Of a stretch of DNA of 64,000 bases, positions 1-64,000 are shown one piece after another. The first letter of the stretch is position 1. Each line of letters begins with the position of its first letter. Under the pieces are notes generated by a model, which had not been told where the DNA came from, searched no databases, and was given only the letters and a program-made list of their open reading frames with translations. The stretch lies in assembly GCA_945862215.1 (NCBI GenBank), contig CAMAXY010000003.1, positions 1 to 64,000 on the forward strand, written 5' to 3'. Made by a program: the position numbers and the translations under genes. The DNA is from Singulisphaera sp. GP187 (lineage in GTDB: Bacteria; Planctomycetota; Phycisphaerae; Phycisphaerales; SM1A02).

Positions 1-266
1 TGACTGGAGTAATAAACCGCTGCGAAGATTGCATTCCCAGCGAATGCGAAAATGACCGCATTCGTATGGAGCGGACGAAGTCTCCCAAACGAGAGAAACT
101 CTCCAAGATTCGCCGACGGCATGGTGAGCTGCACGGCGATGATCACCCCCACCAACATGCCCACGACACCCCACAGCATCGTTACGAAGACGAATTTCCG
201 AACAATGTCGTCGTCGTAACTGAACGATTCGAGCGTGGCCGGCGAGGTTTCTGGTTGCTGACTCAT
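1..266 (-). CDS. ccoN: cbb3-type cytochrome c oxidase subunit I (CcoN), N-terminal fragment running off the left edge
   Basis: Reverse-strand translation from the ATG at 266: MSQQPETSPATLESFSYDDDIVRKFVFVTMLWGVVGMLVGVIIAVQLTMPSANLGEFLSFGRLRPLHTNAVIFAFAGNAIFAAVYYS; 'FGRLRPLHTNAVIFAFAGNA' is typical CcoN. Absent from the ORF track because it is truncated. Confidence 0.9.
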   Translation of the reverse strand, partial: MSQQPETSPATLESFSYDDDIVRKFVFVTMLWGVVGMLVGVIIAVQLTMPSANLGEFLSFGRLRPLHTNAVIFAFAGNAIFAAVYYSS

Positions 267-518
267 ACGGAAGTTCTCTCCAAATCGAGGCGTTTTTCTC
301 GGAATGGCTCCAAGCGGAACTCTGAAATGCCGAGAAATTGAATACCGACGAAAAATCTTTACGAAACTCCATCAACGAATCACAGACCATGATATCGTAA
401 TTATGTTAGAATAGGAGACATAGATTTCTTAAATTATGAAAAGGAGTCTTTTTCTCCGACTCTCAAATGCGTAGCAGATCTTTCCGAGCAAATTCGATCG
501 AACCAAGGAGCCCCTCAT

Positions 519-1061
519 ATGTACGGAAAGCAAACACAGCGTGCGATTGGGGCGATGAGTCGCCTTGCGGAAGTTTGGGATGGTGCCCAAACGCGCTTGT
601 CAGCAGTTGATATTGCACAGCAGCGAGCCCTTCCCGGGCCGATGCTCGCAAAAATTTTGACATCACTCTCGCAAGCAAATCTCATCGTCGGCTCGCCAGG
701 ACCTGGCGGCGGATATGCACTTTCACGAGCGCCTGCGGAGATTTCGTTTCAGGAGGTGGCAGACGTCTTTGAACGTGAAGATCCATCAAACCTCTGCCCT
801 TTCGGCGGAGGTATATGCGGCGTTGGCAAAAATTGTGCACTCCATGACAAGCTTGTTGAAGTGCAGCGAACTGTCAAAACTTTCCTGGCGGAGACAACAT
901 TTGAAATTTTTCGCCGCGCTGCACAGGACGAAGAAATTGATGCTGAAGCTGTTGCTGTTATCGCATCAGTCATGCCAAGCGCGATCGCAGGTGCCATCGC
1001 AAATGACAACGGAAAATCACCTCGTGAAAGTTTTCGAGTCCGCGAACGGCGGCCGCTCTAG
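519..1061 (+). CDS. Rrf2 family transcriptional regulator (Cys-containing)
   Basis: N-terminal winged HTH with 'GSPGPGGGYALSRAP' and the cluster C-P-F-G-G-G-I-C-G-V-G-K-N-C. Confidence 0.9.
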   Translation: MYGKQTQRAIGAMSRLAEVWDGAQTRLSAVDIAQQRALPGPMLAKILTSLSQANLIVGSPGPGGGYALSRAPAEISFQEVADVFEREDPSNLCPFGGGICGVGKNCALHDKLVEVQRTVKTFLAETTFEIFRRAAQDEEIDAEAVAVIASVMPSAIAGAIANDNGKSPRESFRVRERRPL

Positions 1062-1079
1062 ACCGCAGTGGTCGAGAGC

Positions 1080-2357
1080 CTACGACGAACGCAATTCCAA
1101 CCGGGGCAGCCAGGGCAATATTCCCAAAGCGATCGCAGCAAAGAGTGCGCCGATCCAAAAGACGACCTGTGCGTTGCCAGTGCTCCAAAGCCACCCAGCA
1201 AAGAGGCTTGCGATCAACAATGAAATTCCTTGCAGAAATCCAAAAATTCCAAGCGCAGTCGCCAACCTTTCCTTCGGGGCGCAGTCGACGATCAGAGCTC
1301 GCGCAGTTCCTTCTATACACGCGACGCTGACGCCATAAATCGCAAAGATCCCCCACAGTCCGACACGAGTTTCAGCTGAAACAAGCGCGAATGAAGCGTA
1401 TGAAATGGCGTACAGGACCCATCCAGTCGCGAGGACATGCCAGCGACCGAACCGATCGCTCAACAATCCCATGGGATAACTCGCGATGGCATAGGTCGCA
1501 CTTAATGTGGCATACATCAGGATTGATTCGACTGGAGTACTTCCCAGTTCTAACGCACGCAGTAAGAGGAATGTGTCGCTGGAATTTCCAAGCGAGAACA
1601 AGACCAACGCCACGATTGCGATCCAAAATGCTCGCCCAAATGATTTATGACGCGCCGTTGCGTGCGCTTCTCGACGTGCGAGCACTTTGTCAGGATGCGT
1701 GCGTGGAATTAGAAAAGTGAGAGCCCATGCTGTCAATGCTGCCACTGCCGCACATGCGAAGATGATGCGAAACTGAAAACCATCCTCAGGAACCGCTGGT
1801 CGCGATCCAATGGACCATGCGATGATCCCTGCTGCGATCAACGATCCAGCCACTCCACCGTACGAATCAATTCCACGGTGAAATCCAAACGCACGCCCAC
1901 GGTCGGACTCCGGCACGCTTTCCGCAATCAGCGCATCGCGTGGTGCACTTCGGATTCCCTTGCCAATTCGGTCCAGTAACCGACCGCTGAAGACCATTCC
2001 CCAACCACCCGCAATCGCAATGATCGCCTTTCCAATGCATGCGAACCCGTATCCCCTGCGAACCCAACGCACTCGATGCCCGCTTGAATCACTGTGATAT
2101 CCAGCCAATCCACGCACAATACTGACAATCGCTTCCGCAACTCCTTCGATCAACCCGAGCGCCACAGGACTTGCGCCGAGCACGCCGATGACAAACATCG
2201 GAAGCAGCGGATAGGTCATTTCTCCTGCGAGATCTGCGAAGAGACTGATTCCGCTCAGAATCCACAGCGACTTAGGAAGTGGCAATCGCGGTTGTGCGTT
2301 CGAGTTTTTCATGGTGTACCGCATGGCGCCTCTCAACAATGTACGCACATGCGTCAC
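1080..2357 (-). CDS. MFS transporter
   Basis: 425 aa, ~12 hydrophobic segments, 'GRLLDRIGKGIRSAPRDALIAESVPESDRGRAFGFHRGIDS' MFS loop. The start could be one of several in-frame Met codons. Confidence 0.88.
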   Translation of the reverse strand: MTHVRTLLRGAMRYTMKNSNAQPRLPLPKSLWILSGISLFADLAGEMTYPLLPMFVIGVLGASPVALGLIEGVAEAIVSIVRGLAGYHSDSSGHRVRWVRRGYGFACIGKAIIAIAGGWGMVFSGRLLDRIGKGIRSAPRDALIAESVPESDRGRAFGFHRGIDSYGGVAGSLIAAGIIAWSIGSRPAVPEDGFQFRIIFACAAVAALTAWALTFLIPRTHPDKVLARREAHATARHKSFGRAFWIAIVALVLFSLGNSSDTFLLLRALELGSTPVESILMYATLSATYAIASYPMGLLSDRFGRWHVLATGWVLYAISYASFALVSAETRVGLWGIFAIYGVSVACIEGTARALIVDCAPKERLATALGIFGFLQGISLLIASLFAGWLWSTGNAQVVFWIGALFAAIALGILPWLPRLELRSS

Positions 2358-2404
2358 ATACGCACTTTGTGTGATTCATATATATTTCGGCAAAGGAGAT
2401 CTCT

Positions 2405-2911
2405 TTGTACGGAAAGCAAACAGAATGTGCAATCGCAGCGGTCAGCAGACTTGCGGAAATTTATGACAACGGGGTATCGCGACTCAACGCTGAAGAAATT
2501 GCTGTTGCGCGAGGACTCCAAGCTCCATTCGTTGCAAAGATATTGACTGCACTCTCCATGGCTGGAATCGTCCGCGGATCGCGTGGACCTGGTGGTGGAT
2601 ATACCCTCACTCGCACGCCGAAAGAGATCACGCTTCGCGAAATCCATAACCTCTTCGAAAGACCAGACACAAGTCCAAACTGTCCATTCGGTGGCGGAAT
2701 ATGTGGAGCTGGATCCCCCTGCGCATTGCACGATTCGCTCGTCGGCCTTCAGGGAAACGTTGACCAATTTCTTGACAAGACAACATTTGAGGCATTTCGC
2801 GTTGCATATCAGGAACAAGGACATCGCCCAGTTCCATCGGGAACAAAGCCGAAGGTTGCTCGCCGAGAAAGCTATCGCGCACGAAAGCCGCGGTCACCCA
2901 AAGCTGGGTGA
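2405..2911 (+). CDS. Rrf2 family transcriptional regulator, paralogue of 519..1061
   Basis: TTG start after 'aaaggagat'; MYGKQTECAIAAVSRLAEI...GSRGPGGGYTLTRTPKEIT...CPFGGGICGAGSPC, collinear with the first Rrf2. Confidence 0.9.
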   Translation: MYGKQTECAIAAVSRLAEIYDNGVSRLNAEEIAVARGLQAPFVAKILTALSMAGIVRGSRGPGGGYTLTRTPKEITLREIHNLFERPDTSPNCPFGGGICGAGSPCALHDSLVGLQGNVDQFLDKTTFEAFRVAYQEQGHRPVPSGTKPKVARRESYRARKPRSPKAG

Positions 2912-2968
2912 TTTCACTGGGAGCAGTCGCTCCCTCGCAGTCGCTCCCTCGAAAACTCTGTCTCCCAG

Positions 2969-4201
2969 TTAGGCCTTCACCCCAACGGTGGCGAACGCTT
3001 CACCCGTTGGAGCGAGCAAGTTTGCTGTTTGCGGACGCCAACTCGACACGTACTTGGGATCCTCAATACTGATTGCTTCCTGCGTTGGCGCGAGGGGGCG
3101 GAATGTATCGCACATCACAGCGAGTTCGTTCGTTGAATGCTGATCCATCGTTGCTTCAACGGTGCCAGGATGTGGACCGTGTGCAATTCCCAGAGGATGC
3201 AATGTCATTGAACCCTCTTCAACTCCCCTCCTCGCCGTGTAGTGACCATCAGCATAAAACATCACTTCGTCGCTATCGACATTTGAATGCGCGTATGGCA
3301 CACGAATGGCTTCTGGATGAAAGTCGAGTGGTCTTGGGCAGAAACAGCAAATCACCGCGTTGTGCCCTTCGAAGACCTGATGGACTGGTGGCGGTTGATG
3401 CAATTGTCCAACGATCGGCGCGAAGTCGAGCGCATGAAAACAGTACGGCCAACAGACGCCGTCGAATCCAACGATGTCCATTGGATCGTGCGCATATCGA
3501 AAAGAATGCAGCGCTCCACGCGCCTTCACGATGACTTCATACAACCCATCAACCATTGCACTCTTGGGAGTTCCAAATGGCCCTTGAGGTGGACGAATGT
3601 CACGCTCGCAGTACGGGCTATTCTCTAGAAATTGCCCGACGCCTCCCTGCCGATACCGTGGTGGCGCTTGCACATGTGACCCGTTGACAAACTCCATCGT
3701 CACAAACCGCGCACCAGGTGAGTCGAAATCCATTCGATAGATAGTTCCCTTTGGAATGACAACAAAGTCTCGCGCATGCATCTGAAGTCGTCCGAAAATC
3801 GTGGTCAGCAATCCAGATCCACACTGAAGAAATATGCATTCATCAGCTTGACCGTTCTTGTACAGCGTCGGCATCGATTCCTTCGCAACGCACATCGATA
3901 TTTCGACATCTGCATTGCCAAGCAACACTTTACGACCTGTAATTGGATCGCCTTCTGGACGCAGATTCTGAGTGCGAAGATGCCGCATGCGAAGCGCACG
4001 CTCCTGCACATACGTTGGCTCGACGACACGACTCATTTCGCATGACTCGACTGCCGTTGGGGGATGCCGGTGATAGATCGTGCTCATCGTGCCAGAGAAC
4101 CCTTCGTTCCCAAAGACTTCTTCGAAAACAAGATGGCCGTCGACCATATGACGAACATGACGCTTGTGAGGAATCGAACCACGTGCGATATAGAAAGACA
4201 T
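2969..4201 (-). CDS. hmgA: Homogentisate 1,2-dioxygenase
   Basis: 410 aa; 'RGSIPHKRHVRH', 'GSMTLHPLGIAHGPHPG', cupin-like HGD architecture; adjacent to the HPPD domain. Confidence 0.88.
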   Translation of the reverse strand: MSFYIARGSIPHKRHVRHMVDGHLVFEEVFGNEGFSGTMSTIYHRHPPTAVESCEMSRVVEPTYVQERALRMRHLRTQNLRPEGDPITGRKVLLGNADVEISMCVAKESMPTLYKNGQADECIFLQCGSGLLTTIFGRLQMHARDFVVIPKGTIYRMDFDSPGARFVTMEFVNGSHVQAPPRYRQGGVGQFLENSPYCERDIRPPQGPFGTPKSAMVDGLYEVIVKARGALHSFRYAHDPMDIVGFDGVCWPYCFHALDFAPIVGQLHQPPPVHQVFEGHNAVICCFCPRPLDFHPEAIRVPYAHSNVDSDEVMFYADGHYTARRGVEEGSMTLHPLGIAHGPHPGTVEATMDQHSTNELAVMCDTFRPLAPTQEAISIEDPKYVSSWRPQTANLLAPTGEAFATVGVKA

Positions 4202-4256
4202 GTTGTTGCTCCGTGTGAAAGAAAATGAAGAACGAACGACTGAGTGACTACATAAA

Positions 4257-6365
4257 TCAGAGATTTCCGCGGCGCTCTTGCTCTAATTCCAACGCTTCAA
4301 AAAGGGCTTTAAAATTGCCTTTTCCGAAGCCTTTTGCACCTTTGCGCCCAATGATTTCGACGAATAGCGTTGGTCGGTCTTGGACAGGCTTTGTAAATAC
4401 CTGAAGGAGATATCCCTCTTCGTCGCAATCGAGGAGAAGTCCAAGCGATTTCACGCGAGCATGCGACTCATCGATGGATCGCCCGAGCGCACCTTCAACT
4501 CGATCCCAAACACTTTCGTAATACGTGTCGGGCAATCCTAAAAACGCAACGCCACGACGGCGCAGTTCGCCGACGGTTGCGAGTGCGTCACTCGTTCGAA
4601 ATGCCAAATGCTGGACGCCAGGAGTTCCGTCATGCCAATCCAAATACTCCTGAACCTGACTCTTACGCAACCCTGCTGCCGGCTCATTGATTGGAATCTT
4701 GAGGACGCTTCGACCGCCGTCCATCACCTTGGACATCAACGCTGAATATTTCGTTGAAATATCTTGGTCATCAAAGTGCTTGAACAACTTGAACCCAAAC
4801 ACTTCGCTATACCAGTCCACCCATGTATTCATTTGGCCAAGCCCCACATTGGCAACGCAGTGATCGACAGCACAAAGGCCGCATGGTCGCTGGATATTCA
4901 GGTCATTCATTGGATCATTGACGACCTTTCTGAAATTCGGCGCGAACAACTCCCCCATATTCCCATTCACATCACCACATCGACCGCGGCGACTGACAAG
5001 GCTGTGAACGCATCGACCAAATGCCTGAATGCCTGAAAAAACAGCGACATCGTCGCCATCACGAATTTCAACTGGCTCGTATGCACTCTTCGCACCATTG
5101 CGCAAAGCCTGCTCATACGCAGCTTCTGCGTCGCGCACAGTGAAAGCGACATCGCTGACTCCGTCACCATATCGCGCAACATCCAAACTGGCGGGATGAT
5201 TTGGCGTCAAGCCCGTCATCAGCATGAGGCGAATGTCGCCTTGAACAAGAAGATGGCATGCTTTATCGCGACTCCCTGTTGTCAGATCGCTGAATTGATC
5301 CGCCATGAATCCGAAGTTCGCTCCGTAGTACGTACGAGCTTGGAGCGCATTTCCAACATGCAGTCCAATGTGATCGACTCCAAGAAGCGCCAGTGGATCT
5401 GCGGGCGCACTTTGAAGGAGGGTTGGCGATGCAGAATGTGTTACAGCATGCGATGCATGATTGCCATTTGCAGAGTGTTCTTTGTTCTTCGAACAAGCCG
5501 AACCATTTCGACACGTTCCACCGCAACCAACCTTTGGTGCGCCTTCGGTGTCGAGGTAGGAATTGATTTGAGCCAAATCATCGAGCACGAATAGTTGCTT
5601 CTGGAAGTGATCGATTTCGAACGATGTCGCGGCGACAATCGCAGGATCAAATGGGCGCCGAATGACTTCGGGCGACTGCAAGCAATAAAGTGATTCCGCA
5701 GGCGACGATGCAAGACCCGCACCAAGAATTCGAATGTGATCTTGCTCGCGAATCAGGCCAAATTCAACAGTAAACCAGAGCACATTGGTCAGGCGTACGA
5801 GTTGTGCGGCATCCGCCTTGACTCCCGCGTGACCGAACCTTTCCAAGATTCGGGCCATCTGCTTGTCTGCACAGAGCGGCGTGTGGCCAAAGATGTCATG
5901 AAATGCGTCAGGTTCTGGCAAGTATCCCTCGTGCTCGGGATCGCGAACAACGACCGTCACAGGGAGGATCTTGCGAGCGAGGCACGCGAAAAATGCACGG
6001 GGGGGCAAGTAACCAGTCACCGCACGAACTTCCCACCCCGTCAGCGATTTGAGTTTATTCGAAACGTCTGCGATCACTGGAACATGGTCGTGGTCAATCT
6101 CAAGGGCACGCGCTCCATCGAGCCAATGCGTACTTGCATGGAGCGGAAGGTATGTACGTTGCTGTTGGCAGAGTCGACTCCAAATCTGATGCTCACGGGG
6201 CTCATATGCGACAAAGTTCTGCCGAACAAATATTGTCTCTAACTCTGGAAGATCGTCTGATCCAGTTTCGTATTTCGCAAGTGCGACGCGAGAGGCTGCG
6301 ACCTCCAAAGGATCCAACACACAAGGGTGAACGATTGTCGGCATTGATTTCATTGCAAATCTCAT
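4257..6365 (-). CDS. Fusion protein: phenylalanine 4-hydroxylase domain + 4-hydroxyphenylpyruvate dioxygenase domain
   Basis: Uninterrupted 702 aa ORF. N-terminal part has aromatic amino-acid hydroxylase motifs (PEPDAFHDIFGHTPL, FTVEFGLI). C-terminal ~375 aa is HPPD (VDHIGLHVG..., VDHCVANV, GVQHLAFRT, LFVEIIGRKG). Cys-rich linker GCGGTCRNGSACSKN. Confidence 0.9.
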   Translation of the reverse strand: MRFAMKSMPTIVHPCVLDPLEVAASRVALAKYETGSDDLPELETIFVRQNFVAYEPREHQIWSRLCQQQRTYLPLHASTHWLDGARALEIDHDHVPVIADVSNKLKSLTGWEVRAVTGYLPPRAFFACLARKILPVTVVVRDPEHEGYLPEPDAFHDIFGHTPLCADKQMARILERFGHAGVKADAAQLVRLTNVLWFTVEFGLIREQDHIRILGAGLASSPAESLYCLQSPEVIRRPFDPAIVAATSFEIDHFQKQLFVLDDLAQINSYLDTEGAPKVGCGGTCRNGSACSKNKEHSANGNHASHAVTHSASPTLLQSAPADPLALLGVDHIGLHVGNALQARTYYGANFGFMADQFSDLTTGSRDKACHLLVQGDIRLMLMTGLTPNHPASLDVARYGDGVSDVAFTVRDAEAAYEQALRNGAKSAYEPVEIRDGDDVAVFSGIQAFGRCVHSLVSRRGRCGDVNGNMGELFAPNFRKVVNDPMNDLNIQRPCGLCAVDHCVANVGLGQMNTWVDWYSEVFGFKLFKHFDDQDISTKYSALMSKVMDGGRSVLKIPINEPAAGLRKSQVQEYLDWHDGTPGVQHLAFRTSDALATVGELRRRGVAFLGLPDTYYESVWDRVEGALGRSIDESHARVKSLGLLLDCDEEGYLLQVFTKPVQDRPTLFVEIIGRKGAKGFGKGNFKALFEALELEQERRGNL

Positions 6366-6467
6366 GAAACCAAGAATACCACGAAATCAAGATCGTCAAT
6401 TCGTTATATTGAATACAGAAGAATAATCTTTGTCTTTCGCCTGTTCTTGGCTTCAAGAGTTAACCCG

Positions 6468-8015
6468 TCACATCAGCCAAGTACAGACCACTGTGATCAC
6501 AATCACCGCGCAGAGATTCAACAAAAAACCAACCTTGATCATTTCTCGAACTGGAATCAATCCCGTTGAAAAAATGATTGCATTGGGCGGCGTCCCAACA
6601 GGAAGCATGAACGCGAGACTTGCCCCAAGTACTGCGGTGACGACCAATTTCTCAGGAGCGATTCCAAGCCCTGGCGCCATCGCACCGAGAATCGGGACGG
6701 CCGTTGCGGCAAGCGCCGTATTCGAAGCAATCTCACTTGCGAAAATCATAATCGTCGCAACTCCTGCAATGATGAAAGGTTCAGGAACCCCACCGAGCCC
6801 GGTGACGCTTTGAGCGATCATCTGTGAAACACCCGTTCGCTGCATCGCGTCGGCGAGGCTCAGTCCACCGCCAAAGAGAATGAAGACACCCCACGGCAAT
6901 CGCTCCGTTTGCGACCACGGCACAATGGGCGTTGCACTGCCCCGCGCTGCTGGCAATATGAAGAGCGCAATCGCTGCCGCGACGGCGATAAGCCCATCCT
7001 TCAGCATCAAATCTGGAACCAAGGATTTAAGGAACGGTGCACCAACCCACGAGACCACTGCAACTCCAAAGATAATGAGGGTCAATTTTGCCGCGCGGGT
7101 CAGTGGAACTTGAGGGGATCCGGGGCTTGAACCTGCTTCGCCGATGTCCGTGTTCGGTCGGCGCAATCCATGAAATGGAAAGACGAACCAGAAAATGAAC
7201 TGGGCACAGAGCATCATCAGAACTCCAGCCGGAACTCCGACCGAAGCCCACCGAACAAAGTCCATGCTGCCACCGTTCGCATTGATCCACTCGACTCCGA
7301 TGGGATTGGGTGGACTGCCAAGCACGGACATCACACCGCCGATGCTGGCGCCGTATGCGATTGCTAACAGAACCGCCCGCTGAAAATTTGCCGTGGCCTT
7401 GATGGTCGCGCCATCGGCCGTCCCCTTGACTGCATACATGGCAACTGCGGCAGTTGCGAGAGGCAACATCATGGCCGCCGTCGCTGTATTGGAAACCCAT
7501 GCGCTGATCAGCGCTGCCACGATCAAGAAGGCTGCAACAATTCGACCGGGCGAATCTCCGATACAGCGAATCGTCAATAACAAGAAGCGCTTTCCAAGTC
7601 CGTGTTGCTCAAGCGCAATCCCCAGCACACATCCACCTGCAAAGAGGAAAATGACGTCGTTCGCATATGGCGCTAAAACTTGCTCCGCCGTTGATGCACG
7701 CAAGAGTGGGAGCACCACGATTGGCAATAGACCCGTCACTGCAAGATCGACCGCCTGCGTCGCCCACCAGATTGCCATCCAACCAAGCAATCCGATCACC
7801 ATCGCCCCTGCCGAGGAAAGGGCCGCTGAATCAGACGTGATTGGACGGAAGTACAACCAGAACAAGAATCCCACGAGGGGTCCGATGAACAGCGAGACCA
7901 GTCTCCGCGTGGTCCATGAATCATTGCAGGATTCATTTGATTTGCTCACATCGAGCAGAATACCTAACCGCATCTCACTGGTTATCCAATGAACAAACGT
8001 GATCAGCCAAATCAC
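6468..8015 (-). CDS. SLC13/DASS family Na+/dicarboxylate-type symporter
   Basis: 515 aa polytopic; 'VSNTATAAMMLPLATA' and 'ASNTALAATAVPILGAMAPG...LPVGTPPNAIIFSTG' (paired SNT motifs). Confidence 0.88.
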   Translation of the reverse strand: MIWLITFVHWITSEMRLGILLDVSKSNESCNDSWTTRRLVSLFIGPLVGFLFWLYFRPITSDSAALSSAGAMVIGLLGWMAIWWATQAVDLAVTGLLPIVVLPLLRASTAEQVLAPYANDVIFLFAGGCVLGIALEQHGLGKRFLLLTIRCIGDSPGRIVAAFLIVAALISAWVSNTATAAMMLPLATAAVAMYAVKGTADGATIKATANFQRAVLLAIAYGASIGGVMSVLGSPPNPIGVEWINANGGSMDFVRWASVGVPAGVLMMLCAQFIFWFVFPFHGLRRPNTDIGEAGSSPGSPQVPLTRAAKLTLIIFGVAVVSWVGAPFLKSLVPDLMLKDGLIAVAAAIALFILPAARGSATPIVPWSQTERLPWGVFILFGGGLSLADAMQRTGVSQMIAQSVTGLGGVPEPFIIAGVATIMIFASEIASNTALAATAVPILGAMAPGLGIAPEKLVVTAVLGASLAFMLPVGTPPNAIIFSTGLIPVREMIKVGFLLNLCAVIVITVVCTWLM

Positions 8016-8021
8016 ACTGGA

Positions 8022-8486
8022 TCAATCAGAACTTTTGGATGCGACGACTGCACCCCACGATGCGATGCTTCCGCGAAGATCACTCATGGATACTCGTGCA
8101 TGAGACTCGTCCAAGAATGCGATGATGCCCGACCCCATTGCAGTGTGTGCCGAGGACTTCACTAGAAACGAAGCGGATTCGGCAGGCAACCAAGCCTTCC
8201 CCTGATAATCGCGAACAAATTGCGAAGTGACTTTCAATGTTGTATTCGCCTTCATGTAATCAAGCATGCAGCCGATATCGTCAAAGACAACTGCCTCAAC
8301 ACCATCTGGACTCCCCACCAGCAAACATCCCGCACAGCGCTGATCAACAATACTCATCTTGCATTCTGCGCATTCATCTCGACCAAGTCGCAGCTCTGGG
8401 GGGCCCACTGGTATCGCAGGAGCGCATCCATTTAAAACCACGAATCCCGTGACGAGTAGCCAAGTCATCAACTGATTGCGGCTCAT
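8022..8486 (-). CDS. nosL: Nitrous oxide reductase accessory lipoprotein NosL
   Basis: Lipobox 'VVLNGC' and 'CAECKMSIVDQRCAG'; ATG at 8486; overlaps nosY. Confidence 0.9.
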   Translation of the reverse strand: MSRNQLMTWLLVTGFVVLNGCAPAIPVGPPELRLGRDECAECKMSIVDQRCAGCLLVGSPDGVEAVVFDDIGCMLDYMKANTTLKVTSQFVRDYQGKAWLPAESASFLVKSSAHTAMGSGIIAFLDESHARVSMSDLRGSIASWGAVVASKSSD

Positions 8487-9418
8487 ATTGGGGACCTTCT
8501 CGAGAAGATTGACGCAGCAACTGTCAGTGGAAGAATGATCCATAAGACCATGACGCATGCAAAGATCCATGTCACACCTGCGCCCCATATGTCTGTTGCA
8601 TACAGCCCGGCTGGACCAAGAACGTCGAGGGATGTATCTGAACTAACGAGCGCCCACATCTTGAAAACTTGCATCGGGTTGACCAAACTGAGCGCAAAAA
8701 GATTTTCAATTCGCATTCGAAGTGCGACTGCGCCAGCCATCAATCCAAGGTCACTGACGAAGACAAGCGTGAGCCACGAAAAGATTGCGACGCCCATCGC
8801 CACACTGCTCTTGCGCGTGGCGACCGAGATCATCAGTCCAGTTCCAAGCATCGACATCGCAAGAAGAAATGTCAGTCCCACGAGAGAAGCGAGTGCGACG
8901 GGGTCAGTGCGGGACCCTTTCCATGCCAAAATTGCAGCGCACACTCCAAATCCCAAACAGATCGATGTCAGAAGGACTGCCGCAAGCCCAGTGAATTTCC
9001 CGAGCAATAATTCGAGGCGTGTAATCGGCTGTGCCAACATATACGCCAACATCCCCCGCTCGCGATCCGATGCAATTGATCCTGCACCAGCGCTCAGCGC
9101 CATGAGAGGGACAACAAGAATCACCAAATTGATCAACCCTGCGGTTGTTCGACCGAATCCAGAGAGTCCGCTTCCTCCAGAGCTGGCTGCGGAGACATAG
9201 GAAACTCCAAGCCCAAGCGCCACAAATGCCGCTGTATACAGCAAAAACCACCGACTCCTTGCTGATTCGCGCAACTCGCGAGCTGCGATTCGAAAAACAT
9301 TTGATGCAAAGGACGGGACTCGCAACCGTCCATGATGTGAGACTGCGACGACGGCGACTGTTTCGACTCTCCCAACCAATCCGCCACTTTTCAAATCAGA
9401 TTGGACAACATTATGCAT
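8483..9418 (-). CDS. nosY: ABC transporter permease NosY
   Basis: ~6 TM segments, 'ERGMLAYMLAQPITRLELLLGKF'; between nosF and nosL. Confidence 0.88.
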   Translation of the reverse strand: MHNVVQSDLKSGGLVGRVETVAVVAVSHHGRLRVPSFASNVFRIAARELRESARSRWFLLYTAAFVALGLGVSYVSAASSGGSGLSGFGRTTAGLINLVILVVPLMALSAGAGSIASDRERGMLAYMLAQPITRLELLLGKFTGLAAVLLTSICLGFGVCAAILAWKGSRTDPVALASLVGLTFLLAMSMLGTGLMISVATRKSSVAMGVAIFSWLTLVFVSDLGLMAGAVALRMRIENLFALSLVNPMQVFKMWALVSSDTSLDVLGPAGLYATDIWGAGVTWIFACVMVLWIILPLTVAASIFSRRSPI

Positions 9419-10115
9419 GACGAACCTCCGCAGCGTGAAACTTGAGATGACTTGCCGTCATGCTTGCATCGAGCAACTCTGCCGGCGAGCCTTCACGCTG
9501 AAGACGCCCCCGCTCCAGTATCGCCACACGATCTGCAAGAGTATGAACCTCATCTTGTCGGTGTGAAGCAAACAGCATCGCACGACCATCTTGCGAGAGT
9601 TGCGCGAGCAATCCAACGAGTTCATCGCGCCCCATTGCGTCGAGGCTTGCCGTCACCTCGTCGAGGACAAGGACTGGCGGATCGCCCAACAATGCCACCG
9701 CGAGCGCCAAGCGCTGTTTCATTCCACCAGAGAGTTCGCGAATCCGTTTTCCTGCATGACCGCAAAGACCGACGCCGTCGAGCACGGAGTCTGGATCGCG
9801 CACCGCGACGCACTTCAGTCCGCCGAAAAATCGAACTGCCTCGTGCACACGAAGATCGTCATAAAAACCGATCTCCTGTGGCACATATCCGATGAGACGA
9901 CGCGCCTCCTTGCCGTGGCGCTGAACATCCAAGCCACCGATGCGAATAGATCCGCTATATCGGTAGAGCCCGAGGACACACCGAATGATCGTACTTTTGC
10001 CAGCGCCGTTCGGTCCCCACAGAGCAAGCGATTGGCCGGCTGCGACGGAAAGCGATACGTCATCGACAGCTTGGAAGCGACCGAATGCCATACTCACACC
10101 TTGAATTGAAATCAT
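9411..10115 (-). CDS. nosF: ABC transporter ATP-binding protein NosF
   Basis: Walker A GPNGAGKST, signature LSGGMKQRLALA, Walker B VLVLDEVTASLD. Confidence 0.9.
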   Translation of the reverse strand: MISIQGVSMAFGRFQAVDDVSLSVAAGQSLALWGPNGAGKSTIIRCVLGLYRYSGSIRIGGLDVQRHGKEARRLIGYVPQEIGFYDDLRVHEAVRFFGGLKCVAVRDPDSVLDGVGLCGHAGKRIRELSGGMKQRLALAVALLGDPPVLVLDEVTASLDAMGRDELVGLLAQLSQDGRAMLFASHRQDEVHTLADRVAILERGRLQREGSPAELLDASMTASHLKFHAAEVRHA

Positions 10116-10127
10116 TTAATAATCCTT

Positions 10128-11513
10128 TCATATCACAGCGATGAAGCGGCGCTCCCGCATGGCATCACGAATCGGGCTGAAGAAAACAATTCCAAGAACC
10201 GCTGTTGCAATCGACAACAGTCCAGCGCTCAGCGCAACCATCACGAGTGATGTCGACGATCCAAGTTCAGCACCGTGCTCAATTGGAGGTTCAATCAGCG
10301 GGTAGTAGTCAGTGAACTTCGGTTCAGGTCGCACAGCTGGTACAGCACGAGCGATGAACTCGACTGCTTGGTGGATTGGGCTGAACATAAAGAGACGCAA
10401 ACTCGGTTCACGTGCCGTCAGATTCTCAAAGAGCAGACGCGATTCATAATTTGCCTCGCCGACACCATCGCCATCACGGTCATAGCCGGGATAATCGCTC
10501 CAAAAATTTCCGCGTTCATCGCGATCAAATTCATTTCCCGTCAATTCGCCACGGCCCAAGATGGCAATCTGCTCAAAGTTGTCTACAAAACTGTTTGACC
10601 ACAAATGATTGCCCTTCACCGCGGGCAAAAACTCGACCCCAGTGTCGTTGGCTGAAATGGTGTTTTCTGTGATTCGACCTGAATCTGGGGTTGCGAAGGG
10701 AGAACCATCGATGTAAATCCCCACGCAATTCCCAACGAAAATATTGCCTTGGACCAGAAAGTCATCCGTCTCCTTGAGACCGAGTCCATATCCACTTGGA
10801 CCTCGATTGCGCAACATTCGATTTCCAATCAGCTTCAACTTTGAGCTGTACATCAGGTAGACGCCAACCGAATTGTCGAAGAGGTCATTCTTTTCAATCG
10901 TGACGCCGTTGGAAAACATCAAGTGAAATCCATAACGACCGTCATGAGACTTATTATTTCGCACGATCACATCGGTCGAATACCAAAGAATTGCGTCCCG
11001 TCCATTATGAATCTCGTTGTCCTCGACGATGGTTCGATCTGCGCGCCACAAGCGAAGTCCATCGCCGCGGCGGGCAACATCAAGCACCTTTCCTCCAATG
11101 TGGTTTCCTCTGATGACTGAATCTGGAGACTCTTTCAGATCGATTCCAAACAGCACATCATCAAGAATATTGTCCACGATCGTCACTCGAGCCGCATTCA
11201 CTCTGATTGCGCAATTTTCCTTATCGAGATCGATCCCCGTTCCGCAAATTCGAAATCCTCGAATCTCAACGTCCGGCGCGGTGATCGTGATGATGTCGCC
11301 GTTGCCGCCGCCATCGAGTGTCGGCCGTCCGACTCCAATCAATTTCAGCGGCTTATCAATCCGAATTTCTCCGCGATAGACACCTGTTGGCACCAAGACC
11401 GTATCCCCCGCCTTTGCCGCAGAAATGAGTTGAGAAATATCAACGCTTCCGAAAACCACCTGTGGCCAACACGTCAGTCCGATCGCTGCGAAGATGATGC
11501 CGCCGTATCTCAT
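10128..11513 (-). CDS. nosD: NosD, periplasmic beta-helix nitrous oxide reductase maturation protein
   Basis: Right-handed beta-helix repeats (VRNNKSHDGRYGFHLMFSNGVTIEKNDLFDNSVGVYLMYS...), C-terminal TM; between nosZ/nosB-like and nosF. Start set at ATG 11513 (signal peptide). Confidence 0.9.
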   Translation of the reverse strand: MRYGGIIFAAIGLTCWPQVVFGSVDISQLISAAKAGDTVLVPTGVYRGEIRIDKPLKLIGVGRPTLDGGGNGDIITITAPDVEIRGFRICGTGIDLDKENCAIRVNAARVTIVDNILDDVLFGIDLKESPDSVIRGNHIGGKVLDVARRGDGLRLWRADRTIVEDNEIHNGRDAILWYSTDVIVRNNKSHDGRYGFHLMFSNGVTIEKNDLFDNSVGVYLMYSSKLKLIGNRMLRNRGPSGYGLGLKETDDFLVQGNIFVGNCVGIYIDGSPFATPDSGRITENTISANDTGVEFLPAVKGNHLWSNSFVDNFEQIAILGRGELTGNEFDRDERGNFWSDYPGYDRDGDGVGEANYESRLLFENLTAREPSLRLFMFSPIHQAVEFIARAVPAVRPEPKFTDYYPLIEPPIEHGAELGSSTSLVMVALSAGLLSIATAVLGIVFFSPIRDAMRERRFIAVI

Positions 11514-11517
11514 CTCG

Positions 11518-12186
11518 TTAAATCGATGCTTTCTCTGCAAGCATTCGATCGTAAAGTGGCTTATAAGCACGCCGATGGAAGAAGAGCGCCAATGCAGTCA
11601 AGAGTGAACTTGCGCACGCCAGATACCAACCAGTACCCGCACTCGCGATCGTGCGAAACTGCCCGATGTTGCCGATGCCGAGCGCCGGCGGCACAAAAGG
11701 TTTGACACTCGACGAGAGAGGCGCCGTCGGATCAAGATTATGCCCATGCGAGTAAAGCCAATACTGCAAGTCCACAAGAAAACCCAGCGGAAAGAGAAGC
11801 GCAGGAAGGACCAACAACAAGGCCCATCGACTATGAACAAGTGCTGCACCCTCAACGAGAAAGAGCATTGCGATCACCATCCAAACGCCCATGGCGCGCT
11901 CAAGCGATGCCGCATCGTTCAGCTTGCGCATACCGATGTAATGATTTAATCCATCGATCTCGCGGACATCGCCAACGAGTTGATTCACGTACGCCGTCAA
12001 TTCGAGCCCTTCTGGATACTGCGGCGCCTCAAGCGTCATATGCCAGTACGGCAGGAAAACTGAAACGACCAATGCAATGCGCGCCAACGACAACATCAAT
12101 GGCGGAAGCGAATAACGCATTCGATCTGCACGGACAAACTCTGGCGATACACGAGGTCCAAACACTCTTGAAAGAAAAGGTGACAT
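11518..12186 (-). CDS. Clade II nos-operon membrane protein (NosB-like)
   Basis: ~222 aa with several TM helices, 'LNHYIGMRKL'; located directly between nosZ and nosD, as in Sec-type nos clusters. The NosB label rests mainly on context. Confidence 0.65.
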   Translation of the reverse strand: MSPFLSRVFGPRVSPEFVRADRMRYSLPPLMLSLARIALVVSVFLPYWHMTLEAPQYPEGLELTAYVNQLVGDVREIDGLNHYIGMRKLNDAASLERAMGVWMVIAMLFLVEGAALVHSRWALLLVLPALLFPLGFLVDLQYWLYSHGHNLDPTAPLSSSVKPFVPPALGIGNIGQFRTIASAGTGWYLACASSLLTALALFFHRRAYKPLYDRMLAEKASI

Positions 12187-12227
12187 TCTGTCTCCAATAA
12201 AAGAACGAAACAAAGGCAAATTGAAAT

Positions 12228-12257
12228 GCCTGCGTGGAGTTTTCCCTCCACGCAGGC
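12228..12257 (-). terminator. Perfect 12-bp-stem hairpin between nosZ and the nosB-like gene (terminator/attenuator or mRNA-processing hairpin)
   Basis: GCCTGCGTGGAG-TTTTCC-CTCCACGCAGGC; on the minus strand it is followed by a weak T-rich stretch (ATTTCAATTT). Confidence 0.65.
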
Positions 12258-12267
12258 GATTGCGAAC

Positions 12268-14373
12268 TCAATGAACGGCAGGCTTCACTCGGAAGTATCC
12301 GACCATTTCCAAATGCAGCGCAGAACAGAATTCTGTGCAGTAATAGGGATAAACACCAGCCTTGTTGGCAACGAAGTGGAATGTTGCTGCTTCACCTGGT
12401 TCAAGACTGAGATTGATGTTGTAACCACCAATGCAGAATCCGTGCGTTGCGTCCATCGTGCGTTCCATACTCGTGATGTGCCATGTCACGTTGTCGCCTT
12501 CGTTGACTTCAACATTCTCTGGGAAGTAGTGGCTACGAACCGCTGTCATATAGACCTCCACATTCTTTCCATCACGCACCACCTTCTCTTGACCTGGCTT
12601 TGGAGCCTTGGGATCAATCGCCTGCGTCTGAGGATCCCATCCGATTTCCGGATAGATAGTCCACGGATGCAATTTGTCCGCCTTGATCATCTGGCAATAG
12701 TGTGGCTCGCCAACACCGATCGGACTGTCATAAATGACGGGCATCGCTGTCCCACCCTGCTCAATATCGACAAGTTGGAAATTCTGTGCAAGGAGTGGTC
12801 CAGTTGGAAAGAAGCGATCAATCGCCCACTTATTCATTGCAATCAGATACTTCCCATCGGGCGAAACTGTGTCACCCTCGGCAGAACAGAGATGCCCGAT
12901 GTTGTATTGAACGGGCGTCTTCGATACCAATTTCCAAGGTTGTTCTGGGTGAAGCGAAGAATATTCGCCACCAAGAGTCCACCGCGAAACTGCGGAATCG
13001 AGGAAGAGGGATGTATACGCATATCCCTTGTCATCGAACTGGGTGTGTAATGGGCCAAGTCCGAGTTCGACCTGCGCTTCCATGACTGCATCAAAGTCAA
13101 GAATCGGGATTCCGTAAGAATCCTTGGACGAAAACTTTTTCTCGGCAATCGCCTTCTTGATTTTCTCGGTCGAATAAATAGTCACATGCGGATCAAGTTT
13201 GCCAGCGATCACGACATACTGACCGTTTGGAGTGACATCTACACCGTGAGGGCTCTTTGGTTCTGGCGCAAAGAAGAGAATCCCTTCGGCGATCAGCGTC
13301 TCGATCTTAATGACTGGAAAACCATTGACCTTCTCGAACTTGCCTGCATTGAAAGCAGCTTCCGCTTTCTTTGTATCGATGATGTGCAGATAGTCCATAT
13401 CACGCTGCGTCGTTCCTGCTTCAAACGGTGGCTTGTTCAATTCGATCCCACCTGTTGCAAGTTCGCTGTTGAACGAATTTCCAAAAATCAAACCATCGCA
13501 TGCCAGTTTTCCAGCATCGAAAAGATCCTGCCAATACGGCGGAAGTTCCAGCGCGAATGACTTTGACATATCGATGCGTCCCTTCGCGCGGTCAAACTTC
13601 CAGTATGTCACCATTCCGCGGTACGACTTCTGATACTCATCGCTTGTCGCATACGCATTGCCGAACGGCACTGCGTATTGACCGCCTTCGATGACATAAT
13701 CCGTATTGGGTGTCACGAAGGCTGCACCGTGATCACTCATGGTGATCGGGTTCTTGACGATCTGCTTTGTTTCAAAGTCTCGAAGGTCGATGACCGCAAG
13801 TCGTGCATTGGCTTTATCGCCGATGAATAGAAATTCGCCGTCATAATCACCCTTTGTCTCGCTGAGAGCTGGATGGTGTGTATCGCCCCAACGAAGTTCT
13901 TGATTTGGAATGTCTCCTTCTTTCAGCACGTCGTTGCCAACGCCATATCCATACCCCTGCCATGGCTCGGGCGTGAAGACAGCAATGCTGCGTAGGAGTC
14001 GCATCGACGGAACGCCGATCACAAAGACCTGACCGCTATGCCCACCTGATGCGAACATGATGTACTCATCATGACGCCCACTTGGCTGAAACGTTTTTGC
14101 AGCGGCCATCAAATCGTCTGGAGTTAGTTTTCGATCATTGGCGAGTTTTTGAAGTTGCGCCATATTCTCGGGTGTGAACTCGACTGCTTTCTCTTCCTTC
14201 GCTGCGCCAATCTTCTTCTTTTTCTTTCCCCCATCAGTTGGCGGTGCCTGCGGCGCAGCCATCGCCGACCGTGCAATGCCGACTCCGATCACGGGAAGTG
14301 GTGCGCCAACTGCGATCAACATCGCCAGCGGTAGCGCACATGCGAGAGAAAATTTCGTCTGATTCGTTTTCAT
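12268..14373 (-). CDS. nosZ: Sec-dependent (clade II) nitrous oxide reductase NosZ
   Basis: Sec-type signal without twin arginine (MKTNQTKFSLACALPLAMLIAVGAPLP); CuZ-region motifs (HGVDVTPNG, HTQFDDKGYAYTSLFLDS, GHLCSAEGDTVSPDGKYLIAMNKWA); CuA site PYYCTEFCSALHLEMVGY. Confidence 0.97.
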   Translation of the reverse strand: MKTNQTKFSLACALPLAMLIAVGAPLPVIGVGIARSAMAAPQAPPTDGGKKKKKIGAAKEEKAVEFTPENMAQLQKLANDRKLTPDDLMAAAKTFQPSGRHDEYIMFASGGHSGQVFVIGVPSMRLLRSIAVFTPEPWQGYGYGVGNDVLKEGDIPNQELRWGDTHHPALSETKGDYDGEFLFIGDKANARLAVIDLRDFETKQIVKNPITMSDHGAAFVTPNTDYVIEGGQYAVPFGNAYATSDEYQKSYRGMVTYWKFDRAKGRIDMSKSFALELPPYWQDLFDAGKLACDGLIFGNSFNSELATGGIELNKPPFEAGTTQRDMDYLHIIDTKKAEAAFNAGKFEKVNGFPVIKIETLIAEGILFFAPEPKSPHGVDVTPNGQYVVIAGKLDPHVTIYSTEKIKKAIAEKKFSSKDSYGIPILDFDAVMEAQVELGLGPLHTQFDDKGYAYTSLFLDSAVSRWTLGGEYSSLHPEQPWKLVSKTPVQYNIGHLCSAEGDTVSPDGKYLIAMNKWAIDRFFPTGPLLAQNFQLVDIEQGGTAMPVIYDSPIGVGEPHYCQMIKADKLHPWTIYPEIGWDPQTQAIDPKAPKPGQEKVVRDGKNVEVYMTAVRSHYFPENVEVNEGDNVTWHITSMERTMDATHGFCIGGYNINLSLEPGEAATFHFVANKAGVYPYYCTEFCSALHLEMVGYFRVKPAVH

Positions 14374-14439
14374 GATGCTTCCTCTAAAGTGAGTGCGCCA
14401 GCATTTCTCCGACATCGGAGAGTGCGTGCGCACGGGTTA

Positions 14440-15408
14440 TTAAGGTGATTTTCTGTCACATTCCTGCAAATAGCGCAGGTACGCAATGATTGATCCAAGA
14501 CCTTCTTCGTTCAGCGCCGGATTTCCGCCCTTGGGCGGCATATCCACCTTCGTTGTATTGGCGGGATCGCTTGATGAGCGACCACTCTTTAAAAATGCGA
14601 GCATTTTTTCATCATCAGTTGCGAAAATGAAAGGGCTCTTGACGAGATCCCTGCCGAGCTTGACGATTCCCCGTGCATCTGCGCCATGGCACGAAACGCA
14701 TGAAGCGAGAAACAACTTCTGCCCAGTGCGAATCGACTCTGCGTCATAATCAGACTCTTCGATTCCAGGCAAGGACGCCATCGGTCCAGTCGGCAGCGCC
14801 GCCGGCAAGACGAGAGCCTTAGGAGCAGGCAATACTGCAGGAATTCTCCGCGGGTCTTGGAGCCCGCGCAGATAGACCGAGATTTGACCGATGTGTTCGT
14901 CGGTGAAGGCGGCATTCCCTCCTCGTGGTGGCATGGGGACCTTGGTCGTATTGAGTGGATCCTCAACGCCTCGACCGCGCTTGATGAATTCGACCAACTG
15001 CAGATTTGACTGCTTCTTAACCCATCGACTCATCACAAGATTCTTCCCAAGGTTCGGCACACCCAGTCCAGTCAATCCGTGACACGCAGCGCAAGTCGCT
15101 CCGAAAAGTTGTTTGCCAACGACATAGGTCGCGCCATCGAGTTCAGCCCTAGGAGCTTCATCAGCTCGAAAAAGTGTTGGCAACTCACTGTCTGCATTCC
15201 ATCCCCCTGTACGCGAGACTTGGGTCGCAACCGACACAAGTGAGCCCCACGCCGTCACAGCAACCATCCCGATGGTGGCGAACACTAGGACCAATATCAG
15301 CAGCGCACGTACTTCGCGTCCGCGTGGGTGTAGACCAACCAATCGAGACGGAGCGTCCAAAGATCCGTTGTCTGCATTTCTGTTATCGCGGAAATTGTTG
15401 GTTTTCAT
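14440..15408 (-). CDS. Diheme c-type cytochrome, first gene of the nos operon
   Basis: Two CxxCH motifs (CAACHGLTG, CVSCHGADARG), each with a downstream 'MPPRGG'/'MPPKGG' heme-Met region; N-terminal TM anchor. Confidence 0.88.
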   Translation of the reverse strand: MKTNNFRDNRNADNGSLDAPSRLVGLHPRGREVRALLILVLVFATIGMVAVTAWGSLVSVATQVSRTGGWNADSELPTLFRADEAPRAELDGATYVVGKQLFGATCAACHGLTGLGVPNLGKNLVMSRWVKKQSNLQLVEFIKRGRGVEDPLNTTKVPMPPRGGNAAFTDEHIGQISVYLRGLQDPRRIPAVLPAPKALVLPAALPTGPMASLPGIEESDYDAESIRTGQKLFLASCVSCHGADARGIVKLGRDLVKSPFIFATDDEKMLAFLKSGRSSSDPANTTKVDMPPKGGNPALNEEGLGSIIAYLRYLQECDRKSP

Positions 15409-15463
15409 GGTGTTTTCCGCCGCACGATGCGCAATGTTGCATCAGCAGAAACAAGTATACACA

Positions 15464-15483
15464 GATATCAATATATTCATATC
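15464..15483. promoter_or_regulatory. Near-perfect 20-bp palindrome upstream of the nos operon (candidate operator)
   Basis: GATATCAATATATTCATATC: symmetric except for one mismatched pair (C6/C15); ~55 bp upstream of the cytochrome start. Confidence 0.5.
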
Positions 15484-15706
15484 GGTTTTTAAGATAAATA
15501 TTCGCCTGCCTGCAGAACCCTTAAAAGAGCGTTTTTTGAGAGCGTACGGCACTTATCAGACGCATCAATCATTATCGCTCTTCCAGAGCACCGCTTGGGC
15601 ATTCGAAGCGCAGACTCCATTCATTGCCTCGCAGTGAAGTCAATAGACTCAACGCCAACACGCCTGCTGCGTGCGTGCCCACTCTTAAAGCGAGCTCTTT
15701 TTCCCA

Positions 15707-16138
15707 ATGCAAACCCTCTTGAAACTCACTGCTGCACGCTCCGGCGATCGCCTCCAGCTCGTTACGACTGAGGTTCTTGAAATGGGTACGAACATTCTGC
15801 GATTCATCGGCGACATTCGTGCAACACCAGGCCGCTACTCGGTTCAAATTGGATCACGCGAGCATCTCCATCCCCCTGACAGCTTGGCTGACGAACCTCA
15901 TGAGCAGCGTGATCCTCGATTCGTCTGGCGATTCTTAGATCACTCATGCAAGCCCAACGCAAAGGTCGTTGAGCAAAGTCTTGTTGCCCTTCGATTGATT
16001 CAAGTCGGCGAAGTGCTGACCTTTGACTACAACTTGACGGAAGAAGATATGGCGACCCCCTTTCGCGGTGAGTGCGGACACTGCGGCGGCCGCATGATCC
16101 GCGGATTCAAGCACCGTCAACATCCTTCCGCGATCTGA
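15707..16138 (+). CDS. SET domain protein (putative protein-lysine methyltransferase)
   Basis: GRYSVQIG...RFLDHSCKPNAKV...ALRLIQVGEVLTFDYNLTEEDM...CGHCGGRMIRGF: SET core plus post-SET-like cysteines. Confidence 0.85.
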   Translation: MQTLLKLTAARSGDRLQLVTTEVLEMGTNILRFIGDIRATPGRYSVQIGSREHLHPPDSLADEPHEQRDPRFVWRFLDHSCKPNAKVVEQSLVALRLIQVGEVLTFDYNLTEEDMATPFRGECGHCGGRMIRGFKHRQHPSAI

Positions 16139-16164
16139 ACAAGCGGCCTTCTGAGACCACAATC

Positions 16165-19100
16165 ATGTTGCTGCTCCCAGAAATTTTTGACAAGAACGTC
16201 ATCGCGAATCCGCAAGGAATTGCAATCGATATTCCGTCTGGTCGTCGGCATCCCTGCCGCCGAACAATCACGTATGCCCAGCTTCACGCTGCGAGTTGCG
16301 CGATCGCCAATGCAATCGCAGAGTCTGCCAACGTCGCTTCCGATTCAATCGTCGCAATTCTCCTGCCTCGGGATACGGAGAGTTTGTATGCCGCCCAACT
16401 TGGAGTACTCAACATAGGAGCTGCGTTCACTTGCCTTGATCCACTTTTTCCAGATGAACACATTCGTTCAGTCTTGATTGACGCGGATGCAGCTGTCATA
16501 TTGACTGATTGTGTCGGTCGTGAACGCCTTGCAGCCAACAACATTGCTGGCTCACGAATCGTCATCGATGTCAGCACTATTCCAAATGCGACTTCACACA
16601 ATATCGCAGCACGCAATATTGATCCTTGCTCGCTTGCGTATGTCATCTATACATCTGGAACCACTGGCAAGCCCAAAGGTGTGATGATCGAACATCGCAG
16701 CATCGCGAATCTGGTCGAATCCGACCTCAACCGCTTTCGGCTTGGACCAGACGACCGTATTGCGCAATGTTCCTCGCCTGCATACGACTCATCGCTCGAA
16801 GAAACTTGGCTCGCCTTCGCTGTGGGCGCAACGCTTGTTCTTCTCGATGACGAAACCGTTCGACTTGGTCCCGACCTCGTGCCGTGGCTGAATAATGAAC
16901 GCATTACGGTCTTCTGCCCTCCCCCAACGCTGCTCCGATCGACTGGATGCGAAGACCCAGCGCGCGCGTTGCCTCTTTTGAAACTGATTTATGTCGGTGG
17001 CGAAGCGTTGCCACAAGATCTTGCAGATCTTTGGAGTCAGGAGCGCAGACTTGAAAATGGATATGGCCCAACTGAATGCACTGTGACCGTCGTTCGTACG
17101 CAAATCTTTGCAGGCGTTCCAGTCACAATCGGCCGAGCAGTTGAAGGGCATACTGCATACATCCTCGATGACACACTTTGCGAGACCGTTCATGGAAGCG
17201 AAGGCGAACTCTGTATCAGCGGCATCGGACTTGCACGCGGCTATCACAATCGACCCGAGATCACTGCAGAAAAATTTATTGTCCATCCCAAATTCGGGCG
17301 CATTTATCGAACGGGCGATCTGACTCGACTCGCGCCAAGTGGGGACATTGAATATCTCGGCCGCATTGATGGACAGATCAAACTCCGTGGGTATCGCGTG
17401 GAACTTGCCGCAATCGACGCACTTCTCGGTCAGTGCGAAGGCGTTCGCGAAGCCGCTTGCCGCGTGCAAGGCGAAGGCGCTTTACAAATCATCGTTGGAC
17501 ATATTGTGGCGATTTCGCCGAGCCAAAAACCAAATCACGATGCACTTCGCGCTGTACTTGCGCAAACTCTGCCCGCATATATGGTCCCCGCTCGATTCGC
17601 TGAAATCGACTGTGTACCGCGAACTGTTGCAGGAAAGATCGACCGAGCACGCTTGCCCGAAATCAACCAACAAGAAGATCGAAAACGCCCGCTTCAATCG
17701 CCACGCAGCACAATCGAACGGACAATCTGCAATGCGTTCGCTCGCGCAGTCAATCGCACTGGCGAAATCTCGATCGATGATGATTTTTTTATGGCGCTCG
17801 GCGGCGATTCACTCTCTGCCGTCAGCGCAATCTGCGAACTCCGTAAGAATCCTGCGACCGAGCGCTTGAGCGTTCGAGACATATATGAACATCGAACTCC
17901 CGAACGGTTGGCGCAGAGACTTGCCCTGACCGAGGGCTTGCCTGAAGTGACGCATTCTCCCCGAATCCGTGCAGGCATTCGTGCAGACGATCCGAGATTC
18001 GCATCCATTTGTCAAGCACTTGCCCTCCTCGCTCTCGCCATCGCAACTGGCGCAATTTCATATGTCATATTCTTGGGCATCATTCCGTCGAGCTTCGAAA
18101 ACCTTGGATTTGGCTGGTCGATTGCACTCGCGCCCTTTGTAACGTGCGTCGCGATTCTTCTCTTTGGGCTTCTAGCAATCACGCTGACTGTCTCTGCAAA
18201 ACGGATTCTCTTGGGAGAAGTCCGACCAATCACGACCCCAGTCTTCAGCGCAACATATTTGCGTCACTGGATTGTCCAACAATTCGCTCGGTTGATTCCA
18301 TGGGGATTGATCGAAGGAACTGTCTTTTACAATTCTGTTTTACGTTTGCTTGGCGCAAAGATTGGCAAGCGTGTTCACATCCACCGAGGAGTAGAACTGC
18401 GTCGTGGTGGTTGGGACCTGCTGACAATCGGTGATGACGTCACGCTTGCACAAGAATCCACGCTCACTCTGATTGATTTACGCGACGGGCAGTTTATTCT
18501 TGCCCCGATCACAATTCGAGATCGATGCACTGTCGATGTGCGTGCTGGCCTTGGGCAATATGCAGAAATGCAGTCCGATTCGTCTCTCGCACCGCTCTCT
18601 TGGTTGGACAATGGCGCATGCATTCCCCAAGGCGAAAAATGGGATGGTGTTCCTGCAATCAAAGTTGCAATGAACCCAATCGCAATCTCTGCAACACGCG
18701 GGCGATCACTGAATTCAAACATGCACGGATTTCTGATGGTCGGCGCGCGTCTTGCGCTTGGAATCATTGCGACAATTCCTTGGATTATTCTTTCATGGCT
18801 GCTTCACTATGAGTGGAACACCGTTGAACCCTCCATCATTGCAGCAATCATTGTCATCGCATCACCGCTCTGCGTGATCGGGGCGCTCATTACACAAGCA
18901 CTCACCCTCCGCCTGCTCGGCCGTACGAAATCTGGCGTCATCAATCGCTGGAGCGTTGAATACATTTCAATTTGGGCAAAGTCGCAAGCGGTCGAATCCG
19001 CCGGACGTTGGTTGAGCGGAACGCTCTTCTGGCCAACATGGCTTCGCCTGGCAGGAATGCGAATTGGAAAGGGATGCGAGATCTCCACGATCATCGATGT

Positions 19101-20103
19101 CGTTCCAGATACTGTCACGATCGGCGAGACCTGCTTCTTCGCAGATGGAATCTATTTCGCATCGCCGCGTGTCGATCGCAACAGTGTTTTCATCGGCGAG
19201 ACCTCAATCGGCGACAACACTTTTATTGGAAACCACGCTGTCATCTCCGCAGGCTTTACCTATTCGCCAGATTATTTCGTTGGAGTCAGCACCGTCGCAG
19301 ATGCAACTGTCACACACCAGGAAACTGCATGGTTTGGCCATCCTGCGATGCAACTTCCACGGCGAGATGTCGTGAGTGCGGATCGCACATTGACCCACGA
19401 TCCAAATTTTATTCGATACGCAGATCGTTTCTTCTGGGAATTCCTGCGATTCACTCTGCCAATTTTTCCAATTGGAGTTGGCTGGTGTTGGTGGGGTGCA
19501 ATCAATGAATCCGCCAAACATTTCCCGGCAACAATCACAGCGCTTGTCATCGCGCCACTCGCGATTCTTGCTGCCGCTTTCATCATGGTCACTTCGATCG
19601 TCATCCTGAAGTGGGCACTGCTTGGGCGCGTTCGTCCTGGTCAGCACGCGCTTTGGAGCTGTTGGTGCAGTCGCTGGGATTTTCTCTTTGTTGCATGGGG
19701 CTTTTATGCACGGGGAACTCTTGAGCGACTGGACGGAACCATTTTCCTCAATGCGTTTCTGAGATTGATCGGAGTTCGAATCGGCAAACGCGTCGTGCTC
19801 GGGCACGGATTTACTCAAGTGGTCGATCCAGACATGCTTTCGTTTGGCGACGATGCCACAGTCGCCTGCAACTTCCAAGCTCACAGCTTCGAAGACCGAA
19901 TTTTGAAAATTGATTCCGTCCGCATCGAAGATCGTGCGACTCTTGGACATCATGCTGTTCTCTTTTATGGCTCAACAATTGGCAAAGGCGCACTCGTCAC
20001 GCATCACAGTGTCATCATGAAGAATGAGAAGATCGAATCGGATGCGATCTACTGCGGATGTCCGGCGGTTCGGTTAACAGCAAGTGACGTTGATTCGGCG
20101 TGA
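16165..20103 (+). CDS. Pls/PosA-family single-module NRPS-like protein (A-PCP-TM/hexapeptide modules)
   Basis: ~1312 aa from ATG 16165. A-domain motifs YTSGTTGKPKGV, ENGYGPTECT, YRTGDLTR; PCP motif DDDFFMALGGDSLSAV; then TM helices interleaved with three left-handed beta-helix-like modules (LLGAKIGKRVHIHRGVE, LAGMRIGKGCEIS, LIGVRIGKRVVLGHG). Confidence 0.88.
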   Translation: MLLLPEIFDKNVIANPQGIAIDIPSGRRHPCRRTITYAQLHAASCAIANAIAESANVASDSIVAILLPRDTESLYAAQLGVLNIGAAFTCLDPLFPDEHIRSVLIDADAAVILTDCVGRERLAANNIAGSRIVIDVSTIPNATSHNIAARNIDPCSLAYVIYTSGTTGKPKGVMIEHRSIANLVESDLNRFRLGPDDRIAQCSSPAYDSSLEETWLAFAVGATLVLLDDETVRLGPDLVPWLNNERITVFCPPPTLLRSTGCEDPARALPLLKLIYVGGEALPQDLADLWSQERRLENGYGPTECTVTVVRTQIFAGVPVTIGRAVEGHTAYILDDTLCETVHGSEGELCISGIGLARGYHNRPEITAEKFIVHPKFGRIYRTGDLTRLAPSGDIEYLGRIDGQIKLRGYRVELAAIDALLGQCEGVREAACRVQGEGALQIIVGHIVAISPSQKPNHDALRAVLAQTLPAYMVPARFAEIDCVPRTVAGKIDRARLPEINQQEDRKRPLQSPRSTIERTICNAFARAVNRTGEISIDDDFFMALGGDSLSAVSAICELRKNPATERLSVRDIYEHRTPERLAQRLALTEGLPEVTHSPRIRAGIRADDPRFASICQALALLALAIATGAISYVIFLGIIPSSFENLGFGWSIALAPFVTCVAILLFGLLAITLTVSAKRILLGEVRPITTPVFSATYLRHWIVQQFARLIPWGLIEGTVFYNSVLRLLGAKIGKRVHIHRGVELRRGGWDLLTIGDDVTLAQESTLTLIDLRDGQFILAPITIRDRCTVDVRAGLGQYAEMQSDSSLAPLSWLDNGACIPQGEKWDGVPAIKVAMNPIAISATRGRSLNSNMHGFLMVGARLALGIIATIPWIILSWLLHYEWNTVEPSIIAAIIVIASPLCVIGALITQALTLRLLGRTKSGVINRWSVEYISIWAKSQAVESAGRWLSGTLFWPTWLRLAGMRIGKGCEISTIIDVVPDTVTIGETCFFADGIYFASPRVDRNSVFIGETSIGDNTFIGNHAVISAGFTYSPDYFVGVSTVADATVTHQETAWFGHPAMQLPRRDVVSADRTLTHDPNFIRYADRFFWEFLRFTLPIFPIGVGWCWWGAINESAKHFPATITALVIAPLAILAAAFIMVTSIVILKWALLGRVRPGQHALWSCWCSRWDFLFVAWGFYARGTLERLDGTIFLNAFLRLIGVRIGKRVVLGHGFTQVVDPDMLSFGDDATVACNFQAHSFEDRILKIDSVRIEDRATLGHHAVLFYGSTIGKGALVTHHSVIMKNEKIESDAIYCGCPAVRLTASDVDSA

Positions 20104-20521
20104 TAGCCTGGCAAAATTGCCCGAACGATTTCTGGCCAGTTCTGCGATTACTTGCGACAAATGCGTATCCAAAATCCAACAACGCAGATGGGAACAGTCG
20201 CATTGGCGCCGCCAAATTCCACGGAAATCCAAGTGCAACTGAAATCGCAAGCACCGCTCTCGAACGATTCAGAAACTCACCATTACGCCAGACAACAAGG
20301 CTCGTCTGTAAATCATGGCCAAATTGTTTGCGAATCGCCTTCTCCCACTCTGTATTGGCAAGAGATTGCAGCGGCACAAATCGAAAAGACTCCGCACGCG
20401 ATCGTCTGAGAAGAAATCGAATTGATCTGTGACACATTGCGCAGTCACCATCAAAGAAAACCAACATTGGTTCGATTGTGAATGCGCTGACATGCGGCGG
20501 TGTGACCATGCCTTGCGTCAT
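20015..20521 (-). CDS. DUF393 / DCC-type thiol-disulfide oxidoreductase-like protein
   Basis: 'MLVFFDGDCAMCHRSIRFLLRR...FRFVPLQS'; ATG at 20521 overlaps the TGA of the upstream OGT-like gene (ATGA); 3' end overlaps the NRPS-like gene by 89 bp in antisense. Confidence 0.8.
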   Translation of the reverse strand: MTQGMVTPPHVSAFTIEPMLVFFDGDCAMCHRSIRFLLRRSRAESFRFVPLQSLANTEWEKAIRKQFGHDLQTSLVVWRNGEFLNRSRAVLAISVALGFPWNLAAPMRLFPSALLDFGYAFVASNRRTGQKSFGQFCQAITPNQRHLLLTEPPDIRSRSHPIRSSHSS

Positions 20522-22266
20522 TTCACTGATGCGCACCAACTGCGCCATGCTTCTCGCAGCGCAGCATGGAAGCGATCTGCGTAGGCAACTTGATCGCATA
20601 GGACAGATGCTTGCATTTCACTGCGAAGTCCAAAGCGAAGCGTTTGCAAACGGTCGCGATCTGTCGCAAGTCGTGATGCGATTGCTGCAAAATCTTCCGG
20701 TGAATTCGCAACCCACTCTTTGTGCCCAGCGGCGTACAAGATGCTCTTGCTGACTCGCGCCGAATGTCGATCTCCTTCGATCGTCACCAACGGCACTCCC
20801 ATCCAGAGGGCTTCACAGGTCGTTGTCGTTCCGTTATATGGAGTCGTATCGAGCGCAACATGTACACGCGAATACAGATTCCAGTGATCTTGCAATCCTT
20901 TGGTATATGCAACAATATCGACGCGTTCACTTGGAATTCCATTTGATGCGAGTCTCTCCAAGAAGAACTCACGGCTGCCTGGATCTGCGATTGCCTTGCA
21001 TTTCAGCAGCAGGCGCGAATTTGGGACAGCGTTCAAAGCGCCTGCCCACAGCGCGACTGAACGCGGCGTGATCTTTGCAGCCAAGTTGAACGATCCAAAA
21101 ATGATTGGTCCATCAACCGCAGGCATCGCCGGCTCTGGCGCATTTTTCGGAGGGGAATAACAGAGAAAACAAGGATCAATCCGCAAGAGGCGTTCGGTGC
21201 AAAGCGCGTCGCTCTCTGGACCATCTGTAATCGAATCGACGATGCGCCACCCAACTGCAGGATGTCCAGTGGTATTTGGATAACCAATCGCAGAGACGAT
21301 GACTGGTGCGGGAGAAGAATCAAGCGCAGTCAGTTGACCGCCAGATGTATGCCCGCCAAGTTCAACGAGTACATCAATATTGTTGCTTCGAATCATTTGA
21401 TCAAGCGCTTCATCTCCCACTGAAAACGCATCTATCCATTTGTCGCTTCTTTCTCGGATGCGTTCACGTATCTCGTCTCCAACTCTTGCCACATCTGTGG
21501 CAAAGATGGTCAGCGTGCAACCTTGTGGACGATTGCGCATGAATGGCTCTGCAAAATACGCAACCGAATGCGTCCGCATATCACCAGATAAAACGCCAAT
21601 TCGCAGCGGTCGATCAGGCGATGGATCTGTGCGGGCTGGCAAATTGCACGTCCGAACGCACTGCGCATAATCTCGGTGCGCTTGTGATACAAATTCCACT
21701 GGGAAATCAGGATAATTCAAGCTAAAAAGCGAACTCGATCGAAGTCCCGCATCCTTTGGTGCCGTTGCGACCGCGCGCTTATATTCTGAAATCGCCTCCT
21801 CCACGCGCCCCGCATCTTTGAGAACACTTGCTAGGTTGCGCGAAAGTTCCGGCCAATCTGGGCGCAGTTCCAGGCCACGCCGCCCCGCTTCGATTCCTCC
21901 AATCGAATCACCAATCGCCGCGCACGCCAAGATCATATTCAAATATCCGCGCGAATAGTTTGGATCTATTTCGATCGCTTTGCGCAGTTGATCTACTGCT
22001 TCCTCGGCACTACCATTATTCATGAGTGCATTGGCATAATTATTTCGATACGCCGTCACGTTCGGCGCAGCGGCAACCGCTCTGCCCAAGTGATGAATTG
22101 CTTGCGCCATTTCTCCTGCTTGCATCAGCAACATTCCAAATATCTGGACAGCATCGAAGTCATTCGGCTTGCGTTTGATCAGAAGTCGCAGTGACGCGAG
22201 TGCGGCATCAAGCTTCCCATCATTCGCATCTTTTAATGCTCTCTCGAGCGTTATTTCCCTAGACAT
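20518..22266 (-). CDS. TPR protein with O-GlcNAc transferase (GT41/SPINDLY-like) domain
   Basis: N-terminal TPRs; LRIGVLSGDMRTHSVAYF, DVLVELGGHTSGGQL, TPYNGTTTTCEALWMGVPLVTIEGDRHSARVSKSIL. Confidence 0.88.
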   Translation of the reverse strand: MSREITLERALKDANDGKLDAALASLRLLIKRKPNDFDAVQIFGMLLMQAGEMAQAIHHLGRAVAAAPNVTAYRNNYANALMNNGSAEEAVDQLRKAIEIDPNYSRGYLNMILACAAIGDSIGGIEAGRRGLELRPDWPELSRNLASVLKDAGRVEEAISEYKRAVATAPKDAGLRSSSLFSLNYPDFPVEFVSQAHRDYAQCVRTCNLPARTDPSPDRPLRIGVLSGDMRTHSVAYFAEPFMRNRPQGCTLTIFATDVARVGDEIRERIRERSDKWIDAFSVGDEALDQMIRSNNIDVLVELGGHTSGGQLTALDSSPAPVIVSAIGYPNTTGHPAVGWRIVDSITDGPESDALCTERLLRIDPCFLCYSPPKNAPEPAMPAVDGPIIFGSFNLAAKITPRSVALWAGALNAVPNSRLLLKCKAIADPGSREFFLERLASNGIPSERVDIVAYTKGLQDHWNLYSRVHVALDTTPYNGTTTTCEALWMGVPLVTIEGDRHSARVSKSILYAAGHKEWVANSPEDFAAIASRLATDRDRLQTLRFGLRSEMQASVLCDQVAYADRFHAALREAWRSWCASVK

Positions 22267-22313
22267 AATCGCATCCTAGTTTGGTTGCCTGCAGAACGAA
22301 ATGCGCTGAAGAC

Positions 22314-22976
22314 CTATTGCAATCGCGCAAGAATTTTTGCTGCAGCGCTCGACGAAAGTGTGACCGACTGCCCTCTTTTCACCTGCAGCGTGATCGAATC
22401 TCCTTCTGGACTGAGGGCTTGCACGGTGACACACACTCCAGGTTTCAGCCCACTTTGTGCGACAAACTTTAAGAACGCACGGTCTTGATCCAAGATTCGA
22501 ACGATCTCCACCTTTGCCCCTTTGATATATGCAGAGAGCGCTTTGCCGCGCAATTCTGAAACTTTGCCCGATGCGCTTGGGATAGGGTCGCCGTGTGGAT
22601 CCGTCGAAGGGCGACCAAGAAATTCATCCAAGCGGTCGAGCGTGCGCGGGGACAATGCATGTTCAAGTCGCTCTGCTTCTTCATGGACATCGGCCCAGTC
22701 CAAGTTCAGCGTCGAAACAAGAAATGTCTCGATGATTCGGTGTCGGCGAAGAACATCAAGCGCGACTTTCTTGCCCATCGTAGTCAGCGTGATACCGCTG
22801 TACCTCGGGGCTTTCACCAACTTCAACTTCGCAAGCCGCTTGATCATGCTTGTCGCCGTCCCCTTTGTCACATCAACTTCCTGCGCAAGGCGAACGACGC
22901 CAGCTTCACCGCTGGGCGATTCTCGACAGAGCACATAAATCGCCTTAATGTAATTCTCGACGGTTTCCGTAGCCAT
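22314..22976 (-). CDS. mntR: DtxR/MntR-family metal-dependent transcriptional regulator
   Basis: 'TETVENYIKAIYVLCRE...VDVTKGTATSMIKRLAKLKLV...HRIIETFLVSTLNLDWADVHEEAERLEHALS', C-terminal FeoA-like SH3 domain; divergent from mntH. Confidence 0.88.
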   Translation of the reverse strand: MATETVENYIKAIYVLCRESPSGEAGVVRLAQEVDVTKGTATSMIKRLAKLKLVKAPRYSGITLTTMGKKVALDVLRRHRIIETFLVSTLNLDWADVHEEAERLEHALSPRTLDRLDEFLGRPSTDPHGDPIPSASGKVSELRGKALSAYIKGAKVEIVRILDQDRAFLKFVAQSGLKPGVCVTVQALSPEGDSITLQVKRGQSVTLSSSAAAKILARLQ

Positions 22977-23017
22977 GATCGAACCATTCTACCAACTGAA
23001 TAAATGAATCATCAAAG

Positions 23018-23060
23018 AAGTTTGAACACCCATCATTCAAATGTTTGACGACTCAAACTT
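23018..23060. promoter_or_regulatory. Four TTTGA/TCAAA half-sites in the mntR-mntH intergenic region (candidate MntR operator)
   Basis: aagTTTGAacacccatcatTCAAAtgTTTGAcgacTCAAActt; outer arms AAGTTTGA/TCAAACTT, inner palindrome TCAAAtgTTTGA. Confidence 0.55.
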
Positions 23061-23097
23061 TATTGGTACTCTTTCAATTCGTCCCAACCCATCCCAT

Positions 23098-24456
23098 ATG
23101 GACCAGCAACCGACTTCTTCCGCAAACAACCCCGCTGCTTGGCGCAGAAACCGCACGATTCATTCGCTTGCGGAGGCGTATTCCACAGTGCATGTGCCAA
23201 TGAATGCTGGTTGGTGGAAAAAACTGATGGCATTCAGCGGCCCCGGCATGATGGTCGCTGTTGGATACATGGACCCCGGCAATTGGGCGACAGATCTTGC
23301 TGGTGGTGCTCAATTTGGATATGCACTTCTCTCTGTTGTGCTGATCTCCAACTTGATGGCGATCTTGCTGCAACATTTGTCAGTCAAACTTGGAGTGGTT
23401 GCAGAACGCGATTTGGCGCAGGCTTGCCGCGATCACTTTGGACGCAAGACTTCTTTCGCACTTTGGGTTTTGTGCGAAATTGCAATCGCAGCATGCGATC
23501 TTGCAGAAGTCATCGGTTCAGCCATCGCACTGAATCTGCTCTTTGGAATCCCTCTTGTTTGGGGAGTCGTCATCACCGCAGCGGATGTTCTGCTGATTCT
23601 CGCACTGCAAAGCAAAGGTTGGCGTGCCATCGAAACAATCGTTGCGGGACTTGTTTTCTTAATCGGCGGCTGCTTCATTTATGAAATTGTTGCATCTCGC
23701 CCCGACTTGCCTGAAATGTTGCGTGGCTTCATCCCAACCACGCAAATAGTCGTCAATCCAGGAATGCTTTACATCGCAATCGGCATTCTTGGTGCGACCG
23801 TTATGCCGCACAATCTCTACTTGCATTCCGCGATTGTGCAAACGCGCGACTATCCACGCGACGACACGGGCAAGCGTGTTGCGATTCGATATGCCACCGC
23901 CGATTCGACCATCGCCTTGCTCTTTGCATTTTTTATCAACGCCGCAATCTTGATTCTTGCCGCAGCAACATTTCATGAAACCGGCCATCAAGATGTTGCA
24001 GGAATCGAGGATGCATATGAACTGCTCACTCCCGTTCTGGGTGCATCTCTCGCTAGCACGGTTTTCGCAGTTGCACTTCTTGCATCGGGACAGAATTCGA
24101 CCTTGACTGGGACGCTTGCTGGGCAAGTGGTAATGGAAGGTTTTCTTGACATCAAATTGCGACCTTGGATTCGACGATTGATCACGCGCTTGATCGCAAT
24201 CATTCCTGCAGTCATTGTCGCTGCGATGTATGGGGCTTCAGGTGTGAATAAATTGCTGATTCTGAGTCAGGTCATTCTGTCACTCCAACTGTCTTTTGCA
24301 GTTGTGCCTTTGGTGTGGTTCACGAGCAGCAAGATCAAGATGGGGCGATTTGTGAATGCGCCTTGGCTGATTGCAACCGCGTGGATCATTACTGCAATCA
24401 TCGCTCTGCTGAACGCTTTCTTGCTTTTTCAAATTGTTTTGGGATCAGCAGAATAA
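23098..24456 (+). CDS. mntH: Nramp-family Mn2+/Fe2+ transporter
   Basis: '[28 protein letters not shown]' and '[15 protein letters not shown]' Nramp signatures. ORF extends to 23041; ATG 23098 is preferred because the upstream Met would overlap the operator-like repeats. Confidence 0.92.
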
Positions 24457-24486
24457 CTTTCTCGGTGGCGTATACAATCTAAAACT

Positions 24487-24753
24487 ATGCCACACACTCA
24501 ACTCACTCTCAAGCAGATTTTTGCGCACCCAACATCTCACAATATTCACTGGAGGGATATCGTTCATATGTTCGAGGGCCTCGGGGGAACAACGGAAGAG
24601 ACGAAGAAAGAACATCTCAAAGTGAAACTCAACGGAAAAGAAATGACCTTTGGTGTCCCTCGGCACGGGCATCACACGCTCGAAAATAACGACGAGATTG
24701 GTCACATTCGCAGGTTCCTTCGAGATTGTGGATGCGAGCCTAAAGCGGAGTAA
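24487..24753 (+). CDS. Small hypothetical protein (88 aa)
   Basis: MPHTQLTLKQIFAHPTSHNIHWRDIVHMFEGLGGTTEETKKEHLKVKLNGKEMTFGVPRHGHHTLENNDEIGHIRRFLRDCGCEPKAE; coding-like composition, loosely HicA-like fold pattern. Confidence 0.6.
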   Translation: MPHTQLTLKQIFAHPTSHNIHWRDIVHMFEGLGGTTEETKKEHLKVKLNGKEMTFGVPRHGHHTLENNDEIGHIRRFLRDCGCEPKAE

Positions 24754-24843
24754 GCCGACTCTGAACATGAGAGTCCGTCCGACAAACGATCAGATTCGCG
24801 TCGCCTTTGAAGCCGTGCGTGACTCTCCAGCATTTTCTGAGAG

Positions 24844-25008
24844 CGCAAAATTAACGGAATCGAGAACTCTCTCTTTGCGACTCTACAGGTGCATTACACC
24901 ACAGCTGAAATTGTCGAATTGACTGCGATGATTGGATTGATTTCGATGCTCAATATGTTTAATAACTGTTTACAAATTACGTATCACGGCGAATACGAAT
25001 CAAAATAA
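24844..25008 (+). pseudogene. Relic: C-terminal fragment of an AhpD/carboxymuconolactone decarboxylase-family gene
   Basis: In-frame reading NGIENSLFATLQVHYTTAEIVELTAMIGLISMLNMFNNCLQITYHGEYESK*. 'H(Y/F)xxAEIVELTAxIG...MxNxFNxxLQI' is the CMD-family C-terminal pattern. No in-frame N-terminal half. Confidence 0.6.
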
Positions 25009-25077
25009 TTTCGCGATCTGATCGTCAATGGCAACGACTTGACGGCGCTGCTCTCCGCGTGGGGAAATTGCAACTGA
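25009..25077 (+). pseudogene. Relic: dockerin-like C-terminal tail
   Basis: FRDLIVNGNDLTALLSAWGNCN* directly after the TAA of the preceding relic; matches the 'DLNGDGIISGQDLAIVLTTWGPCG' tail of 25952..26989. Confidence 0.6.
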
Positions 25078-25114
25078 CAGCTTCGGGCGTAAGTTCCTCG
25101 ACTATTCTTTCCGG

Positions 25115-25849
25115 ATGCTCTCGCATCTTGTCGAACACGCCCAAGGAGTTGTCATCATTCGTTTGCAAGGACGACTCGATCAAGCAGGATGTGACATACT
25201 TGCACAAGTCATAGACCGACACGCGTCGAAGCAGGCTCACATTGTGTTGGATATGCGCGATGTCGATTATCTGTCGAGCTCTACGATTGGTTTGTTGGTG
25301 CAGATTGCACGAGATACACCTCCAGCTGAGTTAAGACTTGCGCTCGCTGCAGTGCAACCTCATGTTCGAGAGTCAATCGAAATTTCGAATCTAAAAAAAC
25401 TTTTACCCATCTTCAATTCGATCGAAGAAGCATTACCAGTTGTCGCCACTCCATTATTGATCGACGAATCAACACTTTTGAGCAATCGAGCTCGAGAACT
25501 CTTGCTGCGATATCTCATGCTGATTCAATATGGTCAGCTTGAGCACTTGGAGGACTTCGTGCACATCGATGTTTCAGTTGAAAGCGTCACCCCAAGTGGC
25601 CTCGAACACATTGCTGACATTCATGCACTTCGTGTTGCGCTCAATTCGATTCGTCTCGAAGGCGGCATCGACATCGAGATTGCAACAATTGTTGCTCAGC
25701 CCGATGCGGTGAGCGCTTGGATAATCGAAAGAACTCGTTCGATGAAAGCTAAGAGCCTTGGGAATCACTGCGCTCTCTTCGCGCAAATTCGTGGAGAACG
25801 AATCAGCCAACTACGGTTTATTCGTGGATCGTCGTTCATTCAAATCTGA
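25115..25849 (+). CDS. STAS-domain protein (anti-sigma factor antagonist-like) with additional C-terminal domain
   Basis: 'VVIIRLQGRLDQAGCDILAQVIDR...HIVLDMRDVDYLSSSTIGLLVQIARD'. Confidence 0.78.
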   Translation: MLSHLVEHAQGVVIIRLQGRLDQAGCDILAQVIDRHASKQAHIVLDMRDVDYLSSSTIGLLVQIARDTPPAELRLALAAVQPHVRESIEISNLKKLLPIFNSIEEALPVVATPLLIDESTLLSNRARELLLRYLMLIQYGQLEHLEDFVHIDVSVESVTPSGLEHIADIHALRVALNSIRLEGGIDIEIATIVAQPDAVSAWIIERTRSMKAKSLGNHCALFAQIRGERISQLRFIRGSSFIQI

Positions 25850-25951
25850 TGCGAATCAAGAAGCCAAATAGAGTCAAGTTAACGTTTGGTTTTTCTACAA
25901 GTTTTAAAGTTTTTATTTGCTTCGCTCTCAATACAGATGTATGTTGGTGTT

Positions 25952-26989
25952 ATGAAGAACAACTATGCACTGATCTCAATCGGCATGTTCGGTCTTGTCA
26001 CGTCTATTGCGAATGCTCAGTCCCCGAACAACGATTGCAATTTCCCCCAAGCGATTTCTGGCTATGGCGTCACCGCATACTCCACCGTTGGAGCGACGAC
26101 TGATGGCATCGCGGCGCCATCGTGCCTCTTTTTCAACACGAGTCAAATCTATAACGACCTCTGGTATTGCTGGACTGCTCCATCCAACGACTTCGTGAAA
26201 ATCGACCTCTGCGGATCAACCTTTGATAACAAACTTGCCATCTATAGCGATTGCTCTCATTGTCCAGATCCCGCCCTTGTCATCGCATGCAATGACGACA
26301 CCTGTGGGTCAAGTGCGACTATCAGCTTCAATTCTCAAGCAGGGCATTCTTATGGAATTCGTGTTGGAGCGTACGCAACAACAGGATCTGGAACTGGCAA
26401 TCTGACCATTGGTTCAGGATGGTTGCTCGATGCGACGAATCCTGCAAACAATCATCGCTATGTTGCATATTCAACGACAACTTGGGCAGCAGCTGAAGCA
26501 ACTGCCATCTCCGCAGGCGGACATTTGGTAACGATCAACGATCTTGCTGAAAGCGATTGGGTGCATCTGAACTTTGGAAACATCGCCGGCATTGATCGAC
26601 GCAGTTGGATTGGCTTCAATGACGAAGCAAGTGAAGGAACATTCGTCTGGTCGAGTGGCGAAGCAGCGGCATTCACCAATTGGAATGCTGGCGAGCCGAA
26701 TAATTCAGTCGGGGCCGAGGATTATGCTGAAATGCTCGGCAGTAATAGCAAATGGAATGATCTCAATCTTGCTGGCGCTGGATATGCGCACATCGGCATC
26801 GCAGAACTTGGACCAACCGCACCGCCCTGTATAGCGGATCTTGACGGCGATCGAATTGTTGGCGGAGCAGATCTCAGCACACTTTTAACTGGTTGGGGGC
26901 AGAGCGGAATTGGCGACTTGAATGGGGATGGAATCATCTCCGGTCAGGATCTCGCAATTGTGCTTACCACTTGGGGACCCTGCGGTTAA
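25952..26989 (+). CDS. Secreted C-type-lectin-domain protein with dockerin-like EF-hand C-terminus
   Basis: Signal peptide MKNNYALISIGMFGLVTSIANA; lectin motifs GGHLVTINDLAESDWV...WIGFNDEASEGTFVWSSGEAAAFTNWNAGEPNNS; tail DLDGDRIVGGADLSTLLTGWG...DLNGDGIISGQDLAIVLTTWG. Confidence 0.85.
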   Translation: MKNNYALISIGMFGLVTSIANAQSPNNDCNFPQAISGYGVTAYSTVGATTDGIAAPSCLFFNTSQIYNDLWYCWTAPSNDFVKIDLCGSTFDNKLAIYSDCSHCPDPALVIACNDDTCGSSATISFNSQAGHSYGIRVGAYATTGSGTGNLTIGSGWLLDATNPANNHRYVAYSTTTWAAAEATAISAGGHLVTINDLAESDWVHLNFGNIAGIDRRSWIGFNDEASEGTFVWSSGEAAAFTNWNAGEPNNSVGAEDYAEMLGSNSKWNDLNLAGAGYAHIGIAELGPTAPPCIADLDGDRIVGGADLSTLLTGWGQSGIGDLNGDGIISGQDLAIVLTTWGPCG

Positions 26990-27015
26990 TTTCGCGATTC
27001 TTGATTCAAAAGGAA

Positions 27016-28362
27016 TCAGTACTGAGAGATCACCAGTTCTCGAATCGCGAACTGTGGCAAAATCACAATCGCATTCAAGAGTCCGTGCGCCAGCATCGGC
27101 GCCCACAAGCGGCCCGTGCGTGCATAGAGCCAACAGAGAAATGTTCCAGTCGTGAGGACTGAAATCGTTCCTTCTAATTCATAACCGTGAACGGATGCGA
27201 AGACTAAGGATGAACCAAGCGCCGCTGGCCAGAAACCCCACTTGCCAATGAGTGCGCCAAACAAGAGACCTCGAAAAATGATTTCTTCGACGACTGGCGC
27301 ACCAACTAATACATCAAGAGACGTCAAGAAAGCGGATGACGCAGTTCCAAACATAAGTTTCTCATCCAAAGATTCCCACCAGACATTTGCCTGAGAACTT
27401 TCAGGAAGCACATTCGACAGAAGCGTCAAGATGACACCATCCAGACCTAGGATCGCGACAATCATCGCCAACGTTCCACGCAGATTCATCTGGGTTAGCC
27501 GCGAACCAATTCCAAATGACTCCAAACGCAAATGGTTCGGCCGTGCGCAAAGCAACCATGCAACGCAAGCCACCAGAGGAATTGCAAGAACCATCACAAA
27601 CGCACCGACTGTCTGTACGAATGCTTCCGAGAGCGGCAAAGAATAAGTCGACCAAATCACTGCATCAAGGGCGATGAACGCATAGAGAAATACGATCAGC
27701 CCATACCACGTACCTGCAATCGGCATCGAAAGTGTCGAACCGAATCCAGCATCTGAATGTCGCCTGCGCTTCCAGAGAATGACTCCAAGCCAACCAAGAG
27801 AAAACAACATGGTTGAAATTGTTGCAACAGATGTAACAATCAATGCCACACGACTGATGGTCGGAAGCGGTTCGACTTGCGCATCCGGATCGAAGCGATC
27901 GACGGCTTCATCACGGCGCATATCCAATTCATCACCATCATCGATCGCTCCAATTTCGATTCCTTCATCTCGCAAATCATCCCAGTTCTGCTGAGCATCC
28001 TTGGCACTTTGAACGAAGTCCCTTGACGATGTCGGATCAAGCGAGAGCAGAATCTCATCGTGCATCGTTCGCGCTTCGTACTCATTCATAGTTGACAATG
28101 TGACGACGGGATCATCAAGTGAATCCCACGGTCCGCCATCAACTGAAATCGACACGACGGTGTAGACATCCCACACGGTCAAGACAGTACAAAGAGTCGC
28201 GGTTGCAATCGCAACGGGATGTAAATGATTGAACGCTCTTCGGAAGTCGTTCAAAATAAAAGCCTTAAATTGCGAGCCGACTCCATCAACCCATCGTAAC
28301 GCAATCGATCGATGCCACTGGAAATTGACCAGCGCATGCAGGCTGAATGAAAGATCCGACAT
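27016..28362 (-). CDS. CPBP-family intramembrane glutamic endopeptidase
   Basis: 'EEIIFRGLLFGALIG', 'SSLVFASVHG', 'LWAPMLAHGLLNA' (EExxxR, FxxxH, HxxxN). Start uncertain (ORF opens to 28578). Confidence 0.82.
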   Translation of the reverse strand: MSDLSFSLHALVNFQWHRSIALRWVDGVGSQFKAFILNDFRRAFNHLHPVAIATATLCTVLTVWDVYTVVSISVDGGPWDSLDDPVVTLSTMNEYEARTMHDEILLSLDPTSSRDFVQSAKDAQQNWDDLRDEGIEIGAIDDGDELDMRRDEAVDRFDPDAQVEPLPTISRVALIVTSVATISTMLFSLGWLGVILWKRRRHSDAGFGSTLSMPIAGTWYGLIVFLYAFIALDAVIWSTYSLPLSEAFVQTVGAFVMVLAIPLVACVAWLLCARPNHLRLESFGIGSRLTQMNLRGTLAMIVAILGLDGVILTLLSNVLPESSQANVWWESLDEKLMFGTASSAFLTSLDVLVGAPVVEEIIFRGLLFGALIGKWGFWPAALGSSLVFASVHGYELEGTISVLTTGTFLCWLYARTGRLWAPMLAHGLLNAIVILPQFAIRELVISQY

Positions 28363-28933
28363 GCCAATTCGCCATTGTCTGCGAATCTTTCTTGGCGCGT
28401 CCTCTACGAGCCTTTGCGACATCGAGAAGATTCTGAATTTGCTGCTGTAACGCCTTGATTTTTGCGACTTCCGATGCTTCGAGATTCTCCCAGCGCAGTG
28501 CTCGAAGAAGTTGGCCGCTTCCACTTGCGGAAGAATCTGCCGCAAATGTTTCTTGACTCGTGGCGACAAATCCATCAACGATCTTGCGAAGGCGTTTCGA
28601 TTCCTTCGGATTTTTCAAATTGCACTTCACTTGAACTGTTGATTGAGTTGCCACAAATGATTCACGACCCTCTTTACCGACTGGTTGAATCAAACCCGCT
28701 TGATGGAGCAATTTGACGTGATAGTAAAGACCAGTACTTTCCTGCTTGAAAAGTTCACTCAAGTCTGGAACAGTCAAAGGACCATTGGCTCTGATTGATT
28801 CGAGAATTTCCATTCTTCGAACGGAACGAACTCCATTCCATATCGCGCGATCAGCGAGTGAAGGCGCAGAAGTGCGAGAAGGTGCAGTGCGTTTATTTTT
28901 CGCACGAGACGATGCTTTGACAATTGAAGACAT
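28286..28933 (-). CDS. Winged-helix (ArsR-like) transcriptional regulator
   Basis: 'RRMEILESIRANGPLTVPDLSELFKQESTGLYYHVKLLHQAGLIQPVGKEGRES'; 3' end overlaps the CPBP protease gene. Confidence 0.75.
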   Translation of the reverse strand: MSSIVKASSRAKNKRTAPSRTSAPSLADRAIWNGVRSVRRMEILESIRANGPLTVPDLSELFKQESTGLYYHVKLLHQAGLIQPVGKEGRESFVATQSTVQVKCNLKNPKESKRLRKIVDGFVATSQETFAADSSASGSGQLLRALRWENLEASEVAKIKALQQQIQNLLDVAKARRGRAKKDSQTMANWHVGSFIQPACAGQFPVASIDCVTMG

Positions 28934-29028
28934 TTCGTCATTTTAGGCACAATTTCAATTTCGCGTTCATCAAATTGAATAATTTTTGACTCGCAATCAA
29001 ACATCCTGTTTTTTCCTAGACTCCGCAT

Positions 29029-29910
29029 ATGTTGCGAACGCGCTTGATCGTTGGAAGTCTGTTGATTGCAGGACTTGCAGCCATTGCAATGATCGATTCT
29101 TCTTCGCCAATTCTTTGGATTGGGTTCATACGACTTGGGCCTGGCGCGATACTTGTTCTACTGAGTCTTTTTGCATTTGCACCAATTTTGGCTGGCGAAT
29201 TTTCTCGACTGATGCATTCTGCAGAGCATCGCAAGAACACCCCCCTCTATTTCTTGGCGATTTCCATTGGAATTGCAAGCGTTGGCATCGCTGGAGATGC
29301 GCTCCCCAAGCATCTTGTGATGCCCATAGTTATGTCTGGGCCATTCTTTTTGGTGATTGCTTGCGCGATCAACCATGCTCGAACTCGGCTCACAACTGGC
29401 TTTGCAAATTTGGTTGGTGGTGTCCTCTTGGCGTATGCCGCGATCGGCGTGCCACTTGGATTCTGGATTCTCCTGAGGCACGACCGAGATGCATGGACTT
29501 TGGCGGGCGCAATTTTGTGCGTGAAGAGCGCAGATATCGGCGCATATTTCACAGGAATTTCAATCGGTCGCCACAAAATGATCCCTTGGTTGAGTCCTGG
29601 GAAATCTTGGGAAGGATTCTTTGGCGGCGTGATTCTTTCCGCGCTCGTCGGAGCTGGGTTGGCTGCACTCAGTTCTTCTCATGCAGCAATCAACGCCTCC
29701 GTCGATCCTGTTTCAATAGGCTACGGAGCATTCGTAGCAGTTGTTTTAGGCATCGTCGGCACGGGCGGCGATCTTTTCGAAAGCCTGCTGAAACGAGGCG
29801 CTGGCGTGAAAGACTCCGGTACCATTTTGCCCGGGATGGGCGGTTTATACGATGTTTTTGACTCGTTATTGCTCGCAGGCCCCTTGGCGTGGTGGTTGCT
29901 GGCGAACTGA
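29029..29910 (+). CDS. cdsA: Phosphatidate cytidylyltransferase
   Basis: 'IPWLSPGKSWEGFFGGVILSALVG', 'GDLFESLLKRGAGVKDSGTILPGMGGLYDVFDSLLLAGPLAWWLL' signature. Confidence 0.92.
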   Translation: MLRTRLIVGSLLIAGLAAIAMIDSSSPILWIGFIRLGPGAILVLLSLFAFAPILAGEFSRLMHSAEHRKNTPLYFLAISIGIASVGIAGDALPKHLVMPIVMSGPFFLVIACAINHARTRLTTGFANLVGGVLLAYAAIGVPLGFWILLRHDRDAWTLAGAILCVKSADIGAYFTGISIGRHKMIPWLSPGKSWEGFFGGVILSALVGAGLAALSSSHAAINASVDPVSIGYGAFVAVVLGIVGTGGDLFESLLKRGAGVKDSGTILPGMGGLYDVFDSLLLAGPLAWWLLAN

Positions 29911-29972
29911 TCGTTTGCGAATATTTCATCACTTTGGTGGCACGGCGAAGGTCTGCTAACCTCATAAACCCA

Positions 29973-30716
29973 ATGACTCTCATCGCCGATCTCGTCAGCC
30001 TTCACCTCGTCGACAGCCAAGTTCGCGCGCTGCGAAGTCGTCTCGATTCTGCGGAACATTATGTTGCGCTTCAGGAAAAACAACGACTGCTCTTGACCTC
30101 ACGAATGGACGAGGCAAAGAGCCAGATTCGTCAGCATCAAGCGACTGGTGTGAATCACGAAGCAGAGAGCGGATCGGTCAAGGCACGCATTGATACGCTG
30201 CGGAATCAGCTCAACACCAGCACCAATCCAAAGCAATATGCCGCCGTGTTGAACGAACTGAAGTTGCTGCAGACTCAGCGAGATGAAATCGACGAACTGA
30301 CCATTGATCAGATTCAGAAAACTGATGACCTGCAGACAAAGTTGGTTGAACTCGAACGACTCTCAGCAGAACGTGTGAAGGTTCGTGATGCGGGTCAAGC
30401 AGAATTGAATACATGCCGCGGAGAAGTGGGATCTCGTTTGGGAGAACTCGATCGCGAGAGAACAGTTGCAGCTGCGAAAATCCCTCAGCGTGACTTGGAC
30501 ATTTTCAATCGCGCAGCTGATCTGTACGACGGCGAAGCGATGGCAGAACTTGTCGCAGTTGATGCGCGCCGCCGAGAATATTCGTGCGCAGCTTGCAATA
30601 TGGAACTTCCAGTTGAAAAGTACGCATCATTGGCTTCCAACCCAAATCTCTCTGTGACCTGCACATCGTGTCACCGCATTCTGTATCTCGGCCAAGTCAG
30701 TTCTGCCGTTGGTTGA
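29973..30716 (+). CDS. Coiled-coil protein with C4-type zinc ribbon
   Basis: Long coiled coil then 'CAACNMELPVEKYASLASNPNLSVTCTSCHRILYL'. Confidence 0.82.
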   Translation: MTLIADLVSLHLVDSQVRALRSRLDSAEHYVALQEKQRLLLTSRMDEAKSQIRQHQATGVNHEAESGSVKARIDTLRNQLNTSTNPKQYAAVLNELKLLQTQRDEIDELTIDQIQKTDDLQTKLVELERLSAERVKVRDAGQAELNTCRGEVGSRLGELDRERTVAAAKIPQRDLDIFNRAADLYDGEAMAELVAVDARRREYSCAACNMELPVEKYASLASNPNLSVTCTSCHRILYLGQVSSAVG

Positions 30717-30767
30717 TGCAGCTGGTTGATCCGCCAGTTTGATCCGCCAGTTTCATCCCCCGTAAAA

Positions 30768-32465
30768 TTATTTCTTCAGCGCCTTTTGGGAAGTGGGTGC
30801 GAATTCCTGCCGAATGACGATCGGGACATAACCGAATTCCATACCCTTTGGCGGCGTGACGAAAAGATTTGCGTCGAAGGATGCAAGTGTTGGTTTGCTT
30901 GCTGCTCCAGAGGCACCTCGTGGAGGCGCGAGATACTCACCGTCGATTGGCCATTCACGATGCATCCGTTCGATGAGTGATTGAAGCGCCGCGCGATCGG
31001 CAACGCTCCATGCAAATTGACCGAAGACAGGTTGGTCAATGAATCGATACCACGAGTAAGTCACGAGTGATCCATCCACAAGTTTCGCAGTGAATGGTCC
31101 CGCGCTTGGTCCTGGCTTCGCCCACGATCCTGCGAGTGGTTCTGCGCTGTATGGCTCTGGCGTTGTGGTTGGCTTTGGAAATTGTCGTTGAGTCAACCCA
31201 AGATTCGCAGGCACTGCGGATGCATCGACTGCAATTCGATCCTTGCCATTCTGCCGAAAATATGCTGGGAATCGAGCGATATTTCCAGTTTGCTTTTTCG
31301 TCCATTGCAATCCGAAAGAGCTGTCTTCAAAGACTGTCGGCGTGACGAGCTCGTTGATTCCACTAATCGATTTCTCGTCCTGCGAATATGTCACTGGCCC
31401 TGTGACGACCTTGGGAAAGAATGTGCCTGCTGAAGTGAATGCTCCCTTTGGCGCGCTGCCGCCGCGACGCCACGCAAGCACCGCGTCATAAAGTGCTGCC
31501 TTGGAATAGAGCGCAACATCACGAACGAGTGTTGTGCGGCCCGAAGCATCTACTGGAAAACTCAACTCGGGTATCCGCGTCCACACGAGACCATCTTTGT
31601 CCGTCGCAAGAAATTCTGGAACAGTATTGATTTCCATCGAGCCCGCAACATCGCCCGAAGCTGCGCGCGCATCAAGACCACGTCCGATGTCGGTTGGATA
31701 GTCATGCGAAATTCTGCTCCAACATTCTGGAAGGTAATACGCGAGTGGACCCTTGAAATTTTTTGCGTTGAGAAAGAGCGTCCAACTGAACGCCCCCGTT
31801 GGCTGAGGATCTGGTCTCGCATCTGTCAGCGGCAACGCCATATATGCATAGCCGAGAAACTCGCCGCTTGGCGCACCACTGAACGGTAATCCGTCTGGCG
31901 GAATCAACAATCGATTGCTGATTTGAGCAATGCCGAGGCGATTGTCTGGGAGCGGTCGAGTGTTATAAAAAAACGACCACCCAGGCGATGCGACTTCGTT
32001 GGAATAGCAATCTGGCGTGCCATTCATGCTGAACTTGGGCGGACCATAATGAAAACGATTTCCAGCCCAGTATCCCAGTCCTCCTTCAAGCGTTTGAAAG
32101 ACACTGTCGAATGTAGGACCTCGCTCTGGCCAACTGTCGCGCGGAATTGTGCCCCTGGGGCAGAGCGGCTCCGTTCGATTATCCGAGTTGTCAGGAAGAA
32201 TCCAAGTGGATGGAAGGCCGATCTGAAAATCTGAGATGGGCTGCGCGACAAGTTGCCAGACTGCGGAATAGAAACCCGCTCCATATCGAAAATCGATCGG
32301 GGACTTTTCACAGCGGCTTGCGATATATCCGTGAAGTCCTTGGTGACGAAGTTCGATTTCTGGCGCTGGCGCCTTCTGCGCGTCACTCTCTGCGCCGGTA
32401 CAGATTGCAAAACTTGCAAACAGATATGGAGCAAGAGCTGCCGCGTGATTCAAAGTTCGATGCAT
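30768..32465 (-). CDS. Hypothetical secreted protein (565 aa)
   Basis: Long ORF with N-terminal signal-like segment; no recognised domain. Confidence 0.7.
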   Translation of the reverse strand: MHRTLNHAAALAPYLFASFAICTGAESDAQKAPAPEIELRHQGLHGYIASRCEKSPIDFRYGAGFYSAVWQLVAQPISDFQIGLPSTWILPDNSDNRTEPLCPRGTIPRDSWPERGPTFDSVFQTLEGGLGYWAGNRFHYGPPKFSMNGTPDCYSNEVASPGWSFFYNTRPLPDNRLGIAQISNRLLIPPDGLPFSGAPSGEFLGYAYMALPLTDARPDPQPTGAFSWTLFLNAKNFKGPLAYYLPECWSRISHDYPTDIGRGLDARAASGDVAGSMEINTVPEFLATDKDGLVWTRIPELSFPVDASGRTTLVRDVALYSKAALYDAVLAWRRGGSAPKGAFTSAGTFFPKVVTGPVTYSQDEKSISGINELVTPTVFEDSSFGLQWTKKQTGNIARFPAYFRQNGKDRIAVDASAVPANLGLTQRQFPKPTTTPEPYSAEPLAGSWAKPGPSAGPFTAKLVDGSLVTYSWYRFIDQPVFGQFAWSVADRAALQSLIERMHREWPIDGEYLAPPRGASGAASKPTLASFDANLFVTPPKGMEFGYVPIVIRQEFAPTSQKALKK

Positions 32466-32507
32466 GACACGAACGGTATCACGCGGATGTATTTTCTTTT
32501 TGCGATT

Positions 32508-32918
32508 TCATCCATAACCCAATCGATCCAAGTCTTCTTCGGAAAGCCCAAAATGATGGCCAATTTCATGAAGAATTGTGATACGGATTTCGCGCTCGAC
32601 GGCAGATTCGCCGCCCATGGGTTCGCCATCTTCGTCGGTCGTGACATCCCATCCCCCTGCTGCATCGAGAATTCCTCTGCGAAAAATCTGAATGGTCTCT
32701 GGCAATTCCCCAGACGCGCTGACACTTCGCTCAGTGAGTGCGCTGCCGCTATGCAGTCCACAGAGATCCTCATCCTGCGGATCCATATCAAGTGAGCGCA
32801 TAAATTCGTCAGATGGAAAATCCTCGACAATCAGCGGAGATTCTTCCAGCAGCGTATGGATCGACTTGGGAAGTTCAGCGAGAACAGACTCGACGATTTC
32901 ATCGAACCTCTCACGCAT
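32508..32918 (-). CDS. Metallopeptidase family protein (minimal zincin-like)
   Basis: 'EIRITILHEIGHHFGLSEEDLDRLGYG' (HExxH). Confidence 0.82.
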   Translation of the reverse strand: MRERFDEIVESVLAELPKSIHTLLEESPLIVEDFPSDEFMRSLDMDPQDEDLCGLHSGSALTERSVSASGELPETIQIFRRGILDAAGGWDVTTDEDGEPMGGESAVEREIRITILHEIGHHFGLSEEDLDRLGYG

Positions 32919-32938
32919 TCGAACAGACCACTGCTCGC

Positions 32939-33877
32939 TCACGAAACGACTTGTCCAACAAGTTGCGAAATCTGAGTGACTCCTTGATCGCAAGCCCATT
33001 TGTCAAGACCACGAACGACTCTGCGCGGCGATTTCGGATCGACAAAAAGCGCCGTCCCCATTCCAACAGCAGTCGCTCCCGCCAAGATCAGTTCAGCAGC
33101 ATCTTCCCACGACATCACTCCACCAAGCCCGATGATCGGAACACCAGCATCACGCGCCACGGCGGCATAAACATCGTGCACGATTCGGACAACAATCGGA
33201 TGAACCGCCGGACCAGAAAGTCCACCTTTCCCACGGGAAAGTCTGGGCTTTCGAGTGTGCACATCGATTGCCATTGCTGGCATCGTGTTGCACAACACGA
33301 GCGCGTTTGCGCCACATTCGATTGCCATTGCAGACATCGCAATCGGATCTGCCATGTCAGGTGCAAGTTTCACAAACAACTTTGCATGCGAGACTGCACC
33401 GCGCACTGCGGTGAGAACTTCGCGGAGGGTTGATGGATCTGCGCCGAAATGTCGACCGGTGCTTGTGTTTGGGCAAGAGACATTCACTTCGATTGCACGA
33501 AACTCTTGCGAAGCATCCATCGCGCCAGCAACAGCAACATAGTCATCAATCGTGTGACCAGCAACGGATCCAATCACCACCGCTTTGCATCCACGAACGC
33601 GCGGAACTTCTTCGAAAAGAAAACGATCGATCCCTTTATTGGCAAGACCAATCGCATTCAACATCCCTGAGCGCGTCGGGATGATTCGCCACGGCGCATT
33701 TCCTTCTCGAACTTCTCGGGTGATGCTCTTGGTTGTGACGGCACCAATATCGCTCAGGTCGAAAATATCTGCGAGTTCATCAACATATCCGCACGTACCC
33801 GCAGCAGCGATGACTGGATTTCGCAGGTCGATGCCGGCAAGTTTGGTCAGTAATAGTTGGGGAACTCCCACAGACAT
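32939..33877 (-). CDS. pyrD: Dihydroorotate dehydrogenase (class 1-like)
   Basis: 'NPVIAAAGTCGYVDE', 'EVNVSCPNTSTG', 'LFVKLAPDMAD', 'GLSGPAVHPIVVRIV', 'IIGLGGVMSWEDAAELILAGATAVGMGTALF'. Confidence 0.9.
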   Translation of the reverse strand: MSVGVPQLLLTKLAGIDLRNPVIAAAGTCGYVDELADIFDLSDIGAVTTKSITREVREGNAPWRIIPTRSGMLNAIGLANKGIDRFLFEEVPRVRGCKAVVIGSVAGHTIDDYVAVAGAMDASQEFRAIEVNVSCPNTSTGRHFGADPSTLREVLTAVRGAVSHAKLFVKLAPDMADPIAMSAMAIECGANALVLCNTMPAMAIDVHTRKPRLSRGKGGLSGPAVHPIVVRIVHDVYAAVARDAGVPIIGLGGVMSWEDAAELILAGATAVGMGTALFVDPKSPRRVVRGLDKWACDQGVTQISQLVGQVVS

Positions 33878-33905
33878 ACTTGTAACACATCTATGATCGT
33901 CCAAC

Positions 33906-34544
33906 ATGAGCACTCCAGAACGAATCGCCCAATTTGAGAAGATGACCGCAGCAGACCCAACCAATGAAATGGCCCATTTCAGCTTGGGCAACGCATATCT
34001 CCAAGCAGGTCGGCACGCAGAAGCCGCAAAAAGTCTCGAGAAAGTCATCGAACTCAGCCCAGGAATGAGCAAGGCATATCAGTTATGCGGCCAGGCGATG
34101 ATCGGTGCCGGATGGGCAGACAAGTCAGTGGACATTCTCAACCGGGGATACACGGCCGCGGCCGAAAGAGGCGATCGAATGGTCGAGCAAGCGATCGGAC
34201 AATTGTTAGTCTCGATCGGTCGTACGCCGCCGACTGTCACGCGTGCTGTGAATGCAGCAGCAGAAGCACTTCGCTCATCCGGGACATTTGTATGTCGACG
34301 CACGGGGCGACCTGGAACACGGATGACATCGTCACCGATGCGCGGTCCAGTTGGCGATTGGATTTTCGAAAACATTTCAGCTGAGACATGGAAAGACTGG
34401 ATTGGTCAAGGAACCAAGGTCATCAATGAGATGCGCCTCGATTTTTCCCGTGATCGTGATCAGGAAATTTACGATCAACAAATGCGTGAATATCTTGGCA
34501 TCGACGAAGCAGTTGTCGCAAGTTTTCCAGTGAAGTCGAGTTGA
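33906..34544 (+). CDS. TPR domain fused to an Fe(II)-trafficking (YggX-like) domain
   Basis: N-terminal TPRs (AHFSLGNAYLQAGRHAEAAKSLEKVIELSP...); C-terminal 'FVCRRTGRPGTRMTSSPMRGPVGDWIFENISAETWKDWIGQGTKVINEMRLDFSRDRDQEIYDQQMREYLGID' matches the YggX pattern. Confidence 0.82.
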   Translation: MSTPERIAQFEKMTAADPTNEMAHFSLGNAYLQAGRHAEAAKSLEKVIELSPGMSKAYQLCGQAMIGAGWADKSVDILNRGYTAAAERGDRMVEQAIGQLLVSIGRTPPTVTRAVNAAAEALRSSGTFVCRRTGRPGTRMTSSPMRGPVGDWIFENISAETWKDWIGQGTKVINEMRLDFSRDRDQEIYDQQMREYLGIDEAVVASFPVKSS

Positions 34545-34578
34545 CTTCTCTTGAGTCGCAAGTCTTGACTCAAAAAAC

Positions 34579-35208
34579 TCAGCGTCGACGGCGACCAACA
34601 AGTCCGGCCAATCCAAGCAATCCAAGCGCACTTGGTGCTGGTACAGGAATACCGAAGTACAAGTTGTCAACCGCAGCAAAATTGACGCCAGCAGGATCTG
34701 GATAAACGGACACAGTCAAACTGGTGATAGCCAGCTGATTGGAAATGAAACCAGAGAAGCCACTCGTGGATGAGACATATTGCATCGAGGAAGAACCGTC
34801 TTCGAAAAAGATTCCAACAAGAGCTGGGATGACGTTGAAAGATGCATCGCGGGAGAAAAAGTTCCCGCCAACCGCATAGACTCCAGTGGCAAAAGTAAAG
34901 ACCAAATTCTCGTCTGCACCGTTGGTCGACAACCAACCAGAATTGGCGACGATATTCGTTGGATTTGGAACATAACTGACTGCTTCTGCACTCCACTCAA
35001 TTGGTCCCGTGGTTCCCACCAAGGGGTTTGAATACGAACCGCTGTATGCGCTGAAATTCTCAGTTATGACCGACAGCGGTTGAGACAAAATTCCATTAGT
35101 TACAGAAAACTGCCATGCGTCATACTGCTGAAAAGTAGCGATCGCTGCGCTTGCAGATGATGAAATAAATGCAGAAATTGCAACAGTGAGGACGAGAATT
35201 GATTTCAT
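34579..35208 (-). CDS. Secreted protein with PEP-CTERM-like sorting tail
   Basis: Signal peptide MKSILVLTVAISAFISSSASA; C-terminus VPAPSALGLLGLAGLVGRRRR. Confidence 0.8.
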   Translation of the reverse strand: MKSILVLTVAISAFISSSASAAIATFQQYDAWQFSVTNGILSQPLSVITENFSAYSGSYSNPLVGTTGPIEWSAEAVSYVPNPTNIVANSGWLSTNGADENLVFTFATGVYAVGGNFFSRDASFNVIPALVGIFFEDGSSSMQYVSSTSGFSGFISNQLAITSLTVSVYPDPAGVNFAAVDNLYFGIPVPAPSALGLLGLAGLVGRRRR

Positions 35209-35726
35209 TCGGTTTAGTTTCTGTAAAAAAGGGACAAATAGGAAACAAACACACAATTACCTTTAATCTTTTCAGCTGTAGGAAACTGGAAGATCTTCAG
35301 TGATTGTGTTAACAATAGCCCAGCTGCACGAAAATGCAAATTCGGCTGACTTTAAATGCAACTTTTTCGTAAGCGCAAAATATGAATATTTCAAATGGTT
35401 TTTATGAAAAATTGCATTTGGACAGCTTTGATTTAATCGCTGGCGTCCTGGGTCAAAAATTCGGGTGGATATTGAAGGTGTGAGCGGATCGCATCCTCTG
35501 GAAGTGTCGCAGACTTCGCAATTCATCTTGCGACGACAGTTGGTGTTCAGTTCGATGTCGAGATTGAATTCTTACAACATGATTTAAAAAATCTGCATTT
35601 ATGAATGGGCAGCCCATGTGAGCATCTGAAGATTCCAAAGGATGCCTGAACAAGCGCAAGAAAGACAGGCGTGTTTGAAGAACCGCCTTATGCGATCATT
35701 AGGATGCAGAGAGAAGGGAATAACAA

Positions 35727-36545
35727 ATGAAACGAATGTTTACTGTCTGGTTCGCGACCAGTTTCGCGGCCAGTTTCGCCACCTTAATTATGAGCTCAGT
35801 TGCGCCTGCTCTCTGTTCGCCCGTCGAAAATGAGGTTGCGGATTCTGCTGAGCAATTCGAAAAACTGGAGGAACGCGTTCGTGCACTCGAGGCGATTGTC
35901 CAGGCCCTTCAGAACGCCAAGGTGGATGCGACGGAGAAAGGCGCAATTGAATCGAAACCGCGACGAGAAGTTTCTGACGCAGACATCATCATTCAAGTGA
36001 CCTCATTTACGAAGGCATGTGTTGATCCAGCGTTGACTGCGATTGTTGCAGAAGTTGAAGCTCGATTGAAAGCAGATGAAACACTGCTGGCACTTGCGAA
36101 AGTTGCGGAAAAAAAACTGCTTGAACAAGCAGAGCGCTACGGCGAGCGATCGCAACAAAGTGGATCAACAAACAGCACTTCGGGTAGTCAATCCGCCAGC
36201 AACCGTACGCAAACTGTGCGCACATTGACCGATGACGAATATAAGCGGGCGATGGATCAAAATAAATCGCAGCGAAAAAAAATCAGTGGTGAAATCATTG
36301 AACTCTCGAATAAAGTGGAAAATGGTCGCAGACTCGCTGCGAACAAGCGCCGAAATGCCGCTCAGCAAGGTCAACGAATCGTCGGGGTTACAAGCACCGG
36401 CGCACGAATCATTGTCACAACAAGATCCAACTGCTCGAAGGTTCTTCATGCAGGCGTTGAAGTGAAACTGATCAATCCCCGAAGCATCGAGTGCGACGAA
36501 AATTCGACCGAATACGAAGCAGATCGTGTGGAAAGAACAAAGTAA
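35727..36545 (+). CDS. Hypothetical secreted coiled-coil protein
   Basis: 272 aa, signal-like N-terminus, heptad-rich segment EQFEKLEERVRALEAIVQALQ. Confidence 0.65.
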   Translation: MKRMFTVWFATSFAASFATLIMSSVAPALCSPVENEVADSAEQFEKLEERVRALEAIVQALQNAKVDATEKGAIESKPRREVSDADIIIQVTSFTKACVDPALTAIVAEVEARLKADETLLALAKVAEKKLLEQAERYGERSQQSGSTNSTSGSQSASNRTQTVRTLTDDEYKRAMDQNKSQRKKISGEIIELSNKVENGRRLAANKRRNAAQQGQRIVGVTSTGARIIVTTRSNCSKVLHAGVEVKLINPRSIECDENSTEYEADRVERTK

Positions 36546-36556
36546 AAACGTACAAC

Positions 36557-38563
36557 TCACACACGTCGCAACCACACCCACCATTCCAAGAAGAGGACGG
36601 CGACGGCGCTCAATAAGAGCCACGGCCACGCAGAAGTTTCAACCGAAGCACCACCTTGAATTCCAGCGACGCGCTCCGTGGCGAATTTCACTTCCGCCGC
36701 AGCGTCCGCCCGACCTTCGATTCGAGCATTCATGTTGACGGCATACGCTTTCAATGTTGGACCACTTTGCCCATTTGGAACCGTCCAACTCATTCTGTAA
36801 ACTCCGCTTGTTCTCAGCGGTCCATACGAAATATTTGATGGATCCTGCACAGCAATTGGCATTGCAGTTCCATTTGGGATCAGCATCGAGACTTCCTTCG
36901 CACCAAGAGGCAGCCGAGCCTTTGCAACATCGCCAGGGGCGAGCGGTTCGTCGGCGACGGCGCTCCCACCAGCTGCCAACCATGAGATCGAATTGGCAAA
37001 GAAATTTACAAATCCTCGTTGAAATGGCCAATCACTTTCCATCGGATCGAAGGTGACATAAACAATTGTCAACGCGCCTCGATTCAAAGTCAAGATCATT
37101 GGACCCTCGCTCGATTCGACGATGACATCTGCATCGCCTCCTGCTGCAACAGCGGTCATCGAAGAGACGAAGATGTCATTGAGATTCACATACTGCAAGA
37201 GCGGATGTTCGTCACGAATGCTTTGCGCTGTTGCATTGTCCTTCGTGCCATACGGGGAAATCCCCGCGCTGATTGGCGTAGCATGAAAAATGAGATAACG
37301 ACCGCGCGCAAGATCGTCAGGCATCGCATCGTCCAGAACAATCACGTCGAAAGAATCTGGCGCCATAGGATCTTTTTTCAATGTGTCGTTCCACTCGCTC
37401 AACGAGAAAAAATCGAGCGATTTCAACGACATTCCTTCAAGAATTGATCGCATCACGAATGCGCCTCGCCCGACAAGCGCCACTTTCAAAGCTTCTGGGG
37501 GCGCAGCAACAACGATCGCGCGATCATCTGCGAGAAGTGCATCATGCTTTGCAAAGCGCACTTCGACCAAGCCCCCTTTGGGCAAGGTCATCGAAGGGAA
37601 TACGACTTGTATCTCTCCTGGAACACGAATGCCAATCGTCTTGTCCTCTTGCGCTGCTGGAACTTCCACTGGCTTGGGAGTGACCGCACGCAATCGATCA
37701 TCGACGACGACTTCAAGATCCCCCGAAAAAATATCGCCACCCCAATTCACAACACGTGCATAGATCTGAACTTCATCTGGGCGATCTGGATTGCGCGATA
37801 CTGCAACGGCACCAATTCCTGCATTCGCAGTTGTGCTCTTTCCAATATTGTGAAAGAGAACTTGCTCACCGCCACGTAAAACAGAACGAGAGAGATCAGC
37901 GATTCGTCCGTCAGAAAAGAGTTCGTAAGAGGGCGCATCTGCAACGACCGTACTTGGCATATCCGGTTTTGTAATGGTGGAAAACGCTCGTGCAAGTTCA
38001 AAGGAATCACTGAGTGTCGTGCTCTCGTCGGTTGGTTCGATCGCCTTGATCACTGCGATCGCTTGTGCAGCATTGTCAGTGAAAGGACAAAGAATCTGGG
38101 CATCCTTGGCGAATGCAATCACCATCACACTGGGTGCAGATCCCGAAAAAATTCCCCCGCTATTCAGCGCACGCACCCGATTCTCAGCAAGTTGCTTCGC
38201 CTCTTCAAGGCGAGATCGATCTCCTGGCGCATCATTGACATTCATCGAACCAGAACGATCAATCAAGAAAACGATTCGCTTGGCCTGAGAATCTCCCATT
38301 TCAATTTGCGGTTGGGCAATTGCGAAAGCAAGCAGCGCCAAGGCCAACAACTGCAGCAGAAGAAGAAGCGAAAGACGAAGGCGTTGAAAAGGAGCGTTGG
38401 CACGAAGATCCTGTGTCGCACGCTTCCACAGCATCGTGCTTGAAATAACTCTACGCGTTCTACGAAGCCGCAAAAAATAAAGCGCGACAAGCGGCGGGAT
38501 TGTCGAGAGTGCGACGATTGACGCTGCAAAGGGCGCAAGCCATGTCATGGCAAGAAAAATCAT
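36557..38563 (-). CDS. BatA-like N-terminal TM + von Willebrand factor A domain protein
   Basis: 'PPLVALYFLRLRRTRRVISSTMLWKRATQDLRANAPFQRLR...RIVFLIDRSGSMNVND'. Confidence 0.87.
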   Translation of the reverse strand: MIFLAMTWLAPFAASIVALSTIPPLVALYFLRLRRTRRVISSTMLWKRATQDLRANAPFQRLRLSLLLLLQLLALALLAFAIAQPQIEMGDSQAKRIVFLIDRSGSMNVNDAPGDRSRLEEAKQLAENRVRALNSGGIFSGSAPSVMVIAFAKDAQILCPFTDNAAQAIAVIKAIEPTDESTTLSDSFELARAFSTITKPDMPSTVVADAPSYELFSDGRIADLSRSVLRGGEQVLFHNIGKSTTANAGIGAVAVSRNPDRPDEVQIYARVVNWGGDIFSGDLEVVVDDRLRAVTPKPVEVPAAQEDKTIGIRVPGEIQVVFPSMTLPKGGLVEVRFAKHDALLADDRAIVVAAPPEALKVALVGRGAFVMRSILEGMSLKSLDFFSLSEWNDTLKKDPMAPDSFDVIVLDDAMPDDLARGRYLIFHATPISAGISPYGTKDNATAQSIRDEHPLLQYVNLNDIFVSSMTAVAAGGDADVIVESSEGPMILTLNRGALTIVYVTFDPMESDWPFQRGFVNFFANSISWLAAGGSAVADEPLAPGDVAKARLPLGAKEVSMLIPNGTAMPIAVQDPSNISYGPLRTSGVYRMSWTVPNGQSGPTLKAYAVNMNARIEGRADAAAEVKFATERVAGIQGGASVETSAWPWLLLSAVAVLFLEWWVWLRRV

Positions 38564-39465
38564 GCCAGCAACCCTCGCCTACGTAAATAATCCAGAAGCA
38601 GCGTGTCCATATCCAACGATGTCTCAACAACTTGATGCGTGATACTTCGGCGAACTGAAAAATCGCGCAATCCAGCCACATACGCCTCGAGTGATTTTCG
38701 GTACTGCGTCAAGACCGCAGTCGATGCTGTCACTTCTGTTTCCTTGTTTGTCTCGCTATCGATCAATCGCAGATCGCCTGCAAGTCCGTGGCGCGCGGGA
38801 TCCATTTCTTCTGGCGCAAGCAACTGAAGCGCGAAGACATCAAATCCTCGACCTGCAACATAGTTCAAACCTTTCTCATATCCATCTCGAAAGAGAAAGT
38901 CGCTGAGGACAATCAACACTCCACGCCCCTGCCCGCCAAGCGCAATTGTGCGCATTCCATCGGTAAATCCGCCGATTCCTTCGGGGGTTCGATCGAGAAG
39001 CCAACGACCCATTTCTCTTGTTCGCCGCCGACCTCGCATACTTGTCAATCGTTCGATCCGCTCTGAACCAAATCCAAAGAGGCTGACACGATTGTTGTTC
39101 ACCAGACCGATATAACCAAGCGCCATCGCCAGTCTGCGTGCATAATCAAATTTATTGGGATTCCCCCCATTCATTGACATGCTCATATCCAAAGCAATCA
39201 CCATCGAAAGATCTTCCTCTTCGAGAAAGAGTTTCAGAAAGAGACGATCGAGGCGCGCATAGATATTCCAATCGACAAAGCGCAAATCGTCGCCGTGGGA
39301 ATAATTGCGAAAGTCTGCAAATTCAACCGATTGACCTCGCCGACGACTGCGACGCTCGCCCTGAATCTTTCCCGCAAAAATTTTTCGACTGATGACATCC
39401 AATCGATCCAACCGAGCCATCAAACGGGAATCAAGCAAGTCATCAACTTTCAAAATTGGATTCAT
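38560..39465 (-). CDS. DUF58 domain protein
   Basis: 'GERRSRRRGQSVEFADFRNYSHGDDLRFVDWNIYARLDRLFLKLFLEEEDL'; 4-bp overlaps with both neighbours. Confidence 0.92.
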   Translation of the reverse strand: MNPILKVDDLLDSRLMARLDRLDVISRKIFAGKIQGERRSRRRGQSVEFADFRNYSHGDDLRFVDWNIYARLDRLFLKLFLEEEDLSMVIALDMSMSMNGGNPNKFDYARRLAMALGYIGLVNNNRVSLFGFGSERIERLTSMRGRRRTREMGRWLLDRTPEGIGGFTDGMRTIALGGQGRGVLIVLSDFLFRDGYEKGLNYVAGRGFDVFALQLLAPEEMDPARHGLAGDLRLIDSETNKETEVTASTAVLTQYRKSLEAYVAGLRDFSVRRSITHQVVETSLDMDTLLLDYLRRRGLLA

Positions 39466-40508
39466 TCCTGAGCCTCCGCAGGGATCAAGCGCACGATCTC
39501 AGCAATGATTCCATCGCATGTCATGCCTGCAGCTTCTGCTTCGAAAGTTCGCGCGATACGATGGCGCAGTGCGGCAGATGCCAACGCGGCGATGTCTTGC
39601 GTGCTGACAGCGCAGCGACCAGCGAGCAAGGCTCTCACCTTTGCAGCCATGATCAAAGACTGTGCGCCACGCGGACTCGATCCAACCAAGATCATTCTTT
39701 CAAGATCCGCAACTCCCCACGTTCCGCCTGGATGCGTTGCAAGGACTAAACGCACTGCATAATCCTGCACATGAGGCGCGACCAAGACAAAGCGCACAAG
39801 TCGCTGTGCATAGGCAATTTCTTCTGCAGTCAGAACTGTCTTCGTTTGTGCTTCAGCAGCAACATTTCCGGTGGTTCGTTCAATTATTTTTGCCAGATCA
39901 TCTCGCTGCGCATAGTTGATGATCACCTTCAACAGAAAACGGTCAAGTTGCGCTTCTGGTAGCGGATATGTGCCTTCTTGCTCGATGGGATTCTGTGTTG
40001 CCAGAACGAGAAATGGTCGCTCAAGCTTTCGAGTTTCGCCGCCGACCGTGACGCAGCGCTCTTGCATTGCTTCGAGCAACGCAGATTGACTCTTCGGAGA
40101 AGCTCGATTGATTTCATCTGCAAGCAATATCTGAGCGAAGATCGGCCCTTGCCGAAATTGAAATTCGCGTTGACCCGTCGCTTGATCCTCGACGACGATC
40201 TGCGTGCCAAGAATGTCGGCAGGCATCAGATCGGGCGTGAATTGAATTCGCGAAAACTTCAGTCCAAGCGCTTGGCCAAGCGTGCGGACGAGCAATGTCT
40301 TTCCAAGTCCTGGAACGCCTTCAAGCAATACATGTCCGTCGGCAAAGAGTGCGATCAGAACTTGATCAACGACTTCACTCTGACCAACGAGCACGCGGCC
40401 AATCTCTTGCCGAAGTCGATCTGCGACAACGCGAAAATTTGCGCACGCCTCGCGAACCGCTACAACGGAATCTAAATTATTTGGCAAAGTGTTCGACGAA
40501 TGACTCAT
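39462..40508 (-). CDS. MoxR family AAA+ ATPase
   Basis: 'LLEGVPGLGKTLLVRTLGQAL', 'QFTPDLMPADILGTQ', 'LLADEINRASPKSQSALLEAMQE', 'VLATQNPIEQEGTYPLPEAQLDRF'. Confidence 0.94.
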   Translation of the reverse strand: MSHSSNTLPNNLDSVVAVREACANFRVVADRLRQEIGRVLVGQSEVVDQVLIALFADGHVLLEGVPGLGKTLLVRTLGQALGLKFSRIQFTPDLMPADILGTQIVVEDQATGQREFQFRQGPIFAQILLADEINRASPKSQSALLEAMQERCVTVGGETRKLERPFLVLATQNPIEQEGTYPLPEAQLDRFLLKVIINYAQRDDLAKIIERTTGNVAAEAQTKTVLTAEEIAYAQRLVRFVLVAPHVQDYAVRLVLATHPGGTWGVADLERMILVGSSPRGAQSLIMAAKVRALLAGRCAVSTQDIAALASAALRHRIARTFEAEAAGMTCDGIIAEIVRLIPAEAQE

Positions 40509-43486
40509 GTTCGCTTTTCTTCGTCACCTTGTTGTCGTTGTTGTTCTCGTTGTCCATCTTGAGCGCGCTTCTTTGCACGGCGCAACCTCTCCATAGGCGA
40601 TTCAGGATCTACATCCGATGATGGTGCGTTTAATGATCCACTTGCACTTTCACTTCCCCCAGCGACCGCTGGGTTCTTTGGAGAAAGCCGATCAATTTTC
40701 CTTGGAATTCCAGTTGTTTTCGCTGCAGGAGTATCGATTGCTGCATCGGATAAATCGACTTCCGTTCGTTGCCGAGCCTTTTTCCATGCCGCGACCATTT
40801 CGCCACCTGTTTCGCGTGCGCCTCCGAATGCTTGTTGTGCCATATCGCGAGCGGACTCCGAGTCAAACACCAATCGTCGCACCGCGACATCGATGACCAA
40901 CAATGCGGCGGCGATGATCGCCAGTATGTCCCAAATGCGGCGGACACTTTCAGGTTGTGAAAGACCTTTGCGCTCGAAGAGATCCGTTACGGCAAGTTCT
41001 CTCGAAGAAAGAACTCGGCCACCTGTTGCTTCAGCAATTTCGCGCATGAGCGCCGCATTGTCTCTGCTTGTTCTAAATTCACGGGGATATGCCATCGATA
41101 CCGCGCCTTGTATCGATCCAGCAGAGCGACTTCCATTCGCATCGATCAGACCGACGTCGACAAGATAAGACCCAGTATCGGATGTCGAGAACTTTCCGCG
41201 GTATCGACCTGGCGCAACCTGCTCCAGAGAAAGTGGCGCGATTGATCCGTCTGGGCGCACAACCTTTGCATCGGTTCTCATGAAATTCATAAGGCCAGAG
41301 TCGCCTCCAAGGGCTTCCAATTCGACCGTCGCCTCTTCGCCATCCATTGTGGTCTTGAGCGTGATATTTGATGGCGTGGCTGGACGCATCAACCAGCGAA
41401 CAGTTCGCTCCCACATCCCTTGGAACCCACCCCATGCTGGCCAAGCTCCACCCCATCGACCGCTCAAATCACTTGTAAATACAGCAGATTTTCCGAGGCC
41501 ATAATTCCAATATGCAAAGATGGGGTCGTTCCCTTCCGATGTTTTATTGAGAATTGGAATCTGCGCCAGCCCTTCGCGCGGAACTGTCAGAACATATCCC
41601 TTCACCATCGGAACCGCGACAAGCCCTTCAAGGGGTCCGCCAATCGACGGGCTGACAACAGGCTGAAAATCTCCTTCGACAATCAAGTTTCGAGAAACAA
41701 TCGACGCCTCCTTGATAAAAATCTTTGGAAGCAATTTCGGATTCGTCACATTATAAAAATTCCCGCCAGTGTATTCGGCAGTATTTTTCATACTCGTGAA
41801 ATGTTCAGCAGTTCCATGACCTCCAAGCATGATCGTGGTGATTGTGATCTTCGCCGCCCTGTATCCATCGAGCAATGCCTTCGATGGCGGAGAAGGATCG
41901 CCATCAGAAATTACAATCGCATGCTTCTGACCCGCCTTTACTTTGACGAGTCCATCCAGACCGACTGTCATAGATGCTTGAAAGTCTGGCATATCTCCGA
42001 TCGGCATCGATCTTGCAGCAGCAATCGCAGCAGCTTTATCTCCAGCAATTTGCATCGGAAAATACCATCCTGCACCATTCACGCCGCCAACTCCTCCAAA
42101 TCCAAAGACAACAATTCCAACATAATCCAGTCGTGAGAGCGTTTCGATCGAGCTGATGACGACTTGCTCGCTCCAATAATTTGCTTGCGGCATTTCGCAG
42201 GAATGCATGATGAGCGCAAGAGCGCCGCGCGGCAATTCTCGCGTTGCTGGAGGATCAAGTTTCACTGGCAAAGTCTTCGATGTTTCGCTATCGATCCATC
42301 CACCTGCACCGAAAGATTTATCCCCGCCAATCATCAATAATCCACCACCAAGATCGTGAACATATGCGTGGAGCATTCGATCCGTTTCATTATCGATCTC
42401 CGCCCGCGACATATTGACGAGCACGATGGAGTCATATCCAGCGAGAAATGCCATGCCTTCTGCGAGTCGATCTGGATTCACAACATCCACAGCAAGACCG
42501 CCACTCTTGAGAGCGCTGACGAGACCTCCACTTTCAAGCCCACCTTGGTCGACAATAAGAATGCGTCCTTCTCCAGATACAAAAACAGAAGCAGCCCCCT
42601 TCTTGTTCTCTGACACGCCATCTGCACTTGCAGCATCGGGTTCAAATACGGCCTCATATCGCTGCGCACCGCTGGAATCCAAACTCATTGGCACTTCAAA
42701 TGTATTGGGCCCAGGTTTGAGTTCAACAGCAAGTCCATCACCTTCACTCTTCGAATCGAGATCAACGGGCTTCCCATTTTCCTTTACATAAATCATCCCC
42801 GTCGCGCCACCTTGACTGCGAATAAATAATTTCAAGTCAGCAGTTTGCCCAATCCGCGCACGAGTCGGCGCACGAATTCCTTCGAAGATTGTTATTCCAG
42901 TCTTGTTGTATTCAATCGGAAAAACGTCAATGGGAATTCGATTTGCTTTCGCCAGCGCCGCAGCTTCGCGGAGGCTTCCAGAAGTTTCATTGCCATCGGA
43001 AACCAACAGCATTCGATTCATTGTGTCCGCAGGCATCAGCGCGAGTCCACGACGAACTCCAAGCGCGAGATTCGAGCCATCTAATTCACCGCCGTGACTA
43101 CCGAAGGAAATCTCTCCTCCGACAGATGGAATCTGTGCCACGATTGCATCACGGGCGACGGTCACAACTCCAATACGATCCTCTGAATATGTTGGATTCT
43201 TCGTTGCCTTCTGCAATTCTGTTTCTGCACGAGTCCGCAAGTCGCTTGGAATCGATCGGCTGACATCAGCGACAACAAGAACTGTCACACCCTCACCCTT
43301 GCGAACGATCGACGGCTGAGCAAGACTGAGCGCAAGCAATGTCAACAGAATGCTGCGCGTGATTGCACTCACCCATGTTCGCGTCGATCCAACGGCGTGA
43401 CGGCGATTCCAACTCATCCACCACATTGCCGGCAATATCAGCAGTATGAAGAATGCAATTGGGCGTTCAAATCCGATTGGGATCAT
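40505..43486 (-). CDS. Large membrane VWA / glutamine-amidotransferase-like protein
   Basis: ~993 aa from ATG 43486; N-terminal TMs, VWA 'VLVVADVSRSIPSDLR...VSDGNETSGS', GATase-like middle 'GGGLLMIGGDKSFGAGGW', second VWA-like 'AIVISDGDPSPPS'. Confidence 0.85.
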   Translation of the reverse strand: MIPIGFERPIAFFILLILPAMWWMSWNRRHAVGSTRTWVSAITRSILLTLLALSLAQPSIVRKGEGVTVLVVADVSRSIPSDLRTRAETELQKATKNPTYSEDRIGVVTVARDAIVAQIPSVGGEISFGSHGGELDGSNLALGVRRGLALMPADTMNRMLLVSDGNETSGSLREAAALAKANRIPIDVFPIEYNKTGITIFEGIRAPTRARIGQTADLKLFIRSQGGATGMIYVKENGKPVDLDSKSEGDGLAVELKPGPNTFEVPMSLDSSGAQRYEAVFEPDAASADGVSENKKGAASVFVSGEGRILIVDQGGLESGGLVSALKSGGLAVDVVNPDRLAEGMAFLAGYDSIVLVNMSRAEIDNETDRMLHAYVHDLGGGLLMIGGDKSFGAGGWIDSETSKTLPVKLDPPATRELPRGALALIMHSCEMPQANYWSEQVVISSIETLSRLDYVGIVVFGFGGVGGVNGAGWYFPMQIAGDKAAAIAAARSMPIGDMPDFQASMTVGLDGLVKVKAGQKHAIVISDGDPSPPSKALLDGYRAAKITITTIMLGGHGTAEHFTSMKNTAEYTGGNFYNVTNPKLLPKIFIKEASIVSRNLIVEGDFQPVVSPSIGGPLEGLVAVPMVKGYVLTVPREGLAQIPILNKTSEGNDPIFAYWNYGLGKSAVFTSDLSGRWGGAWPAWGGFQGMWERTVRWLMRPATPSNITLKTTMDGEEATVELEALGGDSGLMNFMRTDAKVVRPDGSIAPLSLEQVAPGRYRGKFSTSDTGSYLVDVGLIDANGSRSAGSIQGAVSMAYPREFRTSRDNAALMREIAEATGGRVLSSRELAVTDLFERKGLSQPESVRRIWDILAIIAAALLVIDVAVRRLVFDSESARDMAQQAFGGARETGGEMVAAWKKARQRTEVDLSDAAIDTPAAKTTGIPRKIDRLSPKNPAVAGGSESASGSLNAPSSDVDPESPMERLRRAKKRAQDGQREQQRQQGDEEKRT

Positions 43487-46086
43487 GGTGCTTTTACCGA
43501 TTCTATGAGAGAATTTGTATCTGCGAGAGATTTGAGCGGCAGCGATTGCACGCGACCATTTCCAGTATCCATCAGATAGATGCGACAGTCGACGCACTCA
43601 ACGGACCATGGTGCGTTCAATCTTCCTTGCGCATGACCGCCACCACCCCAGATTCCATGCGAAGCGCCAGTGAGCGAATCAAGTTGCTGTAATCGGCAAT
43701 TTCCAAATTCCGCGACGAGCAGACTTCCGTCTTCGAGGACGCAAACTCCATATGGGTAGGCCAATTGGCCAGCAGCGCGACCCGACGCACACAGAATGCG
43801 CTTCAACTCCCCCGCTTGAGAAAAAACTTGAATACGGTGATTGCAAGAATCAGCAACGAATATTTCGGATCCGTCATTGGCAATAGCGATGGACTGCGGT
43901 CGCGAAAACATTCCAGGTTGATCGCCTGGCTTGCCGAATTGGCTGATGAATTTCCCATCTGCGTCGAAAATCTGAACACGGTCGTTTCCTCCGTATTCGC
44001 TGACAAATATTCGGCCATCTGGGGCGAATGCCACGTCCGATGGGAATATGAATTGTCCGGGCCCATATCCGTACGAACCAAACGATCCAACAATACCGCC
44101 GTCGCGATTGAAGATTCGCACTTGATGCTCATGCGTATCGGCAACATAGATCAAACCATTCGGTGCAATTGTTATTCCCGTGGGCTTTCCATTATTGAAC
44201 TTCGGCATGGACCACGCAAATTCGAATGTGCCATCTTTTGCAAATCGTTGCACGCGACCGCTCTTGTCGATGACGAAGATTGATCCAGGGTTCGCACTTG
44301 TCGATCGCTCGATGGCGACTGCACGAGGAATCTGAAAACGTCCATCGGTGCGGCCGAATCTTCCGATGATCACATCCGTAGGCAATCGCGGCGTTGCAGA
44401 ATCAACACCATCATCATTCTCTGCTTCTACTTCGCTTGATCCGCATCCGACAAAGACCAAAGCAACCAAAACGATCATCAACGCTTTCGCCAAACTGTTT
44501 CGAGAAATTCCAGCCAGCAGCGCGAGCGTGACACAAGCGCAACCCAAAGCAAGCAGCGCCATCCACGGAAGTGCAGCGCTGACCGCAGAAGGATCCTGAT
44601 AGTGAATCGCATTCAAGAGAGTGGTTGCGATCCAATCCATTCCCGGTGGTTCAAGCCGCGCTGCCACGGCAGTTTCTGTTGCAGCCAGTGCAAGCATCAC
44701 CAGAAAACCACCTGTAAATGAAGCAAGAAAGATCGGTCGACCTATGCGCAAAAAATCTCCCAGCGATCTGCCGTGCACCATCCAAGACTCACGCTCACTG
44801 CGCGCAAATCCTGCACCACACCACACGCCGATGACCAGCGCAACGGCACTAAATCTTGCAGCTTCTGCGCACGAGACAACAATTGCAGAGTCATACACAG
44901 TTCGCATCAGCGCCGTCGATCTCCACAGCGATGCAGTTGCCAATGCCAAGAGAGTTGCAGGCATGGAAAGCGCGAGAAGCGCGATGCTGAAAACACGGCA
45001 AAGAATTGAGCGTGCATCGCACATCATGAAGCTGGCGCCTGCAAGAGCGATGAATCCTCCAGCGATGCCGCTGAAGCAAGCCATCATCAGCGCATTGGCC
45101 GAACCGCGAGCGTGCAGCGTGGTGAAGGTTGCGTTTGCTCCAACCGTATTCACCTTCGCCGCGAGCAAAGCAATAGGCAGCGCAGTGCCAATGATCAAGA
45201 AAAGAATTCCAAGAGTTGGACCAATGAATCGAAACGAAGATCGTCGCTCTGGGCCAAGATCCGCCAAGTCTCCCTCACCCACTGCCCGCGCGTTGGCGAT
45301 GCCGCGTATGAGAAGAGACGCTGCGACAGCGCTGACAAGGACCGCAATCAACAGCGCTGGAATCGCAGCAATAAGCACTTGTCCTGGCGTCGCTCCTGAA
45401 GCGTCGAATGCGCGTAATTCAGAGGTAAATGTAGCGACCTGCGCCGCATCGAATGCTGTTGTTTCTCCAAAGGTGATCAACGAGATCGCAACAGACGAAA
45501 GCGCCAACGCGCCAAGGTCCGCGCGCCAACATGTTGCCAATCGATCGCGCCACGAACCTCCATCAAGCGTCAGCATCACTGCAGTCATTCGCTCCGACGC
45601 AGATGTACGCAGTCCGACAAGACACGCAGCGATCGGCCAATTCCAAGAGAGCAACGCAAACGCAAGCGTCGAAGCTCGAAGTGGAGAAATCAAATCGTGC
45701 GTGATTGCATAATCGGCGATGGGATGACCAGGTCGAAGAATGCACCACCAACAATAAAAGATTGCATACGCAGGGATCAACGCAGCAGCGAAACAGGAGC
45801 AACGAAGCCACCATCCGCTGTTGCGAAGTGCGCGACCTGGAATCCAGCCGATTGCTGTGGCTGCTAAGCCAATTCCAATCGACCATGCGATAGAACGAGC
45901 AAGCAGAGATACTGGATTTGAAATTGTTTCATCAACTCCACTCGATGATTCTGATATGCATCGAAAAATGAGCGTAATCAAAGGGACCAGCACGAACAGA
46001 ATGACCGCTGCAATTCCAGGCGCAGCGACAAGAAGCGCGGCTCGAGGAATCCCAGTCCTCTTCAATTTGTCCCATCTTTTATGCAT
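43483..46086 (-). CDS. ABC transporter permease fused to an NHL-repeat beta-propeller
   Basis: 867 aa continuous ORF: N-terminal ~530 aa polytopic, iron-type permease-like; C-terminal NHL repeats (IAPNGLIYVADTHEHQVRIFNRDGGIVGSFG...). Lipoprotein-like segment MIVLVALVFVGCGSSE at the junction. Confidence 0.78.
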   Translation of the reverse strand: MHKRWDKLKRTGIPRAALLVAAPGIAAVILFVLVPLITLIFRCISESSSGVDETISNPVSLLARSIAWSIGIGLAATAIGWIPGRALRNSGWWLRCSCFAAALIPAYAIFYCWWCILRPGHPIADYAITHDLISPLRASTLAFALLSWNWPIAACLVGLRTSASERMTAVMLTLDGGSWRDRLATCWRADLGALALSSVAISLITFGETTAFDAAQVATFTSELRAFDASGATPGQVLIAAIPALLIAVLVSAVAASLLIRGIANARAVGEGDLADLGPERRSSFRFIGPTLGILFLIIGTALPIALLAAKVNTVGANATFTTLHARGSANALMMACFSGIAGGFIALAGASFMMCDARSILCRVFSIALLALSMPATLLALATASLWRSTALMRTVYDSAIVVSCAEAARFSAVALVIGVWCGAGFARSERESWMVHGRSLGDFLRIGRPIFLASFTGGFLVMLALAATETAVAARLEPPGMDWIATTLLNAIHYQDPSAVSAALPWMALLALGCACVTLALLAGISRNSLAKALMIVLVALVFVGCGSSEVEAENDDGVDSATPRLPTDVIIGRFGRTDGRFQIPRAVAIERSTSANPGSIFVIDKSGRVQRFAKDGTFEFAWSMPKFNNGKPTGITIAPNGLIYVADTHEHQVRIFNRDGGIVGSFGSYGYGPGQFIFPSDVAFAPDGRIFVSEYGGNDRVQIFDADGKFISQFGKPGDQPGMFSRPQSIAIANDGSEIFVADSCNHRIQVFSQAGELKRILCASGRAAGQLAYPYGVCVLEDGSLLVAEFGNCRLQQLDSLTGASHGIWGGGGHAQGRLNAPWSVECVDCRIYLMDTGNGRVQSLPLKSLADTNSLIESVKAP

Positions 46087-47258
46087 GCTTTACGCAATAT
46101 GCTGACGGATTCATCAATCGAAGGAACCACCGTTGTTTGATCGTATTGGAATGGATCTTCCACGGCTTGGATACGAATGCTTTGCACATTTTCTGGCATC
46201 AGCGGAAGTCCATCTGGTGGGGAAGAAGGCGGCGGCGCAGAAGGCGACTGTGCAGAATTTGCTGAGTCTGGAATGGATTTTCTGGAGACATTTGTCGGCG
46301 GATTCAATTGAATGACAAAATTTCCTGACCGCGACGCATGCAACCACTCTGTCACCTTGGGCTGCAAGAGAAAGATCATCAATGCATTTGCCTCCGTTGG
46401 ATGCGGCGCACCATTGACGAGAGAAACACTGTTGGGGATCAACATTGGACCGCCTCCAGATTCGCCGCTTGGAAATTGACGAAGTGGAATCATTGCCAAC
46501 ACCGCACCATTGGCGACAGCGGCATAGACATCATCTGAATCAGTGAGACCAAAATCAACTTCCTTGTGGATCACTGCATCAACCACTGCTGCATTGCCGC
46601 CAGCTAACATGAGTGGATTTTTCGAGGCAAATCCATCAACCCATTTCTGAAACGAACCAACTTCGCGCCACTCCATTTGAGATGCAAATGCACCAATGTG
46701 ACCACGCGTTGTTCCAAATCTTGGATCAGCCATCGCAACGCTCTTGCCAAACGCTGGTGTTGCCAAGTCCAACATTGACTGCGGCAATTGCTCCACCGTG
46801 ATGCGTTTGGGGTCATACACCAGCACACGCATGCGCGGCGCGAAACCGTGCCACCATCCTGATTCACCCCGCAAAGAATCTGGAAGTTCACCGCTTCGCA
46901 TGCAACGCCATGGCGCGATCACACCTTCGCGACCAAGTTGCGCTGAAGCAAAGCATTCGCCCGACCAGAAAACATCTGCGCGTGGCGCGTCGTGTTCTGT
47001 GCGCAACATTGCGGCAAGTGCAGTCGTCTTCGAATTTTCACTGTCGTATCGCGCGCGAACAGTGATGCCACTTTCTTTGGAAAAGGCATCAAGAATTGGC
47101 CGGGCGATCGCTTCGTCAGTGCTGACATAGACGACCACTTCCCGCGCAGGAAGTGGTGATAAAGGTTCCGATGAATCTTCCGACGGCACACCGCGATCGC
47201 AACTTATCACAGAAAAGAGAATGACCGTTGCACAGGCACAATGAATGATTTGCCTCAT
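46062..47258 (-). CDS. Fe(III)-type ABC transporter solute-binding lipoprotein
   Basis: Lipobox 'VILFSVISC'; 'VVVYVSTDEAIARPILDAFSKESGITVRARYDSE...ADVFWSGE...' and 'MADPRFGTTRGHIGAF'; overlaps the permease gene by 25 bp. Confidence 0.82.
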   Translation of the reverse strand: MRQIIHCACATVILFSVISCDRGVPSEDSSEPLSPLPAREVVVYVSTDEAIARPILDAFSKESGITVRARYDSENSKTTALAAMLRTEHDAPRADVFWSGECFASAQLGREGVIAPWRCMRSGELPDSLRGESGWWHGFAPRMRVLVYDPKRITVEQLPQSMLDLATPAFGKSVAMADPRFGTTRGHIGAFASQMEWREVGSFQKWVDGFASKNPLMLAGGNAAVVDAVIHKEVDFGLTDSDDVYAAVANGAVLAMIPLRQFPSGESGGGPMLIPNSVSLVNGAPHPTEANALMIFLLQPKVTEWLHASRSGNFVIQLNPPTNVSRKSIPDSANSAQSPSAPPPSSPPDGLPLMPENVQSIRIQAVEDPFQYDQTTVVPSIDESVSILRKACIKDGTN

Positions 47259-47279
47259 GGTCGAGTTCAATTTTTTGCC

Positions 47280-49133
47280 TCATTTTTGAGCCGGAGACAC
47301 AGCAGGCGAAACAGGTGCCGGAGGTGAGGCAGGTTCCGTTGGTGGAACTGTTGTCGTTGGCGCAGCCTGCCCACTCTTGGCATCAATCTTCTTCTTCAGA
47401 TCGCCGAAGTAATGCTTATGCAAATCGCGCAAATTCGCAGGCACAGGATCTTCATCAGTGCCCTCTTCGTAACCCCGACCGATTTCTCCAGACAACTGTT
47501 TTAAAGCCGCGCGGCTCTCGCCGACAACTGGCGGAGCTTCGACCAATTGACGCGCAATCACATCTCCACCAGTCGACTTCACTTTTTCTTTTCTTGTGCG
47601 CGTTCCAGTTTCAGTTTTTTCTTTCGTGCGCTCGCCCAGCATGCCTTTGCCACCCCCAGAATTCATTGCCGACTTTCCTGGCTTGTCGGAAGGACTCGAT
47701 CCGTCTTGGCATTGACTCCGGCACGATTCGGCATCTTTCATCATTTCACTGAGCATTTCCATTTCGCTGAGAACTTCTGCTGCCTCCTTTGCAGATTGGC
47801 CTGATCCTTCCGATGGATCGCCATCCTTGGATGGTTTCCCACCACTCTTGGATGCTTTGCCGTCAGAACTTTTCGAGTCCTTCTCTCCGCTCTTGCCGCC
47901 GTTCTTGCACTGCGAGCACATAGATTCGCACATCTTGGCAAGTTTTTCTAAATTCTCCCCCGCCTTTGACTGCGACTGTATCGCCTCCTTCAAAGCCTTT
48001 TTCTGTGCATCATTGAGATTCTTTGCCGCATCGATTGCTGCTTTCGCCGCCTGTGGATTCTTTGCAAGCGCTCCATCAAGCCCAGCATTTTCGAGCGCCT
48101 TTTTTAGGGTTTCGTTTGCCTTGGCAGCGTCTTTCAATTGCGAAGTCATTTCGCTCAGTTTCGCGGCTAATTCTTCGCGGGTCTTCTCATCCATCTTGCC
48201 GTCTTTCACCTGATCCTGAAGCTTGGCTAGCGCAGACTTCGCTGCTGCTCCATCGCCGCGCTTGAGAGCTTCGCCAAGTTCCTTCAGCGGGCCCGACTTT
48301 GATGGCTCGATGCGACTGAGAGCATCTTTCATCGCTTCGAGTTGTTGCGCTTTCTCGCCAGTCAAAAGTTCGTCCAGTTTTTTAGAGAGATCATTCACCT
48401 GACGAGTCGTCTCGCGTCGAACAGATTCTGGAGTTTGCAGTTTCTCGTCCGAAGCATCACCGGCAAGTTTCTTCTCTTCTCCATTTTCTCCAAGCGCTTT
48501 ACTCAATTCTGAATTCGTTTCTATCTTGGCCTGTAGCGTTTCGATCTGAACCTTCGCCGCGTCGCGAGCTGCTTGCAATTGGATTTCGCTCAGTGCATCA
48601 GCTGACTGCGCATTTCCAAGAGAAAGCCCCGGCACAAACCACCAGACTGCGCACGCCATCACAATGAATGAAGGCCCTGCCCACCAATTCCGTGGTGCAT
48701 CGATTGGGATTACTCGACCAAGTGATTCAATCAATCGCTTGTCGCCCGCAATCTTCAAGCCATCTTCAATGGCAGCTTGTGCGAATGGATCCGTTCGATC
48801 TGCAACTGCGACTGCAGTGGAAAGGCGATCATGCAGTTTCAATTTCACGTCAATCAATGATGCAACTGCGACATCACCTTCAGCTCGAGGTCGCGAAAGA
48901 AATGCCCAGGCTCCAAGAGCTATCAGAATGATGGCGCCGAGGATGACGAACCATAATCCACGCTCGCCAGCAGGCGACCACCAACCTGCGACCAACTTTG
49001 AACCGACGGAAACCGCGACAAGAACGATGCCAGCCCACAAAGTGACACGACCCATCGACCCTAGAACCTGTCCAAGAAGGATGCGCCTTCGAACACGCGC
49101 GACAATTGTCAGGATGGGGTTGATGTTTGCCAT
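47280..49133 (-). CDS. Membrane-anchored coiled-coil protein, first gene of the MoxR-type operon
   Basis: 617 aa, N-terminal TMs, long Lys/Ala/Glu-rich helical region, Pro-rich C-terminus. Confidence 0.75.
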   Translation of the reverse strand: MANINPILTIVARVRRRILLGQVLGSMGRVTLWAGIVLVAVSVGSKLVAGWWSPAGERGLWFVILGAIILIALGAWAFLSRPRAEGDVAVASLIDVKLKLHDRLSTAVAVADRTDPFAQAAIEDGLKIAGDKRLIESLGRVIPIDAPRNWWAGPSFIVMACAVWWFVPGLSLGNAQSADALSEIQLQAARDAAKVQIETLQAKIETNSELSKALGENGEEKKLAGDASDEKLQTPESVRRETTRQVNDLSKKLDELLTGEKAQQLEAMKDALSRIEPSKSGPLKELGEALKRGDGAAAKSALAKLQDQVKDGKMDEKTREELAAKLSEMTSQLKDAAKANETLKKALENAGLDGALAKNPQAAKAAIDAAKNLNDAQKKALKEAIQSQSKAGENLEKLAKMCESMCSQCKNGGKSGEKDSKSSDGKASKSGGKPSKDGDPSEGSGQSAKEAAEVLSEMEMLSEMMKDAESCRSQCQDGSSPSDKPGKSAMNSGGGKGMLGERTKEKTETGTRTRKEKVKSTGGDVIARQLVEAPPVVGESRAALKQLSGEIGRGYEEGTDEDPVPANLRDLHKHYFGDLKKKIDAKSGQAAPTTTVPPTEPASPPAPVSPAVSPAQK

Positions 49134-49154
49134 GGTTGGTCTGAGACCCAGACT

Positions 49155-50651
49155 TTGTTTATGCTAGTCATAATGTCCATTTCATCCTTTCTTTCGTTGC
49201 GACTTCTTTGCGCCAGCGGCGTGATTTTTATGGCGGCCAACTCCTTTGCGCAGGAGCCGTCAAAGGAACCTTCAAAGGATGGTGGCGACCCACCTGCGCA
49301 AGCGAGTGATTCAGCTTCTAAGGCGCAACAAGAACCGGGGATCAAGGAAACTGATGCTGATTTAAAAAAACAAGTCAAGGCGCTGCAGGAGAGCGTCAAG
49401 GCTCTTCAATCAACAATCGCGAAGCAGCAATTGGACGCAGCGAAGGCAAAGAAATCAAGAGATGATATTTCTGATTCAAAGCCGAAGTCGCCCGCGCCTG
49501 CGACAGAACCCGCGCCAACTGACGAGCCTGCACCAACTGACGAGCCCGCGCCTGCGACAGAACCCGCGCCAACTGACGAGCCTGCGCCTGCGACAGAACC
49601 CGCGCCAACTGACGAGCCCGCGCCTGCGACAGAACCCGCGCCAACTGACGAGCCCGCGCCAACTGACGAGCCTGCGCCAACTGACGAGCCCGCGCCAACT
49701 GACGAGCCCGCGCCAACTGACGAGCCTGCGCCAACTGACGAGCCCGCGCCGACTGACGAGCCTGCGCCGACTGACGAGCCTGCACCAGCTGACGAGCCCG
49801 CGCCAACTGACGAGCCCGTGCCAATGGATGATGCGAAATCTATCTTGCGTGCACAGCAAGAGATACTTTCTGAAATCAAAGCGCAATCAAAGGCGCTCGA
49901 GGAACGAGTAAAGGCTCTCGAATCTTTGGTCGAAAGACAAAATTTAGAACTTGTCAAAGCGCGGGCGGAGAAGTCTTCAAAGCCAGCGAAACCAGCTGGA
50001 GTTCGTGCCAAAGAAACTGAACCTGATACGACGAAAGTAGCGCTGGAAAATGATCCAGAAATGGACGTAACAATTTCGAATGACAGACAAGAGTCAGAAA
50101 AAAACCTCCATGCAATTCAACCTGTAACAGCGCTTACTTCCAACCCTTTCGAGAGTCCAGAAACACTGCACTTAGAAATGACTCAGCGCTATATCGAGCG
50201 TTTTGGAACGACTCCAACATTGACGCCTGATCGCACTTTGGACTTCGACGACTTTTCGATCACTCTTCGCAAATGGGCCTCGGCACAAAATCGAATTCTC
50301 TGCCAACCCATCAACTGGCCAGTCATCGTCTTGCGAACAGAACCTTCAAAGAAAGCATCTGACAAAATGACTCTCACTTGCCAAGCTGTTGATGCCAATG
50401 GATCGAATGCCGGCGTTCCATTCAATGCGGAAATGGATCGGTCGCCTACTTCAGAACTTGTTCGATCCAGTCCAAACGGAACGATTTTTCAACTTGTCGG
50501 CGACATTGATCCACGTATCGATTTTTCTGCTGAGCACGAGACAGACGGATCCTGGAATCGTTCGGGAACTTTCGTCGCACCATATTGCGTTTCACATTGG
50601 GTTGTCATTGGAAAACAACTCACATCGAACACGGCTCCAAGCGTTGAGTGA
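49155..50651 (+). CDS. Secreted protein with (PAPTDE)n/(PAPATE)n repeat and coiled-coil flanks
   Basis: Signal-like N-terminus (TTG 49155 or ATG 49161/49173); repeat region then a ~200 aa C-terminal domain of unknown function. Confidence 0.75.
   Translation: MFMLVIMSISSFLSLRLLCASGVIFMAANSFAQEPSKEPSKDGGDPPAQASDSASKAQQEPGIKETDADLKKQVKALQESVKALQSTIAKQQLDAAKAKKSRDDISDSKPKSPAPATEPAPTDEPAPTDEPAPATEPAPTDEPAPATEPAPTDEPAPATEPAPTDEPAPTDEPAPTDEPAPTDEPAPTDEPAPTDEPAPTDEPAPTDEPAPADEPAPTDEPVPMDDAKSILRAQQEILSEIKAQSKALEERVKALESLVERQNLELVKARAEKSSKPAKPAGVRAKETEPDTTKVALENDPEMDVTISNDRQESEKNLHAIQPVTALTSNPFESPETLHLEMTQRYIERFGTTPTLTPDRTLDFDDFSITLRKWASAQNRILCQPINWPVIVLRTEPSKKASDKMTLTCQAVDANGSNAGVPFNAEMDRSPTSELVRSSPNGTIFQLVGDIDPRIDFSAEHETDGSWNRSGTFVAPYCVSHWVVIGKQLTSNTAPSVE
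49495..49822 (+). repeat. In-frame 18-bp tandem repeat (GCGCCAACTGACGAGCCC and the GCGCCTGCGACAGAACCC variant)
   Basis: About 18 near-identical 18-bp units encoding PAPTDE / PAPATE. Confidence 0.92.
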
Positions 50652-50905
50652 TGGATCCTGACGATCATGTCTGTTTGTGTTTTCGAGTGAGCCTTCGCAA
50701 ACTCAATACATTTCTTGAATGTGAAAAGCCTCGCGTGGCGAGCCAACTTTCGGAGTGCTTTGGCGCGGGAACTGGTTGCCATTGGTGCGTGCCATTTCTC
50801 AATAAATTGCATCAGCAATGGCAAGATGGACAGGCGCCAAGCCTGAACGAATCTCCTGAAGATTATGCTGCTCGCCGCAAGGTCTATCGCGACGAGAAAC
50901 AGTGA
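50651..50905 (+). CDS. BFD-like [2Fe-2S]-binding domain protein
   Basis: 'VCLCFRVSLRKLNTFL...GAGTGCHWCVPFLNKL' (CxC...CxxC spacing typical of Fer2_BFD). Confidence 0.75.
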   Translation: MDPDDHVCLCFRVSLRKLNTFLECEKPRVASQLSECFGAGTGCHWCVPFLNKLHQQWQDGQAPSLNESPEDYAARRKVYRDEKQ

Positions 50906-50999
50906 ATATCGGCACAACCCTGGGCAACCCTGGGGTAAAGGAAAACGTCCCGAGGCAATCAAATTCCGATTTTCTGAGGCATATCTACCTCCGAGTTGA

Positions 51000-51020
51000 T
51001 ATTGAGACTGAGTCTCAATA
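51000..51020. promoter_or_regulatory. Fur-box-like perfect palindrome upstream of feoA
   Basis: TATTGAGAC-TGA-GTCTCAATA, 9-bp perfect arms, ending 10 bp before the feoA ATG. Confidence 0.7.
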
Positions 51021-51030
51021 CCATTAAACA

Positions 51031-51291
51031 ATGACTCTCGCACCGATCAGAATTCCACTCAGTCAACTCGCACGAGGACAACGTGCGACGGTGGAATGTT
51101 CAGCGCTTGATTCGTTGCCCAACGAACATCGTTGCTTGCTTGCAGCAATGGGAATGGGTGAACAATGCGAAGTGCGCGTTTGCCGACCAGGAACGCCGTG
51201 CATCGTGCAAATTGATCGCACTCGATTGGGACTTCCGCACGGGATTGCCGATCGAATTATGGTGACGCCGATCGAGTCGACCTCGCCGTGA
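51031..51291 (+). CDS. feoA: FeoA family protein
   Basis: SH3-like 86 aa ORF; 4-bp overlap with feoB. Confidence 0.85.
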   Translation: MTLAPIRIPLSQLARGQRATVECSALDSLPNEHRCLLAAMGMGEQCEVRVCRPGTPCIVQIDRTRLGLPHGIADRIMVTPIESTSP

Positions 51292-53243
51292 TTCCACGCA
51301 TCGCACTGCTTGGAAATCCCAATACGGGAAAGAGCACACTCTTCAATCGACTCTGTGGTCTGCGATCCAAGACTGCAAATTTTCCTGGCAGCACGGTCGA
51401 GCATCAAGTTGGAAGATGCGTTACGAAGTCTGGGCAGGAAATGGATTTGATCGATTTACCTGGGATTTACAGCTTAATGTTGGAGATGCCCGAAAGCAAA
51501 CTCTGCGCGGATTGTCTTGATGGACGAGTGGGCGACGGTCGACCTGATGCTGCGTTGTTGGTGCTTGATGCAAATAATCTTTCTCGTAATTTGCAATTTG
51601 CTGCCAGTGCGCTGCGACGTGGGCTTCCAAGTGTCGTTGCGATCAATATGGTCGACCTTGCAGAGCGCAGAGGATTGATCATTGATGAACGGGCCGCATC
51701 GCAAGCACTCGGCGTTCCTGTTGTTGCCGTTTCTGCGCGCAGCGGTCAAGGGATCGATCGATTGATCGCACAACTCACGCGAACATCGACAAGCATTGCA
51801 ACGCCGAATCCGGATACCGCCTTCCCAACCACCGAACCTGGTTCGACGGCAAGCGCGGTATGGGCAGCAGACGTTTTTGCTCGAATCGCAGCTCATCCTG
51901 ACGAAAAAAATGATGACCGAATGACGATCCACGATCGACTTGATGCTGCGTTCACGCACCCACTGCTGGGAATCGTTTTCTTTGTGCTGATGATGTCGCT
52001 ACTGTTTGCATCAATTTATTGGCTTGCGCAATTTCCAATGGAAGCAGTCGACGGTATTTTCGGTTGGCTCGGTAACGGCGTTGAAATGATGATGCCTGCG
52101 GGAACACTGCGCGATCTAATGGTCAATGGAATCGTTGGCGGAGTTTCAGCAACCGTCGTCTTTCTGCCACAGATTCTGTTGCTCTTTTTTCTACTCGCAC
52201 TCTTGGAAGATTCTGGATATCTCGCACGAGCGGCATTTGCAGTCGATCGAACAATGCGAAGATTTGGATTGCCGGGCCAAGCATTCATGCCTTTGCTCTC
52301 TTCGCATGCATGCGCTCTGCCTGGAATTATGGCAACTCGACTGATCCCAAATCATCGAGATCGACTCGCAACAATTCTGGTCGCTCCATTCATGAGTTGC
52401 AGCGCCCGCGTTCCCGTTTATGCGCTGCTGACTGGAGTGCTCTTTGCGGGACGACCGCTTGCTGCAGGATTCGCATTCACTGGCTGCTATGTCCTTGGTG
52501 GAATTGTGGGTTTGGCAACCGCCGCGCTTCTGCGAAAGACGATCTTGCGCGGGCCGAGCACTCCGATGATGCTCGAACTTCCTGACTATCGCCTGCCAAG
52601 CATTCGTAATGCTCTGACAATCGCAATGGATCGAGGAATGCTCTTTCTCAAAAATGCTGGCAGCGTGATTCTTTCCATTGCAATTGTGATGTGGTGGTTG
52701 AGCGCATATCCAAAGTCACCGCCCAATCCAGAAAGTGTGGCCATCGAATTGCGTGCTGTCGAAGTCGCGCAAACTGATCCAACGGTAGCCGAAAACCTGC
52801 GTTCTCAGGCCGAGCGATTGAACGAGCGCACGCAGCAAAGTGGCTCATTTGCAGGCCAACTTGGCGCAATCTGTCAGCCTGCGTTTGCGCCCATCGGGCT
52901 CGATCGACAGCTCACAGTTGCAGTGCTCACAAGTTTTCTAGCTCGCGAAGTTTTCACGACAACAGTCTTCGTCTTGGCTGGTGCAGGCTCTGATGCTGAC
53001 GGTGAAGATCAAGGAACTCTTGCGACTGTACGCAGCGCAACGCGTGATGATGGACTGCCGCTTTTCACAATGGCTACATCGGCGTCGCTGCTGATCTTCT
53101 TCGTGCTTGCGATGCAGTGCCTGCCGACTCTGGTCGTTGTCGCACGAGAAACAGGATCGTGGCGTTGGCCGCTCTTGCAATTTTGTTACATGACAATCAT
53201 TGCATACACCGCAGCGCTCTTCGCCTATCGTTTCATGTCATGA
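51288..53243 (+). CDS. feoB: Ferrous iron transporter FeoB
   Basis: GNPNTGKSTLFNRLCGLRSKTANFPGSTVEHQVG, DLPGIYSL, polytopic C-terminal gate domains. Confidence 0.95.
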   Translation: MIPRIALLGNPNTGKSTLFNRLCGLRSKTANFPGSTVEHQVGRCVTKSGQEMDLIDLPGIYSLMLEMPESKLCADCLDGRVGDGRPDAALLVLDANNLSRNLQFAASALRRGLPSVVAINMVDLAERRGLIIDERAASQALGVPVVAVSARSGQGIDRLIAQLTRTSTSIATPNPDTAFPTTEPGSTASAVWAADVFARIAAHPDEKNDDRMTIHDRLDAAFTHPLLGIVFFVLMMSLLFASIYWLAQFPMEAVDGIFGWLGNGVEMMMPAGTLRDLMVNGIVGGVSATVVFLPQILLLFFLLALLEDSGYLARAAFAVDRTMRRFGLPGQAFMPLLSSHACALPGIMATRLIPNHRDRLATILVAPFMSCSARVPVYALLTGVLFAGRPLAAGFAFTGCYVLGGIVGLATAALLRKTILRGPSTPMMLELPDYRLPSIRNALTIAMDRGMLFLKNAGSVILSIAIVMWWLSAYPKSPPNPESVAIELRAVEVAQTDPTVAENLRSQAERLNERTQQSGSFAGQLGAICQPAFAPIGLDRQLTVAVLTSFLAREVFTTTVFVLAGAGSDADGEDQGTLATVRSATRDDGLPLFTMATSASLLIFFVLAMQCLPTLVVVARETGSWRWPLLQFCYMTIIAYTAALFAYRFMS

Positions 53244-53449
53244 GTGCATTCCCAATCAACGACTGGCAATTCTGGATTGCGACAGTTATCGTGATCGTCG
53301 CTCTGTCATTCGTGATTCGACCGCTTTTGCCCCGCCGCGGAAAAAGCCCTGCTTGTCCAAATTGCCCATCGAATTCTGCGCAAGGTCATCCCGAGCCAAA
53401 GCGAACTGAACTGACGATGGAAGGAACGAAAATTCGGACACGGTCCTAG
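53240..53449 (+). CDS. Small Cys-containing membrane protein co-encoded with FeoB
   Basis: ATGA overlap with feoB; MSAFPINDWQFWIATVIVIVALSFVIRPLLPRRGKSPACPNCPSN: one TM plus CxxC. Confidence 0.75.
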   Translation: MSAFPINDWQFWIATVIVIVALSFVIRPLLPRRGKSPACPNCPSNSAQGHPEPKRTELTMEGTKIRTRS

Positions 53450-53462
53450 TCACGAAAATCTG

Positions 53463-54254
53463 TCAGAAACGCTTATGCGCAGGTCGTTCATCAGGCGCGC
53501 GATGCCCCAGAATTGCCCGCACAATCGCTAAATCAGCAGTTGTCGTCACTTTGATGTTGCGAGGATCCCCTTCAACAACCAGAACATTTTCACCGAGGCG
53601 CTCCACCAACATCGCGTCATCAGTTGCGCCTGCAAGATCTGACTGTGCATAAGCGCGCCGTATCACATCTGCGGTAAAAATTTGCGGAGTTTGAATTGCC
53701 ATCAATCGAGTTCGGTCCACAGTCGATTCCACACGCCGGCCGCGCACGGACTCGCGTCCAGCATCACCGAGAATTGCATCTGCAACTGCTTCATCTGGGG
53801 CGGCGGCAAATGTTTCTACAGTGACACGCTTGAGAGTCGAACTGACTGGATCACCAGGAACCACCGCCGCGGCAACACGAGCTGCATCAAAAATCCGAGT
53901 GAGCAGCGCGTCATTTGCTCCAGGACGAGCCGCATCATGCACTGCGATATGCGTGCAATCATTTGGCACGACTGCCAGTGCATTGCGCACACTTTCCCAG
54001 CGTTCGGTTCGTCCACCCGCAACAATGATGACGCCGTGAAAACCAAGTTGCGCGCCATATCGACTGCGAAAATCATCTATCGATTCTCGTGGAGCAGCGA
54101 CCACGATCGCACTGACTTCATCGCGCTTTGTGAATAATTCGACAGTTCGCAAAAGCAGTGGCCGACCACCAAGGTCTTGCCCAAGTTTGTCTCCTCCGAA
54201 GCGTGTTCCTTGACCGGCTGCTGGAATGATGACGGCTACTTTCAAATCACTCAT
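53463..54254 (-). CDS. ispD: 2-C-methyl-D-erythritol 4-phosphate cytidylyltransferase
   Basis: 'VIIPAAGQGTRFGGDKLGQDLGGRPLLLRTVELF', 'VHDAARPG', 'IQTPQIF', 'TDDAMLVERLG'. Confidence 0.92.
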   Translation of the reverse strand: MSDLKVAVIIPAAGQGTRFGGDKLGQDLGGRPLLLRTVELFTKRDEVSAIVVAAPRESIDDFRSRYGAQLGFHGVIIVAGGRTERWESVRNALAVVPNDCTHIAVHDAARPGANDALLTRIFDAARVAAAVVPGDPVSSTLKRVTVETFAAAPDEAVADAILGDAGRESVRGRRVESTVDRTRLMAIQTPQIFTADVIRRAYAQSDLAGATDDAMLVERLGENVLVVEGDPRNIKVTTTADLAIVRAILGHRAPDERPAHKRF

Positions 54255-56164
54255 GTTTTCCTCGTGGTATTTGGCGTGGGAATTGGGCCGGAAAGAGAAG
54301 TGGACATCGAACCCAAACTCTTCGAGATCGATTTTTCGTGCATCGCAACGCTCGCTCGGTCGAGTTCTTCCTTCGCTTGTTGAAACGCATTTGCATCGAC
54401 ATCATGCGGCGAAGTATGCGCAAGCGATATGAAACCTTTCAGGCGGGTGATGAGCGCTTCCAACGAATCGACATACTCCCTCGGAAGATCATCGCGAGTT
54501 CTCAGCAGAGCATCACCGATCCATTTAATGTCCAGCGTCGAATTGACCGCAAGATCAACGACTCGGTGATGATGCATATCAGATCGCGCATGAACGATAC
54601 TCTCGTGTTCGATTCGTTCGATCTCTTCATTGGTCAAACCAAAGCTCGGAACAACTTGAACAGTCGCGCGCCGTCCGCTGCGTCGTTCTCCCGCCGTGAC
54701 GTGCAAGACACCATTGGCATCAACCACGAATTCCACTTCAATCTGAGGGATCCCTGCCGGCATCGGTGGAATATCACGCAATTCAAAGCGCGCCAAAGAA
54801 CGGCAATCAGTCACCATCTCGCGTTCACCTTGCAGAACATGCAATTGCACATGACTTTGATTATCAACGCTTGTTGAAAACATTTCTTTTGCGCGCGCGG
54901 GAATGGTCGCATTGCGTGTCAGCAATTTCGCAACTGCCCCACCGACGGTTTCGATACCCAGCGAAAGTGGAATCACATCAAGCAGCAAGACATCGCTGCG
55001 CGTTCCTTGCAAAACTGACGCTTGGGCTGCAGCCCCGAGAGCGACGACGCAGTCAGGATCCAGCGCCGTGTATGGTTCCAATCCAAAAAACTCGCCAACA
55101 CGCTTGCGAACAAGTGGAATTCTGGTCGAACCTCCCACGAGAATGACACGGTCAATGGCGATTCCGCCCGCATCTTGCAGAACACGCTCGCATGCGCGAA
55201 TTGTTCGCTCAATGAATGGACTTGCAAGTGTTTCGAATTCCTCGCGCGAAACTCTTCTTTGCAGACGTGCTCCACTTCCCAGATCGATGTCCACCTGCGC
55301 GCTCTCGCGCTGTGACAAAGCGATCTTCGTTGACTCTGCAAATTCGCGAAGCGCTTGTCGAGCTCCTGCCGCAATTTTGACATTCCCCTTATCCGACGAC
55401 GACATTCCAGCATCTTTCAGCAGTTGCTGTGCAAGTGCGTGATCCAAATCATCTCCACCCAACTGTGTATCCCCCGCAGTTGCAATCACTCGAAACAAAT
55501 TCCCATCGCCGGAAACGCTCTCTGGAATGACCTGCAGAATGGAAACGTCAAATGTTCCGCCGCCGAAGTCATAGACCGCGATCGTCTGCGCATGACCGCT
55601 TCGACCGATGCCGTATGCCAGTGCCGCTGCAGTTGGTTCATTGACAACGCGTACCGCATCGATTCCTGCCAATCTTGCAGCATCTCGAGTTGCTTGTCTT
55701 TGACCATCATCAAAATATGCGGGCACGGTTATGACTGCACGCCGAACTTCGCAACCCAATTGCAACTCCGCGGTTCGGCGCAACTCACTCAAGATGACTG
55801 CTGCGACTTCTTGCGGCAGTACATGCGCGCCACCTGCAGAAATCGCAGCAAGTCCCCGTGTTCCCTCCACAACTTCAAATTCAAAACCACTGAGCATCGA
55901 CTTTGACTCATCGAAGGATCGTCCCATCAATCGCTTCGCACTCAGAACCGTCTCGAGAGGGAATTCCACAGCGTTTCGTCGCGCTTCTGCGCCTACTTCC
56001 ACCGCAAAGCCCGCGCGATATCTCACCGCAGATGCCAGCATGCGATCACCAGCTTCATTGGTAAGAATACGTGGGCCAGCAGCATCGCAAAATGCAACAA
56101 GCGAATGTGTTGTTCCTAAATCGATACCAACGATCGGATCAGAAATTTGCGCAGCCTCTGGCAT
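54251..56164 (-). CDS. Hsp70/DnaK-family chaperone (HscA-like)
   Basis: 'VGIDLGTTHSLVAF', 'VITVPAYFDDGQRQATRDAARLAGIDAVRVVNEPTAAALAYG', 'VYDFGGGTFDVSIL', 'VILVGGSTRIPLV'. Confidence 0.93.
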   Translation of the reverse strand: MPEAAQISDPIVGIDLGTTHSLVAFCDAAGPRILTNEAGDRMLASAVRYRAGFAVEVGAEARRNAVEFPLETVLSAKRLMGRSFDESKSMLSGFEFEVVEGTRGLAAISAGGAHVLPQEVAAVILSELRRTAELQLGCEVRRAVITVPAYFDDGQRQATRDAARLAGIDAVRVVNEPTAAALAYGIGRSGHAQTIAVYDFGGGTFDVSILQVIPESVSGDGNLFRVIATAGDTQLGGDDLDHALAQQLLKDAGMSSSDKGNVKIAAGARQALREFAESTKIALSQRESAQVDIDLGSGARLQRRVSREEFETLASPFIERTIRACERVLQDAGGIAIDRVILVGGSTRIPLVRKRVGEFFGLEPYTALDPDCVVALGAAAQASVLQGTRSDVLLLDVIPLSLGIETVGGAVAKLLTRNATIPARAKEMFSTSVDNQSHVQLHVLQGEREMVTDCRSLARFELRDIPPMPAGIPQIEVEFVVDANGVLHVTAGERRSGRRATVQVVPSFGLTNEEIERIEHESIVHARSDMHHHRVVDLAVNSTLDIKWIGDALLRTRDDLPREYVDSLEALITRLKGFISLAHTSPHDVDANAFQQAKEELDRASVAMHEKSISKSLGSMSTSLSGPIPTPNTTRKT

Positions 56165-56176
56165 TCGCTGACGATT

Positions 56177-56830
56177 CTAGGTCGATTTTTCCCTCGCAGT
56201 GTCGTCTGTTTGCCGTGGAGAAGTCGGCGCATCAGACGACTTCTTACGAGGATCAGATCGCCCAACTCGTTCTTCGTCACGAATCAAGATTTCGCGCAGC
56301 GCAGTTAACGCACGATGTCTGCGAACTCCGAAGCAGTTTTCTTCACATCCCAGCGACTTTGAACCATCGTGACGCCGCACATTTTCTGCACAAATCAATC
56401 GCAGTACCTCTTGTTGCTTCGGTGACAACTGCTCAAGTGCAGAAGCGAGTTGATCTTCGTCAAAAGCTGGATCGCCAGAATGAACTGGATCACTCCTTTG
56501 ATTTGTCGAGTGCGATGATTCGATCGCTCCTCTGCGACAAGCATTTCGAGTGGATTCGAGTTTGCGTTGGTCATTTCCAAGTGTGCGCAGAAGTCGCCGA
56601 CGAACGCACTCGAAGAGATAGGCAGCGCTCAGAGCCACTTCTCTGGCGAGTGACGATTTTGGCATTCTGCAAAGCAACTGCATAAAAATTTCTTGCATTG
56701 CGTCTTCGACTGCTGACAATGGATGTTTTGCACGCAAGAGATCCACAATGCGTTCTCTGTGTTCAAGATATGCAGACTCGACTCTGATTCCCCACTGCTC
56801 AGCTAGGAGAGTTTCGTTTTCATCGCTCAT
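56177..56830 (-). CDS. Sigma-70 family (ECF-like) RNA polymerase sigma factor
   Basis: Region 2 'RERIVDLLRAKHPLSAVEDAMQEIFMQLLCRMPKSS' and region 4 'LASALEQLSPKQQEVLRLICAENVRRHDGSKSLGCEENCFGVRRHRALTALREIL'. Confidence 0.8.
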   Translation of the reverse strand: MSDENETLLAEQWGIRVESAYLEHRERIVDLLRAKHPLSAVEDAMQEIFMQLLCRMPKSSLAREVALSAAYLFECVRRRLLRTLGNDQRKLESTRNACRRGAIESSHSTNQRSDPVHSGDPAFDEDQLASALEQLSPKQQEVLRLICAENVRRHDGSKSLGCEENCFGVRRHRALTALREILIRDEERVGRSDPRKKSSDAPTSPRQTDDTAREKST

Positions 56831-56948
56831 CGGAAATACTTTCTTTGGCGCCCGAGAAAGCCTATTCGCCTATTCAAAGGGAATCAAAAAAATGCCTTTT
56901 TTTATCTCTGACTTATCCCCCAAGAATCCACCGCCTAGGCACAATGCC

Positions 56949-57467
56949 CTATTGCGGCTGCTCGCCTGCTGTCGGTAAACGATCAAGCGCGCGCTGAAAT
57001 CGAGCATCTGAAATCTGGGTTAGAAAATCAGTCAAAAATTTGACAGAAGGCTGATCTCCGCTGGCAGTGAACTGCTGTCGTCCACCATCCCAATTGACCG
57101 CAATATCTGCCACAAGATCACCTTTTTCTGGCGAACTCGTCGGCGGAGATTCACTGAACCAACCACCATCTTGCGCGCACTGGCGAATCGTTTGGCATTG
57201 CTCGACACTGAGATCCGTCTGCCAAAACGTTTTCATGTTCAGCGCAGTCACTCCTGCTCCATATGCAAAAACCCCGCCGTCAATTGTAAAATATTGATAC
57301 TGCGAAGTCTTTGGCTGGCGCAACCAAATGACCAAGCCAATTCCACACTTTCCAAAATTACGCTCTTGCGTCGGCAGCGTGTTGCAGGATGTCAACACAG
57401 TTACTGCAACAAGTGTGATGATCGCAAATTTTGCTGCGAAGTTCTTTGGAAGTCTCATCAAGTTCAA
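56949..57467 (-). CDS. Hypothetical lipoprotein
   Basis: Lipobox 'VTVLTSC'; 172 aa. Confidence 0.65.
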   Translation of the reverse strand: MNLMRLPKNFAAKFAIITLVAVTVLTSCNTLPTQERNFGKCGIGLVIWLRQPKTSQYQYFTIDGGVFAYGAGVTALNMKTFWQTDLSVEQCQTIRQCAQDGGWFSESPPTSSPEKGDLVADIAVNWDGGRQQFTASGDQPSVKFLTDFLTQISDARFQRALDRLPTAGEQPQ

Positions 57468-57471
57468 CCAA

Positions 57472-58125
57472 TCAAGGATTCACAGGTGTTGACTTTGCGA
57501 ATGACCAAGGCGGCGCTTTCGTAAATCCTTCGTATGGATTTGGACCAAAGTCATATCGATGCGGAAGATTTCGGTCGGGACTGCGATCCGTCGACCACGC
57601 CAAAGCACAAAGGCTTCGAACGAATATGACAGCGTGTGGATCAGGGATATCTGAAGTTTGGAATCGTCGAACGAACCACCAATCCATTCCGTCTGCATGA
57701 AAAAAGAGGATGTAAATAATTTCCTTCTTCGCCGGACGCAACGACCCCGGCCAGACGTCAATGGTTGATGCGGATGTCTCGAGCCACCCTTCATCTCCAG
57801 CCAATTTCCAAAGTCCGTCAAGTTGACTCTGATACAGCCAACGCGTTGGTGCTGGCCGAGTCAAAAAGTTCAGGCTGTCGCCATAATCGCTGCGCAAACA
57901 TCCATCAGAAAGAACCGTGAACTTTCCCTGACGAAGATGCGCTTGGGGCAAATCCTTCGCAGAGATTCCAGTCAGAATCGTGATATCGACCGATAGATCT
58001 TCGGGTGTCTTTGATGAATCGATATGCGTCGTTCGCACATCGGTGCACCCCGCGAATCCACAAGCGAGCAATGCGAAAGCGATCAACATGATGAACACCT
58101 CAGATCGACCAAACAATCTCGTCAT
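57472..58125 (-). CDS. Hypothetical lipoprotein, distant paralogue of the adjacent gene
   Basis: Lipobox-like 'LLACGFAGC'; 217 aa; shares 'DG(G)WxxxS' and 'DGGVF/DGCL' patterns with 56949..57467. Confidence 0.6.
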   Translation of the reverse strand: MTRLFGRSEVFIMLIAFALLACGFAGCTDVRTTHIDSSKTPEDLSVDITILTGISAKDLPQAHLRQGKFTVLSDGCLRSDYGDSLNFLTRPAPTRWLYQSQLDGLWKLAGDEGWLETSASTIDVWPGSLRPAKKEIIYILFFHADGMDWWFVRRFQTSDIPDPHAVIFVRSLCALAWSTDRSPDRNLPHRYDFGPNPYEGFTKAPPWSFAKSTPVNP

Positions 58126-58171
58126 GGTGAGAGAGTAACACGGCGAAGCATTCGGTAGTCTTACCCATCAC

Positions 58172-60223
58172 ATGCGAACTAGTGTGAAATGGATCAACGA
58201 ATATTTGTCCTCCCCCGCCTCGGCGTTGGAGCAAGCAGATGTTCTCACGGCGGTCGGTTTTCCTTGTGAATCTTCCGAGCCAGTTCCGGGAGATGACATC
58301 GCTCAGGAGGTCGAGACCACCAGCAATCGTGGTGATTGCCTCTCGCATCTTGGCCTTGCGCGCGAGATTGCCGCGGCAACGAATCGAACGATTCAACTTC
58401 CTCGCGTGAACGCTCCTCGCTCGAATGAATCCTCTTCCAGCGCAATCACGGTCGAGAATCATGATCCTCTTCGTTGTCCTCGATATACCGCACGTGTCAT
58501 TCGCGGAGTGAAGATCGGTCCAAGCCCTGCGTGGCTTCAACAACGGCTCATCGCCATCGGCCAAATTCCACGCAATAATGTGGTGGACTGCACCAACTTT
58601 GTGCTCTTTGAATATGGACAGCCCTCGCATGTCTTCGATCTCGCAACTTTGCGTGGCAATGTGATCAAAATTCGCGGCGCGAATGCGGGCGAAGAGTTTT
58701 TACCGATCGGAGATGGCGCGAAACCAATAAAACTTACTGGCGGTGAGTTAGTGATCGCCGACGGCGAGCGACCTGTTGCGCTTGCTGGAGTGAAAGGCGG
58801 AGCGCTCACAGCCGTCACAGACAAGACGACGGACGTCGTCATCGAAGCGGCATCGTTCGATCCAGTTGCAGTTCGTCGCACTGGTCGAAGCACTCGAATC
58901 TCGAGCGATTCCAGCTATCGCTTCGAGCGCGGCGTTCATCCATCCGAAGTCGACGAGGCTGCGGAGCGTTTGGTTTCTTTGATTCTTGAAACTGCCGGCG
59001 GCACCGCACTCGGCGGATCCGTTGCAGCTGGATCGCCGCTCCCTGCAATCAACACAGTCAGTTTGCGTGTTGAAAGACTTCTTTCAATCGCAGGCTTCGA
59101 CATCGCACAAAGTGAAATCGTCAGGATTCTCAGTGTGCTTGGCTTTGCACCGAGCGTCGCTGGAAAAATTATTGCCTGCAAGATTCCTCCAAGGCGAATC
59201 GACATCACCCGCGAAATCGACCTGATCGAAGAAGTCGTCCGACTTGTTGGACTTGACCGAGTCCCGATGAATGATCGTGTCAGCATTCGACCAGTTGGAC
59301 CTCAACCTGCTGTCGATGCAGTCCGAGCGGCGAAAAATTGTCTGGCAGGACTTGGCTATGTTGAAACCGTTTCGCCAACGCTCATTTCAGAGCGCGCCGC
59401 GAGCGCATTCACTACGAGTGCGATCGCAACTCTTCGAATCGAAGACGAACGCGCACTCGGCGAGCCCATCCTGCGTCCTTCTTTACTTGCGAGTCTCTTG
59501 CAATCTCTCAAATTGAATCGAGATCGAGGCAACGCGAATGTCCGACTCTTCGAATATGCAGCGACTTTCTGGCTTGCATCACAAAGTCATCACGAACGGC
59601 GAATGATGGGAATGGTTGTCGGCGAAACTGGAGATGCAGAATCGCTCTATCGACTCGTGCGCGGATCAGCGGAACGAGTCGCACGTGAATTGTGTGGAGC
59701 GCACGCGCGCATCGAAGTGCGTGCCGCCCCAATCGGCGGCTTCGAATCAGTTGCAGCGAATGCACTCGATCCCTTGGGAAATCTGGTCATCGACGAGAAC
59801 GTGGTGGGCGTGTTGGGATTGGTCAATGCGAAAGCACTTTCCGCTGCAGGATTGGATGCACCAATCGCCGCAGCAGAACTTGACTGGTCGCTTCTTGCGC
59901 AGGGATATCCACCCACTCCGCGTGCTCAACCACTTGCAAACAGCCCAACTCTCGATCGAGATCTTTCAGTGATTCTTGCCAATACGGTCACATGGGCACA
60001 ACTCGAAGCCACTGTGCGCGCTGCAGAATTGCCACACCTCGAATCGATTTCATTCGTCGGGAATTGGCGTGGAAAAAAGATTGGCGATGACCGTAAATCA
60101 GTCACCTTCCGAATGGACTTTCGCGCAGCGGACCGAACACTTCGCCGCGAAGAAATCGACCCTCATGTAGCACGACTTGTCACAATTCTCACCACGCAAC
60201 TGAGCGGAGAAATCCGAGTATGA
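58172..60223 (+). CDS. pheT: Phenylalanyl-tRNA synthetase beta subunit, lacking the N-terminal OB-fold insert
   Basis: 'TSNRGDCLSHLGLAREIAAAT', 'YTARVIRGVKIGPSPAWLQQRLIAIG', 'NNVVDCTNFVLFEYGQPSHVFD', C-terminal FDX-ACB-like domain. Confidence 0.93.
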   Translation: MRTSVKWINEYLSSPASALEQADVLTAVGFPCESSEPVPGDDIAQEVETTSNRGDCLSHLGLAREIAAATNRTIQLPRVNAPRSNESSSSAITVENHDPLRCPRYTARVIRGVKIGPSPAWLQQRLIAIGQIPRNNVVDCTNFVLFEYGQPSHVFDLATLRGNVIKIRGANAGEEFLPIGDGAKPIKLTGGELVIADGERPVALAGVKGGALTAVTDKTTDVVIEAASFDPVAVRRTGRSTRISSDSSYRFERGVHPSEVDEAAERLVSLILETAGGTALGGSVAAGSPLPAINTVSLRVERLLSIAGFDIAQSEIVRILSVLGFAPSVAGKIIACKIPPRRIDITREIDLIEEVVRLVGLDRVPMNDRVSIRPVGPQPAVDAVRAAKNCLAGLGYVETVSPTLISERAASAFTTSAIATLRIEDERALGEPILRPSLLASLLQSLKLNRDRGNANVRLFEYAATFWLASQSHHERRMMGMVVGETGDAESLYRLVRGSAERVARELCGAHARIEVRAAPIGGFESVAANALDPLGNLVIDENVVGVLGLVNAKALSAAGLDAPIAAAELDWSLLAQGYPPTPRAQPLANSPTLDRDLSVILANTVTWAQLEATVRAAELPHLESISFVGNWRGKKIGDDRKSVTFRMDFRAADRTLRREEIDPHVARLVTILTTQLSGEIRV

Positions 60224-60831
60224 CCCAGGCCAAAATTGCAAAGATGACAGTCGATGAGTTCGTCACGGCTCTTGCCGCAAAGCAACCTGTTCCAGGCGGA
60301 GGCGCGGCGGCGGCGTGCATACTTGCGCAAGCGTCTGCGCTGGGATCAATGGTCATCGCATATACCCTTGGAAAGCCGAAGTTTGCACAACACCAAAGTC
60401 GCCTGGAAAATCTCGACATGATTTTTACTGGCGCTCGCATCGATGCCCTCGATCTCGCTGATCGCGACGCAAACGCATATCTGACATTGAATTCACTTTG
60501 GAAAATTCCCGCAGATCAACGCAGTGCGCTTCCAGAATGGCACGCCGCAGTGAGCGAAGCGATCGCTGCTCCCAGTGCAATTGCTGATCTCTCCCTGGCT
60601 GTTCTCGCTGCACTTGCAACGATGTCCAATATCACATCTGCACAACTTGCAAGCGATCTGCGCATCGCCCAACTCTTTGCGCACACGGCAATGGAGAGCG
60701 CTCTCTTGAATGTCCAAGTTAATCTTCCACAAGTCAGCGACACCGCCGCACGCATAGCAGGCGAGACATTTCTGACTGCTCGCCGCAGCGAAGGCGCTCG
60801 TTTTGTTTCGTTGTCAAGCACGCATTCATAA
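60220..60831 (+). CDS. Cyclodeaminase/cyclohydrolase family protein (FTCD-like)
   Basis: 'MTVDEFVTALAAKQPVPGGGAAAACILAQASALGSMV'. Confidence 0.88.
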   Translation: MTQAKIAKMTVDEFVTALAAKQPVPGGGAAAACILAQASALGSMVIAYTLGKPKFAQHQSRLENLDMIFTGARIDALDLADRDANAYLTLNSLWKIPADQRSALPEWHAAVSEAIAAPSAIADLSLAVLAALATMSNITSAQLASDLRIAQLFAHTAMESALLNVQVNLPQVSDTAARIAGETFLTARRSEGARFVSLSSTHS

Positions 60832-60840
60832 AGATCACAC

Positions 60841-61740
60841 GTGGGGCTTGCACTTCTATTTTTCTTCGGAGGATTCCTTGCGGCAGTGATTTTTCTTCTT
60901 GGAATTGTCCACGACGCTCGATTTCCATCTCGTGCGACGATGGGATGGGCTCTTGGACGTGGAATACCAGTTGATCCATCAGCGATGGACTTGCAATCCA
61001 CCGAAGTGAAATGGAGAAGCAGGCAATTGGCATGGCGTCTCAATGGCGGGAATTCTGATGGCGTTATAACCATCATCATTCATGGATGGCGGAGGTCCCG
61101 CATCGACTCGCTTCGTCGGTTAGATCCGTGGTTGAAGGCAAGTTCTGAAGTTTGGCTGATCGATCTCGATGGCCATGGAGAATCTCCCACGGGGCCAACG
61201 ACTCTTGGAGCGGCTGATGCCCCTGCACTTGTCGCTTTTATTCACGACCTCCTTGCCTGCGCAACGAACGCTTCGCATTCACCCAAGCGCATCTTATTAG
61301 TGGGTCATTCACTTGGTGCGAGTATTGCCCTGCGTGTTGCTCCACTGCTGCCCGTGACTTCAATCGCAGGTGTTGTTGCATTCGCGCCATTTGAATCGTT
61401 GAAAGAACCTCTTGGAAATCAATTGAAAGCAAGAGCATTGCCAGTATTTCTTTTTGCGAAAGCCTCAGAGATCTGCCTGCATATGATCAACGGAAAAGAA
61501 TCAAGCACGACTGCAGCACTCAAGCAAATTCATAAACAGAATGTTCCTGTATTGATTGTCGGTGCACAGCTTGATCGAACTGTCTCGCTCGATCATGTGC
61601 GGCGCATGGCAGATCAAGCGGGCGTCGCGCTCACCAATGATCTGGATTCTGCGCACGACGATCTTGGAACGCAACTGAACGCAAATCCAAATTGTTTCAC
61701 AGCTCAAGCCGCCATCAAATTCCTGCAGTCAATTGGATGA
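60841..61740 (+). CDS. Alpha/beta hydrolase with N-terminal TM
   Basis: 'ITIIIHGWRRSR', nucleophile elbow 'GHSLGAS', late 'GAQLDRTV'. Confidence 0.8.
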   Translation: MGLALLFFFGGFLAAVIFLLGIVHDARFPSRATMGWALGRGIPVDPSAMDLQSTEVKWRSRQLAWRLNGGNSDGVITIIIHGWRRSRIDSLRRLDPWLKASSEVWLIDLDGHGESPTGPTTLGAADAPALVAFIHDLLACATNASHSPKRILLVGHSLGASIALRVAPLLPVTSIAGVVAFAPFESLKEPLGNQLKARALPVFLFAKASEICLHMINGKESSTTAALKQIHKQNVPVLIVGAQLDRTVSLDHVRRMADQAGVALTNDLDSAHDDLGTQLNANPNCFTAQAAIKFLQSIG

Positions 61741-61779
61741 GCTGCGGTTTAAGCAGTCGCAAAGAAGTTGATTCTAGAT

Positions 61780-62031
61780 TCAGAAAGTCTTCGAACCAAC
61801 AGAACTTCGCAGACGAATCTGGGGGCGAAACTTGCTTTTCATGTCGATTGCCAACTCATTCCCAAAATGACATAGTTCGCCGTCAATATCTCGAATGACT
61901 GGCGGAGTGGTTGAACCACTTGTGGAAGGCCGAATTCGAGGAGCCGAACCAACAGAAATGGCATCAGTCAACTCCGCAGCGGTTGAGTTTTCAACCGATA
62001 CGCTTAAGAGTGAAGATTGGGTGGTTGACAT
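61780..62031 (-). CDS. Small hypothetical ORF (low confidence)
   Basis: MSTTQSSLLSVSVENSTAAELTDAISVGSAPRIRPSTSGSTTPPVIRDIDGELCHFGNELAIDMKSKFRPQIRLRSSVGSKTF; plausible composition but may be non-coding. Confidence 0.35.
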   Translation of the reverse strand: MSTTQSSLLSVSVENSTAAELTDAISVGSAPRIRPSTSGSTTPPVIRDIDGELCHFGNELAIDMKSKFRPQIRLRSSVGSKTF

Positions 62032-62177
62032 GGACACGTAAAACTTCTTCGTGTACAGCAATTCGGTCAAATTGGACCGAGAGATGCACAATTCGCTGAT
62101 CTACTATATCCCGCCCGCGAACCATTTCCACTTTTCTTTCATCTTTTCATCATTTTAAGCTATTACGGACCAATACG

Positions 62178-64000
62178 ATGACCTCGCAAACACAAAAATC
62201 GGCCGACGAAGGGCGTTTTATTCGAGTCAAAGGTGCATGCGAACACAACCTGCGTGGCATCGATGTTCACGTGCCTCGTGATCAATTTGTTGTCATTACA
62301 GGGGTTTCTGGCAGCGGAAAGAGTTCGCTGGCATTCGACACGATCTTCGCCGAGGGTCAACGGAAGTACATGGAGAGCCTCAGCGCATATGCGCGGCAGT
62401 TTCTCGACCAGATGAAGAAGCCAAATGTCGAGTCGGTCGATGGCCTGCCCCCCACCATCGCAATCGAGCAACGATCGGGGGGGCATACGCCTCGCTCGAC
62501 TGTGGCAACGACGACCGAGATCTATGACTATTTGCGTCTCCTTCTGGCTCGATGCGGAGACCCTCGTTGTTGGCATCGCGATCCAAAGGGAACGCAGTGT
62601 GGCAAGCCAATCTCAGCAACGACTGCGACACAGATTGTTGAAAATATTCTTTCCACATTCGACGGACAAAAGATTATTGTCTGCGCTCCGATCATCCGCT
62701 CAAAGAAAGGGCATCACAAGGATGTCGCAGAGGAACTGCAACGAAGCGGCTTCGTACGAATTCGTGTCAACGGGACAATCATCGATCTGCGCGACGCATT
62801 GAAGGCTGGCGGAGAAAATCCGCTGAAACTGAAGCGTTATGAGATGCATGACATCGAAGCAGTCGTCGATCGATTGGTCCCCGTTGCCGCTGAACGCCAG
62901 CGACTTTCTGAAAGCGTCGAGACTGCTTTGCGCACTGGATCAGGCGCATTATTGATTCTCGTCGAGACCGGCGAGACAACGAAAGAAATTCGTTACAGCG
63001 AAAAGTTCTCTTGCCCTGATCATCCAGAGTGCTCACTTGAAGAGATGGAGCCTCGATTGTTCTCCTTCAATTCTCCCCATGGTGCCTGCCCCGCATGCGC
63101 TGGACTGGGATGCGTTGATGAATTTGACGAAGCCCTCGTGGTCGCTGACCCATCACGTGGCGTTGCCGAAGGTGCGATTGAACCTTGGCGCAAGAACGGG
63201 CGCAGAATGAACATCTGGTATTCAAGAACGCTGAAAAGATTCTGTGCTGACACCCAGACAGATCCTTCCACTCCATATGCGAAACTTCCGCAGCGCATTC
63301 GGCAGATGCTCATGCATGGAATCAAAGAAGAAGACGAGGCAAAGTTGGGATTCTCCTTTGAAGGCGTTCTACCCAACTTGCGCAGGCGATATATCGAAAC
63401 CGAAAGTGCGTTTGTTCGGGAACGACTTCATGCGTACACCGGCAATCGCCCTTGCGAATCATGCGGCGGAAGTCGACTGCGTCCCGAAGCACGCGCAGTT
63501 CTGTTGCACGGGAAAAAACAACCGATGAATATCGCTGAGATTTCAGCGCTTTCCATCGAATTTGCTCGCCAATTTCTCTCGACTCTCACCCTGACTCCAG
63601 CGCAGGCAACAATCTCAGAACCGATTCTGAAAGAGATCGATGCGCGCTTGGGATTCCTGAACTCTGTGGGACTGAACTATCTGACTCTCGATCGCACATC
63701 TTCCACTCTTTCAGGCGGCGAGGCGCAGCGCATTCGATTGGCAACTCAGGTTGGCTCTGGCCTTGTTGGTGTTTGTTATGTCTTGGACGAGCCGACGATT
63801 GGATTGCATCAACGCGACAATGACCGTTTAGTGGCGACGCTTCGCAGGCTGACCACCATCGGCAACACCGTTCTCGTTGTCGAGCATGATGAAGACACCA
63901 TTCGTGCAGCTGATCATCTGATCGATGTTGGACCAGGGCCTGGTCGCCATGGAGGACTGATTGTTGCGCAAGGTTCTTTCGCAGATATCTGCGCAACACC
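62178..64000 (+). CDS. uvrA: Excinuclease ABC subunit A, truncated at right edge
   Basis: 'MTSQTQKSADEGRFIRVKGACEHNLRGIDVHVPRDQFVVITGVSGSGKSSLAFDTIFAEGQRKYMESLSAYARQFLDQM...LSGGEAQRIRLATQVGSGLVGVCYVLDEPTIGLHQRDNDRL'. Missed by the ORF track because it has no stop in the window. Confidence 0.95.
   Translation, partial: MTSQTQKSADEGRFIRVKGACEHNLRGIDVHVPRDQFVVITGVSGSGKSSLAFDTIFAEGQRKYMESLSAYARQFLDQMKKPNVESVDGLPPTIAIEQRSGGHTPRSTVATTTEIYDYLRLLLARCGDPRCWHRDPKGTQCGKPISATTATQIVENILSTFDGQKIIVCAPIIRSKKGHHKDVAEELQRSGFVRIRVNGTIIDLRDALKAGGENPLKLKRYEMHDIEAVVDRLVPVAAERQRLSESVETALRTGSGALLILVETGETTKEIRYSEKFSCPDHPECSLEEMEPRLFSFNSPHGACPACAGLGCVDEFDEALVVADPSRGVAEGAIEPWRKNGRRMNIWYSRTLKRFCADTQTDPSTPYAKLPQRIRQMLMHGIKEEDEAKLGFSFEGVLPNLRRRYIETESAFVRERLHAYTGNRPCESCGGSRLRPEARAVLLHGKKQPMNIAEISALSIEFARQFLSTLTLTPAQATISEPILKEIDARLGFLNSVGLNYLTLDRTSSTLSGGEAQRIRLATQVGSGLVGVCYVLDEPTIGLHQRDNDRLVATLRRLTTIGNTVLVVEHDEDTIRAADHLIDVGPGPGRHGGLIVAQGSFADICAT

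Follow-up and report, generated by a model that had tools for sequence, protein, structure and literature searches.

A single uninterrupted polypeptide, encoded in the window (the whole 64,000-nucleotide stretch of DNA analyzed here), combines two complete domains, one of an aromatic amino acid hydroxylase and one of 4-hydroxyphenylpyruvate dioxygenase (HPPD). The fusion is a new, lineage-restricted architecture of two well-known enzymes. From sequence comparisons, we judge it probable (roughly 0.78) that the protein is a bifunctional enzyme which converts phenylalanine to tyrosine and 4-hydroxyphenylpyruvate to homogentisate, borrows a general aminotransferase, and derives from a single fusion of operon genes that now forms an accessory catabolic set. 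Table 1 lists the features of the locus.

Table 1. Positions in the window of the fused gene, its parts, and neighboring genes
Feature	Position	Strand	Basis
Fused aromatic amino acid hydroxylase (PAH-like)/4-hydroxyphenylpyruvate dioxygenase, 702 aa	4257-6365	-	Conserved in 7 MAGs
PAH-like domain, residues ~12-273, Fe ligands H156, H161, E201	5547-6332	-	Pfam Biopterin_H and 1LTU alignment
Variable linker, residues ~274-320, conserved C281, C285, C291	5406-5546	-	Fusion alignment
HPPD domain, residues ~321-702, Fe ligands H502, H586, E670	4257-5405	-	TIGR01263 above cutoff and 1T47 alignment
Homogentisate 1,2-dioxygenase-like protein (HGD), 410 aa	2969-4201	-	Pfam HgmA_N and HgmA_C above gathering
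Rrf2-family regulator, convergent with HGD	2405-2911	+	Profile match and synteny
DASS-family anion symporter, immediately preceding the fusion in g1	6468-8015	-	TIGR00785 above cutoff
nos cluster: clade-II (Sec-type) NosZ, NosD, NosL, ABC permease/ATPase pair, c-type cytochrome	8022-15408	-	

Domains and iron ligands of the fused protein

The reading frame starts with ATG and has no internal stop. Residues 52 to 269 match Biopterin_H (PF00351) with 152 bits against a cutoff of 22.7, while residues 329 to 702 match the 4HPPD model TIGR01263 with 352.2 bits against a cutoff of 277, covering profile positions 2 to 353 of 353. The hydroxylase motifs HDIFGH (H156 and H161) and EFGL (E201) line up with FHDLFGH and YTVEFGL in Chromobacterium violaceum phenylalanine hydroxylase (PAH; 1LTU), and alignment to the S. 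avermitilis HPPD 1T47 places the three ligand regions of the second domain at DHCVAN (H502), VQHLAF (H586), and VEIIGR (E670). The ligand role of the aligned positions in both templates is established. Profile matches and aligned ligands thus uphold the original prediction that an intact hydroxylase and an intact HPPD share one 702-residue frame. Modeling with AlphaFold (8 sequences) gave a good PAH half, with pLDDT mostly 75 to 95, and a poor HPPD half (mean pLDDT 56, pTM 0.41).

Compared to known systems, the N-terminal part has in common with PhhA/PAH the catalytic domain, the HDxFGH motif, the EFGL glutamate, and the core length; in contrast to those enzymes, it is joined to HPPD, falls below the NCBIfam PhhA equivalog cutoff, and sits on a long divergent branch. 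The scores against the two phenylalanine-4-monooxygenase equivalog models were 218 versus 264.75 (TIGR01267) and 230.8 versus 247 (NF008877), and we therefore call the domain only PAH-like; a standalone PAH encoded elsewhere in the genome passes one of these two cutoffs. The C-terminal part shares with HPPD the full-length match, the three iron ligands, and the conserved C-terminal GNFKALFEALELEQERRGNL, whereas the hydroxylase and the Cys-containing linker are additions. Another enzyme N-terminal to an HPPD-like domain is found in the dehydroshikimate dehydratase QuiC (NF042435), but its partner enzyme and pathway differ, and the fusion matches NF042435 in the HPPD-like part only.

Recurrence, linker, and selection

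Three independently assembled contigs carry an intact fusion, CAIXJC010000011 (99% identity), CAJCCX010000178 (100%), and SYHM01000111 (65%), and a family-wide search of 181 genomes added G135, G140, and G143 of a second genus (73 to 76%), the G143 copy ending at a contig edge. Altogether, it is carried by seven metagenome-assembled genomes (MAGs) of uncultured freshwater planctomycete bacteria, which belong to two genera of one Phycisphaerales family and whose copies share 65 to 100% identity. Wherever the respective region is present, the aligned copies keep both sets of iron ligands, and all three linker cysteines are kept; no active-site residue has been lost in either domain. That every carrier is a MAG might raise the suspicion of an assembly or sequencing artifact, but open fusions in independent assemblies, spanning this range of identity and two genera and sharing a conserved linker motif, leave that explanation next to no probability. 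A missed stop or a chimera is, for practical purposes, ruled out by the independently assembled contigs, and the frame proves to be the natural fusion it had been proposed to be.

Beyond the family, the fusion was not seen in 382 Planctomycetota genomes (from a phylum-wide sample of 392) or in a sample of 399 Pseudomonadota genomes, with limited candidate scoring per genome; its outside distribution is thus read from about 780 other genomes of these two phyla only. Within this coverage, the fusion appears to occur only in a few genomes of a single family. No description of a PAH-HPPD fusion was found in the literature searched, a search outside of which lie subscription journals and protein databases. 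On Sphingobium plasmids, the PAH and HPPD genes adjoin but stay separate.

The two domains are joined by the linker GCGGTCRNGSAC, which, as predicted, is Cys rich. Its residues C281, C285, and C291 are conserved in the three fusion lineages, while the remainder varies in length and sequence. None of the unfused PAHs examined has the motif in its tail, which rules out a leftover PAH tail. Cysteines are likewise absent from 59 of 60 unfused HPPD leaders, the exception being the HPPD of an unfused operon in G126, whose N-terminal leader has a CCCC cluster (L118, ~2950-3016, minus strand) where the fusions have the Cys-rich linker. The Cys segment could possibly derive from such a leader, and a metal or redox role of the linker is conceivable. 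A more elaborate proposal, that the Cys(-His) linker handles iron or acts as a redox module for the two Fe(II) oxygenase sites and that the set is tuned to low oxygen, strikes us as distinctly unlikely; the low-oxygen part is suggested by a nitrous oxide reductase cluster in two genera and a cbb3 oxidase on one contig, both adjoining the locus.

Between the two genera, pN was 0.24 against a pS of 0.76 in the PAH half and 0.11 against 0.81 in the HPPD half. Across divergent copies, among which synonymous positions are saturated, pS ranged from 0.76 to 0.83 in both domains, and pN ranged from 0.24 to 0.30 in the PAH half and from 0.11 to 0.15 in the HPPD half. The PAH parts of G000 and G008 differ by one synonymous and three nonsynonymous changes, a number too small for a verdict. 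With pN lying far under pS in each domain, both halves are constrained by purifying selection, the PAH half more loosely. Its faster evolution and the long stem on which the fused PAH sits in our tree suggest that the substrate or activity of the hydroxylase may have shifted. It is therefore conceivable that one half, likeliest the hydroxylase, now acts on another substrate or serves as a regulatory or structural module, which would make the protein in effect an HPPD carrying an added hydroxylase-like domain. The equivalog scores and the QuiC precedent in NCBIfam fit this alternative as well, but the iron ligands and their surrounding motif are kept in all fusions having the region, and pN remains far below pS between genera; on balance, we regard a changed hydroxylase as unlikely.

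Probable operon ancestry and resident genes

In six genomes of the family, the gene order of the fusion locus recurs with PAH, HPPD, and HGD as separate genes. The PAH stop and HPPD start overlap by 4 nucleotides (ATGA) in G106, G063, and G120; in G126, PAH and HPPD share a reading frame and are parted by a single TGA and a short gap. These four operons resemble the fusion locus in gene order, in having HGD immediately downstream, and in encoding the phylogenetically nearest HPPDs, but they keep as two genes what is one in the fusion. In trees that were quick, with long branches and an uncertain sister order, the fused PAHs, the fused HPPDs, and the linked HGDs each formed one clade (100*), and the fused HPPDs grouped with the operon HPPDs (94 SH-aLRT), apart from the standalone HPPDs of their own genus. 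As fused and standalone copies fall into separate clades, a recent duplication of resident genes is ruled out. The window copy has a closer relative in G135 (genus g55) than in G007, a member of the window's own genus.

The simplest history would be one in-frame joining of adjacent genes of a PAH-HPPD-HGD operon, with the fused set later inherited by or transferred between the two genera. The fusion had been predicted to join nonconsecutive steps, and it does; because it derives from a gene order that unfused operons of relatives display, no particular reason has to be sought for the skipped aminotransferase step. Close relatives still carry both the fused enzyme and what are likely its prefusion states, with genes that overlap by 4 nucleotides or share a frame broken by one stop, and the case shows how neighboring genes for nonconsecutive steps of a pathway become one protein.

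The fusion-bearing genomes of the window genus also hold a standalone PAH (seen in G000, G008, and G012), a standalone HPPD, and a second HGD, the latter adjoined by fumarylacetoacetase. The standalone PAH lies beside chorismate synthase (aroC) and aroDE, and the standalone HPPD lies beside aroA. Two relatives contain true remnants of the fusion. G013 (L057, 5893-6750) has kept the linked HGD, while fusion residues ~78 to ~481 are mostly deleted and the pieces are out of frame; G004 (L060, 3796-4104) retains only a 96-residue fragment beside DASS and Rrf2 genes. These decayed copies imply that the fused set is dispensable. It appears to be an accessory second catabolic set that is lost or decaying in some relatives. 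Small extra HPPD matches in G000 (C80) and G017 (C33) were rejected as remnants, being standalone HPPDs cut by contig ends.

In bacteria lacking TyrA, PAH is a route of tyrosine biosynthesis (PMC7311316). Using PF02153 and PF20463, models that were positive in at least 12 of 14 control genomes, we detected neither TyrA half in G000, G008, and G012. Both halves were found in only 3 of the 19 genomes of the genus, and a fourth gave a weak PF02153 match below the cutoff; TyrA was thus undetectable in 15 to 16 of the 19. Because TyrA went undetected and shikimate genes adjoin the standalone PAH, this enzyme may be biosynthetic, supplying tyrosine, and the fusion may be catabolic; a divergent TyrA or tyrosine auxotrophy are possible alternatives. 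The pattern points to a division between a tyrosine-making and a tyrosine-degrading hydroxylase in TyrA-less bacteria.

Proposed pathway and neighboring genes

In the reading that we prefer, one polypeptide would house two mononuclear Fe(II) oxygenases independent of each other. Phenylalanine would be hydroxylated to tyrosine by the N-terminal domain, using O2 and a tetrahydropterin; a general class I/II aminotransferase from another locus would yield 4-hydroxyphenylpyruvate, from which the C-terminal domain would form homogentisate with O2. The neighboring HGD would then open the ring, and the fumarylacetoacetase of the resident cluster would complete the breakdown. Both activities are inferred, as are which aminotransferase takes part, how the two PAHs share the work, and any benefit, for instance from fixed stoichiometry or colocalization. 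PhhB-type pterin carbinolamine dehydratase (PF01329) is encoded in all 19 genomes of the genus. PF00155 aminotransferases gave no match in the window, as expected from the earlier claim that none is near the fusion; the nearest on the contig is a weak match at 75.7 kb, and several occur elsewhere in the genome. The Pseudomonas phhABC cluster encodes PAH, carbinolamine dehydratase, and aminotransferase (PMC1173090), a phenylalanine-to-4-hydroxyphenylpyruvate module of the same catabolic route. In that cluster, the dehydratase and aminotransferase are linked to PAH, whereas the fusion locus has neither nearby and is linked instead to HPPD and HGD functions.

The HGD frame begins 55 bp past the fusion stop, just where a homogentisate dioxygenase had been reported. 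It scored 40.6 against a cutoff of 20.2 for HgmA_N and 27.8 against 21 for HgmA_C but only 68.7 against the 510.75 of the TIGR01015 equivalog, and the resident HGD had no TIGR01015 match at 1e-20. As both fail this model, the HGDs represent a divergent subfamily of the lineage. In all lineages whose contigs extend far enough, HGD is linked to the fusion, and this linkage of a homogentisate-destroying enzyme speaks against the notion that homogentisate from the set goes into pyomelanin or some other product instead of yielding carbon and energy. Two complete PAH/HPPD/HGD sets per genome do seem redundant for simple catabolism, and PAH is tied to pyomelanin in Legionella (PMC3458870); nevertheless, we consider a pyomelanin-type role very unlikely and favor breakdown.

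The Rrf2-family protein convergent with HGD is a candidate regulator; in G007, G013, and G004, its gene still adjoins HGD or the fusion remnant. It and a second Rrf2 regulator (519-1061, plus strand) flank an MFS transporter, and both are kept in G013; the two share the motif CPFGGGICGxGxxCALHD, which resembles a set of Fe-S ligands. A promoter scan found nothing above chance.

Upstream of the fusion lie the DASS gene, which also adjoins the remnant in G004, and then NosL, the ABC permease and ATPase, NosD, NosZ, and the c-type cytochrome. The nos genes, fusion, and HGD are syntenic with those of G135 of the other genus, and G008 has a cbb3 oxidase on the other side of the locus. In G063, an unfused PAH-HPPD-HGD operon is followed by nrfH, nrfA, and nos genes (L125, 6805-16001), a second case of an O2-requiring pathway beside genes for N-oxide respiration. 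Linkage of the pathway to nos genes was seen repeatedly. Elsewhere in the window, a 1,343-residue Pls/PosA-type single-module NRPS-like protein (16072-20103, plus strand) adjoins the nos cluster, and a reading frame at 49155-50651 (plus strand) contains a long run of near-perfect proline-rich repeats of the EPAPTDEPAP type.
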